Source: Henckelia pumila (lineage: Eukaryota; Streptophyta; Magnoliopsida; Lamiales; Gesneriaceae). Taken from it: a stretch of 64,000 bases of DNA. Of this stretch, positions 1 through 64,000 are shown piece by piece (position 1 is the first letter of the stretch; each line of letters starts with the position of its first letter). The DNA is taken from positions 159,665,753-159,729,752 of the forward strand of contig NC_133123.1 in NCBI RefSeq assembly GCF_033568475.1, read 5' to 3'. The notes beneath the pieces are model-generated. The model was given only the letters and a program-made list of their open reading frames with translations, had not been told where the DNA came from and did no database searches. A program made the position numbers and the translations under genes.

Positions 1-41
1 GTGTAATTACACAAATTGCCCCTTCCCTGTCATGTGATAAA

Positions 42-3000
42 ATGTTGGCGCAGCCATTGCTGCGAAGAAGCAGGACCATGAAATGTCTCCTCACTCAATC
101 ACTGCTGCAATTTCCTCTCCCTCATTTTCCAATTTCGGCCGCTAATATTGCTGATACCAACCAAATTCTCAACCTTCCTCCTTTTTTCTCTGTAATTCGC
201 ACCCTTTCGCATCATCACACTCCAGCATGCTTCAAGATCATTGCTTTTCACTACACTATATAGGTTGATTGGAGTTTTTTTCTCGATTGTAGGTTCGTGG
301 TTTTTTGGGCTCGAATTCGAGGATTAAACTCAGAGGGTATTGTTCGAATTCTATTACCGGGTTGAAGTCGATGGCGACGGCGAGACTTGTGCAGGACCCA
401 GAGTCTATTTCATACCTGAATCAACGAGAGGCAGCGGAAATCGATGAAATTCTCATGGGTCCACTTGGGTTTAGCGTCGATCAACTAATGGTCAGCTATT
501 TTTACGCTTTTGTTTAGCTGTGATTGTGCTTGAATGAATCAGCTTTTGGGATTGAAACTTGGAAAATATCGATTGCAGGAATTGGCTGGTTTGAGTGTGG
601 CTGCTTCAATAGCTGAGGTAAGATTTATGGCCGCGTCTTAGTTTGTAAACCGTCATGTTTTATTCCTTTTTGTTGGCAGTTGTTTTGTAATTTTTATCAA
701 TGCCTAGGAGCAGCAATCACATCTTACCTTTGGTCGTTAGCTGATGAGGTGCTTATTAGTAGGGGTTCTTTAGAATGGTTGCTCTCTTTTTCAAACATTA
801 AATATTATAATCACTGGCCCTTCTACATTTCCTTACTAGTTCAAAGTGCTACAACAGGATGAAATACTTTGTGAATTCAAGGGAATGATGGAAAATACTG
901 TTGATATTGAAAGTCTTAAAATGACAACTCACTCAGAAGCCTCACTTGATTTTTATTTAGGGTCGTTATATCTGGAAATGAAGTCGAGCCCATACCGGTG
1001 CTTTAGATATGTAAGCTGTGTGTCTAGTTGAATGGGCCTACCCATAATAATGTGCAAGGTCTCTATTTTCTTTTGGGTTAGCTTTTGGAGAAAACATTTT
1101 TATGGAAACTTCCTCGTTGTTATGTGCACTGTTATATTTTGGAGTTTTGAATACAAGGGAGATGTTTTACTTGAACTGAACTCAAAAGAACGCTCTTCTT
1201 ATGCAGGTATATAAACCAACCGAATGTACCCGTGTTCTTGCTATATGTGGCCCGGGGAATAATGGAGGTGATGGCCTTGTAGCTGCTCGTCATTTGCATC
1301 ACTTTGGATATAAACCAGTTATTTGTTATCCAAAACGCACTGCTAAAGCTCTTTATAATGGGTTGGTAATGCAGGTATTGCCGTATTGGATATGGCTCAA
1401 TTTTATTAGCGCACATAACCTAACCTAGCAGCATTGCTTATGCATTAATTTTTTGTAGTTGGAGTCACTTGCCATTCCTTTCCTGTCAGTGGAAGACCTA
1501 CCTGTGGATTTGTCCACAAGCTATGCCGTCATAGTGGATGCAATATTTGGGTTCTCATTTCATGGTACTTATTAGTTTATTTTAGTTGTATCTTTCTTTT
1601 AAAAAGAATTTTGTTACTAAACAATTTTTTATGATGCTTTTCTGTTTGGCGTTTAACTTTTATGATTTTTATGGCACATTAACTTCTGTAGTTTTCTGAA
1701 GAGCGATACTTTTGTAAAAAAATTCTATATTTCAAAAATATATGGAACTTATATTAGTGTTGAGATTCTAGACTTCCTGGTCTTTGCAATTTTGAAATGT
1801 TTGGATCGTAATCATAGGTTAAGGAGGAAGTCATGAGATCAATGAATTAGTAAGTTGTGAGATCGCCCGTGTATCAGTCAAGTTCATACCCACCCTTACA
1901 CGTGGAGATGGCAATAATTGTTGCCAGAAAATGTCTGGCTGCCTGTTGGGTAATATGTCGAAAGACTACTGACTAGTGACTACTGAGATCTTCTAGGAAG
2001 ATCTTCACTGTTAATTTTTCCGCTGACATATCTCTGTAAATTATTCTTATTCATAATTTTTCAACTCCTAGTTAGGCCATTTTAAATAAATAAAATAAAA
2101 AAAGTTGTATGGGTATTCTTATATTTTTCTGATGATTTATTTAATTTACTATTCATTTATATGAGACGGTTACATTCACTCTATTGAGTTCAAATAATGC
2201 AATTTAGAGATTATTTGCCATGGGCTACTGCAGTAGCTTTCATATAATCCAGCTATGTTTGATAACGTCTATTCTACTCATCCAGGTAGTCCTAGGCCTC
2301 CTTTTGATGGTCTGATACAGAGGTTGGCAGACTTAGGAAATCTCAATCAAAAGCAACAGAAATTACCTGCCATAGTCTCTGTTGATATTCCATCTGGATG
2401 GCATGTTGAAGAAGGTGATCTTAGTGGCGAAGGAATCAAACCAAATATGCTGGTATCTATTTATTTTGGGAATTTCTCTTCTTTATCACTAAGCATCTTT
2501 AAGATGGCATTTTTCTTTTCCTCTCCTGTCGATGAGAACATTAAAATGTGGCTAGCTGTGTATAGGTTTCATTAACTGCTCCTAAGTTGTGCGCCAAAAA
2601 GTTTTCTGGTCCTCATCACTTTCTAGGTGGCAGATTTGTTCCCCCATCAATCGCAGAGAAATTCAAGCTTAACCTGCCAGAATATCCTGGAAGTTCTATG
2701 TGTATTCGCATTGGAAAGCCTCCACGTGTTGACATGTCCACTCTTAGAGAAAACTATATCTCTCCAGAGTTTTCTGAGGACCAAGCTGATGCTGATCCCT
2801 TTGCTCAGGTATTGGCTTCACATCAAACTGTGTGACTGTTTTCTTTTCCACTTAAACATCGTCTGTGTCCAGAAATGGATTTTGGCATGGACCATTACTT
2901 GTGTAGAACAGAAGAAAAGGAAGTACTGTGCCGGACATTTACATCAAGCTGAATATAGATCGAGATGAAATTTCTTAACAGTATTACATATGCTTTTTGT

Positions 3001-5164
3001 AATTTATAGTTTTTTCTTGTGTTGCTGTAGTTCCAAAAATGGTTTGATGATGCCATGGCATCTGGATTGAAGGAACCTAATGCCATGTCACTTTCTACAA
3101 CTGGAAAAGATGGAAAACCGTAAGTTTCTTAAAATTTTGATTTTATGGGCGCTATGGCACTTGCAGGTGAGAACTCTTACAAGTTACAACTAGGTGAAGT
3201 GGCTTGGTTCCTGCAAAAATGACCTTTTGTCTTTTACCGTGTTGGTGTTTCTCCTTGTTACTTCTGTTGAATTTTCATTAAAGCCTGTGTAATTTTATGT
3301 GTTGCTACAGTTCATCAAGAATGGTCTTGCTGAAAGGGCTTGACAAAGATGGTTTTGTCTGGTGAGCCTGCTGTATTACATCATAGTGATATACAGTACA
3401 TTGCTTTGATGAATTTAGTCTAGTTTTTCTTCTGAGAATTCACAACCTCTCATCTTTTGGATAGGTACACAAATTATGAAAGTCGAAAGGCTCATCAAAT
3501 ATCAGAAAATCCTCATGCAGCGCTCCTGTTTTATTGGGATGCTTTGAATCGTCAGGTATTTGTTATATTTTCTCTAACGGTGGCAGCATTTTCTTTATCT
3601 GAGGAACTTCATTGTTTCCTATCACTATTTTAAAATCGAGGAGAAAATAAAAATTGTGGTTCGTGCACTGTAACAAACATGCCTTGAGAAGAATTCACAA
3701 AGGTTATAACTGGTATCAACGCCTTCTAGTCTCCGAGGTACTTAAAACATCATTTCCAAATTCTAAATACCAAATCCCCAGAACTAGGTTGCACCTTGAA
3801 CTAGACCTTAACCATCACTTGGCTAGCTTGTGCTTCAGAGTTTATAAGATTCTCAAAAAATGCTTACTATCATGAAGAATTAAATACTGCAACATTATTT
3901 GTCTTGAATATTTCTTGGATGAGCAAATGTTCATTGTGCATTGTTGCTTCAGGTAAGGATTGAAGGGCCAGTGCAAAAGGTTTCAGACGAAGAATCTGAG
4001 AAATACTTTCACAGCCGACCAAGAGGAAGCCAGATTGGGGCAATAGTTAGCAAACAGGTTTTTTTTTTTTTTGCCTTTTTAGGTTTGATTTCTTGCATCC
4101 TGTCAATATCTCTGTTATGTTCCTACATATTGCCTAGATCTGTCTCTTATTTTCCTTCAGAGTACGGTAATCTCTGGAAGACATATTCTCCACCAACAAG
4201 AAGAAGAGCTGGAGGCTAAGTTTGCTGATGGGTTAGTTATTTATGCTTAACCACTAAACACCTTATTTTTATATACATTCTGCATGGATTAGCCTGGGTG
4301 GAGAGTTTCAGCTGCATTCCAGCACGCATCATATTCATGCATTCCTAGATTTAAATTTAAATTAAATGTGCAAACCAATCCATTTACATCCGCTTTTGAT
4401 CAGTTTGGCTGAATCCGAGGATCAGGGACAATTCGCCGTCATGTTGATGGTGGATTTCTCATTGACTGGTTTCATTATGATAATATAGCAATTTTTGCAT
4501 TCTGGCATAGAATATCCTCTTTTGGCAATGCATTGTCAAAAGTGGAGATAGAAACTCAGCACTCCACACTTGACCAAGTTGGTCATGATGATTATCTGTT
4601 GTAAACCAACTTTGTAAAACCATAAAATTTATTGCTTGTAATATGGATGGGCTAGAGGGACTAGCCAATGGACATCCTTATTTTCAAGTTGTGTCAAATA
4701 CCATATTAACGTCGTGCTATCTGGCTTGATTATTGACTGAGAAACGAAGTGTTTTATTTTTACCTTTTCTTCATGTGGCAACGCAGAAGCCTGATCCCGA
4801 AACCAAAATATTGGGGAGGATATAGACTCAAACCGCAGCTTTTTGAGTTTTGGCAAGGACAGCCATCTCGCTTGCATGACAGGTGTGTTATTGAAAGTGA
4901 GAGTCTTTGAAACAGTAGAACACGTTACACGCTAGGTGTTGATTCGATGAATTCATTTGTATTGAAAATATTTACAGCTGTATCCATCCTTGATACATAA
5001 ACGTGCCTGTACATAAATATACATTCATTTGTGAGCGTGTGTTACAACTATTTATTTTCCTTTTTTGATAACATCATATGACCCTTGTATTACAATGTTT
5101 CAGGTTACGTTACACTCCAGAGTTCGGGGAGAATGTTTGGAAAATTGATAGATTGTCTCCATGA
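42..5164 (+). CDS. PDX3: Pyridoxine/pyridoxamine 5'-phosphate oxidase with N-terminal NAD(P)HX-epimerase-like domain (plastid-targeted)
   Basis: The protein converts pyridoxine or pyridoxamine phosphate to pyridoxal phosphate (B6 salvage), and its YjeF_N domain is expected to epimerise damaged NAD(P)HX. Fourteen exons were read: 42-191, 293-490, 579-617, 1207-1374, 1459-1564, 2286-2452, 2566-2808, 3031-3119, 3311-3361, 3465-3555, 3953-4057, 4161-4231, 4787-4882, 5104-5164. They total 1635 nt (544 aa). All introns are GT-AG. A Ser/Pro-rich N-terminus looks like a plastid transit peptide. The YjeF_N domain follows with GPGNNGGDG (about residues 144-152), then PNPOx from about residue 358 with [17 protein letters not shown] and GQPSRLHDR, ending in RLSP. 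Starting at the second ATG (position 78) gives 532 aa, close to Arabidopsis PDX3 (530 aa from memory). The first intron (192-292) is the least certain join. A two-codon ATG-TGA uORF sits at 33-38. Confidence 0.95.
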
Positions 5165-6295
5165 CTAGTATTCTCAGTATCTTCATTATGAGATCTTAAT
5201 TCTAAATTTCCATTTGTTTCTTTTTTTTCTTTTTCTTATTTCTTTTTTTTTTTTTTTTTTTTTTTTATAACAGTACAATGTTGTGAGACAATATGCACAC
5301 ATGATTATAGCCCCGGGTTACATGAAATCTTCTTAGTTCTCGGTACAATTTGCATGGTGTGGCAGTTGAAATCATCTTAGTGTAATAAGGCACGGTTTTG
5401 AGTTACATATCAATCTATTGATAATTTATCTTACGTAATCTCATGTTTAATTTATCATATTATTTATTCATCCCTAATTATTTATGTTACATCAATCAAA
5501 TTAAATTATGAATAATTTATTTTACGTCAATCAAATCATTGAATTGATGTTACAATATTATCTTTAAAAAAATAATATTATTTATATTTTATTAATTTTT
5601 AAAAGAATAAAATAATAATTTATCCTCTTATTCGAACTTTAATCATTCAAATAAAAAAAACTATTATTTATCAATCAAACACGATATTATATTTCTTTTT
5701 TTAATTTATTTTTTTATTATATTATATTATTTATCTCTAAATTATTATCTAATCTTTAACATCAAAGATACTATTTAAGGATATTATCGACCACTTACAA
5801 AATCGAACGCTGGTTTAACAGTTTTATCACTAAAAAACTAGCCGGACAAAACAAAATCCAGGTTCACAAATTGAACTCTACAGTTATATAATTCTTCTGT
5901 TAAGAGTAAAGTGGAGCCTCAGAAGGGAAAAAACAAAACAAAAACAAAAATGAAAATAGGAAAAAACAAAATTCCCCAAGCGATTCAAGTTACTGGTTGA
6001 TATTAAGAATAGCAACTAGTACAAACTTTCAGTCAATGTACATGGAAACTAAAATTTGAGAAGGGGTCAAGGAAGTCAACGCAGATCCTAGAGTCTATCA
6101 TGATAAAATCCAGAAATGAATTGTGAATAAAGTTGCATAATTGATCGTTGTTACAGATGCATGATTCCTGCGAGATTGCCAGAGTGCATTGAGTATATGC
6201 CTTCTTCATCAGGGGCCATTCACTCTAAGTCAACAAATGTACCTCCGATCTTACGGATTTAGGTGTACCCCAGCTATTTGAATAGAAAATGGGTG
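5165..6295. other. Intergenic between convergent genes; poly-T tract and AT-rich MITE remnant
   Basis: This gap lies between the 3' ends of the PDX3-like gene (+) and the E2F-like gene (-). It contains a T-rich tract at about 5219-5266. From 5404 to 5760 it holds a very AT-rich stretch resembling the reverse complement of the MITE at 61009-61402 (listed separately). The rest probably includes both 3' UTRs. I see no coding sequence. Confidence 0.6.
5404..5760 (-). repeat. Degenerate AT-rich MITE, same family as 61009-61402
   Basis: The stretch repeats motifs such as TTATGTTACATCAATCAAAT and TTTTACGTCAATCAAATCAT. The reverse complement of 61100-61400 carries the same order of motifs (ATCAATCAAATCATTAA, AATAATATTATT, ATCAATCAAAT). 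No clean terminal repeats remain here. Similarity was judged by eye in AT-rich DNA, so family membership is moderately supported only. Confidence 0.45.
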
Positions 6296-8945
6296 TTAGG
6301 AAGTTAGTTGTATATGGTTCTTGCCAGCAACTTCAGAGTACCATGATTTCCATGCTTCAACATAGTGCGAGAACAGGTCCTTCAAAGCTGAGAAAACAAC
6401 CATGAAACAAGTTTCTGGTTAACAAAATTTGGGACAGCATTAGTGAAAATTATTGAGTGTATTTTAAGAGTAGTGGTGTATATGTGCGTGCACTGAATTC
6501 TTCTGTTTGGAAACCACATACTGAATAAATTGAATAATGCCACTCAATGAGGAGTCTCCATTTAATAAGTGTGGTTAAAGAATGGAAGGTTTCTAACTTT
6601 CTCTTCCTTTCCCACATGTATAATTGATCAATAGACAAGAAATGGTTAAGTGTAAGTTTAACCACTGGACTAAACAAATAATCAGTTGATGATAGCTCTT
6701 CTAATGTGACTGAAATCAATCGAGTAAAGTACCTTGATTATGATACTGAGGCCGATAAGTGGAGGCTAGACTATCCCAATCTATGACCTGTTTTTCTTTT
6801 TCATCTTGAGAAGCTCCGGCCTTGTGCACATTTGCAGGAGCAAAAGGACCAAACTGGTAGCTCTTGCCTCCCGTCTTTGTCCTTTCAACCTCATTATCCA
6901 AATTCTCTTGTTTAATTTGAATTGGTATATGTGGTTTGAGGAAATGGGATGCATCCCCATCCACCTTGAACCTCTTTATAGTAGCATTAGTAAGGTCAGT
7001 TCCAAAAACCCTTTTCTTGGGCTCACTCAAAACTAAGGAATCCACATTTCCATTATCAGGTTTTCCATTCAGCCCTAACCATCTGAAAGCAGGTTTTCTT
7101 GTTTCAGGATGATGTGTCTGAAAATCATTAAAGAGATAGATAAGCGTTAGAGTTACATGTATTTTAATCATTTGGAGCTTGTTCATGCGAAAGTTTATTG
7201 ATGAGAATAAAATATTGAAGTTCTGTACAACAGTTTTGGTTCTATACTCCTATCACTTAATAAGATGTCTCACCTTCTCTATAAAATTCATTGAAGACAG
7301 AACATTAGCTATATCATACAGCCTCCTAACCTTTGCTGCGGAGTTGCAAAAAGTAAGCATTAACCAAAGGAGTAATGCATATTTAATTTCAGAAATAACA
7401 AAACAAAAGTGAAGGTACATTACTTCTTGTAGTCATTGAACTGCGGTTTCCATCCCCAAGCAGTAGTTTTGCAGCATCATCAAGAGAAATCATATCCATC
7501 TGAACAATAATCACAGCATTATAAAACTGTATAGATTACAAATGAAATAAACCACAACTGCAAATAATTTAAACATTATCTTACATCAGTGCAAAGAAAA
7601 AGCTTAACAAAATTCTGAGTCAGAAGCCCAAGAGACTTCTCTTTTCTATTTTCACCTAAATATGGAAATAAATCAATCAATATTCAACACTCGCAATGTC
7701 CAAGATTAGGAACAGCCACAATCCACATAGAACATTGAACAATGAGGAGTAAATGACCAAGATTAATTACCAGATCTGTTTGACAAAGAACATTTAGGAA
7801 CAGAAATAGAGTCTGATTTATCAGTTTGACTTGAGTTGTTCATATCTGAGCACATCTCATCTTCTTCATCATCTGAAGTCTAAGGAAAAGAATAATGTCA
7901 AATAAGATGATAAAGAATCCTGCAATCTGATGACACCCAAGAATTTAGTGGTGAGAAAACATCAAGGAGCTAAAAACATGAATTGAAAATATATATTTAA
8001 AAATAAAAGGAAAGAAAAACTTTCATTTCAGTTGGATCTGCCCACGACCACATAACCAGAATCATCCAAATTAAAATTTTCAATAAATAAATCTTTAGAG
8101 GGGCATACTTTCTCAGAGCAACTTGTTTCAAATGCAGAGCCATTCTCCTTGAAGCCCTCTTTCTGCAGGGGAAGAAAATATCGAAAGAACTTATAAATAA
8201 ACAAATTCAGCCAAGCCTCGAGGAAAACAACAAAAGCAGTAAGAAAAAATGTCATTTACTTTTAGGTCTTCCAAAGCCTTAGGGATTGCCCCGAACCCTT
8301 TCCATGTGTAGCGATTCTTGGCCTTCCGTGCAAGGATCTGAGATACAGATATGCAGAATCCTAGTTTTCAGGTCTAGACTAAAATCCCATGTAATTAAAC
8401 TCCCAATTTTTCATTAAATTATGAAGAGATTCGGATTTAAGAACTTCTTACGCCAATGCTTTCCAGAACGTTCACGATGTCATAAATTCGTCGCCTTTCC
8501 ACCCCTGCAATAAAATTAAAGGAAATCCCAGATCCAGATTACCGAGCAATGTTTTTATAAAGAAGCTCATTAAAATCAGACTCAATCAAATTTGAGGGAG
8601 TGCCTTGCCGATACATACCAAGTCGCGAAGCTGCATCGTCGAGCCCAATCGTTTCGACACCATCTCTATTATACAAGCTCAGGAAACTGAACAAATACGA
8701 AAAACAAAATCAACCCACAAATTTTCCAAACTACAGCTCGTGCACAAAAGTATGAACTTGAAGTTTCAACAAAACACACACACACAGTTAAAGAAATGAG
8801 AAGAATGGGTCCTTGATTTAAAATGAAGGACAAAAAAAAATTACTTGGTGCATAAAAGACCCAGAGATTTCTGTTTGCGGCAATATGGGGCATCTTTAGA
8901 TCCAGAATCCATGGCTGCCGCTGCATGGACCTCGGGTAAAGCCAT
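6296..8945 (-). CDS. Atypical E2F transcription factor (DP-E2F-like, DEL/E2Fe type)
   Basis: Atypical E2Fs bind E2F sites as monomers without a DP partner. Arabidopsis DEL1/E2Fe restrains endoreduplication by repressing the APC/C activator CCS52A. Eleven exons on the minus strand: 8945-8845, 8686-8619, 8504-8452, 8337-8260, 8162-8109, 7879-7771, 7655-7585, 7499-7424, 7335-7274, 7117-6733, 6387-6296. They total 1149 nt (382 aa). Two winged-helix DNA-binding domains are visible: the first around residues 24-92 with RRRIYDIVNVLE, the second around 155-224 with RRLYDIANVLSS. Each begins with a KSLGLL motif. An acidic spacer (DDEEDE) lies between them. No dimerisation or Rb-binding region is seen, as expected for this class. 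The ATG at 8945 is the first; another at 8912 would shorten the protein by 11 residues. Closest remembered relative is Arabidopsis E2Fe/DEL1; E2Fd or E2Ff type is not excluded. Confidence 0.93.
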
Positions 8946-9484
8946 GAGAAATCTCTTCAAACAAGTATATCGATCAGTAAGCAGTAACGCAGAATGTATA
9001 TACAACCCAAAACACACACAATAAAGCGTATCACTGCGTGTGCTTGGATACCGTTGAAAAGGGTTCCTTCAGTGGCGGCAATCGGATGAATCGAGGGTTT
9101 GTATGTGAAATACGTACGATTGCGATAATTTGTCGATTTGGGGGAGGGAATTCGAATGTTTGAAAATGGGCCATGCAAAAACAGCGGGAATTTGAACGTT
9201 GTTTTTGGATGCGCTGACGCGCCGATGAATACGAAATTACTGTTTTGACCTCGCTGGAGCGTGGTTTGTTTCCTAACGTGGGAGGGCATTCGTGGAATTT
9301 CGCACGGGGTTGGGTGATTTGCGGGGAATCTTATGATGTAATTACTCATCACGTGGATAGATTTGCCTTTTACTCCGTTGTTTGTTTAATCATTCATCAT
9401 TTGTTTAACTCAAAAAAAAAAAAAAAAAATCACTCATCATTTGTTTTTACTAATTTTATTTTTTATTTTTTTCTATAGGTCAAT
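8946..9484. other. Upstream region of the E2F-like gene
   Basis: This gene-free stretch holds the presumed 5' UTR and promoter of the minus-strand E2F-like gene. It is GC-richer than the DNA beyond it, includes the E2F-like site at 9183-9193, and ends in an A-run near 9412-9429. No convincing small gene is seen; open frames here have no recognisable features. Confidence 0.5.
9183..9193 (-). promoter_or_regulatory. Candidate E2F-binding site upstream of the E2F-like gene
   Basis: On the minus strand this reads AAATTCCCGCT, containing TTCCCGC. It matches the consensus TTTSSCGC at seven of eight positions. It lies about 240 bp upstream of the start codon of the DEL-type gene, consistent with the known E2F regulation of DEL1 in Arabidopsis. 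It is a single site found by eye and could be chance. Confidence 0.4.
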
Positions 9485-9960
9485 CCGATCACGGTTATTT
9501 TCGTTGAGTCGAAACGATCGTATGGCACTGAAAGTCGAGACCGTTGTTTCAGTTGCAATCAAAGTTGGAATCGAAAACTAACGATTTTATTTTTGGTTTG
9601 AGATAACGAAAATTTATAATTGAGATCAGAAACGAAATTACATGAAATTGTAACCGATATCATAAATTGGTTTTGGATTTTAAGTAACTTTTATTCTGTT
9701 TTTTTACTAATTTTTTTTAAATTTTCATTTTATTCGTTGATCCGATCATAGTTCTCTTCATCGAATTGACATGATCGTCCAAAACCAAAAAGCTTAAATC
9801 GTTTTATGAGTTCCGAATCTAAAAATATAATCGGTAACTAACAACTCTATTTTGGCTCTAGTAAAAAAAATAAAAAAAAAATAAAAAAAACTGGAATTAA
9901 ATTTAGAAACACATTTATGTACATTGTAACTGATATCATAAATTATTAAATTTTAAGTTC
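9485..9960. repeat. Diverged direct repeat, two units about 260-275 bp apart
   Basis: Two segments share the same order of motifs. A 'CCGATCA..GTT.T..TTC.T' block lies near 9485 and again near 9740. An 'ATTGTAAC.GATATCATAAATT' block lies near 9646 and again near 9926. The units are heavily diverged, so this is an old tandem duplication or two remnants of one element. No coding sequence is seen. Confidence 0.4.
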
Positions 9961-10606
9961 CCGCGATACATTGAGATTATTGGATTTAGCTAGATTTAAT
10001 TAAACAGCTACTTTTTCACTCTTCAAAATGATAAATATTTAATGATTTAATTATTTTAAGTAACAAATATTCGATCATAAGTTTATTGCTTATTATTTAA
10101 CGGTGTATCTTAAATTGATATTTAGAATTCAGAAACCTGTAGATATTTTATGGACTTTCAATTTTTTTGTTAGAAAATTGAATCCAACTTCCTTGATTGA
10201 ATATAAAACTATTGCATTAAAAGAAATGAATTCAACTTCCTTTTATTAAATATAAAACTATTAATTTCTTGATGACTAAATGGACTCTTATCATTTTCAG
10301 AAATACAAAGGCTCCGTTTGATATCAAAAGGTGTTTGCATGACCATTTAAATATTTAAAAAAGTATTTTTTAAGTAAAATTTAAAGTTTTTTCAAAGCCC
10401 AAAATTAAAAATTAAAAATTAAAAAAGCACTTTTTAAAAATAAAAAAAAAATCTATGAAATTCAAACGAACTCAAAAACTCCATTGAACTTATACAAATA
10501 TAGATCGGATTTGAAATTCATCTAAATTGCGTTTAACTTGATAACAGATTTTAGTATATGATTATAAATAACTCATGTGGCGATGAACTTATTATTATTT
10601 TTAAAA
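9961..10606. other. AT-rich intergenic DNA
   Basis: No gene is seen. The stretch is homopolymer-rich. It includes a motif near 10311 (GGCTCCGTTTGATATC) resembling MITE ends, without a visible partner. It runs into the trinucleotide microsatellite beside the Tat-type retrotransposon. Confidence 0.4.
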
Positions 10607-10649
10607 TAATAATAATAACAACAACAACAATAATAATAATAATAATAAT
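10607..10649. repeat. (AAT/AAC)n microsatellite, left flank of the Tat element
   Basis: An AT-rich trinucleotide tract (AATAAT, ACAACA, then AATAAT repeats) ends exactly where the left LTR begins. Its last five bases, ATAAT (10645-10649), equal the five bases after the right LTR (20509-20513). The retrotransposon therefore seems to have inserted into this microsatellite. Confidence 0.8.
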
Positions 10650-11375
10650 TGATGATGGTTGTAAAACCAGGGTCCGGGCTATTAGGGTAGTGTTGTGGGC
10701 CTGACGTGGTGGCCGGGCTAATGGAAGTAATACATGAACTGCCCTTCCTTAATCAAGGTGATCTGCACACCAAAGAAGGGAATAAAAAGCACGTTAGTGG
10801 GACGCCGGAGGAAGTTCCGGCGGGGCCACTCTGATGCTTAAGTTAGACTTAGAAATAGAGTGGGCTTTTTAGAGAAAATGAGTATAGTGCTTTGGAAATT
10901 TAGGTGAACATACCTCTACAAATATCTGTGACCAGATATTTAAAGGCCTTGGAGTGAGAGTGTCACTCCGCAATTCCCGGGTAGTGGCCACGATCTGGAT
11001 CGTGGGTGTGGTAGTTGCTCATGTTTGCCTGTCATGTACGATGAACCCGGAAAGCTTGGGTTGGTGATAATCGTGGGGATCATGCCCTTAAAACACGGGC
11101 TTTATATAGTCCTGCAGACCTGGTTTTCCGGGCTCCTGAGGCTGCTGGGCTACCTTAATACGGCCCTACCACTCCGGGTCATTCGTGGCCCGGGCCTCCT
11201 GGCTTACCGGGACATCACTACTCATCCCAAAAATAGTCGGGCTAGAGTCTTAATCGCTGTCCCGACTTATAGTTCCGCCACCCTTGCTTTAATACAACCC
11301 TGTAATCCCTGACTCTTTATGTCCCTGTTCCCCGGGGCATATGTGGCCCTGCTCCCCTGTCTTGCCGGGGCATCA
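10650..11375 (-). repeat. 3' LTR of the Tat element (left copy)
   Basis: This copy is near-identical to 19782-20508. In element orientation it begins TGATGCCCCGG and ends CCATCATCA. The direct continuation beyond 11375 repeats a segment from inside the LTR (see 11376-11837). Confidence 0.92.
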
Positions 11376-11837
11376 CTACTCAGCCCAAAAATAGTCGGGC
11401 TAGAGTCTCACTCGCTGTCCTGACTTACAGTCCTGCCCCTGGCTGTTCAAAGCCTTGCTACCCCGGCCTTGTGGGTGTATCGTCCAGTAATGTCCAAAAA
11501 TTCTAGGGCTGACGTTAACCCTAGAATTTTGAAAAGACGGGCAGGTGTCAGAAGACGTTATCTGTCCTTTCGACTGCCCGCGTCATCATTACACTGCCCG
11601 GTTCAACTTCCCAAGATCATCCTTACCCTTCGATCATATTTTCATCTACGGTCAGCATTAAAGCTCTTCGCCTATAAAAACAAAACCCCCTTCCTTCACT
11701 TTTTCTTTACTTTTCCTATTCACGTATTCCCTCCCTGCTACTAAACTTCTCCGGCTCCGGCGACTCCGCGTAGCAAGCTTGCTTTCTTTTGTAAGTTTTC
11801 TGTCTATCTTACCTTAAAGTTTCCTTGTCCTTTGAAC
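11376..11837. other. Tat internal region: LTR-derived partial repeat, then leader of the antisense gene
   Basis: Bases from about 11371 to 11440 (CATCACTACTCAGCCCAAAA and onward) repeat the LTR-internal stretch at about 11212-11285. A piece of LTR is thus tandemly duplicated at the inner LTR edge. No classical polypurine tract stands out next to the LTR in element orientation; GGGCTGAGTAG is the nearest purine-rich run. The remainder holds the presumed promoter and 5' UTR of the plus-strand gene that starts at 11838. Confidence 0.6.
11673..11680 (+). promoter_or_regulatory. TATA box of the antisense gene
   Basis: TATAAAAA lies 158 bp before the ATG at 11838, inside the retrotransposon but outside its LTR. 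It suggests an independent promoter for the plus-strand spliced gene. The match is by sequence only. Confidence 0.55.
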
Positions 11838-14025
11838 ATGTCGAATTCCACATCTTCAACTTCCGGTGGCCACGTTCGTGGCTCTTTTGATATAGAATCC
11901 GAGGCCTTACGCCACGATTCTCCCCCGCCTGTCACCTCCCATGTCCAATCCCTAGTAGCTCCCTCCTCCTCTCATCCGAAGAAGGCTAAAATCGGGCCTT
12001 CTAAGGACAAGGGTAAGGCTAAAATATCCGACTCTGGGCCTCTCCTTCCTTTGCCCAAACCAAACCCCGAAAGTCCCTGGTTTTCCCACTTTACCAGTAC
12101 CCTCCGCCCAGAATCCATAGAGGAACTTAAGCTTATGGGTAACATTCCTCCGGCGTACTCGATTCTCATTCCGGGGCCCCTAGGCCGGGCTGACCAGCCG
12201 CCCGAGGGGTTCTATACCTTCTTCAGGGAAAAGCTCAGGAATGGGCTTCGTTTCCCTATTCATCCCTTTTATTATAAAATTGCTTCTTTTTACAAGGTTC
12301 CCTTGAACCAATTTCATCTCAATGCCTTCCGCATGATGGCTGCCACTTATGTTCTTTTCAAAGCGAACAACTTAGCCATCACCCCTCTCATCTTTCACTA
12401 CTATTATGCCTGCCGTTTCATGGAGATGGCTTTCTCTTTGAATGCCCGGCAGAATGCCCGGTTTCTAGATTATACCCCGTCCTCGTGGAAGGGATGGAAA
12501 GAGAGATTCTTTTATATTCAACTCCCTGGTGCCCGAACCAGACCTACCCAATTCTTGACGGCCCTTCCTCTTCAACCCGAGCTCCCTAAAAATTATAAGT
12601 TGGAGGAACCCTACCTCCGAACCCAAGAGCTAGTGGAAAACCAGAAGTTTCCTTCAGCCCCTCTCCTGGAGGAAAAAATTTTGAATGATTACGGGCTGGG
12701 TGCCCGGGTAACTGATCCGGTTGACCGGATTATTGATGCATATGATGAGTCGGCCCCAGTCCCTGGTATGCTTTACTGTTACCATGTATTTGCTTCTCTT
12801 ACAAACTGTTTGTAATGTACCGATTTTTATCATTTTTGCGCAGCATCCCCAGCCCCGCCTAAGAAGAAAAAATCTCGACTGATGAAGCAGGCCTTTGCTC
12901 AGAAACGGGCAGCCGAGAAGGCAGCTGCCCGGGAAAAGGAAGAAGCCAGGGCTGCAGTGGCAGCGAGAAAGGCCCGAGTCCTTCAACTAGCGGAGGAACG
13001 CAGGGCTCAACAAGGCCTAGGTGAGGAGGCTGCCACTGCAGTTGTCACCTCCGAGGTCGCCGCTCCTTCACCTTCTGTCGTACCCCTGCCATTTCCATCT
13101 GTGGAGGCAGGGTGGACGAATGAGCCGGCTCCTTCTGCTGCCGGTCCCTCCTCTCCTTTGACGCGGAAGAGGAAAACCATAGAGGAGCCAGAAATGGTCA
13201 TTCTTAGTAACCCAGAAGAGGTGGCTCCTTCCTCTCCCTCTTTCCCCCCATTGGCCCCCTTTTACCAGGCTGCCCAGGGATCTAGTCCCTTTGGTGCAAG
13301 GGAAAATATATTCCAAGCCGGGGCCTCTGGCCGGGGAGTGCGGATGTTGAAGGACCTTTTGACTTCTGCGGAGCAGCTCCACCTCTATAACCAAAACCCG
13401 ACCGTGAAGTATTTCGAGGGCACCAACCGGGTTATATCCGTAAGTTTACTTCTCCTAGTCTCGAACGTGTTCTGTTTTCTATTTCTAACACCTCTGCTTT
13501 CAGGGACTGCATATGCTGGTGGACAGCTATGAAGATGCGACCAAATTTGGTCGGATTAAGACTGATCGGGCACACGTAGAGGCTGAGAAGTCTCAGGCTG
13601 CCGCGGAGTTGATCAAAAAACTGGAACAAGACTTGATGATGGCACAACAAAGTCATGATCAAGCGACGTCTAGTCTCCGTTCAGCCCTGGAGGCAGCCGA
13701 GCAAGGTCTTCACTCTACTCAGCTAGACCGTGTCCGCTCTGAAGCTGATCTAGGGCAGGCTCGAGATGCTCTAGCCACCACTACGGGTGAGTTGAGGGCG
13801 GCTGAAAACCGAGCTGCAGAGGCTCAAGCTGAAGCGGCCAGTGCAAGGGATAAAGCGGAGAAAGCAGTGTCAGCTCTGGAAACTCGCCTGAAGTCAGAGG
13901 AAGAGCTCAAAGCAACCTTCCTATCTTCTGCTGAGTTTCAAGAGACAGTGGTAGATAGATCGTACACCTTTTTCCAGGTCGGATTTTACAAATGCCGAGA
14001 TCAATTCGAGGAAGCTGGCCTATAG
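11838..14025 (+). CDS. Spliced antisense ORF carried by the Tat element; 'putative gypsy type transposon' family protein with coiled coils
   Basis: Three exons are read on the strand opposite gag-pol: 11838-12765, 12844-13439, 13504-14025. Together they code 681 aa. The introns (78 and 64 bp) are short, have GT-AG ends, and both joins keep frame. The N-terminus is Ser/Pro-rich. Residues about 85-240 form a globular region with FYTFFREKLRNGLRFPIHPF and a WKGWKERFF motif. These recall the plant family Pfam calls 'Putative gypsy type transposon' (Transposase_28). Basic runs (KKKKSR near 317; RKRK later) could be nuclear signals. Ala/Glu/Arg-rich heptad-like stretches near residues 322-365 and about 545-650 predict coiled coils. 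No catalytic motif is visible and the biochemical role is unknown. Antisense extra ORFs have been reported in Tat-type elements. Unlike gag-pol in the same element, this frame has no internal stop. Confidence 0.85.
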
Positions 14026-14266
14026 TCTTCTGACAAGAGAGATTTTCCCGACTTGGATAAGGCCATCGACTCCCTCCCCGCCACCCAAGGAGCTGAAAAT
14101 GCGAAGGCTGCCCCGAGTCAGACAAATGCAGATGTCGGTCCCTCTAATAACCCCGCACTTTGAATTATTATTTGTAATTGGGCCGCAGGAGCCCCTCCTC
14201 TCATAATCTGTTGTCAATGGAACTTCTCTGTTCTTGTTATTCATTATTTAATGCCTGATATATATA

Positions 14267-14272
14267 AATAAA
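14267..14272 (+). terminator. Poly(A) signal of the antisense gene
   Basis: AATAAA lies about 240 bp after the stop codon at 14023-14025, just before the 70-bp tandem array. It fits a separate polyadenylated plus-strand transcript. Confidence 0.5.
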
Positions 14273-14281
14273 AGAGTAGGT

Positions 14282-14543
14282 AATGCCAAGGGCTTATATA
14301 TGCCTTGGGCTTACGATGGGTGCCGGGGCCTGGAACCTCCCGGGCTTATATAATGCCAAGGGCTTATATATGCCTTGGGCTTATGATGGGTGCCGGGGCC
14401 TGGAACCTCCCGGGCTTATATAATGCCAAGGGCTTATATATGCCTTGGGCTTATGATGGGTGCCGGGGCCTGGAACCTCCCGGGCTTATATATGCCTTGG
14501 GCTTATGATGGGTGCCGGGGCCTGGAACCTCTCGGGCTTATAT
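14282..14543. repeat. 70-bp tandem repeat array in the Tat element
   Basis: There are three full 70-bp units (starting at 14282, 14352, 14422) and a 53-bp partial unit. The units are nearly identical. Each holds two copies of GGGCTTATATA and an imperfect inverted repeat, CCAAGGGC...GCCTTGG, able to fold. The array sits between the converging ends of integrase (minus) and the antisense gene (plus). An open frame running through it is an artefact of the repeat. Confidence 0.95.
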
Positions 14544-14603
14544 AAAGCCAATCCTTCTTTCATGATAAAAATCCTTCATTAATAAAACATTAAATACAAA
14601 TCA

Positions 14604-15968
14604 TTACACAAAATACTTCTTCAAATGTAAAGCATTCCATGGTCGCTTGAGGGGGCGTCCCTGGCCATCTTGTAGGTACCAAGTATTGGCACCGACTTTT
14701 CTGATAACCTTATATGGTCCCTCCCATCGGGCATCTAGCTTCCCTACTTCCCCTGCTGGATTAACTCTTTTCAACACAAATTCTCCCTCTTGGAATTCCC
14801 GAGGTCTGACCTTCTGATTATAGGCTCTCATCACCCGAGCTCTGTAGGCCTCCATTCTACGAGCCGCCTTTTCTCTTCGTTCTTCAATGAGATCTAATTC
14901 TTGTGCCCGGGCTCCTTCGTCTGTGTCCTCATATGCTTTAATCCGAGCTGAAGGCTGTCCGATCTCTACAGGCAAAATAGCCTCCGACCCATATACCAGG
15001 CTAAAAGGTGATTCTTGTGTTGCAGTGTGTGGAGTGGTGCGATAGGCCCATAACACACTCGGGATCTCTTCAACCCAATCTTTCCCCATTCCATGCAATC
15101 GCGCCTGTAAAGACCGAACAATAGTACGATTGGTTACCTCTGTTTGGCCATTAGCTTGAGGATAGGCGACCGAGGTGAAAACCTGCTTAATGCCCATCTC
15201 AGCACACTAGTCTGCCAATTTTTGGCCCTGAAATTGCCTGCCATTATCCGAGACCAGCTTTCTTGGTAGCCCAAATCGACATACTATGCTTTTCCATAAA
15301 AACTTCATCACCTCGGCCTCTGTTATTTTCGCCAAAGGCTCTGCCTCCACCCACTTGGAAAAATAATCAACAGCTACCAACAAGAACTTCTTCTGTGCCC
15401 GGGCTAGTGGAAAAGGTCCCACTATGTCCAGACCCCATTGATCAAAGGGGCAGGATGCCCATATCGGATTCAAGTTGCTTGTCGGGCTATGTTGTATATT
15501 TCCGAACCTCTGACATCCTTCACAAGACCGGAAAATCTTGGATGCGTCTGCCTGCATAGTTGGCCACCAATATCCTGACAGCAACACCCTTCGGACCAGA
15601 CTCATAGACCCTCCATGGTTTCCACAACATCCCTCGTCCACTTCCCGCAAGACATATTCGGTTTCTCCTTCCCCCAAACATTTGAGCAAAGGGCCCTGGT
15701 AGGAACGCCTATACAGGCTTCCTCCCAAGATAGCAAACCTGGCTTCCTGTCTTCATATGATCCGGGCTCGTCCTTTGTCCTCCGGGAGGTTCCCCTGAGT
15801 TAGGTACTTGACAATCGGGGCTTTCCATGTGTTTACTTGGAGGACCGGCTCCCAGGCTTCTATGGCAGCCACCGTTTCCCTTTGCAGAAGGGATTCTCTA
15901 CTACCACCTTCCCCCGCGGCCGCTCTTTTAGCCAAGGCGTCTGCTTCCATATTTTCTTCCCGGGGTAT
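14604..15968 (-). pseudogene. Tat integrase region, interrupted by in-frame stops
   Basis: This is the 3' part of pol in the same frame as the RT block, cut by a TAG at 15969-15971, a TGA at 15753-15755 and a TAG at 15207-15209. The zinc-binding segment shows GNHGG and CEGC, but the usual first His position reads Asp (EVDEG). The catalytic core is recognisable (DIVGPF, SDNGRQF, and Glu in GQTEVTNR). The C-terminal part ends normally at 14604 with a basic, SH3-like tail (WEGPYKVIRK). No chromodomain is present, as expected for Tat. Confidence 0.88.
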
Positions 15969-18572
15969 CTACTCTATACTCCAAGTGTTGAAACTGGCCC
16001 CGAGCTCTTCAATCATCTTACAATATTTTATCAATTTCTCCTCTCGAGTACAGAAGGTTTTGTTTACTTGTTGAACAACCAACTGAGAGTCAGAATAAAT
16101 TATGATATGACTTACCCCGACATCCCGGGCTTGTTGCATCCCCGCTATCACAGCCTCGTATTCAGCTTCGTTGTTGGAAGCCTGGAAGTCTAGATTCACG
16201 GCTATCTCAATCTTCTTTTGGGCAGGTGAGATCAGGATGATCCCCACACCACTGCCTCCAGCACCACTTGCTCCATCTACAAAAACCCTCCATACTTCCT
16301 CTCGGCCAAAAACGGCCACCTCTGTCAAAAAATCCGATAAAGCCTGGGCTTTGATGGCCTTACGTGGCTGGTACTCAATATCATATTCTTCTAATTCCAC
16401 CGACCATTTCACGAGTCTTCTCGAGGCATCTGGATGAGTCATAATACGCCCCAGGAGGCTATTAGTAAGAACAGTTACCGGGTGAGACAAGAAATAAGGT
16501 CTCAATTTCCGGGTCGTTATTACTAGAGCCAAGGACATCTTCTCAATTTCCGTATATCTAACTTCCGCCCCCTTCAAAGCATGGCTGACGTAGTACACAG
16601 GCCTCTGATCTCCCTTTTCCTCTTTTATCAAGATAGTGCTGACCGCCTTTTCTGTAGTGGATAGATATATCAACAATCGTTCCCCTGGTTCCGGCTTAAC
16701 CAAGATAGGCAAGCTAGCCAGATGCTCCTTCAACTCCTGAAAGGCCTGCTCGCATTGCTCAATCCAGCCGAACCTCTGGGCTTTACGCAACACTTGGAAA
16801 AAATGATAGCTGCGATGAGCTGATCGAGCTATAAATCGGGCCAGGGCTGTAATCCGGCCGGTTAATCGCTGTACCTCCTTAATGGATGTTGGTGAAGGCA
16901 TTTCCCGCAACAGCTTCACTTTTTCAGGGTTGACTTCTATCCCCCGTTCAGTGACCATGAACCCCAGAAACTTGCCACTTTTCACCCCAAACATACACTT
17001 AGCCGGGTTCAATTTGATCCCATATCGCCGAACTGTCGCAAAAGTTTCCTCCAAGTCGGGTAAGAAACTATCCTGGGTCCTGGACTTCACCAATATATCA
17101 TCCACATATACCTCCACATTTCGGCCCACCTGTTCCCGGAACACTCTGTCCATCATCCGCTGATACGTAGCTCCTGCATTTTTCAAACCAAATGGCATCA
17201 CTACGTAGCAGAAAGTACCTCTCGAGGTGACAAAGCTGACTTTGTCTTGATCTTCCAAGGCTAAAGGAATTTGATGATAGCCCTGGTATGCATCCATGAA
17301 GCTCAGCAACTCACACCCGGATGTGGAGTCCACCAATTGGTCAATTCGGGGTAGAGGGTAACAATCTTTGGGACAGGTTTTATTTAAATCCCGAAAATCC
17401 ACACACATTCTCCACTTCCCCGTGGCCTTTGGTACTAGCACTACGTTGGACAACCAAGTAGGAAATTGTATTTCCTTGATGTGCCCGGCCCGCAGTAGCT
17501 CTTGAACCTGCTCCGCTATCACCTTATCCTTCTCGGCCCCAAAATGCCTCTTCTTTTGTAGGACAGGTCGGGAACCTGGGCTAATGTTTAGTTTGTGTTC
17601 TGCCACCCGAGATGAAACTCCCACTAAATCACCCTGAGCCCAGGCGAACACATCCTTATTCTGAATGAGGCAACCTCTCAATGCTTCAATCAACCATGCG
17701 TCTAAATCCCGAGCTATTTTAACAGACTTCCCTGTTTGCCCGGGCTCCATCTCTACCTCTTCATACTCGCTCTTAGATTCCTCCACCGAACAGACTTCTC
17801 TTCCCCCCAAGGCTCCTACCTTTCCATTCTGTTTTGCCCTCTTGTAGTCTATCTTCACTGTCTTGGCATAGCATTTTCGAGAGGAAGGCTGATCTCCTCG
17901 AACTTCTCCGACCTTATCTCCCACTGGGAACTTGATCTTTTGATGGTAAGCTGAGGCTACGGCTTTGAAAGAGTTCATAGCCGGCCTACCCAAGATGACA
18001 TTATAGGAAGAAGGTGCTTCCACTAATGTGAATCTTGTCATGACCGTCCTCTTCTCATCTCCTGATCCCAAGGTGATAGGCAGCAACATTTCTCCTTGGG
18101 GTTGGACAGTGTGCCCGGCAAAACCATACAAGGCGGTTTTTACCGGGCTCAACTCATACCCTTGCAAATCCATCTGCTCGAATGCTTCTTGAAAAAGGAC
18201 ATTCACTGAGCTTCCCGAGTCAACGAACACCCTTCGAACATCATAATTGGCGATCCGAGCTTGTATAAGCAAGGCGTCATTATGGGGTAAGTTTACTCCC
18301 TCCAGGTCTTGGGGTCCAAATGTGATGATTGGCCCCGCCCCCTGCCTTCCTTCCTCCACCCCTAAGCTTTCCCTCCGACTCCAGGCCTTCCTAGCCCGGT
18401 TGGAATCTCCATCCGTAGATCCTCCCGATATCATGTTAATGATACCTTTGTCCGGCCCATCCCCAGATGTTTTGTCTTTTTTTGCATGATCCATTTCTTG
18501 TTTTCCTTTTTCCCGAGAGCTGGTGGCATCCCGGGGAGGAATCGACGTCTGTGACCCCCGAAACCAAGGCAC
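15969..18572 (-). pseudogene. Tat pol: protease, reverse transcriptase, RNase H and second RNase H
   Basis: The frame is open over 867 codons but lies in a different frame from gag, and a stop at its end separates it from integrase. In order: protease with FVDSGSSVNVLF; RT with MPFGLKNAGATYQRMMDRVF and the YVDD active site; the standard RNase H region after RT; then a second, archaeal-type RNase H (RVFVDGASG, NNEAEYEA, IYSDSQLVV). Dual RNase H is characteristic of Tat elements. The first Met (18572) lies in the gag overlap and is probably not a real start; expression would be from a gag-pol fusion in an intact copy. Confidence 0.92.
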
Positions 18573-19741
18573 GCTTCGGGGCTTTTTGGGACCGGCCTAC
18601 CATCTCTAGCATAAGGCAGTTGGTGTCTTTGCTGCAGAGTTCGACACTCACTGGTGTCATGAGTGCACTCTTGATGAAGTGCACAGTACTTCCAGAGCTT
18701 CTCCTTAGAAACAGGGGTCTGTGTGTCGACCCTTTCTTCACACATATGAACAGCCTTATCTCGGGTCCCTCGGTACGGAGCATACCGGGACAATCGCCCC
18801 ATGGGATCATGGTTCTCTCTACTTCTTCCTTGTTCCCGGCCTCCCTCCCGCCGGGCCACCTCCTTTTTCTGCCTCTGAGCTTCCTCCATGTTAATGTATT
18901 TTTCAGCCCGAGCCAGCAAATCTTCGAAGGTCCGGGGTGCTTTTTTCACCAGTGATTTGAAAAATTCCCCCTCCCGAAGACCTTGAGTGAAAGCCGTGAT
19001 CTTGGTCTCCTGGGCACAAGTCGGGACCTCCAAAGCAATTTTGTTAAACCTTTTGATATAGGTTCTTAAAGACTCCTCTCCTGACTGCTTTGCTTCAAAA
19101 AGGCTATAGGCAGTTTTCCTATACCTCTTGCTACTGCCGAAGTGCTGCAAAAACACTTGCTTGAATTTTGCAAATGATTGAACACTCTGGGGCTCCAACT
19201 TCTCAAACCATCTTTGGGCAGAATCCACCAAAGTGGTTAGGAAGACTTTGCATTTGATCTTATCTCCATAGCAATGTAACATGGCTACATTTTCAAACCG
19301 AGCCAGGTGCTCCTCTAGGTCTGTGCTCCCATCGTATTCCCGGATTTTAGCCGACTTGTAATTTAGTGGCAAGGGTTCCTCTATCACCTCCTGTGAAAAA
19401 GGGCAACCCGGAATTTTGATAGGGCAAGCCATTTGGGAACCCCCCTCCTCCAACTTCTGTACCTTCCTCCTGAGCTCATGCAACTCATCTGCCATGGACG
19501 GCTGTATTGAGTGCATCCAAGAGCTTTCTTCTTCTTCTCCTTGTTGAACCTGGGCAATAGGGTTTGGATTACCCTGATTTCCTTCTTCCTCCACTGTTAT
19601 GTCCTTTGATTGTGGCTGCTTTGCAGCTATCAACGACTTCCGTACCACATCTTGGACAAATGATTCTAACTGCTCCAAGGGAATGGTAATATTCCGCCCT
19701 GGCTGATGGTCTCCAGGTAATGTTTGATCATGAGAAGCCAT
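18431..19741 (-). CDS. Tat gag
   Basis: 436 codons from the ATG at 19741. It contains a retrotrans_gag-like segment (RWFEKLEPQSVQSFAKFKQ and later TYIKRFNKIALEV). The C-terminal end after about 18600 appears to be in the wrong frame relative to pol, which overlaps it by 142 nt. A small indel near the gag/pol junction is likely. No zinc knuckle of CCHC form was recognised. The start lies 25 bases inside the primer-binding site. Confidence 0.88.
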   Translation of the reverse strand: MASHDQTLPGDHQPGRNITIPLEQLESFVQDVVRKSLIAAKQPQSKDITVEEEGNQGNPNPIAQVQQGEEEESSWMHSIQPSMADELHELRRKVQKLEEGGSQMACPIKIPGCPFSQEVIEEPLPLNYKSAKIREYDGSTDLEEHLARFENVAMLHCYGDKIKCKVFLTTLVDSAQRWFEKLEPQSVQSFAKFKQVFLQHFGSSKRYRKTAYSLFEAKQSGEESLRTYIKRFNKIALEVPTCAQETKITAFTQGLREGEFFKSLVKKAPRTFEDLLARAEKYINMEEAQRQKKEVARREGGREQGRSRENHDPMGRLSRYAPYRGTRDKAVHMCEERVDTQTPVSKEKLWKYCALHQECTHDTSECRTLQQRHQLPYARDGRPVPKSPEACLGFGGHRRRFLPGMPPALGKKENKKWIMQKKTKHLGMGRTKVSLT

Positions 19742-19765
19742 ATCTACGTCTATAGAACAAGCTTT

Positions 19766-19780
19766 CCACAGACGGCGCCA
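19766..19780 (-). other. Primer-binding site of the Tat element
   Basis: In element orientation the sequence TGGCGCCGTCTGTGG follows the 5' LTR after one spacer base. The TGGCGCC start is the usual plant Ty3/gypsy tRNA-primed site. The tRNA species was not assigned. Confidence 0.8.
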
Positions 19781-19781
19781 A

Positions 19782-20507
19782 TGATGATGGTTGTAAAACC
19801 AGAGCCCGGGCTATCAGGGTAGTGTTGTGGGCCTGACGTGGTGGCCGGGCTAATGGAAGTAATATATGAGCTGCCCTTCCTTAATCAAGGTGATCTGCAC
19901 ACCAAAGAAGGGAATAAAAAGCACGTTAGTGGGATGCCGGAGGAAGTTCCGACGGGGCCACTCCGATGCTTAAGTTAGACTTAGAAATAAAGTGGGCTTT
20001 TTAGAGAAAATGAGTATAGTGCTTTGGAAATTTAGGTGAACATACCTCTACAAATATCTGTGACCATATATTTAAAGGCCTTGAAGTGAGAGTGTCACTC
20101 CGCAATTCCCGGATAGTGGCCACGATCTAGATCGTGGGTGTGGTAGTTGCCCATATTTGCCTGTCACGTACGATGAACCCGGAAAGCTTGGGTTGGTGAT
20201 AATCGTGGGGATCATGCCCTTAAAATACGGGCTTTATATAAGTCCTGCAGACCTGGTTTTCCGGGCTCCTGAGGCTGCTGGGCTACCTTAATACGGCCCT
20301 ACCACTCCGGGTCATTCGTGGCCCGGGCCTCCTGGCTTACCGGGACATCACTACTCATCCCAAAAATAGTCGGACTAGAGTCTTAATCGCTGTCCCGACT
20401 TACAGTTCCGCCACCCTTGCTTTAATACAACCCTGTAATCCCTGGCTCTTTATGTCCTTGTTCCCCGAGGCATATGTGGCCCTGCTACCCTGTCTTGCCG
20501 GGGCATC

Positions 20508-20508
<1 letters not shown>
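19782..20508 (-). repeat. 5' LTR of the Tat element (right copy)
   Basis: Pairs with 10650-11375, with TG...CA ends. It is followed on the right by ATAAT and a long AAT microsatellite. It carries the TATA-like TATATAAAG on the minus strand at 20232-20240. Confidence 0.92.
20232..20240 (-). promoter_or_regulatory. TATA box in the Tat 5' LTR
   Basis: TATATAAAG on the minus strand lies about 270 bp into the 5' LTR. It is the only clear TATA motif there and would start the gag-pol transcript. Its left-LTR counterpart carries a 1-bp deletion. Confidence 0.5.

Positions 20509-20561
<53 letters not shown>
20509..20561. repeat. (AAT)n microsatellite, right flank of the Tat element
   Basis: Roughly 17 AAT units directly follow the right LTR. 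They continue the tract at 10607-10649 that the retrotransposon interrupted. Confidence 0.9.
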
Positions 20562-20732
20562 GCTCCACTGGACTTAAATAATTAGATATAGACCCATTTT
20601 GAAATTCACTTCGATCGAGTTTTGGATTGAAATCCGTCACAAAGGTTCAAAAATTAAATATAAAGGATATGAAATCAATGTCGAGTGGACTTGACCAAAC
20701 AAAACAGCGATACGTTATTACAAATTTTAAAC

Positions 20733-20970
20733 TGTTGAAAATATATTATATTATATTAGAATTGTTGAAAATTGAGTTGTATTATTTTGAAAATTAGTGT
20801 GTGATGATGTAGATGATGATGATTTAATTTTTGGACTAATCTTCCATTGAGATCTATAAATAGGTCTCTCCATTTGTGTAGAAAAACACAATTTGAGAGA
20901 ATAAATTTAAAGTATGGAGGTTGAGAATATTTTGAGTTTTTTAGTTTTATAAATTTTACTTTTCACAACA
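20733..20970 (+). repeat. 5' LTR of the copia element
   Basis: Starts TGTTGAAAAT and ends TTTCACAACA. A TATA box (TATAAATA) lies at 20855-20862. Nearly identical to 26629-26866. Confidence 0.95.
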
Positions 20971-20972
20971 CG

Positions 20973-20984
20973 TTATCAGCACGA
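20973..20984 (+). other. Primer-binding site of the copia element
   Basis: TTATCAGCACGA directly after the 5' LTR is the common plant copia primer-site form. Confidence 0.65.
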
Positions 20985-21250
20985 TCGCTCGAAAGTTCTC
21001 TATAATTTCCAACGCTCCAAAATACAAGAAGAAGTCAAAAATATTCAGCAAGTAAGAATTTTTATTTTACTGTTTATATATTTTTATTGTGTATATATTA
21101 ATATATAATATCTTGTTATGAAAAAAAAAATAATTTTTTTTCAAAACTTGTTATAAATCCTGGGAGGATGTTAAGACGATATCCCACACTCCCGGTAAGG
21201 GATATGCCAAGTATAAAAGACTCTAAGGTTCTTAAACAATATAATCATAT

Positions 21251-21425
21251 TTGTATAATTTCATGTTATTATATAAAATGTTGTCTACGACACCGATCTT
21301 ATAATAATGTGATATGATATACTATACCTGACTTTATACTAACTATATTGGTATAATTTTACAATATTATATAAAAGGTTGTCTACGAAACTGACCTTAT
21401 AATAATGTGATATGATATACATAAT
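21251..21425 (+). repeat. Tandem duplication (about 97 bp) in the copia leader
   Basis: Two imperfect copies, starting near 21251 and 21348. Both contain TATATAAAA.GTTGTCTACGA and TTATAATAATGTGATATGAT. The repeat lies in the untranslated leader between primer site and gag. Confidence 0.8.
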
Positions 21426-21797
21426 TATTTAATTATGATTATCATTATATGCATGGCATCATTATCATGAATTTTTATTCAACATATACTCGATTTTTTT
21501 TTACCCTCAACGGTCACAAACGGCTAGTTTTTGGCCTATAAATATGTTCACTCAGACTTATTTTCAATCACACCAAAATTCACTCTTTCTCTCAAAATAT
21601 TTTTACTCGATTTTTCGAAGATGGAGATGATGGCATTTATAAGGCTATTTTCATAACGATTATGATCATCATGCTCACGAGTCTTGTACTCACCAGCGAT
21701 TTTCCACCACATACTTTTTATCTATTTGTATACGCACTTGTAATTTTCATTTTTCCATTATTTTGTATTGTCATATTAATGAAAATTAACTAATAAA

Positions 21798-22853
21798 ATG
21801 CATTGTTATTTTTCTAGTACCACCATGTCAAACTTGGCAAAGCTTGAATTCGTTGCACTCGATATCACTGAAAAAAATTATATGACATGGACTCTTGATG
21901 TTGAGATGCATCTTGAGTCATTGGGTCTAAGTGAAAGCATTAAAAAAAATAATATATCAACCTCACAAGATAAAGCAAAAACTATGATTTTCTTGCGCCG
22001 ACATCTTGATGAAGGGTTGAAATGTGAGTATCTCACAGAAAAAGACCCAATGACTTTATGGAAAGGGCTGAAAGAAAGATTTGAGCATATAAAGAAAGTG
22101 ATACTCCCGACCGCCCGTGATGAATGGAATACGTTGAGATTCCAAGACTTTAAAAAAGTCAGTGATTATAATTCTACGATGTATCGAATAGTCTCGCAAT
22201 TAAAATTCTGTGGACTTGAAGTCACAGAGATGGAAATGCTTGAGAAAAAATTTTCCACTTTTCACGCATCGAATATAACTCTACAACAACAGTATAGAGT
22301 GCGTGGATTTTCGAGATATTCCGAACTAATTGCATGTCTTCTTGTGGCGGAAAAGAACAACGAATTGTTAGTAAGAAATCATCAATCCGAACCCACTGGA
22401 TCAACGGCATTTCCTGAAGAAAATGTCGTAATGAAAAATGAAAACCAAAATCAAAGGAATAGACCAGATTTTGGTCGTGGACGAGGTCGAGGACGTGGAC
22501 GTAGAAATGACCGTGGTCGTGGACGCGGTCGTGGATATGAAAATAATCGAGATAGTTATTTCAGTAACTCATCTCAAAAGAGCGTCACGCACCACCCACT
22601 AAAAAGGCAGCATGAAAACATGAGTGAAAATGAAAATTACTCAAAAATAACCGAGAGTGTTTGTTATAGATGTGGCACTCCGGGACATTGGTCACGAACT
22701 TGTCAAGCCCCCGAGCACCTTTGTAAGCTCTATAAAGAATCGATAAAGGGGAAAGGAAAAGAGACCAATTTTGTTGAAAATAGTGACCATTTAATTGGTT
22801 CAACTAGTTTCAGTGCTGCAGATTTTTTGAATGATTTCGAAGACATTGATTAA
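21798..22853 (+). CDS. Copia gag
   Basis: 351 codons. A second ATG at 21825 (MSNLAKLEF) is the more likely start by family resemblance. The N-terminal part resembles the copia gag/UBN2 fold (NYMTWTLDVEMHL, FLRRHLDEGL). An Arg/Gly-rich stretch (GRGRGRGRR) precedes one zinc knuckle, CYRCGTPGHWSRTC (CX2CX4HX4C), that would bind RNA. The frame is intact. It ends about 130 bases before the protease frame, which is different, so gag and pol are separate ORFs or joined by a recoding or splicing event. Confidence 0.93.
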   Translation: MHCYFSSTTMSNLAKLEFVALDITEKNYMTWTLDVEMHLESLGLSESIKKNNISTSQDKAKTMIFLRRHLDEGLKCEYLTEKDPMTLWKGLKERFEHIKKVILPTARDEWNTLRFQDFKKVSDYNSTMYRIVSQLKFCGLEVTEMEMLEKKFSTFHASNITLQQQYRVRGFSRYSELIACLLVAEKNNELLVRNHQSEPTGSTAFPEENVVMKNENQNQRNRPDFGRGRGRGRGRRNDRGRGRGRGYENNRDSYFSNSSQKSVTHHPLKRQHENMSENENYSKITESVCYRCGTPGHWSRTCQAPEHLCKLYKESIKGKGKETNFVENSDHLIGSTSFSAADFLNDFEDID

Positions 22854-22978
22854 AAGATTGGTGGGACTAGATTGTAATAAATTTGTATTTTTTATGCATT
22901 TTTGTATTATAAAGCATGTTATATTTTACATTTGTATTGTACTTAATTTTTTTTTATTACATTTTTGTGAAGTTTGAT

Positions 22979-24577
22979 ATGGAAAATGCTATGAGCAAAC
23001 ATGGAAATAATATCATGGAAATTTGCATACCGGATAGTGGTACAACGCACACTATTCTGCGAGATGAAAGATATTTCTTGGAACAAAAACCAACAAAAAC
23101 AATGGTAAATACAATATCAGGTCCTGTAGACTTGATTGAAGGTTTTGGTAAAGCGAAATTTTTGTTACCTAATGGTACAAAAATTTTGATAAATGATGCT
23201 TTATATTCACCACGATCGAAAAGAAATTTGTTGAGTTTTAATGACATATATTCTCATGGGTATGATATCGAGACAATGACTGATGGAAATCAGAAATATA
23301 TGTGTCTTAACACATATAAGTCAGGAAAGAAATTTGTTGTTGAGAAACTACCAATGCTCCCTACTGGATTGCATTATACACATATAAGTCCAATTGAATC
23401 AAATATGGTAATAGATAATTCATCAATATTAACAAATTGACATGATCGATTGGGACATCCTGGTTCAACAATGATGCGAAGAATTATTGAAAATACACAT
23501 GGTCATCCACTGAAAGACCAGAAGATCTTTCAGAATAATAAGTTTTAATGTAAAGCATGTTCACTTGGAAAACTTATTATAAGACCATCACCAGCTAAAA
23601 TCCAAACTGAATCACCCATATTTCTTGAACGTATTCATGGTGATATTTGTGGGCCAATTCATCCACCATATGAACCATTTCGATACTTTATGGTATTGAT
23701 CGATGCCTCTAGCAGATGGTCACATGTATGCTTATTGTCAACTCAAAATGTGGCATTTTCAAGATTGATGGCTCAAATAATAAAATTGCGAAATCAATTT
23801 TCCGATTATACAATCAAGAAAATAAGACTTGATAATGCTGGAGAATTTACATCCCAGACTTTCAATGATTATTGTATGTCAATGGGAATCACTGTTGAAT
23901 ATCATGTAGCTCATGTTCATACGCAAAATGGATTAGCTGAATCATTGATTAAACGTCTACAACTGATTGCTAGACCAATGATTATGAAAACAAAACTCCC
24001 TATTTCTATATGGGGACATGCAATTTTACATGATGTGGCATTAATTCGCATCAGACCAAGTGCATATCATAAATTCTCCCCATTGCAACTTGCATTTGGT
24101 AAAGAACCAAATATCTCTCATCTAAGAATTTTTGGATGTATGGTGTATGTGCCTATTGCACCACCTCAACGATCAAAAATGGGTCCTCAAAAAAAAATTG
24201 GTATTTATATCGGTTATGATAGTCCATCAATCATTCGATATCTTGAGCCTCAGACAAGCGATGTGTTTACAGCACGCTTTGCTGATTGTCATTTTAATGA
24301 AGAAATATTCCCAGTGTTAAGGGGAGAAAAGAAACACATCGAAAAAGAAATCACATGGTATGTACCATCATTGTTACATTTGGATCCAAGGACCAAACAA
24401 TGTGAAAAAGATGTACAGCAAATTGTACATTTGCAAAGAATAGCAAATCAAATGCCAGATGCATTTGCAGACACAAAAGGGGTGACAAAATCATATATAC
24501 ATGCTGTAAATGCCCCAACTCGAATTGAAATTCCAAAAAACAGATTGAAGACACTTATGATGTCATTAAACGCCTGA
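22979..24577 (+). pseudogene. Copia protease, GAG-pre-integrase and integrase with two in-frame stops
   Basis: The likely pol start is the ATG at 22979. Protease is recognised by IPDSGTTHTIL. The zinc-binding GAG-pre-integrase segment (HDRLGHPG ... CKACSLGKL) contains a TGA at 23438-23440 and a TAA at 23546-23548. The integrase core follows with DASSRWS, LDNAGEFTS and the catalytic Glu in QNGLAES. At the A-run 24535-24541 a one-base change shifts the frame, ending this block at 24577. The RT block continues in another frame. Confidence 0.9.
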
Positions 24578-26463
24578 AGCGTGGAAGGCCAGTCGGTTCC
24601 AAGGATAAAAATCCTCGGAAAATAAAAGGCATAGAGAAGCACGATGATCATAAAATAGAAAATGGTGTTCCAGAAGAAACACCTGATGATGAAAATGTTC
24701 TGTCAGAACCACAAACTGACGAGAATCGTGAAATCTCAATCAATTATATTAATACTGGAAAAATATGGAACCGAAAAGACATAGAAGATATTGATGAGAT
24801 ATTTTCTTATAATGTGGCTTGTGACATCATAAATGAAAATGAGGATCATGAACCAAAATATTTTGGTGAATGTAAAACTCGTCATGATTGGGCCAAATGG
24901 AAAGATGTCATCCAGGTTGAATTGGATTCGCTGAATAAACGTAATGTTTTTGGACCTATAGTCCTCACACCTGAAGGTGTAAAACCTGTTGGATACAAAT
25001 GGATTTTTATTCGAAAGCGAAATGAGAAAAATAAAATAGTCAGATATAAAGCTAGACTTGTTGCACAAAGTTTTTCTCAAAGGCCTGAAATTGATTATGA
25101 AGAAACGTATTTTCCTGTTATGGATGCAATTACGTTTCGATATTTGATTAGTTTGGCAGTGTCTGAAAATTTGGAAATGTGTCTTATGGATGTTGTTACA
25201 GCTTACTTATACGGATCACTTGATAGTAATATATACATGAAAATCCCTGAAGGATTTAAGATGCCTGAAGCACAAAGTTCAAAACCCAGAGAATTTTATT
25301 CTGTAAAATTGCAAAGATCATTATATAGGTTGAAGCAATCAGGCCGAATGTGGTATAATCGGCTAAGTGATCACTTGATGAAAAAGGGATATGTAAATGA
25401 TCCAATATGCCCTTGTGTTTTCATCAAGAAAACAACATCCAGATGTGTAATTATTGCTGTATATGTTGATGATTTGAACATCATTGGAACGAATAAAGAA
25501 ATTCAAGAAGTTATGATGTACTTGAAAGAAGAATTTGAAATGAAGGATCTTGGAAAAACCAAGTACTGTCTGGGTTTGCAAATCAAACAAAAAGAATGTG
25601 GAATTTTTGTTCACCAGGCAAATTATACAGAAAAGATCCTTAAACGTTTTAATATGGATAAATCAAATCCATTAAGTACTCCAATGGTTGTAAGATCATT
25701 AAACATAGAAAAGGATCTATTCCGTCCATGTGAGGATGATGAAGTTATTCTTGGTCCAGAAGTACCATATCTAAGTGCTATTGGTGCCCTTATGTATCTT
25801 GCAAATTGCACTAAACCTGATATATCTTTTGATGTAAATTTATTGGCAAGATTCAGTTCATATCCAACAAAGAGGCACTGGAACGAAATTAAACATATAT
25901 TCCGTTATCTACGAGAAACGACAGATTTGGGACTTTTGTACTCAAAAGACACCAATCAAAGTATCATTGGTTATGCTGATGCTGGATATTTATCTGATCA
26001 ACATAAGACACGTTCCCAAACCGGATATGTATTTACTCGTGGAGGCACCGCAATTTCTTGGCGTTCACAGAAACAAACACTCGTAACAACTTCATCAAAT
26101 CACGCCGAGATTATTGCATTACATGAAGCAAGTCGTGAATGTGTGTGGTTAAAATCAATGACACAACATATCCAAACTTCTTGTAGATTATCAGTAGACA
26201 AGAAGCCTGTGACGTTGTATGAAGACAATGCTGCATGTATTTCTCAAATGAAAGAAGAATACATCAAAAGTGATAGAATCAAACATATCCCCCCAAAGTT
26301 CTTTGCCTACACTCAAGAGCTTGAGAAGAATAAAGATATTGATATCTGTTACATTCAATCAAGTGAGAAGAACTCATCAGATCTCTTCACAAAGGCACTT
26401 CCCACGACGATATTCAGAAAGCATATATACAACATTGGGATGGGCAATCTATGGAATATGTGA
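24542..26463 (+). pseudogene. Copia reverse transcriptase and RNase H
   Basis: Frame open from about 24556 to 26463 after the upstream frameshift. RT motifs: GYKWIFIRKRN, YKARLVAQ, and the catalytic YVDD (VYVDDLNIIG). RNase H motifs: ADAGYLSDQHKTRSQTGY, SSNHAEIIAL, LYEDNAACI. The C-terminus ends normally near the polypurine tract. There is no internal stop, so only the join to integrase is broken. Confidence 0.93.
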
Positions 26464-26619
26464 AGAATCACTCATATTAACATGATGGGGAGTTTACGTG
26501 GCTGCACTCTTTTTTCCTTGCTATGGTTTTTATCCCACTGAGTTTTTTCTAGTAAGGTTTTTAACGAGGCAGCATAAAACATGTAATAAAGACAATCATC
26601 ATATGATGATCATCATCAC

Positions 26620-26628
26620 AAGAGGGAG
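26620..26628 (+). other. Polypurine tract of the copia element
   Basis: AAGAGGGAG directly precedes the 3' LTR, where plus-strand DNA synthesis would be primed. Confidence 0.85.
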
Positions 26629-26866
26629 TGTTGAAAATATATTATATTATATTAGAATTGTTGAAAATTGAGTTGTATTATTTTGAAAATTAGTGTGTGA
26701 TGATGTAGATGATGATGATTTAATTTTTGGACTAATCTCCCATTGAGATCTATAAATAGGTCTCTCCATTTGTGTAGAAAAACACAATTTGAGAGAATAA
26801 ATTTAAAGTGTAGAGTTTGAGAATATTTTGAGTTTTTGAGTTTTATAAATTTTACTTTTCACAACA
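26629..26866 (+). repeat. 3' LTR of the copia element
   Basis: Pairs with 20733-20970 and is followed by the TAAAC target duplication. Confidence 0.95.
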
Positions 26867-26871
26867 TAAAC

Positions 26872-28264
26872 ATCTGATATTGTATTTAGATTGATGAATT
26901 TTGATCATAGTTTTATTATTTACAATATAATGAAAAATATATCACATATTAAATTTATGTTTTACTTATTTATATATTTGTGTTATATCATGTATTGAAT
27001 TCATCTTTTATTTATTTATATATTAATAACAAAAAGTAAATTAATTTCAAACGACACGATGTTTATTTGAAGGTTCTGGTCTTACTTTTTCTCAATAACA
27101 AAATACATGTAAAATATATAAATTTGAAATTTATCGATACAACACACATAATCTTAATTTAAATTCATTCTTCGATCTAAATGCAATCTCAAATTTAATC
27201 ATTTCTACAACGATTTCAAAATCCACTTATTTATCAATCCAAGATAACCTTGAATATTTGTTGACAAATGTTACAATTGTGCATAAGAGTGCAAATGAAT
27301 CGAATGGAACCGAATAATGATAGAAATTTAAAGCTCGAATTTGGCTTGAATTAAGTATATTCGAGTTCGTGTTCGATTCGAAGCTCTAAAACTTCAAATA
27401 TTTTGGCTCGAGCTCGGCTTGAAATGAAGTTCGAGTTCAGCTCGAACTATTGCTCGGATATTATGATTCAAAAAGCTCGAAATACCCGAAAATGTTCGAA
27501 ATTTATATATATTTATTATATAATAATAATAATATATTAATAAAATATTAAAACTCGCAAACTATTCGAGAACTATCGAACAAATTAATTTTGGCTCGAG
27601 TTTGGCTCGAAAAAAGTTCAAACATTTTCGGATTCGGCTCGAGTTCGATAAGTTCAAATATGAATCAAATATTTATAAAGTCAACTCGAAAAACTCGCGA
27701 TATGCCTCGATTCGTTTGCAGTGGACCCCTTGTGATAGAACCCACAAATATGGATCAACACCACGAGTCTAACGATTTTTTGTAATTATATTAAGTAGTT
27801 TGTGACATATTTGTTTGCAATCCGCCATAACTTATAATTCGATAATTTATTCAACAAGGTCCAATTAACCAATTTTGATTGTTGTGATGAATGGGCATAT
27901 TTTTTTTTACAATTTTACTTATTTGGTACAATTTTTTAGCTTTATTATTTGTCTGAATAATTTTTTAGCTTTATTTTTGTACTAAAGAAAAAGGATAAAT
28001 ATTTTTTTATGTTTTTGTAAAAAAAAATACAAGTTCGATAACTATTTGAGCTTAAACCACCGCACGAGGCGGCGCCGTCGACAGAATCCAGCCCCTTCAC
28101 CCTCCTTTCGTTCCCTCTCGAATTCAAATTTCACCATCTGAGCTACACCTTCGAAACCCAACAACCTTTTATTCACACGAAAAATATCCATTCGAACACG
28201 CGCATCGAGTGAGAGAGAGGGATGTGAAGAATTAACAAGACGGGAAGCAAAATTCTCCTGAACA
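26872..28264. other. Intergenic; TCGA-rich repeat patch and APC8 upstream region
   Basis: 26872-27295 is plain AT-rich DNA. About 27300-27720 is packed with short words such as GCTCGA, TTCGAG and CTCGAA, a simple repetitive patch of unknown origin. 27721-28264 leads into APC8; the last 200 bases are GC-richer and look like a 5' UTR. No gene is seen. Confidence 0.5.
27300..27720. repeat. TCGA/AGCTCGA-rich low-complexity patch
   Basis: Many overlapping TTCGAG, GCTCGA and ACTCGAA words occur over some 420 bp on an otherwise AT-rich background. There is no fixed period. It could be the remnant of a repeated element; no terminal repeats were seen. Confidence 0.5.
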
Positions 28265-31200
28265 ATGTCCTCTAAAGAAACCTGCCGTACCGAGCTTCGC
28301 GCCGCCGTCCGCCACCTCAGTGACCGTGGCCTATACACAGCTTCCAAATGGTAAAGCATTTAACGGCTTCAAAAACCCATCTTTTTTTTTTTTCAATTGA
28401 AGGATCCCGATTAGTTAAAAGGCCCAGTCTTTTCTGTCTGGTTTTTATGATTCTTGATTTCTTCAGGGCAGCGGAGCAATTGATGGGAATAGAACAAGAC
28501 CCTTCAAAGCACACCCCGTCACACACCAGATTCCAGCGTGGCAGCTCCAGCATCCGTCGTCGCTTTCGGAGCACTAATGCCGGAGATTCATCGGCCACCC
28601 CTTCTGCCGGGATGTCGTATGTTGCCACGCCGACAATGATGGGGATGGAAGAGTATGATTATGATCCGATTGACGGTGATATTTATCTGCTGGCAAAGTC
28701 TTACTTTGACTGCAGGGAGTATAGGAGGGCTGCTCACGTGCTACGGGATCAGACTGGGAAGAAAGCAGTATTCTTGCGCTGCTACTCTCTATATTTGGTT
28801 GGTTTCTGACTTAAACGTGGGCATCGTTTGTTTTTTGATTGTTGCTTTGCATGTTGGTTGATTGAACTTTGGCTGTTGCTTGAACTAATAGTTCAAACCT
28901 TTTTGAAGAAATGAGAATTTGAATTCTCCATTATGCAATTCCTAAGCTTTTAAATTTCAAGCAACCAGTAAAGGGGTGGCTCATGTCTGGTTTTCTAATG
29001 CTACACTCAAGCCTTAGCATTTTGAACTTGAGTGTGTTGTATTTATTAATTTAGTATCCTTACGGGTTGATTTAACCTATTCAGATCATTCTAGGAATTT
29101 GAGATGCTCTGGAAATGATTATTTGTCCTCTAACCCTTATTCTGTGTCAATTTTAGTATCAACAGACGTTAAATAAAATGTGAGTTGAAGGGTAGTTTTT
29201 GTTTCTTAGATTGTGGTAGATGACTCAACACAAGCAATCGATTTTCTGAAAGTACCCTCCAGTATATTTCGGGGTGTAGATGGGGTGTTTAGCTGCTTCA
29301 TGCTTAGGTTAAATGAATGGGCATTTAGATCTGATTCTTTGTTTGCAGATACGTGTCTTGTGGATCAGTATATCTAATGAGACTTTTTGTGGAAATACCA
29401 ATATTGCGTTAGCTTTTTACATTTTTACTATTGAATCGGAAGAGATTTTCATTTGGTACTTCGATATGTATGAATATTGAAAATATCTTTTGATTTCATC
29501 TGAGCATTTCATCGGGTTCCAAAAGCATCACTTTGGATGAGCAAATCAATGGTCTTCTGTAAAGCATAGGAGATTGACATTTTTTTCTGTTACTTATCTT
29601 TCCTGTGCGAAAGGAAGGAGGAGGCAACGATGCTTGTGCTTCATTTTGCTTTAACAGTTAGCTTGCATGTATTCCTTCGAAGTTCTGCTTGAACATTTTT
29701 TCTAATTGTAAATACAATAAGACAAACATATGATTGAAGATTCATGCGGAGGAAATAATAGAAACTTTTGATTTTGGAACTCATATGATTAATGTTATAT
29801 AAGGGTAGATAACAACATTAATCATCGTGTTGTGAATATTTGTGTACTTTTCGCTTTTCTTGTTGTGCATTCATGCTGCAGTAAATGCATATAACCAGCA
29901 ACACTGCTTGATGCAATATCAGATCATGTTAAAATCCTGAGAACGCAGAATTATGGGGAAAAAAACTGGAAAGTGGGAACAAGAAATCCATGTAAATTAT
30001 GGCAAAAAGTGTTAAACAAGAAGATTTTGAATGGTACCTCAAAAGAACCTCTGTAAGTAGTGAGACAAGAAAGCTCATTTCTATTTTAAAAACCGAAAGA
30101 GTTTTGCACATGGAATTTATGTACAAGTCGCTCATGCGATCATCTATCAATGTCCCATATGGTTATAATTAGCAATTCTTTGCATAAAAAAATGTTATAT
30201 GTAGATACTCATGCTCAGGGTGTTAAATTTTGACATTGGTACTCGAGCATTGAAATAGGATCTGACATATGAAAAGGAAGGAACGCAAACCCGGCCATAA
30301 GATTTTGCTTTGGCACTCTTCGGTCTGTGCTCCTGTTGGCCAAAATGATCAGTGAGATTTGGGAAAAGTAAATTCTTCTTGTTATTATGTGTTTGATCAA
30401 GTGACCACTATCTTATATCTCTCTATCTTGCCCACTCCCTCTCCCAACTCATTCTTAATATGTATCTGTGCCCATCATATATAAGTTTCTAACTGATGGC
30501 CTATTGGTGAAATCACAAGAAGTTCCTTAATCGAAGTTGTCAGGCTTTAAAGAAGTTATGCATGTTTGATGAGCATTGTCTGTTAGACCTTATGATTCAC
30601 CATGTAGAAGGTCAGGTTATTTGATATTTAACCAGTGGTGGCATGATCCTTTTTTCTTTTCTTTTCTTCTTTTTTATTATCTTAATTTGTTGAAATATTG
30701 TCCCACATTGGTAGGATATAGTACTGGGAGCCCTTAATATAGACAAAAGGCAATCCTCACCTCTTGAGCTAGCTTTTACGGTGAGTTAGGTCCAAGTCTC
30801 ATTTCTAATATGGTATCAGAGCCCAGGTCCTCCGTGTGTTGGATCGCCCATAATTGGGCTGCCTATAATTAGGCCAATCTTCAAGCTCCAGATGTTCATT
30901 CCAGGGCGTTTAAATCACCCGTTAATATCTCCACGCTCCAGATGTTCATTCCTGGGCGTGTGGGGGGTGTGTTGAAATATTGTCCCACATTGGTAGGATA
31001 TAGTACTGGGAGCCCTTAATATAGACAAAGGCAATCCTCACCTCTTGAGCTAGCTTTTGAGGTGAGTTAGGTTCAAGTCTCATTTCATTTCTAATATAAT
31101 TAAAGAGCTGGCATGATTTTAATTGCATGTTTACTCAACACGGACATAAGGCGTACAGAATGCTGATTGCTGCTATGAGGTTTTGGCAGTGTAACTTGTA

Positions 31201-32893
31201 TCTATTGTAACCAACGAACGGAAACGAAAACAATTTGGAGCAAGCATATGGGTCTTTGGTGTTAGGTTTATTTCTCTATGTGATTCTAACATGCATAATT
31301 ATTAACTATGATGGAAATTTCCAGCTGTTTGTGGTACTGGGCATTGCATACAAATGATCCTCTTTTTCCCATTATTAAATGTGCAGTGTGGCTGCATGAG
31401 CTGTATCATCTTACAAAAAGTTCTGTGTGTGTTTTATTTTCCGCAAAGGCTTGATTAAATTTTATTCACTTCCCTTTCTTAATGAAGGCCGGAGAAAAAC
31501 GGAAAGAAGAAGAGATGATAGAACTTGAGGGACCTTTGGGCAAGAGTGATGCTGTGAACCGAGAACTGGTTTCTCTTGAGAAAGAACTGTCAACACTGCA
31601 TAAAAATGGAACAATTGACCCTTTTGGTCTCTATGTGTATGGACTTGTACTCAAGGAGAAAGGCAGTGGGGATATCGCTAGGTCTGTGCTTGCTGAGTCT
31701 GTGAATAACTACCCTTGGAACTGGAGTGCTTGGTCTGAGCTACAAGTATTGTGTACCACAAGTGAGGTATTAAATACTCTTAATCTCAATAATCACTGGA
31801 TGAAGGACTTTTTCCTTGCCAGCGCTTACCAAGAACTCCGGATGCTTAATGAATCCTTGGCAAAGTATGAATATTTACAAGGAACATTCACTTGCAGCAA
31901 TTACATCCAAGCCCAAGTAGCTAAAGCTCAATATAATCTCAGGGAGTTTGAACAGGTGGAAATTATATTCGAAGAACTCTTAAGAAACGATCCTTACAGG
32001 ATTGAAGATATGGATATGTATTCCAATGTGCTCTATGCCAAGGAATGTTTCTCGGCGTTGAGTTATCTTGCCCACCGAGTGTTCTTGACTGATAAATACC
32101 GACCTGAGTCATGCTGCATAATTGGGAATTATTACAGTTTGAAAGGGCAGCATGAAAAGTCGGTTGTGTATTTCCGTAGGGCTCTTAAACTGAATAAGAA
32201 TTACTTATCAGCATGGACTCTTATGGGCCACGAGTACGTGGAGATGAAGAACACCTCAGCTGCAATTGATGCCTATCGAAGGGCAGTAGATATAAATTGT
32301 TGTGACTTTAGAGCTTGGTATGGATTAGGCCAAGCATATGAAATGATGGGAATGCCCTTTTATGCACTTCATTATTTTAAAAAATCAGTGTTCTTGCAGC
32401 CAAATGATTCTCGGTTGTGGATTGCAATGGCTCAGTGCTATGAAACCGAGCAACTTCATATGCTCGAAGAAGCCATCAAATGCTATAAACGAGCAGCAAA
32501 TTGCAATGACAGGGAAGCCATTGCTCTCCACCAGTTGGCGAAGCTTCACTGTGAACTTGGACAGACCGAAGAGGCAGCATTTTATTACAAGAAGGATTTA
32601 GAGAGAATGGAGGCTGAAGATAGGGAAGGGCCCAATATGGTCGAAGCATTGATGTTTCTTGCTCAACATTGTAAAAACCAGGAGAAATTTGATGAAGCAG
32701 AACTTTATTGCGCTCGTCTTCTTGACTATACTGGGCCGGTAAGTTATATTAGATTGTGTGCTTTATGTTACTTGTGCATTGTGAATTGTGATTCTCATTG
32801 CTTCATCGCTTTTGTGTGCAGGAGAAAGAGACTGCTAAGAATCTTCTTCGAGGAATAAGATACTCGAGAGATGTTGAGCATTTCCCTCCTTAA
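28265..32893 (+). CDS. APC8: Anaphase-promoting complex subunit 8 (CDC23)
   Basis: APC8 is a TPR scaffold subunit of the APC/C ubiquitin ligase, acting in the nucleus to drive mitotic exit. Four exons: 28265-28350, 28467-28797, 31488-32738, 32822-32893. They total 1740 nt (579 aa). All joins keep frame and use GT-AG. An N-terminal CDC23-type segment (TRFQRGSSSIRRRF, DGDIYLLAKSYFDCREYRRA) precedes an array of tetratricopeptide repeats. Clear examples are YRPESCCIIGNYYSLKGQHE, WTLMGHEYVEMKNTSAAIDA and WYGLGQAYEMMGMPFYALHY. It ends HFPP, like the Arabidopsis protein (EHFPI, from memory). Intron 2 is unusually long (2690 bp) and contains a TRIM retrotransposon. Its acceptor (TTAATGAAG) lacks a strong pyrimidine tract. 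Confidence 0.97.
30688..31096 (+). mobile_element. TRIM (terminal-repeat retrotransposon in miniature) in APC8 intron 2
   Basis: 409-bp element with two near-identical LTRs, 30688-30810 (123 bp) and 30970-31096 (127 bp). Each starts TGTTGAAATATTGTCCCACA and ends CTAATA. Between them lie the primer site TGGTATCAGAGC (30811-30822), about 145 bp without an ORF, and a G-rich tract (TGGGGGGTG). A perfect 5-bp target duplication, TAATT, flanks it (30683-30687 and 31097-31101). The internal part holds two copies of GCTCCAGATGTTCATTCC. Being non-coding, it must have used enzymes from another element. Confidence 0.95.
30811..30822 (+). other. Primer-binding site of the TRIM
   Basis: TGGTATCAGAGC, complementary to the 3' end of initiator Met tRNA, directly follows the left LTR. 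Confidence 0.9.
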
Positions 32894-33354
32894 ATTACTT
32901 AAATTTAAGCGGTGAGGCTGCTTTGATGATTGTTAAAGCCATGTATAGCAATTTCTTTTCTACTATTTAATGTTATTTTTCTCACATCAACAGATTATAA
33001 ATCTTTATCAGATGGAGTAACCTGAAATCCGTCCTTCCAACTCAAAACCAAATCCTTCGTTTCAAACTCTGTCCTAGAAAATTTCATGAATCTTGAACCG
33101 AGGATATGAATCTGATTCAGCCAGATTGGCTGAATCACATCAGAAAGCCGAGGACTTTACATACTTCATTCAACAGACAATGACAGTGTTTGTGATATCG
33201 ATTGTTGCTCTTAGGTTTTCTTTCCATAGTAGTTTATTTATGATATCATTATTGTAAGACCGTAAACATTAGAAGGGACTGCTTTTCGAGGCCTATGTTT
33301 TTGTATGTCAAAATTCTCAATTTATCCCGTGGAAATATACCATAAACTTCTAAC

Positions 33355-33530
33355 TATCGTTGTGTATTTGCTACCTGTAATTCTGTGCATTCCTTGAAAA
33401 TTCTGATTTTGGTTATTCCAAATCCTAAATAGATTTCTTTATCAATACAATGACATTGAAAAGATGTTGACACAATTCACAAAGGAAAACTAAACCCTGT
33501 TGCTGAGGCAAAAGAACAAGAAGCGCATAA
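33355..33530 (-). pseudogene. Broken duplicate of the 3' end of the YlmG-like gene
   Basis: GCTACCTGTAATTCTGTGCA near 33370 and the following 60 bases resemble 34184-34260. CCTGTTGCTGAGGCAAAAGA near 33495 resembles the coding end of the YlmG gene near 34403-34436. The two copies lie in the same orientation about 810-910 bp apart, with about 90 bp missing here. Only the last few codons are present, so it cannot be functional. Similarity was judged by eye. Confidence 0.6.
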
Positions 33531-33697
33531 TTCTCCAAATTTACTTCAAATTTTATCCATTAATAACTGCCTGGAATGTCCTTAGATTTCACATCTTTTG
33601 TACAAATCTTCCTGCCTTCTTCTTGTACTGAAGTGGCTATCTGGTTACACTTCAGCTTAACTAGTTAATTCTGTCAAAACGGAATTGAAAAACAAGT

Positions 33698-34042
33698 GTG
33701 GTCCTTAATGACCGTTCCACGAATAAAGGGGATTCTTATATCACTCAAGGAAGCCATAGAGCTGGCGAAGCTGCTATTGTGTTCAAGCATGGAGCTGACA
33801 TTGAGGCACTGATGCCGAAGCTTCGTCACTTTGATTATTCTATGGAGCCACGATTTCAGGAGCTAGCTGCAAAGGAAAGAGCTGAACCAAGATTTTGCTG
33901 CAATGTAAAGGACTTCGTTGTTGGAAGACATCGATTTTGTAGCATCAAGTTCTTTGGGGAAACAGATGTCAGAAAGCCTGATGTCTGCGTCGAGGTGAAC
34001 GAATGCTCTAAACCTCAAAGTAGTTCTTCTGGAATCCAATGA
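33698..34042 (+). pseudogene. NUP98 C-terminal domain fragment (nuclear pore protein pseudogene)
   Basis: The open frame reads [28 protein letters not shown] and [20 protein letters not shown]. This matches the start of the autoproteolytic C-terminal domain of plant NUP98 as I remember it (usual forms [12 protein letters not shown] and VGRHGYGSIKF). Conserved Gly residues are replaced (GRHRFC). Resemblance stops abruptly after GETDVRK, and the domain's second half and the whole repeat region are missing. There is no ATG start; the frame opens with GTG. It is most likely a captured or inserted gene fragment, not a gene. Confidence 0.82.
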
Positions 34043-34399
34043 ACAACAACGATCACTAGAGCCTTCGTGGCAATTGAACAATACAAAATCGAGTAGTAGC
34101 TGCCCGGGGTGGGACCGCGTAGGGAGGCTTTGCGGATTGAGAGCAACTAATTATAACCATCTATAAATGTATCCTTGTCTAATGGCTACCTATTATTCTA
34201 TGCATTTACTGAAAATTCTTGATTTTGTTTATCATTGAGCTTAGATTTCTATATCAAAACCAGGTCCTAATTTCATGCATAACTTGAAAAAAGGAAAACA
34301 AATGTGAACACAAAAGATATACACAAGTCACAAAAGCACAGCAAAGACAGCACAAAGTTCCATTCAAAACTGCACGTCGAGTACACACCTAAATGAACT

Positions 34400-34945
34400 C
34401 TACACCCGCTGCTGGGACAAGAGAACAAGAAGCCCCTGCGGGCCGACCAATATCTCACTAAGAAAACTGACCAATCCAAACCAGACAACTGGGGTGACAT
34501 CGACTCCACCGAGAGGCGGAATCAGCTTCCTTGTCTGAACAAGAAGTGGCTCCGTCGGAGCGTACGCCACGACGTAAGGGAACTTGTCGACGGGCAACTT
34601 GGGATACCAAGACATGACTATCCTCAAAATGAAAAGGAACCCGAATGCAGAGAAAAACGGGCCTAAGAACCCGATTGCTAGCTTTGCTGTAGCAGGGTCC
34701 AAATCCATCAACACCAGTGTTTCCAGAAATGGAGGGCGTGGAATCTTGGAGACTTCATGTCCGCTGATTGAAGGGTCTGTGGATAAGGTTGAAAAGGAGG
34801 AAAGAAGAGGGTGATTGGAGGGGGAAGATGAGGGGGTTCCTAAAGAACATCGTGCTCTGAATTTGCGTGGAAATCTTGGGATCTGGTACGTTGTTGGAGT
34901 GGATTCTAGGATTCCGACAGCAGCAGCAGTAGATAGACAATACAT
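34400..34945 (-). CDS. CCB3: Plastid YggT/YlmG-family membrane protein, probably CCB3 (cytochrome b6 haem assembly)
   Basis: Single exon, 181 aa, from the ATG at 34945. A Ser/Thr/Pro-rich N-terminus of about 75 residues looks like a plastid transit peptide. The mature part has two hydrophobic segments, LAIGFLGPFFSAFGFLFILR and VVWFGLVSFLSEILVGPQGL. Between them is the YggT signature SWYPKLPVDKFPYVVAYAPT followed by EPLLVQTRKLIPP. In Arabidopsis, CCB3 helps attach haem c(n) to cytochrome b6. Assignment to CCB3 rather than another YlmG paralogue rests on remembered similarity (DLDPATAKLAIGFLGP). A partial copy of its 3' end lies about 0.9 kb away. Confidence 0.88.
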   Translation of the reverse strand: MYCLSTAAAVGILESTPTTYQIPRFPRKFRARCSLGTPSSSPSNHPLLSSFSTLSTDPSISGHEVSKIPRPPFLETLVLMDLDPATAKLAIGFLGPFFSAFGFLFILRIVMSWYPKLPVDKFPYVVAYAPTEPLLVQTRKLIPPLGGVDVTPVVWFGLVSFLSEILVGPQGLLVLLSQQRV

Positions 34946-35704
34946 TATCTGCCTTTCCTCACTTTAGAGTGAGTTGCAGTGGTTGGTTTAAATTCTAATA
35001 TTGGAGCCTGGATTCTAAATTTTTACCCCAAGAGGCAAGAGCAAAAATTATAAAATTTCATAATATAATAAGATTTAATCGATTTAACATATTTTAATTT
35101 AAAATGTATTATGTAATAAAATAAAATGTATTGTAGTTATACAGTGTTTAAAAAAAAAGGTTCACTATGTTAAATATGGGTAACCATCATCTGTTTGAAT
35201 AGAAAAACTTTACAAATGTTACAAGGGGTGTCGAATTTGATGGAGTAGTTGAACTCTTGATCAGATGTCAAGAGTTTGATTCCCCGGCCAACAACTTATT
35301 GAACTACTCTGTCACACAGAGCTTGTTCAATGTAGTTTTATCGAAAGACTTAGCTAATGATTTATAGTTCTAGTTCATCCAACGTCAAAATCCTCATTTT
35401 GAGATATATGATCACATTTCAACTGGAAGGAAAAACAGACGATCAAGATCACCAAGTCTAGCAAACGTTATTGGACATGTCATATTACAAAGTCCATTTT
35501 CACTTGAATAACACACGATAGCATGATCCATGCCTTATTTCAGGCACATCAATCTTAAACAAAGCACAACACAACACAACACATTTCACACAAATTCAGG
35601 AGTACAAAGTCATAAATATGCCACAAATCCAACAAAGATTAACGTTATTATAACTCAAAGGCAGGATGTTTTGCTTTGCCATCGCATCTTGGTTCGAGGC
35701 AGAA
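34946..35704. other. Intergenic between the YlmG-like and B12D-like genes
   Basis: AT-rich, with no gene seen. It includes the presumed promoter of the YlmG-like gene, a possible tRNA-derived SINE fragment (35219-35290), and the 3' flank of the B12D-like gene. Confidence 0.5.
35219..35290 (+). repeat. Possible tRNA-derived SINE head
   Basis: GATGGAGTAGTTGAAC resembles an RNA polymerase III A box. GAGTTTGATTCC, some 30 bases on, resembles a B box. CTTGATCAGATGTCAAG between them can form an anticodon-like stem-loop. No full cloverleaf, tail or target duplication is seen, so this is tentative. Confidence 0.35.
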
Positions 35705-37161
35705 CTAGCTCTTTTGAGGGTCAGTGAAGAAGCTGTTGATGGACGGCATGATTTCTGGTCGCCTGTTGCGGACAAATTTCCTAAGAGCATGCTCACAGTA
35801 TTTCTCCCCCTCTGCAAAATTCTCCAACACACCAGCAGCCCTGCCGGCCTTGTTAACCCTGTTTATATCGTCACCAGTTAGTTTCCAAGTCTCCCTTCTA
35901 GCATATAAAGATCATAGTACAGCAAATGATTTGTGGCATATAACAGAAAATATACACAGGGCAAAGCAAGCCTGATTTGAATCGACGACCATATCGATAC
36001 TTGATAGTTTACGGTGGTTTGAGCAAGAAAACTAGCGTGCTTTTGGTCCAACTCAAGTTAGAGCGAACACGATATTGAGGGAATCCTTAAAATTAGATGG
36101 ATCTGACCAAGCATATACATGGAATCATACACAAAAAATCAGTTTTGTTATGTGCCCCTAGCCGCATCAGCGCCTGTAAATAATGGGATTCGAAACCTGA
36201 CACACAGTAAAGCTTTTGGAGAAACAAGCAGCATATCTCCACTTATTCAGTGAAATCGGGTGCTCTGCTTTGAATTCTTTCAAAACAAGGGGACACAAAT
36301 TCATTAGGCCTTTGAAAGAAAGATGTCTTTGGTGTAGTCACTGACAAATCTGTGTCCTGAACAAATCCTTTCACTAGACAAGTTGGATTCATTGAAATCA
36401 ATGGAACATGTAAAGAGGAATATCGAAACAACCCACATCACCTATGTTCATTTGCAACGAATTCAAATCCGAAAAAACCGATCTTTCACCAGACAAGAAG
36501 GCCCATTTCCCAATTGATTTTTGAAATCTTGCTTTCACTTATTGTTACACAACATCCTTAAGATTAAAATCAAGTTGATTCTTGTCCCCCTAAGCCCTTC
36601 ACCAAAATTGAACCTCCCAATTCCCAAATTCATGTTAGCTTCTTTCAACCAAAAAGCTAAAATAAAAAGATTTATCATCAGACCCAGAAAGATATCCCAT
36701 CTCCGCTTCCACCGCAAGCTCCACAACTTTCCCCCAAAATTCAAGAAATATTCACAGAAGCAAACATTTTTTTTTAAAATCACAGCTCAAATTTTCATTC
36801 ACACACAGTAAGAGTTATCTGATGAAACTTATATTTTAAGTATTCACACATGAAAATCTTACTTTCGATTAGGTACAAAGACCAACTTTTAACAAAAACT
36901 CATCATAAAACTAGAAAATTTTCTCCCGTCATCCGCATAAAATCTAAGTACCTGACTTCGGGATTGATACGAATATTGCGTATCAGCTGAAACCCACAGA
37001 TCCCCACAGCAACACCCATGGCTGCAAACAGTGGATACACCTGTGTTTACATGCACAGAAATCCATTAAAACAGCTCCAAAGACAATTCTTGAAATGAAA
37101 ATTTGCGAAGAAGAAACGATAAATCGAAAACCTCGGGCCTTATCCAGCGACTGTGAGCCAT
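35705..37161 (-). CDS. B12D-family small mitochondrial protein (complex I MLRQ-like subunit)
   Basis: Three exons on the minus strand (37161-37132, 37040-36952, 35858-35705) total 273 nt (90 aa). The protein reads WIRPEVYPLFAAMGVAVGIC as a membrane segment, then NIRINPEVR, AAGVLENFAEGEKY, and RRPEIMPSINSFF near the end. This is the plant B12D family, annotated as NADH-ubiquinone reductase MLRQ-like and related to NDUFA4. Length is normal for the family (about 85-95 aa). It likely sits in the inner mitochondrial membrane; whether it serves complex I or IV is unsettled. Both joins are GT-AG and in frame. Confidence 0.93.
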
Positions 37162-37884
37162 CTCTAGTGAAGAAGATGAATCCCAATTTGGTGAAATTAT
37201 TGTTTTTTAACTGAGTACAGTGTGGCTAAAAGTTCTTGGAATTGACGGAGAATGAGAAGAAAATTGATTGGCTCTTTCGTTGGCGGACAGTTGACTCTTG
37301 ATCCCGAATTTTATCCAATTGACGGAAGACACGTGTTAAAAATTTTAATATTTTTTAAATTATTTTGTAATACAGTTGAAATTTTACATTATCCATTTTT
37401 CTGTTTTATACTTATCAGTTATCAGTGGCTTTCACCGTGCTTTGCATGCTTGTACACTTGCAATAGCTATTTAAAGATTATAATATTTCACCATTCTTTA
37501 CATGCTTGTACTCTTGCAATAATTATTTAAATATTATAATCTTTCTAATAATTTAAATATTGAAAATTGGATAATATTACATAGATACACAAAAGATAAT
37601 AATTCATAAGAGTTCCGAAGTTCATATATACTAGTATACGGAACACATACGGTGCATGTGCATGAAATATATTATTTGAAATTAAATATTATTTTATAAA
37701 CTTGAATTTCATTATAATTTTTGTTTCAATGTTAGGATAGTATGACGAAAGTGGTTAGAATAATGAAGATATTAGAACAAAATGCGGATAACTTGAATTT
37801 CATTATAATTTTTGTTTCATTATATTTATTTTTTTGAACCTTGATTATTAAATATCTTAGAATAATGATAAAAAAGAGTAAGAA
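37162..37884. other. Intergenic, AT-rich, with two small direct repeats
   Basis: Upstream region of the B12D-like gene. 37430-37543 is a tandem repeat of about 56 bp (CATGCTTGTA.ACTTGCAATA words). A 30-bp exact direct repeat (starting ACTTGAATTTCATTATAATT) occurs at 37700-37729 and 37791-37820. No gene is seen. Confidence 0.6.
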
Positions 37885-38420
37885 AGTGTTTGGCTAATCT
37901 TATTAAAAAGGGCTTATAAGGTTCAAGAACTTAAAAAATATTTTACGAGCATAAAAATTATTTTACGAGCTTATAAGTTGTTAGAACTTATTTTAAAAAT
38001 AATTTGTTAAAGTGTTTCGTTAAAATTATTTTAAATAACATAAAGATGTTGATATATTTAGTATTATAAGATATTTTTATTGTTAAAATTACAAAAAAAA
38101 AAGTATAATTTTATGAAAGTAATGTTTCGAGTTATACATATACAAAATAGTTTTAGAATAAACTTATATTAAAAAATAACATTGTTTTAATATTTTACTC
38201 TTATAAAAATTGATTATATGATAGATATTTATGAAAATATTCAAGGATATTTAGAAAGATAGAATGTAAAAAAAGATTTTTTTGAAAAAAGTGCATCCCC
38301 TTACTTTTTTTAAACAACTTATAAGTCGTCAAACAACTTATTTTGATAGCTTATAAGCTGTTTTTAAAAATTTTTATCAAACAAATTTGTGGAGTTTATA
38401 AGCTCAACCAAACACCCACT
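37885..38420. mobile_element. Probable MITE with GTGTTTGG ends
   Basis: AGTGTTTGGCTAAT at the left and AACCAAACACCCACT at the right are imperfect inverted ends, with AT-rich non-coding DNA between. GCTTATAAG words occur near both ends. The 'GTGTTTGG...CCAAACAC' form is common for plant MITEs. No clear target duplication was found. Confidence 0.5.
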
Positions 38421-38699
38421 AAACTTGAAAATACATTAAAATGACCAAATATATTTTTTATATGGGTTTATGTATTATAATATAGTAAAGATTGGTGTTA
38501 CATGTACATACATCTTAATTTTTTATGTGTTTATAATTTTTGTATATAAAATATGTTATTTATCAATATATGTTAGATATGGCTTAGGGAGGATTTTATT
38601 GAAATAATTTAAAATTTGATATATAGTAGAGATAATTTGACTAAAAATCGAAAGATAAGTTCAATAATATAGTATGGACATACATATATGTGTATATAT
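38421..38699. other. AT-rich spacer
   Basis: No gene or repeat recognised. Confidence 0.4.
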
Positions 38700-38968
38700 A
38701 GAATCGAACGTTTGCCGTTTTATCAAAAAACTATTAGCAGTTACAATTATTGCATCCCAACAATCTTCTTCCCAATAATTGCACTATTTGCAATGAGAAT
38801 TGAACTCATGACATTGGCTCTGATAACAATTGTAGATCGAACGTTTGTCGTTTTACCAAAAGCTATAACTGATGGTAATGGTACAAATCAAATTTTTTTA
38901 AATTGCATGCATAGCAACCCAAGCGTCATAGTTTGACCGCTCTATCAACAGGAAAAATTATTGCACTT

Positions 38969-38973
<5 letters not shown>
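38700..38973 (-). mobile_element. TRIM-like remnant, minus orientation, with deleted second LTR
   Basis: On the minus strand an LTR-like block starts TGTTGAAGTGCAATAA and ends CGTTCGATCTACAA (about 38973 to 38838). A primer-site-like TTATCAGAGCC follows, then about 75 bp. Next comes a shortened second copy starting TGTTGGGATGCAATAA and ending CGTTCGATTCTA. The second copy lacks the middle of the LTR. No target duplication was confirmed. Confidence 0.5.

Positions 38974-38999
<26 letters not shown>
38974..38999. repeat. (AT)n microsatellite
   Basis: Thirteen or so uninterrupted AT units directly beside the TRIM-like remnant. Confidence 0.9.
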
Positions 39000-39135
39000 T
39001 CAAACATTTGGACTTTTATAATATAATATAAATATTATTACTTTATAAAATATGGAAAAATTCTTTCCATGCTATAATTTGTATGTCAATAAACTGTATT
39101 TTCGTTTTTTTAAAATAAATGATAATCTATATCAC

Positions 39136-39647
39136 CAATGGCGGAGCCAGGATTTCAGTTTCACCCGGGCTAAAATTTTTAACGAGAAATCCAAAAATCA
39201 TGAAAGCTGAAAATATCGATTTTTGCAAAAAAAACAGTAAATTTTTTTTATTAAAAAAACCAAAAAAAATCGCCTCAAAATTAATCACAAAATATTAAAT
39301 ATTTCTCAGCGAATATACAAATTCCATCATTGTTTGGTCGATATATACTTTATAAAAGTAAGAGCAATATAATGGCAGAGAACTTTAGAAGATAAATAGA
39401 GAAAAATATGACACTAAGACAAGGATAGACATGAAGAACAACCCATTTTTTGTTTTATTGTTTTTTTTGGGACTACTTTTGAGAACTAAAAGGTGGACTA
39501 TTTTATTTTTTTAATTGAATTATCCAAGCTAGTATAACATTAGCCCTAAAAATAACACTTAAAATTTTTTTTTAAAATTTGTGAGCAATATAAATTTTTT
39601 TAAAAAAATTTGGAGCCCGAGTGGCTTAGTACCTACCTCCGCCCTTG
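39136..39647. mobile_element. Non-autonomous hAT-type DNA transposon, 512 bp
   Basis: Ends are CAATGGCGGAGCCAGG on the left and the inverse of CAAGGGCGGAGGTAGG on the right, an imperfect terminal inverted repeat. It is flanked by a perfect 8-bp duplication, TATATCAC (39128-39135 and 39648-39655), the hAT signature. The interior is AT-rich with no ORF. Confidence 0.88.
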
Positions 39648-39655
39648 TATATCAC

Positions 39656-41006
39656 AGGATTTGTGTTAAACTATGATCTTTTATTGGTGAATATTTTTCT
39701 GATTTTCTAAAATAACTTTGTTTTAATCTTTTACTCTTATTATTACTGACATAAGTTAATTAATTATTTTGAAATGATATTTTAAATAATTAAAATATTT
39801 TTTAAATGTTTATAAATTTTTTATATATAAAAATAATGTTTATTTTACGCATTGTGTGCTCAAGTGCCAGTAAGTTAATAAGTGTCTCGTAATAATTCCA
39901 AGAACCAGGTTTTTTTTTTTGAACGAGTTTTATTATTTCCCCCCAAAATGTATTAAACGTTTTTTTTTATTCATATTAAACGTTATTAGTCATGATGATG
40001 ATGGTGATGGTTTTTATTAATTTAGTCGATGGACCAGGCTGCCTCAGATTGGTGGGCTTTAAAGTTGGGCTCACGTACAAAAATATCCGATCTGTATAAA
40101 CAAATAACCAAAATATGATAATTTAGATTTTTTAAAAAATATTTTTACCTTATATAAAAAAATATATATTTTTACCTATTCAAAAAAAATTACGATTAAG
40201 ATTTTTATCACATGTATATATGTGTGTGTATTTGTGCATGTTACTTTATGTCTAAAATATTTAATTCAAATATATACCTGTCGACCAAGACTGTTTATTA
40301 ATTATTAAAAAAAACAAAATATCTAATATCTATACCTATTTATTAAGTGTGAGGATCTTAATTTGAATTTTAAATTATTTGAAAAAAAATGGTTGAAAAT
40401 AACTAATATAAATATATAATTTATGATCTTTTAATTACTCATAAACTTATGATTAATATTCAACTCAATAAACATTTCTTTTTTGTTCCCATAAATTTGT
40501 TAGATTTTTTTTCAAAATTAATTTTAATAAAAAAATCAAATTTTTTGTCACACAATGAGTGTGCAAAAACGCTGGTTGAAATTGAAAGATCTATACGAGT
40601 AGATCAAATTTGGGACGTGTTTCAGTATTCATGTTGGCGATGCATCATTAATTTTTTCCCCTAAAGTTTGGACGATGCACCATTTAAACACTCATTACAC
40701 GTACATATCTTCTTGGGCATGTATATGACTGAGTATTAATTACGATTTACGAACATAATAATTTTAGTCATTTATATTTGTTTTTTCTTTTTTACTATTT
40801 TGGTTCATTATATTGTTAAATTTCAGTCTCAGTGATGTATTTTTCGATTTTTGACAATTTTTGATTTCAATCAGGATTACTGATGTAATACTGAATATAT
40901 TTTTCGCTTTTTGACAATTTTAGTTGATTTCAATCAAGATTACTGATGTAATACTGAATATATGTGTTACGTTGTGAAAATTACTAAAATTATATATATA
41001 TATATA
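39656..41006. other. AT-rich intergenic DNA with one tandem duplication
   Basis: No gene is seen. At about 40839-40962 a 60-64 bp unit (TTTTTGACAATTTT, then TTTCAATCA.GATTACTGATG) is present twice in tandem. Confidence 0.6.
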
Positions 41007-41158
41007 GAGTTCTTTTATGGTGCCCAACTCATATGCCCAACTCCATGCCCACCATGTACAATATGTGAGTTGACCAACACAATTGATGAGTTGACTTATC
41101 ACATATTGTACATGGTGGGCATGAAGTTGGGCATATAGAGTTGGGCACCATAAAAGAA

Positions 41159-41161
<3 letters not shown>
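41007..41161. mobile_element. Foldback MITE (155-bp near-perfect hairpin)
   Basis: The left arm starts GAGTTCTTTTATGGTGCCCA and the right arm is its near-complete inverse, ending GGGCACCATAAAAGAACTC. Arms are about 65-70 bp with a short loop. It lies inside a (TA)n tract, consistent with a TA target. RNA from either strand would form a long hairpin. A relative lies at 61900-62055. Confidence 0.85.

Positions 41162-41195
<34 letters not shown>
41162..41195. repeat. (AT)n microsatellite
   Basis: Pure TA/AT tract directly right of the foldback MITE; a shorter one lies directly left. Confidence 0.9.
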
Positions 41196-41197
<2 letters not shown>

Positions 41198-43277
41198 GAT
41201 GATGATGATAGCGAGCTAAATTGAAATTTGACTACGTAGACGATCAATATGACAAATTGAAAAACCTATAAGACCAAACAAAATAAATTTTTATATCAAT
41301 CATATATAATAGTTATATATATATATAATCCGACGAATTAATTTATATTTATTTTTAAGATGAAATGTCCCTAAATATTTTTGGTCACCTGTTATTTTCA
41401 AACCCTACAAAAGAATCTACCTAATATTTTAAATTTAAGGCACTCAAATGCCACATGTGACCCCGTTTGACAAAGGGTACGTATCTATAATTATATGATA
41501 CATGCATTTGGATTTATCTCCACTATTTTTGTAAGTTAGAAATTGCCATAAAATTTTTCTTATTGAAATCATAATCCAAATTCATAATATGTAATTATTT
41601 TAAGATATTTTGGCGTAATTTAAAACTGCACCGTCCATATTATTCCTATTTTCTCCATTTTAGTTGAAAATAAAATGTGTAATTCAAAGTATATAAAACA
41701 AGTTCCATCTCAAATTTTTTAACGTCAAAGTTTTTTAAGCTTGCGCGCGCGCGCACACACATATATATATATATTCACGCATTTCATAATTCTAAATTTC
41801 TAAGGAAAGCTGTAATTTAATTTATCGATTTATAGACTTTTAAATTTTAAAGCATATAAATAATTTTAGTGATTGCGGTTACATCCCACATGTGTCGGTC
41901 ATTAATTTTAGTGATCTTGTTTCAACCACTTGATTATTGATCCCGTGATATGTTTGATATGTTTCGATATCGAAAGCCAAACACTTTTTTTTTCCTAATT
42001 AATTCAACATTTTTGCCACTATTATTATAATCCGCATTAACAAATGCAATATACAATCAATTATTGAAAAATTATCAAGAATTCGATTTCTCTAACCAAC
42101 ATTTTTTCAGACGTCAGTCGCATAAGGCTTTTTCAATACAATTTATCTAATCAGAGTAGTTTGCAGAGCGTTACGTCAACTCGTAGATTTATCCAGTATG
42201 CACTGAATGATAGCGGCAACAGTTTCCCACTTCATAAAAAAAAATTCAAATAATTTCAACAATATTTCATATCTATACATATATGTAAAATAAGTATAAC
42301 TATAAATAAATTTAATTTGTGAGAATATTTAAAAAAAAATAATTTTAATGTTTTAAATTTCGAAGAATTAACTTTTGGGAAAACTAAAAGATTAGTAGTT
42401 ACTAGTTAGTACTACTCAGTTCATTATATATAAGCACCGACGAATCGTACGATTTCGTAATATAATTTTAAATATATATCACGCCAAGACAAGTGAATTG
42501 ACTTTACATTACTTTATTTTCTTGTTCGATTCACCAAATTATTATTTAATTTTATTTATTCTTTTTTTTTTAGAATAAATTTATTCATTTTATTATTATT
42601 AATATTTAATACACGGATAGTTTTTCTTTTAAAGAGGAGCTGATCACAAATAATGCAAGAAGAGGAAATGACTTAAAATGTCGGCCATCTGTTTCACTAA
42701 TTATAAGGAATACAGTAAATACAATATATGATTTCAGAGCAAATATATTGAAGTATTTGGTTTGTACGACCGAAACCAATTATCACAATATAAATATATA
42801 GTCAGATACTCAAATTATGTTTTGATTTAAAATATTTCAGTTACATAATTACATTTATATCTTTAGCTGCATATAGTTGACGGTATATAATTTATTTAAA
42901 AATTTCTATCTCGGTACCAATTTAAGTAGATAGATGCACAAAATCATATGATTGACTCACCAAATAATCGAATCGATCGAAACCGTGATCTTGAATATGT
43001 ATATCGTTCAAATTTTATCGGATGTCCGGGAGGAGACGTACATATGACTTTGAATCTAAAAACACATATGATAGTAAACGTACATTAAATATCATTTAAT
43101 AAATGCAAATGCCCTATAGGATAGGATAGTATGGGCAATTAATGTAATAATGTTATACCGCAATTCTTTTGATAAATAAATTCAAGAAAATATAGTATAC
43201 ACAAAATAAGAATATATAAAAACAAATAAAATAGTTATTAACGAAATAATGTATACTTGTATAATATATATTATTGC
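41196..43277. other. AT-rich intergenic DNA; mixed microsatellite
   Basis: No gene is seen. 41743-41774 is a compound tract of GC, then AC, then AT dinucleotides, a purine-pyrimidine alternation able to adopt Z-DNA. Confidence 0.5.
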
Positions 43278-43285
43278 GGTAATTG

Positions 43286-44120
43286 AAGGGGTGGAATAGG
43301 GTCGGGACCCGTCCCGTAAACCCCCTACCCAACTCCCGTCCCGAAAAAAATCGGAAAACTTTTTTTTCTCCCGATCCCGTACCCGAAACATTTCGGGACC
43401 CGAATATTCGGGATCCCGTCAGGTAGGGAGAAAAAATCCCGATTTTTTTTCATGTTCAAGATTTCGTTCAAAAAATTAAAAAATGTGATAATTTTATTAA
43501 ATATACTATTTAGAAACTTATATTTATAAATAAAAATAAATATTCAACTTAAAACATATAATATTAAAATATTCCGGATAATGTTTCAAAGTTTTGTTAA
43601 GAGAAAAAATGTATTGGATAATTATTAATAAAATGTTCGGATACAATTACTGAATAAATTTTGTTAAATAGATTTTCAAATTAATCTCTTGAGTCTTGTT
43701 CTACATATTTTTTCTAATTAGATAATTATAAATATGAATTAATTAAATTATTAATTTAATTTTTTTTAAAATACACAAAAATAAAATGGCATTTCGTGAT
43801 TTTACAATTTGATCGTCCCAACAATAAAAATTATACGAATTAAGTCCACAATTAAGTGTTATATGAGTTGAAACCTAATAATATTTAGCTTATTATATTA
43901 ATAAAGTTAATAATAAAATATATTATTATATTATTTTGGGACGGGTCGAGAATCCCGTCGGGATAAGGTTTTATTCCCGATCCCGCTTTCGATATTAATC
44001 GGGATGGAAAAAATCCCAAAATTTCGGGTCTGAAAAATTTTGGGTTGGGATTTTTTTTCGGTACGGGAATGGGATGAGATTCGGGAAGGGTCGGAATTTT
44101 GGAAATTTTTGCCATCCTTA
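43286..44120. mobile_element. Non-autonomous hAT-type transposon, 835 bp, with CCCG-rich subterminal regions
   Basis: Flanked by a perfect 8-bp duplication, GGTAATTG (43278-43285 and 44121-44128). The ends are AAGGGGTGG on the left and the inverse of TAAGGATGGCAAAAA on the right. Both ends are crowded with CCCGTCCCG, GGGACCCG and TCCCGATCCCG words, typical transposase-binding subterminal repeats. The middle is plain AT-rich DNA with no ORF. Confidence 0.85.
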
Positions 44121-44231
44121 GGTAATTGCACATATTATCCATGTGAAATATCTAGATGACTAAAAATCTTTTATGGAAAAAAATGATCTATTAACTCTCT
44201 GTGTGTTTTTTTTAAATCTTTAACGCATACA

Positions 44232-45521
44232 TGTAGTAGCCCGTAACAAAAATCAGTAATTAAGGGATTAATCATAATTACTTGGGTAGAGTTCGGAAGC
44301 TCCGAAGGTGAGTTCGGAAGCTCCGAAGGTGGATCGGAAGCTCCGATGGTATTACGTCAGGCATGACGTATGGTTGGATCGGAAGCTCCGATCACCCCTA
44401 TCCGAAGTCAACAAGTGATATTTTGACACGTGGCAGATCAGGATCTTCGGAAGCTCCGATGTCAGGATCGGACGTTTCGATCGAGGTTCGGACGTTCCGA
44501 TCGAGGTTCGGACATTCCGATCGTTGTCTATAAATAGAAGGCCGAGAATTCATTTTCAATTGCCAATTCCGGATTTCCTCTCTACTCTAGTCATATTCGA
44601 GTTGTTCTAGCCTTCCTAGGCTTGACCCGGGAGTCTTCGAGGCGTTCGATAGTCGTAGCGGAGTTGTGCCCAAGTTCTGGAGGCATCGACATCAAAGGAC
44701 TAACGACGGACGAAGGTATAGCTTTTGCTTTCTATAAATATTTAGGAGTATGCAATAGCTTAGTTAAGGCTTTTAGAGCACTTTAATGATAGTAGTATCA
44801 TTTGGCAGTGTAGAGCAGACTATAGGCGTGGACCTAGAATTGGTAGAGCTTGCACTGATTTGAGGTACGGAAGTACTGTTCGAGATATCCTGACTGAGTA
44901 TGCATGTATTATGTGACTGCATGGTTTATATGTCATTGATTATGCTGCATTCATTTGCATACTGAGCTATCTTCTTCGAGATGTCTATTAGTAGGGTTTT
45001 TCCATATCCTGTTAGTGGTTGGACTTCCATCGATTTAGGTCCGGCATATCCACTTGTATTATAGTATGGGAGCCACCTCCTGAAGCGACGGCACAACGTG
45101 CTACATACCAGGGCCCGGTCTGTCTCTGTTATCTGATCCTTGACCTCGAGTTTATAGGGAGTTCACTTTGCATGCATGTATACTCATACTCTCGTACTGA
45201 GCGTTTTATGCTCACGTCTCGTACTCTGTATTTCTGGACACCCTATTCCATGGGGCAGGTTTGCGATTGGACGAGGCGAGTGGTTCCAAGAGGGGCTAGA
45301 CAGTGGTTGGCCAGCTGGAGCTTCGTCTAGGTTTATTTCTGTTGTTTTGGGTTGATACAGCTTTCGATTTGGTTGTATAATCTATTTTGGATATTTACAG
45401 ATTCCTTGCCTTGGGATTGTAATTTTAGTAATGTTTCCGCAGTTTATTCTGATATCTGTTTATTAAATTAATTGCATGCCTAAGTTCTGTTTAGTAGGTG
45501 ATCCGGGTAAGTGTCATTACA
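44232..45521 (+). repeat. 5' LTR of the Tekay-like element (1290 bp)
   Basis: The first 300 bases hold eight copies of a palindromic motif of the form GATCGGAAGCTCCGATC (44294-44523). A TATA box (TATAAATA) lies at 44529-44536. A 103-codon open frame near 45019 recurs in the 3' LTR only because the LTRs are copies. Confidence 0.93.
44529..44536 (+). promoter_or_regulatory. TATA box of the Tekay-like LTR
   Basis: TATAAATA directly follows the palindrome array and is kept in the 3' LTR near 57261. The array therefore occupies the enhancer position of U3. Confidence 0.65.
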
Positions 45522-45525
45522 TTTA

Positions 45526-45537
45526 TGGTATCAGAGC
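45526..45537 (+). other. Primer-binding site of the Tekay-like element
   Basis: TGGTATCAGAGC, complementary to initiator Met tRNA, begins four bases after the 5' LTR. Confidence 0.92.
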
Positions 45538-45596
45538 ATGCATAGTATTCTTGGGATTTAGACTCTGCATAAGGTAACCGTGAGGTGCTTTTGTAG

Positions 45597-48500
45597 ATGG
45601 CGAACTACGATGACCAGAGTAGCCATGGTAGTGGAGGTGGACGCTGGGGAGATGACGATCGTGAGCGTCATCGGGACAGTCATCATCGTCGTCGTGATGA
45701 GGATCGTTTCACTGTACGGCGATTTCTGCAGATGGGTCCTAAGCCCCTTGTTGGAGGTGAGTCTCCGGAGGTTGCGGAGAACTGGTTAGACCGCATGGAG
45801 ACGACTTTTCAGACTTACCACTGCACCGAGGAGCAGAAGATGGAGACCCTTGGCTATCTTCTGGATGGGCGAGCCCGTAGGTGGTAGAGGTTTACTTCTG
45901 CACCCTTTATTGCAGCGAGAGGAGTGGCCACCTGGGCCGAGTTCCGCACAGCTTTTCAGAAGCTGTATTTTTCTCCTGCACTCCGTCAGTCGAAGACAGG
46001 TGAGCTACCGAGTCTGCGACAGGGAGCCATGTCTATTGATGAGTATCAGCAGAAGTTCTTTGATCTGCTATCCTATTGCCCCGAGATTGCTGACAGCTCT
46101 GGGATGAAGTATAATCTGTTTCTTCAGGACCTTAACCCTGAGATCCATGACCGTGTGGCGGTTGGCGATGACATGTCCTACGAGGGTTTGGTGAGCCGTT
46201 GTCACCAGGCGGAGGACAACATTCGACGGAACAGGTCTTTCTCTCAGTCAAGGCCTGCTAGTTCTTTGGGTCCCCGTGCCCAATCTTTCAAGAAGTCTGG
46301 ATCTACTTCTTCCTCTGGTTCTGGAGGTGTTGTCTGTTTCGGTAAGAAGGACAAGTGTGATCACTGTGGGAAGAACCATCCATCCGACCATTGCCGTAGA
46401 GCTTCTGGAGCTTGTTTCCATTGTGGAGAGACTGGTCATATCCGGAGGGATTGTCCACTATCTGGGGGAGGAGGTTCTGGTTCTGGTTCAGGATCTGGTT
46501 CTCAGGCTACCGTTCAGCAGAGGACGCAGGGACAGCCTGCTGGTAGTTCTCATTTGAGGCCACGAGCTTCTGGCCAGGTGTTTGCCCTGAGACATGATCA
46601 GGCGGTGTAGGAGAATGAGAAAGTCATCGCAGGTACATTTCTGCTTTATGATATACCTGCTCTTTTACTTATTGACACTGATGCATCTCATTCCTTCATT
46701 TCTGTACATTTTGTTAAGAGACATAAGTTACCATGCATTGCACTAGACGTAGTGATGTCTGTTTCTACTCCGACGGGCCAATCTGCTTTGGCTAAGCGTC
46801 TAGTGATGGGTTGCCCTTTAGAGTTCGAAGGGAACATTCTGTTAGCGAATCTCATGGTCCTGGCGATGGACGACTTTGATTTCATTTTGGAAATAGATAT
46901 GTTGACTACCTATCGAGCTTCAGTGGGCTGCTATCAAAGATTAGTACGTTTTCATCCGGAAGGGAGTGAGAGCTGGTTTTTCTATGGTGAGGGAGCGCGA
47001 CCCCCGATGCCCTTGGTATCAGCTTTGAGAGCCTGTCGAGCTCTAAAGTCTGGCGGGGAAGACTACCTTATCTATGCAGTTGATTTGTCTGCTGAGAGCA
47101 TTGGGATAGAAAGTATTCCTGTTGTGGATGAATTTCCAGATGTTTTTCCTGATGAGATTCCGGGTTTTGCTCCTGCTAGGGAAGTCGAGTTTGGCATAGA
47201 GTTGATGCCGGGTACTTCGCCTATTTCTCGAGCACCGTATCGTCTGGCTCCGTCAGAGATGCGTGAATTGAAGAATCAGCTACAGGATCTTTTGGACAAG
47301 GGATACATTCGTCCTAGTGTATCTCCTTGGGGAGCTCCTGTTCTTTTTGTAAAGAAGAAGGATGGGTCGATGCGGCTGTGCATTGACTATCGGCAGCTGA
47401 ATCGAGTCACTGTGAAGAACAAGTATCCGTTGCCTCGTATTGATGACTTGTTTGATCAGCTGCAGGGCACGTCAGTTTACTCCAAGATTGACTTGAGATC
47501 TGGGTATCATCAGTTGAGAGTCCGTGATCAGGACGTAGCCAAGACTGCATTTCGTACTCGCTATGGGCATTACGAGTTCCTAGTGATGCCATTTGGTTTG
47601 ACTAATGCGCGGGCTATGTTCATGGATCTGATGAACCGCGTCTTCAGGGAGTATTTGGACAAGTTTTTTGTGGTCTTCATTGACGACATCTTGGTGTATT
47701 CGCGTAATACGAAAGATCATGTTTCTCACTTGCGGTTGGTACTGCAGACTCTTCGAGATGAGCAGTTATACGCCAAGCTGAGCAAGTGTGAGTTCTGGAT
47801 GGATCAAGTGGTCTTTCTTGGCCATATCATATCCAGGGAGGGGATTTTTGTTGATCCAAGCAAGATTGAAGCGGTACTTAATTGGTCGCGTCCGACGACA
47901 GTTGCTGAGATCCGTAGCTTTCTAGGTCTAGCAGGGTATTATCGTCGCTTCATTCTGAACTTCGCTCAGCTAGCTCGACCTTTGACGCAGCTTACCCGCA
48001 AGGGTGTGGATTTCGAGTGGTCCTCCGAGTGTGAGGAGAATTTTTGTGAGCTTCGACGATGGTTGACTTCCGCGCCGGTGTTGGCATTACCGTCAGGATC
48101 TGGAGGGTATGTGGTGTACACTGATGCTTCTCTGCAGGGGTTAGGTTGCGTCCTGACTCATAATGGGCATGTGATCGCATACGCTTCTAGACAGCTGAAG
48201 CTTCACGAGGACAACTACCTAGTCCATGATTTGGAGTTAGCAGCCATTGTGTTCGCTTTGAAGATCTGGCGTCATTATCTGTCTGGCGAGAAATTTGAGA
48301 TCTTCACCGACCATAAGAGTCTCAAGTATTTGTTCACTTAGGCGGAGTTGAACATGAGGCAGAGATGTTGGATGGACTTGCTTAAGGACTATAATTGCGA
48401 GATTAAGTACCATCCGGGAGCTGCTAATCTCACCGCTGATGCTTTGAGTCGCAAAGTGCGACTATCTGCACTTCAGACTTGTTCGATGTCTAGTGCGATT

Positions 48501-49433
48501 AGTGACTGTTGTACTTCGGGATATACCTTCAAGCATAAGAAAGGTATGCAGAGTATCCAGATATTTGCGATATTATCTGAGACAGCTTTGTATTCGCGGA
48601 TTCGAGAAGATCAGATGTCTGATTCAAAGACCCAGCGTTTAGCTCGTCTAGCTAACGAGGGTAGCTCGTCTGGATTTCATTATCAGTCAGATGGCTTTCT
48701 GTGTTTGTCTGGTAGGCTTGTGATTCCACAGGATGAAGAGTTACGAGAGGAGATTTTGTCTTAAGCACATCGCACTAAGTTGAGTATTCATCCCGGGAGC
48801 AACAAGATGTACAAGGATCTACGTACTCATTTTTGGAGGAAGGGAATGAAACGCAGTGTTTATCAGTTTGTTTCGAGATGTTTGGTGTGTCAACAGGTCA
48901 AGAAAAAGCACCGACGACCTGAAGGATTGCTTCACAGTCTGCCTATTCCTAAATGGAAATGGGAGTTTATCACAATGGACTTTGTGATCCATTTGTCGTT
49001 ATCCCCGAGGAACTGTGATGCTATCTGGGTTGTGGTGGACCGACTCACCAAGTCAGCGCATTTCATTGCCTATATCCAAGAGTACAATGTGGATCGTATG
49101 ACTCGGTTGTACATTCAGGAGATCGTTCGACTTCATGGAGTGTCTGTGAGCATTGTCAGCGATCAGGACCCCAGGTTTACTTCTAGATTCTGGGGGAGTG
49201 TTCAGCGTGCGATGGGTACTACTCTCAGTTTGAGTACTGCCTATCATCCGGAGACTGATGGTCAGTCAGAGCGCACTATGCGTACTTTGGAGGATATGCT
49301 TAGAGCGTGCGTCATGGATTTTGGTTCAGCCTGGCAGGATCACTTGCCATTGATCGAGTTCGCGTACAACAACAGCTATCATACTAGCATTGGAATGGCA
49401 CCTTTTGAGGCGTTGTACGGGCGACGTTGTCAT
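45597..49433 (+). pseudogene. Tekay-like gag-pol: gag, protease, RT, RNase H, integrase (5' part)
   Basis: One frame from the ATG at 45597, broken by stops at 45885-45887, 46608-46610, 48339-48341 and 48762-48764. Gag has FRTAFQKLYFSPALR and a zinc knuckle, CFHCGETGHIRRDC. Protease reads DTDAS where DTGAS is usual, so the active-site Gly is changed. RT has [27 protein letters not shown] and FIDD. RNase H has [12 protein letters not shown]. Integrase has the zinc segment (CLVCQQVK), then [17 protein letters not shown] and the catalytic Glu in GQSERT. It stops at 49433, where another element has inserted after YGRRC. The frame resumes at 56232. Confidence 0.93.
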
Positions 49434-50899
49434 TGTAGTGACCCAATCCGGATCCACTTACTAATCAGAGTTATAGAAAAAGCGCACGCAATAAAAGCCT
49501 AAAGCGTAAAGAGCGGATAATTAAAATACAATAAATCCAATCGGCAGAATACAACCGACGTCATCACAATTGTATAAATACTGTTATACAACCCAATCGA
49601 AGGTTCAGGGTAAATAAATCCCTACCCTCTACAACCTCGCACTCCCCGAGCTTAATCCTGCTGAGAGCCGCCTGGACCGTCCAGCCTCAAACCTGCCCCG
49701 CCACGAGGTACACAATACCCAAACACAGGGGTGTGAGCTAGAACGCTCAATACGAAGCAATGATATAAATACAAATATGAGCATGCACATGACTTTTAAA
49801 AATCAGGGTTAAATCACTTTACTAATGGCGCCTGGAATACACAGTACCGGGCAAGAGAGCGACTCCGCGTGGTACTCGTATATTCCCAAGACACGAATCC
49901 TCAGGAAGAATCGCCTCGACTGATGGAAACTGTCATGACTCACATCATACCCGATGCAGTCTCCGTAAAAACATATGCATGTGCTAAAAATATTAAAACA
50001 TAGCCAATACAGCACATACATCATGCATCACACACATATGTATAAATATCATGCCGGCTATCTCGGTCAGTACTTACGTACCTTACTACAGGCAGTTCCT
50101 AGCAGTCCCACCCTAGGTTCCAAGCCTATCATGAATTCTACAATGCAAAATACCCATGCATCATTCAATAAGCTCTAAAAGCCTTAACTAAGCTATTGCA
50201 TACTCCTAAATAATTTAAGGAGACCATAGCTATACCTGCGTCCGTCGTCAGCCCACTGATGGCGACTATCCCGCAACTAGGGGCACACCCCTGCTGTAGC
50301 TCCACAGTCTCGAGCACTGCTCCGCTACACGAGAACTACTCTACTACTATGTCAGACACTGTCTGACTATACTAAAATATGTTCCCTACTCCAACTCTAA
50401 AATAAGAGTACCCAAAGCCCTAAATAGAGCCACGTGGGCGAAGGAGAGGAACTCGGTGCGCTTTGAAATGAAGCCCTCGCACCTATATTTATAGACATCG
50501 ATCGGAAGCTCCGTTCCTGATCGGAAGATCCGAACGTGCAGATCGGAAGCTCCGTTCTCCCGATCGGAAGCTCCGTTCGATACGTGTCAATTCGGTCCAC
50601 ATGCAACCACACACCTGTCACCGACAACCATCGAAAGCTCCGATCGCTGATCGGACGTTCCGATCTCCCTGCTTCCGATGTGGTTTCGATCTCACCAAGA
50701 TCGGAGGCTCCGATCCTGGATCGGTGGTTCCGATCCCACTCGAGTCTTGGAACCCTCTAAGCCATTTTCGAGTGTCCTGGATCCATTTCTGGAGTTCATT
50801 AATCCTTTTGTAGTTTCCTTAATCACGTTTTACTTAATCCAAACATGATTACTTGATTAATTACTCATTAATCGTTAATTATGGATACGGGTCACTACA
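49434..50899 (-). repeat. 3' LTR of the nested non-autonomous element
   Basis: About 1466 bp, paired with 54781-56226. It has one extra copy of about 20 bp within the palindrome-rich stretch (50501-50740). It shares ATTTAGGAGTATGCAATAGC with the host LTR. Confidence 0.92.
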
Positions 50900-50912
50900 T
50901 TCTCCCCCCCTT
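50900..50912 (-). other. Polypurine tract of the nested element
   Basis: On the minus strand AAGGGGGGGAGAA lies directly before the 3' LTR. It is preceded by GAGGACGAAATATTTTAA, matching the host's AAGGACGAAATATCTTAA. Confidence 0.9.
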
Positions 50913-53900
50913 AAAATATTTCGTCCTCGAAATCTAGGGTAGACCCTCGAGAACATATTATAGATACTTGCCCGAGTGTCTGGTCGAAATAGCTCCCGAC
51001 ACACTCAGACTCTTGTCGAATTCCCTATAAGCTCCATTAATGCTTAACCGCATTATTATTCTTCCACTGAAGATTACTGCGCTATTGGTCGACAGTCGAA
51101 CTCCTCTGGTACTAGTGTATCACAACACTTCCAGTCAGGAAACAATAATCCCAGCACTGTGCTGACACTACAATACCCTAATTCCTATTCAAGAGAATCT
51201 AGTTGACACAAAGTTACAATCCAACATAACTGCCTAATATGATTCTATAGACTGATTATCTTTTCCATGCCATTCCAAAGCAAAACAAGCTTCCCAAGGC
51301 AATACCGGAAACTCAGACCATCCAGTCTAATACAAATCACAGTTCATGTTTCTTAGTAAAACTTATCAATATTTCCTGATGAAAACTATCATCACTTGCC
51401 CATAATGACGTTAAGTCATCTCCTAGCCATAGGTTAATCACCTCATGAATTTCTAATCGATGGAAATCCTCCTGATAGTTATACATACTCGCAATCACTG
51501 CACGCTCATCAAGACTAAGGCAAGCTCCCACCAATATGCTCGACTGGGACATTCCACAGTGCACAGACATATGGAAGCGCTTCCTGTTCCGTCGCGAAAC
51601 TCGGCAGTTACATGCGCCTGGTATAACTTACTCGGAGTTCCTGATGATATCGTCATCTCATACCAACCTCCCGAGGTTGAACACACTGATCCTGGGACTA
51701 AATCCCAATGGATATCGATAGTCAAATCGCTCTCTTGCTGAACGCATCGGTCTCAGCACTGAACGAACTAATTCGATCCGTCACGATCTTGCGAAATCTT
51801 CGATCCCAAAAGCAAACCTCGTTGGTTACTAGTCGAAATTCTACTATCTCTGTCATTTCAGAGACACCGTTCATCACACGCTAGAAGACTAATGACACAT
51901 CCTGCTAGATCTCAAGAATCAAATCCTAGCTAATGTGACAAAGATCAGACGACTAATGTCTCCTTGCTAATGTTCATTAGCATTTCCAACTACTCGTCGG
52001 ATCCAAACATAACGGTACACATACAGATGTCCTCGCAGGAACACTTAACCGAAATGTCCGATAAACAATCTTCATTATTGTTGTTCAATGGACAACTCCC
52101 ACATGCAACAACAACATGATCCCTTCCTGACCTATTTTTATCACCAAGCAATTGACTGGATCAATATCAGTTTCCTTCTTAACAAGAAAGCACTACACTA
52201 GAAACTACAAATTTCCTGCTTCTTTCCACTGTCAAGTTAGCACCTTAACTTGATCATGCAAGTCCACTTGCAATCATTCCCGATTACAGCAATCCCAATT
52301 TTTTTTTATCTCTGGCAACCCTAGAGACTTCAAATCATCCAAATTTCCGAATGCTCTGAGATTGTACCAAGTAACCATCTCCCTAAGCTCAAAGCGATAA
52401 AATACTATCCCAAGTATTCCTTAATTGCTACATCCTGATCAACCCTGATTGGCTCAACCAATCGTACTCGTCGATCTTATTAAGCTCGTACTTATCAGAT
52501 CAGACCACTACTGATCATTCAACCTACATGGCTCGGTCAATAACCATGACTCAGTTGTCACGAAGAAATATTTCCAAACACTTAGGAAAATCGAACGACT
52601 GCATCAGATGTCTCTCATCCATTCCTGACGATGTCAGATAACAGTACATACGTAGTTTATTCGGCACAAGTCTTGCGCCATCCTAGCATCACTAACCGCT
52701 GTTTTGTTCATCCGGAGCGAACACCAAAGCGAATCAAACCCAAATAAGTTTCCACGATCTATCAACCTAGATCATTTCCATTCCATGGAAAATCCTATGC
52801 TCAACTTCTGAAAACATCAGTGAGTACTTAACGTAAACATCGGACTCATTGTCCTTTCCTCGTTCATTCATAATGAACACCACGGCTCGTCAAGTCTAAG
52901 AAGAATAACTAAAGAATCCCAAAGATTTCCACAATCTTCGGACACTCTCCTGATCATATCCCTTGTTAAGATTGTAAAACAATTCAAGACTAAGGTAGCT
53001 TACCACGATATCCCACCTGGATAACAACCAAGGTTTCATGGGTGTAGGCCACGCTTCCTTCATATCTTGAATAATACTGTACAATCCTTAGTATTTGATA
53101 TAATTCAATACTGATGAAGTCAATCATCAAGGAGTAGTCCTCGTGTTCGAGTCAAGGTCTCGAAATAATATTCCATCCCGTATCTTGGATGATTTCCTAT
53201 CGTAAGGAATTTCGAACCATAACTCTGATGACAACCCCTAACCATTGCTGGTAGAAATCCGTCCACCTACTAGATCCACACGTCTAGCAGTAATCCCAAA
53301 TATAGGATCCCGCTGCTCATAGTACACACACGTTCAAGGAAATCCCTCCAAGACTGGTCCCATAGCAGAAAACTCAACATATATCTCTGGCGTACCAGAC
53401 GATATCAAACTATCGATACCAATCCTGATATCTAATCCAAGGTCATACCTCGTCATGACTGTCGCCAAATCCCTAGACTGAGTAGCCTTCCCACCGCCAT
53501 CTCCTGAAGCACAAAAGCTCCCAGGTAACACTGGCATAGGGTTGCGCCCTATCACGTCTAGTCATGGTCATAGTCCACGACTCTTGGTATATACTGGACC
53601 TGGCATCCTGATGACAATCCATCATCACAAGTCTCAACCTAACGAAGGTTAGATAGCCTACTGTTCTAAGGAAACATCCTAGAACAAAGCCCAAATGTTC
53701 TAAACCGAACAATATGCCTAATGCCTCTAGATGAGTCCACTCATCGCTGGCACTATCTTAGTCTTCTGACTAACTAGGTCAATTCTAGGAAAACGCCTAG
53801 ACTAACCGCAAGTCAAAAAATCACAGTCGTCCCACTCAAATCCCATGAGCTACTATAGTTGAACGCTAATCAACTAAACCAAGCCAACTTTAACAAAATC

Positions 53901-54762
53901 ATGCAATCATTCACGATTCACTGAATAAACAAAACATGTATCATTGCTTCAAGTTATGTACAATTTCTTTATTACAATCACATGTAATACAGTATTCCAA
54001 AAATACAATAAAATGTACAACCAATAACTTGAATGATACGATCGTCTCCTGATGATCCATTACAACTGAAATACTGTTTACAACTACAATAGTACAGTAT
54101 TTAAATCATCGTACTACTCTTCGTTCCTTGAGCATGAAGCTTCTAATAGACACGCGCATCGATATAAGCATACTCCCGTCCAAGTCTCTCTACATGTCCT
54201 CCCGCAAAGAACTCCGGAGAAATGACACGTGTTAGCTAACCAGCTATGCTCTGCGTCAGTGCATGTCCGTCAACATCTTCTGCTCACGATATACCATCAG
54301 CGTTCTTCTTGTATCCATATCATGCTTTTGAACATGGAGTTTCCCGTGTGCCTACCGAACGCATCGATATAAGCATACCGGCAAAACTATGTTCTGCATG
54401 AGTTTAATGACAATCTCTCCAACTACGAGTGGAGAATTTTTAGAGTAGTGTCATCATGGTACTGACTGTACAGATGCAAACATCAAGTAAGTCCCTACCA
54501 ATCCTCTGCCACTGCCTCTGGCATCCGGTACTCGATCCAAAGCTAGGATCCACTTGAGTAGAAATCTTGAAAACTCGGACACGATCTATCACTCCTGTCT
54601 GCACTTGCTGGTATCTCATAAGCCAAATCTTCAGAAATCTTGTCGATGATGATAGTCTTTGGGCAAACTAATTGCCGCATCATCACCTCTTCCCAGGTCT
54701 CATCAATCCTATAAGGATAACCCAAAGTCTTATTACTATATCCCAAGTCTCTTGCATGCATA
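50913..54762. other. Interior of the nested element; no recognisable genes
   Basis: About 3.85 kb read on both strands. Open frames are short (under about 80 codons) and none shows gag, protease, RT, RNase H or integrase motifs. It has balanced base composition unlike the AT-rich flanks. It may be very decayed coding sequence or true non-coding filler. Confidence 0.6.
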
Positions 54763-54780
54763 TGCTCTGATATCGATAAA
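54763..54780 (-). other. Primer-binding site of the nested element (degenerate)
   Basis: On the minus strand TTTATCGATATCAGAGCA follows the 5' LTR. It parallels the host's TTTATGGTATCAGAGCA with a small change in the first tRNA-complementary bases. Confidence 0.75.
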
Positions 54781-56226
54781 TGTAGTGACCCAACCCGGAT
54801 CTACTTACTAATCAGAGTTATAGAAAAAGCGCATGCAATAAAAGCCTAAAGCGTAAAGAGCGGATAATTAAAATACAACAAATCCAATCGGCAGAATACA
54901 ACCGAAGTCATCACAATTGTATAAATACTGTTATACAACCCAATCGAATGTTCAGGGTAAATAAATCCCTACCCTCTACAACCTCGCACTCCCCGAGCTC
55001 AATCCTACTGAGAGCCGCCTGGACCGTCCAGCCTCAAACCTGCCCCGCCACGAGGTACACAATACCCAAACACAGGGGCGTGAGCTAGAACGCTCAATAC
55101 GAAGCAATGATATAAATACAAATATGAGCATGCACATGACTTTTAAAAATCAGGGTTAAATAACTTTACTCATGGCGCCTGAAATACACAGTACCGGGCA
55201 AGAGAGCGACTCCGCGTGGTACTCGTATATTCCCAAGACACGAATCCTCAGGAAGAATCACCTCGACTGATGGAAACTGTCATGACTCACATCATACCCG
55301 ATGCAGTCTCCGTAAAAACATATGCATGTGCTAAAAATAGTAAAACATAGCCAATACAGAACATACATCATGCATCACACACATATGTATAAATATCATG
55401 CCGGCTATCTTGGTCAGTACTTACGTACCTTACTACAGGCAGTTCCTAGCAGTCCCACCCTAGGTTCCAAGCCTATCATCAATTCTACAATGCAAAATAC
55501 CCATGCATCATTCAATAAGCTCTAAAAGCCTTAACTAAGCTATTGCATACTCCTAAATAATTTAAGGAGACCATAGCTATACCTGCGTCCGTCGTCAGCC
55601 CACTGATGGCGACTATCCCGCAACTAGGGGCACACCCCTGCTGCAGCTCCACAGTCTCGAGCACTGCTCCGCTACACGAGCACTACTCTACTACTATGTC
55701 AGACACTGTCTGACTATAATAAATATGTTTCCTAATCCAACTCTAAAATAAGAGTACCCAAAGCCCTAAATAGAGCCACGTGGGCGAAGGAGAGGAACTC
55801 GGTGCGCTTTGAAATGTAGCCCTCGCACCTATATTTATAGACATCGATCGGAAGCTCCGAACGTGCAGATCGGAAGCTCCGTTCTCCCGATCGGAAGCTC
55901 CGTTCGATACGTGTCAATTCGGTCCACATGCAACCACACACCTGTCACCGACAACCATCGGAAGCTCCGATTGCTGATTGGACGTTCCGATCTCCCTGCT
56001 TCCGATGTGGTTCCGATCTCACCAAGATCGGAGGCTCCGATCCTGGATCGGTGGTTCCGATCCAACTAGAGTCTTGGAACCCTCTAAGCCATTTTCGAGT
56101 GTCCTGGATCCATTTCTGGAGTCCATTAATCCTTTTGTAGTTTCCTTAATCACGTTTTACTTAATCCAAACATGATTACTTGATTAATTACTCATTAATC
56201 GTTAATTACGGATACGGGTAACTACA
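54781..56226 (-). repeat. 5' LTR of the nested non-autonomous element
   Basis: 1446 bp, ends TG...CA, paired with 49434-50899. The palindrome-rich block lies at about 55848-56065. Confidence 0.92.
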
Positions 56227-56231
56227 GTCGT

Positions 56232-56810
56232 TCTCCACTCTTCTGGGAAGAAGTGGGGGAGAGACAGGCTGAGGGACCGGAGTTTATCCAGCAGGCGATA
56301 GACATTGTTGATCAGATCAAGAAACGGATTAAGACTGCACAGGATCGTCAGGCCAGCTATGCTAACACCAAGCGTAGGCCTTTGAAGTTCGATGTCGGAG
56401 AGAAAGTGTTTCTGAGAGTATCACCTTTCCGCAAGATTCTCAGATTTGGCCTTAAGGGCAAGTTGTCTTCCAGGTTTATCGGTCCGTTTGAGATCTTGGA
56501 GAGCATTGGCGATTTGGCTTATCGACTAGCCTTGCCACCGCATCTTTTCGGTATTCACGACGTGTTTCACGTATCTCTGTTGCGACGGTATGTGGCGGAT
56601 GAGTCTCATATTCTGCAGCGGTCTGAGGTTCAGGTAAGCAAGGATTTGACTTATGTTGAGAAACCTATTCGTATCCTGGATTATAAGGATAAGGTTTTGC
56701 GGAACAAAGTCATTCCTTTGGTTTTAGCTCAGTGGCAGCGCCGAGGCACTGAGGAAGCTGCTTGGGAGTTTGAGGACAGGATGCGTGAAGACCATCCTGA
56801 GTTGTTTTGA
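56232..56810 (+). pseudogene. Tekay-like integrase C-terminus with chromodomain-like tail
   Basis: Continues the integrase frame after the insertion (the inserted 6793 bp plus 5-bp duplication is a multiple of three). It reads SPLFWEEVGER, RRPLKFDVGEKVFLRVSPF and GPFEILESIGDLAYRL. The tail (VHVSLLRRY-like HDVFHVSLLRRYV, then LAQWQRRGTEEAAWEFEDRM) resembles a chromodomain, the part thought to guide such elements to heterochromatin. Ends with TGA at 56808. Confidence 0.9.
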
Positions 56811-56931
56811 TTTCATTCTTTAAGTTGTATTCAGTTGCGAACTCTGTAAACGTTTGATTTGAATAAAGAATGTTTCTGATTTTTGTATTACATTCAGTAC
56901 TTAAGATCTGATTTCAAGGACGAAATATCTT

Positions 56932-56944
56932 AAGTGGGGGAGAA
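56932..56944 (+). other. Polypurine tract of the Tekay-like element
   Basis: AAGTGGGGGAGAA directly precedes the 3' LTR. Confidence 0.92.
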
Positions 56945-57516
56945 TGTAGTAGCCCGTAACCAAAATCAGTAATTAAGGGATTAATCATAATTACTTGGAT
57001 AGAGTTCGAAAGCTCCGAAGGTGAGCTCGAAAGCTCCGAACAGGATCGGAAGCTCCGAAGGTGGATCGGAAGCTCCGATGGTATTACGTCAGGCATGACG
57101 TGTGGTTGGATCGGAAGCTCCGATCACCCCTATCCGAAGTCAACAAGTGATATTTTGACACGTGGCAGATCAGGATCTTCGGAAGCTCCGATGTCAGGAT
57201 CGGATGTTCCGATCGAGGTTCGGACGTTCCGATCGAGGATCGGAGGCTCCGATCGTTGTCTATAAATAGAAGGCCGAGAATTTATTTTCAATTGCCAATT
57301 CCGGATTTCCTCTCTACTCTAGTCATATTCGAGTTGTTCTAGCCTTCCTAGGCTTGACCCGGGAGTCGTCGAGGCGTTCGATAGTCGTAGCGGAGTTGTG
57401 CCCAAGTTCTGGAGGCATCGACATCAAAGGGCTAACGACGGACGAAGGTATAGCTTTTGCTTCCTATAAATATTTAGGAGTATGCAATAACTTAGTTAAG
57501 GCTTTTAGAGCACTTT

Positions 57517-60096
57517 TGTAAGGCCCGAAAATATTAAATTATTAATTATGGAATTTGAGAATTATATTTCATATTAAGGGCTAATATTGATTTGAGAAGT
57601 TATGGAAATGATAGATTTAATTTTCGAGCCGAAAATATTTAATTTGAGAATTTACGGATTTTGCGAAATAAATTCTGAGAATTCTTAAATTAATAGAATA
57701 AATATTCGATTTGAATATTTATGGAATTTAAGATTAAATTCCATGTTTCGGGAATTAACGAAGATTAATTTTGAAGATGAAACCCGATCAGGGACTGATT
57801 TGCACATATCGGAGTTTGAAGGGCTGAAATGCAAAAGGCCGGGATTATTGATTTAATCCGAATTTATTTAATTTTAATCCGAGTATATTTAATTTGGGAA
57901 TATTTAGAGTTTTGATTTTAATTCTAATATTCTTAAATTATTTTGGATTGAAATTGAATTAAAATGAAGGTCGAGGACTGAATTGCAATTACTGAAGACT
58001 TGAGGGACTAAATTGAAATTAAGCTATACATATCTGATTTTTAATCGGATTATCAGCATGTACACGTGCATTTTTTTAAATAATTCAGAAGTGAAGAACA
58101 GAGGAAGCCGAACCCTCTTATTCCTTTTTCGGTTTGATTTTCAAATCGCCGTAACTTTTGATCCGCTCGTCCGATTTCAATTCCGAAAGATGTTCTGGAA
58201 TCCTTGCGATGAGGGCTTCGATTTGATGTAAGTATTTAATCCTTTTGGCATGTTTTGAAGAACAGAATTTGGCAGAAAACAGTACTTTGATATAGTTTCA
58301 TGTTCTTGATCGTATATGTGTTTTGTGTCGAGACCGGAACGATGAGTTATTGTTATATGAACTTCTGAGTATTTCAGCATGTTTTTGACTTGTTAACATG
58401 TGATTATAGCTGCTGATATGTGAAGTATGAATGATATGAAGTGATTAGAAGTTGATAAGAAGTTCATAATGAATTCGATACCGAGTCGGTTCCCGATTTT
58501 CAATCGCTACGCCGCCGGTTAATGTTTTGACTTCGTTTTGATAGCCTATAACTGAGTTGAGATAGTTGTTTAGATGTTATGAATGTTATGGCATTTGTAT
58601 TTCTCGATTTCAGTTGAGTTTCGAAGGCTAACGATTCAAGACTCCGAGTTATATCGAATAAGAAGAAGTTGAAGTTTGAAATGATGTTAATTGAATCTGT
58701 ATTGATGATTTTGATTCAATTTTGAAATGATTAAATAGAATGAGGTTTGATATACATGTTTTGATGATATGTTTCAGAGTTTAATAGGAGACTATTGACT
58801 CAAGAACCTCAACTTGAAACCGAAGAAGAAGTGATCAAGATGGAAGCGAATGTGAGTAAAGATGATTGATGTTTGAATGAGCAAATTTGCTATGAATTGT
58901 GGTACTTCCTATCCAGATGTGGAACATCGTCAACTCGAGAATGAAAGGTATAATGACGACATCGCGAGTCAGGGACTGTGAAACTCAAGAACGACTATTC
59001 TCGAGTTATCCCGAACAAACCACATACTTGTTTAAGTATTTGTTCTTGAGGTAGAACTTATGTTCTTGTCGATCCATCACAGGTAGTAGATCTTTATTGG
59101 TTTGATATGATTGTATATTGAATTGATTCTATGCCAAGGTTGCGGTTAACCTTATTTTCTAGCCCGGAATGGCTATGATAGATGGATATCCATGTCAAGA
59201 TCGGATACGAATCTTGATGGCAACGAAGTGATAAAAATCAATTCTTGAGTTAGCGCGCTATATAAATTGAGTTTTGATTTGAAGTTGAGTCGATATATGC
59301 GTTATCTTTACTCTATTCTTGAGTTGATATTTTTAGAGCTGATATGAATTTATTTAACGCATTTATATGTTGATTTTACTGAGAATGATTTCTCACCGGA
59401 GTTTATCCGGCTGTTGCTTTGTTTTGTATGTGTGCATTGCAACAGGAGGGGCAGGAGCTTTGTTGAGACGACTTTGATAGCTCGGGAGAGAGATGTAGCA
59501 AGTGTGGACTCGGGTTTTAAGCAAAAGAATGGTAGTTAGATAGCATCAAACTTGATATGAACTTATAGACTTGAAGCTTACTTATGACTTTAGTGTAGCT
59601 TACGATTTAATGCCTTTTACGTTATTTGTTTGATGTAAAAATCGCATGATTAGATGCTCAAGTTGTTGTAAATGATTATATGCATGTTCTCAGATTTTAT
59701 AACATGCTTAGAATTGATTTGGATGAGAATTTATACCTTGTACTACAGTTTTGACAGCAATAGATCAGCAGCAGAATTTGAGCAAAAGATGGCTCGCTCG
59801 ATCGGGTAAAAGTTACCGATCGAGCGAGGCCTGTTTTTCATGGGCAGAGAATTCGATTTTATTGCTCGCTCGATCGGCTAACTTTGCCGGATCGAGCGAG
59901 GCCAATATATGTGCAGACCCGAGAATTTGATATTTTGCTCGCTCGATCGGCTGACTTTGCCCGATCGAGCGAGGCTCTGAGATTTAAAAAAAAAAAAAAA
60001 TTCAGCTCTTGATTTATTATTCTTTAATTATTTGATTAATTGTTTAATTAATCATTAGCTACCCTAAGACGAGATTAGCAACCCGAGGTCCCCACA
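57517..60096. mobile_element. Solo LTR, 2.58 kb, of another gypsy family
   Basis: Starts TGTAAGGCCCGAAAATATTA and ends GGTCCCCACA. A perfect 5-bp duplication, ACTTT, flanks it (57512-57516 and 60097-60101). It has no ORF and no internal region, so it most likely arose by recombination between the two LTRs of a full element. Near its right end lie three hairpin-forming repeats (59792-59975). By the TGTAAGGCCCG start it reads in the plus direction. Confidence 0.88.
59792..59975. repeat. Three hairpin units with a 72-73 bp period in the solo LTR
   Basis: CTCGCTCGATCGG ... CCGATCGAGCGAG inverted repeats begin at 59792, 59864 and 59937. Stems are 12-14 bp and loops 7-10 bp. The second unit has an unpaired G in the stem. 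The sequences between units are only loosely similar. Confidence 0.85.
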
Positions 60097-60844
60097 ACTT
60101 TAATGATAGTAGTATCATTTGGCAGTGTAGAGCAGACTATAGGCGTGGACCTAGAGTTCGTAGAGCTTGCACTGATTTGAGGTACGGAAGTACTGTTCGA
60201 GATATCCTGACTAATTATGCATGTATTATGTGACTGCATGATTTATATGTCATTGATTATGCTGCATTCATTTGCATACTGAGCTATCTCCTTCGAGATG
60301 TCTGTTAGTAGGGTTTTTCCCTATCCTGTTAGTGGTTGGACTTCCATCGATTTGGGTCCGGCATATCCACTTGTATTATGGTATGGGAGCCACCTCCTGA
60401 AGCGACGGCACAACGTGCTACATACCAGGGCCCGGTCTGTCTCTGTTATCTGATCCTTGACCTTGAGTTTATAGGGAGTTCACTTTGCATGCATGTATAC
60501 TCATACTCTCGTACTGAGCGTTTTATGCTCACGTCTCGTACTCTGTGTTTCTGGACACCCTATTCCATGGGGCAGGTTTGCGATTGGACGAGGCGGGTGG
60601 TTCCAAGAGAGGCTAGGCAGTGGTTGGCCAGCTGGAGCTTCGTCTAGGTTTATTTCTGTTGTTTTGGGTTGATACAGCTTTCGATTTGGTTGTATAATCT
60701 ATTTTGGATATTTACAGATTCCTTGCCTTGAGATTTTAATTTTAGTAATGTTTCCGCAGTTTATTCTGATATCTGTTTATTAAGTTAATTGCATGTCTAA
60801 GTTCTGTTTAGTAGGTGATCCGGGTAAGGGTCATTACACATACA

Positions 60845-61008
60845 TCTCCTGATCTCCATGTTTTCAAATTTTTAACACACAACCTCTTGTCCATACGTGT
60901 TTTCAGGGGTGTTTTGTGCTCAAGATTTGAAAACACAAGGGATTAATAGTCAATAATATCATGATTTCACAAGGATAGTGTATGCAATTATCACATACTA
61001 TTTATACT
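60845..61008. other. AT-rich spacer
   Basis: No gene or repeat recognised; this continues the DNA that lay beside 44225 before the Tekay-like insertion. Confidence 0.4.
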
Positions 61009-61402
61009 ATAGGCTCCGTTTGGTTTGAGTAGTATGATAAATAATACATATATAAGTAATATAATGTAATAAAAAATAAATGAGAAATGATAGTTAATAT
61101 AGTATTTGATTTGATTGATAGATTATAATTTATTTGATTTGATTGATTAAATTTTATATAAAATTATAAATTACCATTTTGTCATTTTAATAATAAATAA
61201 AATATGAATAATATTATTTATAAGAAATGATATAATAATTTAAATTTAATGATTTGATTGATATAAGATAAATAATTAATGATTTTATTGATGCAAAGTA
61301 AATAATTAATAGATGGATAGATAATATGACGAGAAGAACGCGAGATTGGATAAGATAAATTATACATAAATTAAATAATATAGGCTACTGAACGGAGCCT
61401 AT
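61009..61402. mobile_element. MITE with perfect 12-bp terminal inverted repeats
   Basis: Ends are ATAGGCTCCGTT and AACGGAGCCTAT. The interior is almost pure A/T with repeated GATTTGATTGAT and AATAATTAATGATTT words. There is no ORF. A short TAT/ATA flank could be a 3-bp target duplication (Harbinger-like), but this is ambiguous. A diverged relative lies at 5404-5760 in the opposite direction. Confidence 0.75.
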
Positions 61403-61899
61403 ATAATACAACACAAGATGGACATAAAGTTACTAATTTTCGATAATGATATGATTTTTTTTATAACAAAACTACCCTTACAAAATTACAAAAACACTTC
61501 ATCTTAATTTAACAAAAATATCTCATAAAAACCTCTTTTTGTCAATTTTTTTTTTAAATTTATCTATAACTATCATATATAACAAAATATTCTTTCATCA
61601 TTATCTATATTTTTAAATATAAAATGATTACATCCTATTTAACATAAAAAATATTATAGAAAATTATTTTGAGAATTTCTATTTTGATATCATATTTAGG
61701 AATTTTACAAAAATATAATATTTTTGGATTTTTAGTCTTTAATCTCAAGCATCATTTATATGAAAATACTTTAAAAATATAAATACATCATGTTAATGTT
61801 AAACATCATTTATATGAAAATACTTTAAAAATATAAATACATTATGTTAATGTCATATGTAGTATCAGAATATTATATACACGCAATGTGTGTATCTTG
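61403..61899. other. AT-rich intergenic DNA with a 54-bp tandem duplication
   Basis: 61750-61853 holds two near-identical 54-bp units (CATCATTTATATGAAAATAC ... TTAATGT). No gene is seen. Confidence 0.7.
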
Positions 61900-62055
61900 A
61901 CTACTAGTGTGTATCAGAGTTTTGCTATGCTGTCCATCAACCGTGCCAACTTTTGTGCCCAACATGTACAATAGTTGAGTGATTTATACATGGTGGACAC
62001 AGAAGTTGACACGGTTGGTGGACAGCATAGCAAAACTCTGACCTACACTAGTAGT
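61900..62055. mobile_element. Foldback MITE (156-bp hairpin), relative of 41007-41161
   Basis: Arms begin ACTACTAGTGT and include CAGAGTTTTGCTATGCTGTC, with the inverse on the right. Arms are about 70 bp with a few mismatches. Its inner part (GTGCCCAACATGTACAATAG) matches the inner arm of the element at 41007. Confidence 0.82.
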
Positions 62056-62868
62056 ATATATAATGGCAAAAGAGCAAATACGAAGTTAATATGACAAACA
62101 TGTTACATATATCAGTATTGAAATAAGTACCCCATGACCCGGTAGAAAGAAAATGTGGGGTAAACACGGTTCAAATCCATTCGATGTCTTGAAAGAAAAA
62201 TTTATTTTGGAAGTGATCAGAGTATAATTAAAATTTGGGAGGTCGAAGTAATTTTTGAAAGACAAGGAGTCGTAATTGATTTGTCCTCAAACATCTACTT
62301 TGAACGCATATAATCTATGATCGTATTCAGAGACACATCCGACAGAAATATCATCCTCTCCCAAACTAGTTGGGAGAAGTTTGCACACACATCCTTATAG
62401 GAAAAATAAAAATAAATCGTTACATATCCCATGGTCTTGGAATGCATAAGTTTATACCCTATTGTTTCTTCTCGAGTTGTTTTCGTTTTTCACAAAACCA
62501 TAGATGAAAAAGAGCAACCAGCCGGTGCAACTGTCGGCATACGTAAAGCAAATAACCACATTTTCAATAATATAAAATATAAAACATAGATTTCTTTTAA
62601 ATATATGATAAACTTCATAAATCTTTTTTTTTTGAATCAAATAAACTTTATAAATTAATACTTCGATAATTCAAAAAAATTATCACTTCTTTTAAAAAAA
62701 AACCTTCATACAACTTTGTTGTGTGATTTTATTACGATACACTATGTGATTCTTATTGAAACCATTACAATATACCATGAGTTAATTGCAACAACGTGTG
62801 TATATTGAAAATATTTAACGCGCGGGTGGCCAACTATGGGCCGTCTAATACATAACGGTGGAACTTGG
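62056..62868. other. AT-rich intergenic DNA
   Basis: No gene or clear repeat recognised. Confidence 0.4.
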
Positions 62869-63003
62869 GGTATGATACCACGTTATAAATTAACTTGGAC
62901 CCAACTCACCTCAAAAACTAGCTCAATAGAAAAGGTTTGCCCTTGAATATATAAAGAGCTTCCAAGTTAGTTAGTCAATCGATGTGAGACACAAACTAAA
63001 ACA
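62869..63003 (-). mobile_element. TRIM LTR with primer site, same superfamily as the TRIM in APC8
   Basis: On the minus strand a 123-bp block (63003-62881) starts TGTTTTAGTTTGTGTCTCAC and is followed by TGGTATCATACC (62880-62869), an initiator-Met-type primer site. Its words CTAGCTCAA, AACTCACC and ACTTGGACC match the reverse complement of the LTR at 30688. A second LTR was not found, so the element is truncated. Confidence 0.7.
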
Positions 63004-64000
63004 CCAACACCCCGTGTCACATCTCTTGCTGGGCATCATATGGGGCCCTAAGATGTTAGTATGAACATCTTTGAGGTATTTTAAACATCGTATTTTTTGA
63101 AATTCGAAAAGGTATGTGAAAAAATGATTGATGTGATATTCTACAATATGTTCATGTAAATATCTTGCAATGGCCACGAAATACCCATCATATCATACAT
63201 CATATAAAATATTATGTAATACGGATACAAAAGTGATGGAGAACGGCGATCAGATCAATCAGAATTGATACCCGGTGCAGCGGAAGTTTAAAAATTTTAT
63301 ATGGAACGATTCCATAATGGGTATCAAAACTTTACGATTAAATTGTGCGTGTAAAAATTAAATAACAATTATAAATTTTTACCTCCAATCTCGAATCGAG
63401 ATTATGGACACCAACAGATTGCTCTGCTCTTGTTGTATATCCCTGGAACTGATGGACGAACTGTTCTTCAATCAGGTCCACGAACGGATAATTAATCCTT
63501 CTGATAGATTGCACTAGAAAATCTATCAGAAGTTTCTACAAAGAGAATTAACGAATTTGATCCGTTAAACCAGACTGTAATTCAAAATTCACAGACTGGA
63601 TTTTTCCGAGCAGAGGGGAGGGGGGCGGCCACTGTCAGAGAAAAATACTAGGTTTTTCGAAAATTTGTGACCTGTTGTGTGTAATTTCTGTACTGCAATA
63701 ACTTATTTATAATGTAAGCCGCTAACAGCTTAGGACCCATTAGTCATAAGTTCAAGCCCGACAAGCAAAACCCGCATGTTCAGAAATTAATATAAAATTC
63801 ATCATGACTCCGATTGATAAACCGATTTCACCAATGTGCACAGAAACCATTTCTGCACCTTTTAAAGTCAAGATAAATTTTTCTGAATCCGAATTCAGTG
63901 ATTTCCAAAAATGCTCATCCCTATGTCATTTTAGGAAATCTTACTCCTCTACTCTTAAATAAGAAGTCCAACTTCTTTGTTCATTAAATTTAACTCTTTA
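63004..64000. other. Right end of window; no gene recognised
   Basis: Non-coding on both strands as far as I can see. From about 63230 the composition changes and it contains GGTGCAGCGGAAG and an inverted pair TGATAGATT/AATCTATCA (63500-63530). This looks like the end of an LTR element running out of the window, but no terminal repeat pair is available to confirm it. Confidence 0.3.

Follow-up and report, generated by a model that had tools for sequence, protein, structure and literature searches.

A predicted three-exon antisense gene of a Tat/Retand-type LTR retrotransposon in Henckelia pumila evolves under purifying selection at the family level

An LTR retrotransposon in the genome of Henckelia pumila (Gesneriaceae) hosts a gene on the plus strand, opposite to gag-pol, whose three exons join in frame to 681 codons. 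Related copies in the same genome show that its protein is under purifying selection at the family level, i.e., in the propagating lineage. We consider it probable that this is an antisense accessory gene of a Tat/Retand-type element, with a transcription unit of its own. The window, by which we mean the whole stretch of DNA analysed, comprises 64,000 nt (GCF_033568475.1, NC_133123.1, positions 159,665,753-159,729,752, forward strand). Its relevant features are given below, copies being counted among 30 loci of the family including the window.

10650-11375, minus strand: 3' LTR; 23 differences from the other LTR at 726 aligned sites, 21 of the 23 being transitions
11672-11681, plus strand: TATA-like box for the antisense gene; all 30 copies have the core CTATAAA
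11838-12765, plus strand: exon 1, with the TRP28 (PF04195) region at amino acids 130-188; ATG at 11838 in 30 of 30 copies
12766-12843, plus strand: intron 1, 78 nt, phase 1, GT-AG; length kept in 30 of 30 copies, GT in 29 and AG in 29
12844-13439, plus strand: exon 2, with a basic NLS-like start (KKKK at amino acid 316), as read from the sequence
13440-13503, plus strand: intron 2, 64 nt, phase 0, GT-AG; length kept in 30 of 30 copies, GT in 29 and AG in 30
13504-14025, plus strand: coiled-coil-like exon 3, ending with the TAG private to the window; this stop in 1 of 30 copies
14026-14163, plus strand: 45 extra in-frame codons and a TGA at 14161; few variants and no sign of constraint
14267-14272, plus strand: AATAAA poly(A) signal; in 29 of 30 copies
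14281-14544, no strand: tandem array (unit of 70 nt) in the gap where the antisense gene and pol converge
14604-18596, minus strand: pol (RT, RNase H, integrase), with three in-frame stops
18431-19810, minus strand: gag frame (PF03732, E 4.8e-17)
19782-20508, minus strand: 5' LTR, pairing with the LTR at 10650-11375

The element reads in sense on the minus strand, where paired LTRs enclose gag, RT, RNase H and integrase in the order typical of Ty3-gypsy elements. We infer the lineage name Tat/Retand from the antisense TRP28 gene, which lies between pol and the 3' LTR as Retand accessory genes do, and from the long region between pol and the 3' LTR. This region (14604 to 11375) measures about 3.2 kb and falls inside the range of 2,933-6,566 bp that PMC11963269 gives for Retand elements. 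The gag frame extends to 18431 and overlaps pol, which starts at 18596, in another frame; this may be natural or a lesion alike. Just inside the 3' LTR, the stretch 11376-11460 resembles an inner part of the LTR, and by eye no clear polypurine tract is seen there. The element was inserted in an (AAT)n microsatellite (10605-10649 and 20508-20560), and since this flanks it on both sides a target site duplication cannot be delimited.

Several neighbours were noted in passing. By eye, a Ty1/copia-like retrotransposon occupies 21783-26463 on the plus strand near the Retand element, with four open frames (gag with a zinc knuckle, integrase, RT and RNase H). A second Ty3/gypsy-like element, likewise judged by eye, lies at 45888-49502 and 56199-56810 on the plus strand; what seems to be its integrase end follows some 6.7 kb downstream, as though an insertion had separated the two parts. 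At 28324-32858 (plus strand), open frames of TPR-like sequence are perhaps the host gene APC8/CDC23, and the open frame 34400-34963 (minus strand) may encode a YGGT-family plastid protein.

The putative transcription unit would start from the TATA-like box just inside the 3' LTR, contain two introns and use a poly(A) signal of its own. It would run toward pol and end short of the tandem array lying between the two genes, and its mRNA would be spliced and translated. An earlier note on this DNA, made from the letters alone, had described much of this anatomy, and here it proved right: exons, both GT-AG introns and the 681 codons are exact to the base, and the TATA at 11673 and the AATAAA at 14267 are both present. 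The three stops it counted in pol are located at 15969-15971, 15753-15755 and 15207-15209, all in frame. Two of its statements were not confirmed. For the frameshift attributed to pol no sign was seen between 18596 and 14604, where a single frame is held, the three stops aside; and the antisense frame is not intact and stop-free, as the TAG at 14023 is private to the window and 29 of the 30 copies have no stop there.

Evidence for selection comes from copies of the same family. A search of the genome (884.7 Mb, 133 contigs) with the antisense gene gave 312 first-look candidates, 40 of which were scored; the 39 besides the window are 94-98% identical. The 30 loci analysed are those of the 312 candidates most like the window. 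Read by the exon coordinates of the window, 12 of the 30 copies are open to the normal end, and in one of these 12 the intron 1 donor is changed. Intron lengths are constant in all 30 copies and the length of exon 1 varies in seven, too few events to interpret.

We call a variant private if it occurs in one copy and shared if it occurs in two or more, and count stops together with nonsynonymous changes (N) against synonymous ones (S). Private codon variants of the 30 copies show N:S 288:130 (2.22), near the neutral expectation of 2.49, and shared variants show 92:123 (0.75; Fisher p 3e-10 against private). The difference persists when CG and CHG transitions are left out (62:92 shared against 197:100 private, p 1.5e-7), and transversions alone, with fewer variants, give 1.26 against 2.83. 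Stops account for 15 of 418 private variants and 1 of 215 shared ones (p 0.016). Expressed as the ratio of shared to private N:S, the drop amounts to 0.43 in the N-terminal 75 codons of exon 1 (p 0.13, not significant alone), 0.33 in the rest of exon 1, 0.33 in exon 2 and 0.23 in exon 3. The tail at 14026-14163 gives 1.33 (10:3 shared, 25:10 private, p 1). The ratio is 0.50 in the 12 open copies and 0.30 in the remaining 18, and it ranges from 0.24 to 0.52 across 200 subsamples of 20 of the 30 copies each.

As a control, the same counts were made in each of the other five reading frames. In four of them the shared N:S exceeds the private one, and there is no drop; the drop recurs in mirror frame -2, whose third codon positions are the same, but this frame holds 35 stops in 726 codons. 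The introns are no clean neutral yardstick, as they carry fewer shared variants per site (0.127) than third codon positions (0.177), and eight splice-site bases make too small a sample for selection on splicing as such to show. Shared variants are mostly silent and private ones near-neutral; therefore selection keeps the protein in the propagating lineage and not in the window copy.

The window copy itself undergoes neutral decay, with a private early stop. Its private codon changes comprise 14 nonsynonymous, 4 synonymous and 1 stop, which does not differ from the other private changes (p 0.45) but does from the shared ones (p 0.003). The idea that this copy is preserved by selection is thus rejected, given its private stop and neutral-like private changes. 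The loss may be mild, because the tail beyond the stop at 14023 gives no sign of constraint, on few variants, and the stop comes just after a C-terminal motif that the window has in common with the two other families described below (B and C). Pol was compared in 10 copies, several of them incomplete at the piece ends, and gave N:S 17:65 for shared and 124:66 for private variants; for the antisense gene, these 10 copies gave 37:78 and 134:69 (shared pol against shared antisense gene, p 0.10). Both genes are therefore constrained, pol at least as much.

These counts divide what the earlier note had made of the gene. Selection on the protein is supported at the family level; the preservation of this particular frame next to a decaying pol is not, since the antisense copy of the window decays as well and constraint on pol across the family is no weaker. 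Missing intron conservation among related copies and a dN/dS near 1 had been named there as results that would speak against the idea. In the copies collected the introns are conserved, with their lengths kept in 30 of 30, and a dN/dS near 1 was not found.

The protein is related to TRP28, also known as Transposase_28, as had been proposed, although the window protein itself remains below threshold: it scores 19 bits against PF04195 (E 0.0017, profile positions 4-63 of 69) where the Pfam cut-off is 26.2. A genome search with PF04195 gave 797 first-look candidates, 150 of which were scored and 149 matched. We took the best 30 of the 797 as PF04195 loci, a sample that leans toward conserved copies. 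All 30 lie above the cut-off, and 26 of them match the window protein (about 25-38% identity, best E 4e-32, tblastn); two relatives score 40.2 and 35.4 bits. The coiled-coil and nuclear-type features expected from the earlier reading are present as sequence features, namely the NLS-like KKKK stretch and a heptad periodicity of the proline-free exon 3 that 20 of 2000 shuffles equalled. In profile searches against Pfam, exon 2 has no match and exon 3 has five sub-threshold matches only. Exon 1 matches nothing among PDB sequences up to E 1. Searches for relatives gave six stretches in viral contigs, none confirmed, none in a second viral contig search, four stretches in prokaryote genome contigs, none confirmed, and two plasmid records with a distant RT likeness only.

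Beyond the window's own family, the gene appears to be old: families B and C, each represented by one modelled copy, have it too, with identical intron phases. Exon 1 of the window is about 30% identical at the protein level to those of B and C (range about 25-38%). In 11 of the 26 loci examined the motif that marks the exon 1 end could be located, and in 9 of these 11 a clean phase 1 GT...AG intron follows homologously; L003 and L014 have the motif but one changed splice site each. Three loci were modelled in full. The model of L004 (family B) is free of stops, with introns of 79 nt (phase 1) and 101 nt (phase 0); that of L022 (family C) has introns of 86 nt (phase 1) and 72 nt (phase 0) and one in-frame stop; the three-exon model of L003 failed and was dropped. 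The junctions fall on alignment columns 352 and 551 in both B and C and on 319 and 558 in the window. Because the alignment is weak at the window junctions, our argument for a common origin rests on the order of the exons, on phase and on the flanking motifs. The window, L004 and L022 are homologous at the end of exon 3.

An automated scan for intron 1 proposed a candidate in 13 of the 26 loci, all in phase 1, and was set aside for its non-homologous sites. Its donor lies upstream of the homologous one in L002, L003, L004, L009 and L014 (by 24 nt in L004), and its acceptor is non-homologous in L006, L014 and L023. The intron 2 scan of 10 loci had the homologous phase 0 intron as best candidate only in L022, L003 and L004, and other candidates or none in the remaining loci.

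The placement antisense to pol holds in all three families, as judged from one copy each of B and C. In L004, RT, RNase H and integrase adjoin the antisense gene on the opposite strand; in L022 the end of integrase does so. Between the window and family C the integrase end is 55% identical and exon 1 about 25-35%, the antisense protein being the faster-changing of the two between families. Arrays were also seen 5' of the antisense gene, at 2433-2660 in L022 and 2209-2413 in L004; the unit of the L022 array may belong to the LTR, because it is also present at 1649-1851 in L071. For exon 1, dN/dS was computed in 18 loci and 76 pairs. The 14 family C pairs with dS > 0.7 give 0.04-0.09, seven closer family C pairs 0.10-0.53 and 55 family B pairs 0.16-0.58.

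How two introns may persist in an element that moves through RNA is suggested by what the genome holds. Patterns for the two spliced junctions, allowing up to three mismatches, had 0 and 0 matches, against 84 for the unspliced boundary of exon 1 and intron 1. With this tolerance the search covers copies that differ from the window by three mismatches at most, and no processed copy was found near the window family. This fits a copying of the element from its sense RNA, where antisense introns would not be recognised and would thus survive.

As to its role, the gene product is probably a nuclear accessory factor that acts for the element. The basis is the composition of the protein together with what has been published for other elements: the TRP28 region, the KKKK stretch, the heptad-periodic, proline-free exon 3 and the precedent of maize Grande gene23 all point this way. 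With less support, the protein may act in trans on element DNA in the nucleus, perhaps at the neighbouring arrays, and might thereby favour expression or integration of its own family.

The arrays raise the question whether the protein could be an anti-silencing factor in the manner of VANC, binding the element's own repeats and removing host silencing. VANC is associated with motif arrays. In our family, an array with units of at least 15 nt stands beside the antisense gene in 30 of 30 copies, with a longest period of 70 in 25 of them, and the one piece each of B and C examined carry pol-side arrays that differ from the window's; moreover, exon 1 (25-38% between families) changes faster than integrase (55%, window against C). 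This is what such a factor might look like, but arrays at this place may merely mark the end of convergent genes, and we regard this role as unlikely. The action of VANC in Arabidopsis VANDAL transposons is mentioned in PMC11728184. A wider proposal joins this role to the gene structure: the antisense ORFs of Retand elements, be they TRP28 or labelled Smc-, TolA- or pol III-like, would be exons of one ancient spliced gene. The introns of this gene would be kept since copying uses the sense RNA alone. Its product would bind DNA and counter silencing in a family-specific way, in co-evolution with the tandem arrays next to it, and would be to LTR retrotransposons what VANC is to VANDAL elements. 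We put this proposal forward as a speculation that is quite unlikely to hold in full.

Alternatively, the antisense RNA rather than the protein might matter, pairing with the sense RNA to yield siRNAs or to block gag-pol, with the frame being incidental. The predicted transcript would overlap the full-length sense RNA, and other retrotransposons are described as restrained by antisense RNAs (PMC7264820, PMC12786077). A role of the RNA by itself predicts neither a constraint that follows the codons of the plus frame nor dN/dS values as low as the 0.04-0.09 of family C, and we give it little credence; a role of the RNA in addition to that of the protein may exist. It is highly improbable that the element passively carries a transduced host gene in antisense. 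Introns of this orientation are expected of a captured genomic gene, but the same gene and phases in divergent families and the selection within the element speak for an old, maintained element part, and PMC11963269 reports no TRP28 similarity outside transposable elements. Finally, an open frame with splice sites arising by chance is practically ruled out by the shuffles (none of 500 dinucleotide shuffles of the spliced sequence exceeds a stop-free run of 230 codons, against 681 in the real one), by the conservation and selection test and by the shared gene models.

The reading as an antisense accessory gene of the element bears on how such genes are treated. So far, those of Retand elements appear in lists as ORFs whose function is unknown. 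Should they turn out to be three-exon genes kept by purifying selection, then annotation, cloning and testing ought to aim at the full spliced protein and not stop at the exon that encodes TRP28. Introns that outlast repeated copying argue on genetic grounds, though less directly than RNA would, against the antisense message as the template of that copying. What stranded RNA-seq should show, and what Retand elements in other plants should contain, follows directly from the three-exon claim.

Antisense TRP28 genes of Retand elements as such are known already (PMC11963269, PMC7264820). According to Vicient 2025 (PMC11963269), antisense TRP28 (PF04195) ORFs are characteristic of Retand elements and occur in all clusters but two; TRP28 was assigned to 57 of 104 antisense ORFs, and others were labelled Smc-like and similar. 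Some of the latter may, in our view, be exons of the same gene. PMC6317226 gives Transposase_28 in 23% of Retand elements. The ORFs of PMC11963269 agree with the window in their position between pol and the 3' LTR, in orientation, domain and nearby tandem arrays. They were obtained with ORF Finder, in contrast to the window, where we describe one three-exon gene with phases shared between families and a selection test. The available text of PMC11963269 does not mention introns, selection or synonymous changes, and splicing and exons occur there only in the references. In the literature searched we found neither the split-gene structure, nor its sharing between families, nor the comparison of private with inherited variants.

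Among single elements, gene23 of maize Grande resembles the gene of the window, being placed in antisense between pol and the 3' LTR with a promoter upstream of the gene; its product is reviewed as a nuclear protein made from its own promoter (PMC7264820), and we liken the two by description only. Likewise by description, ORF4 of Silene Retand, which has a Transposase_28 domain, and rice RIRE2 have antisense extra ORFs like the window (PMC7264820). The partially spliced intron of Ogre also lies inside a plant Tat-type element (PMC6317226), but it interrupts the sense transcript of gag-pol, where it separates gag-protease from RT, whereas the introns of the window belong to the antisense gene. 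HBZ of HTLV-1 is an antisense retroelement gene with a nuclear product (PMC11963269); this is an analogy of working only, and in contrast to HBZ the TATA-like box of the window lies inside the element and not in the LTR.
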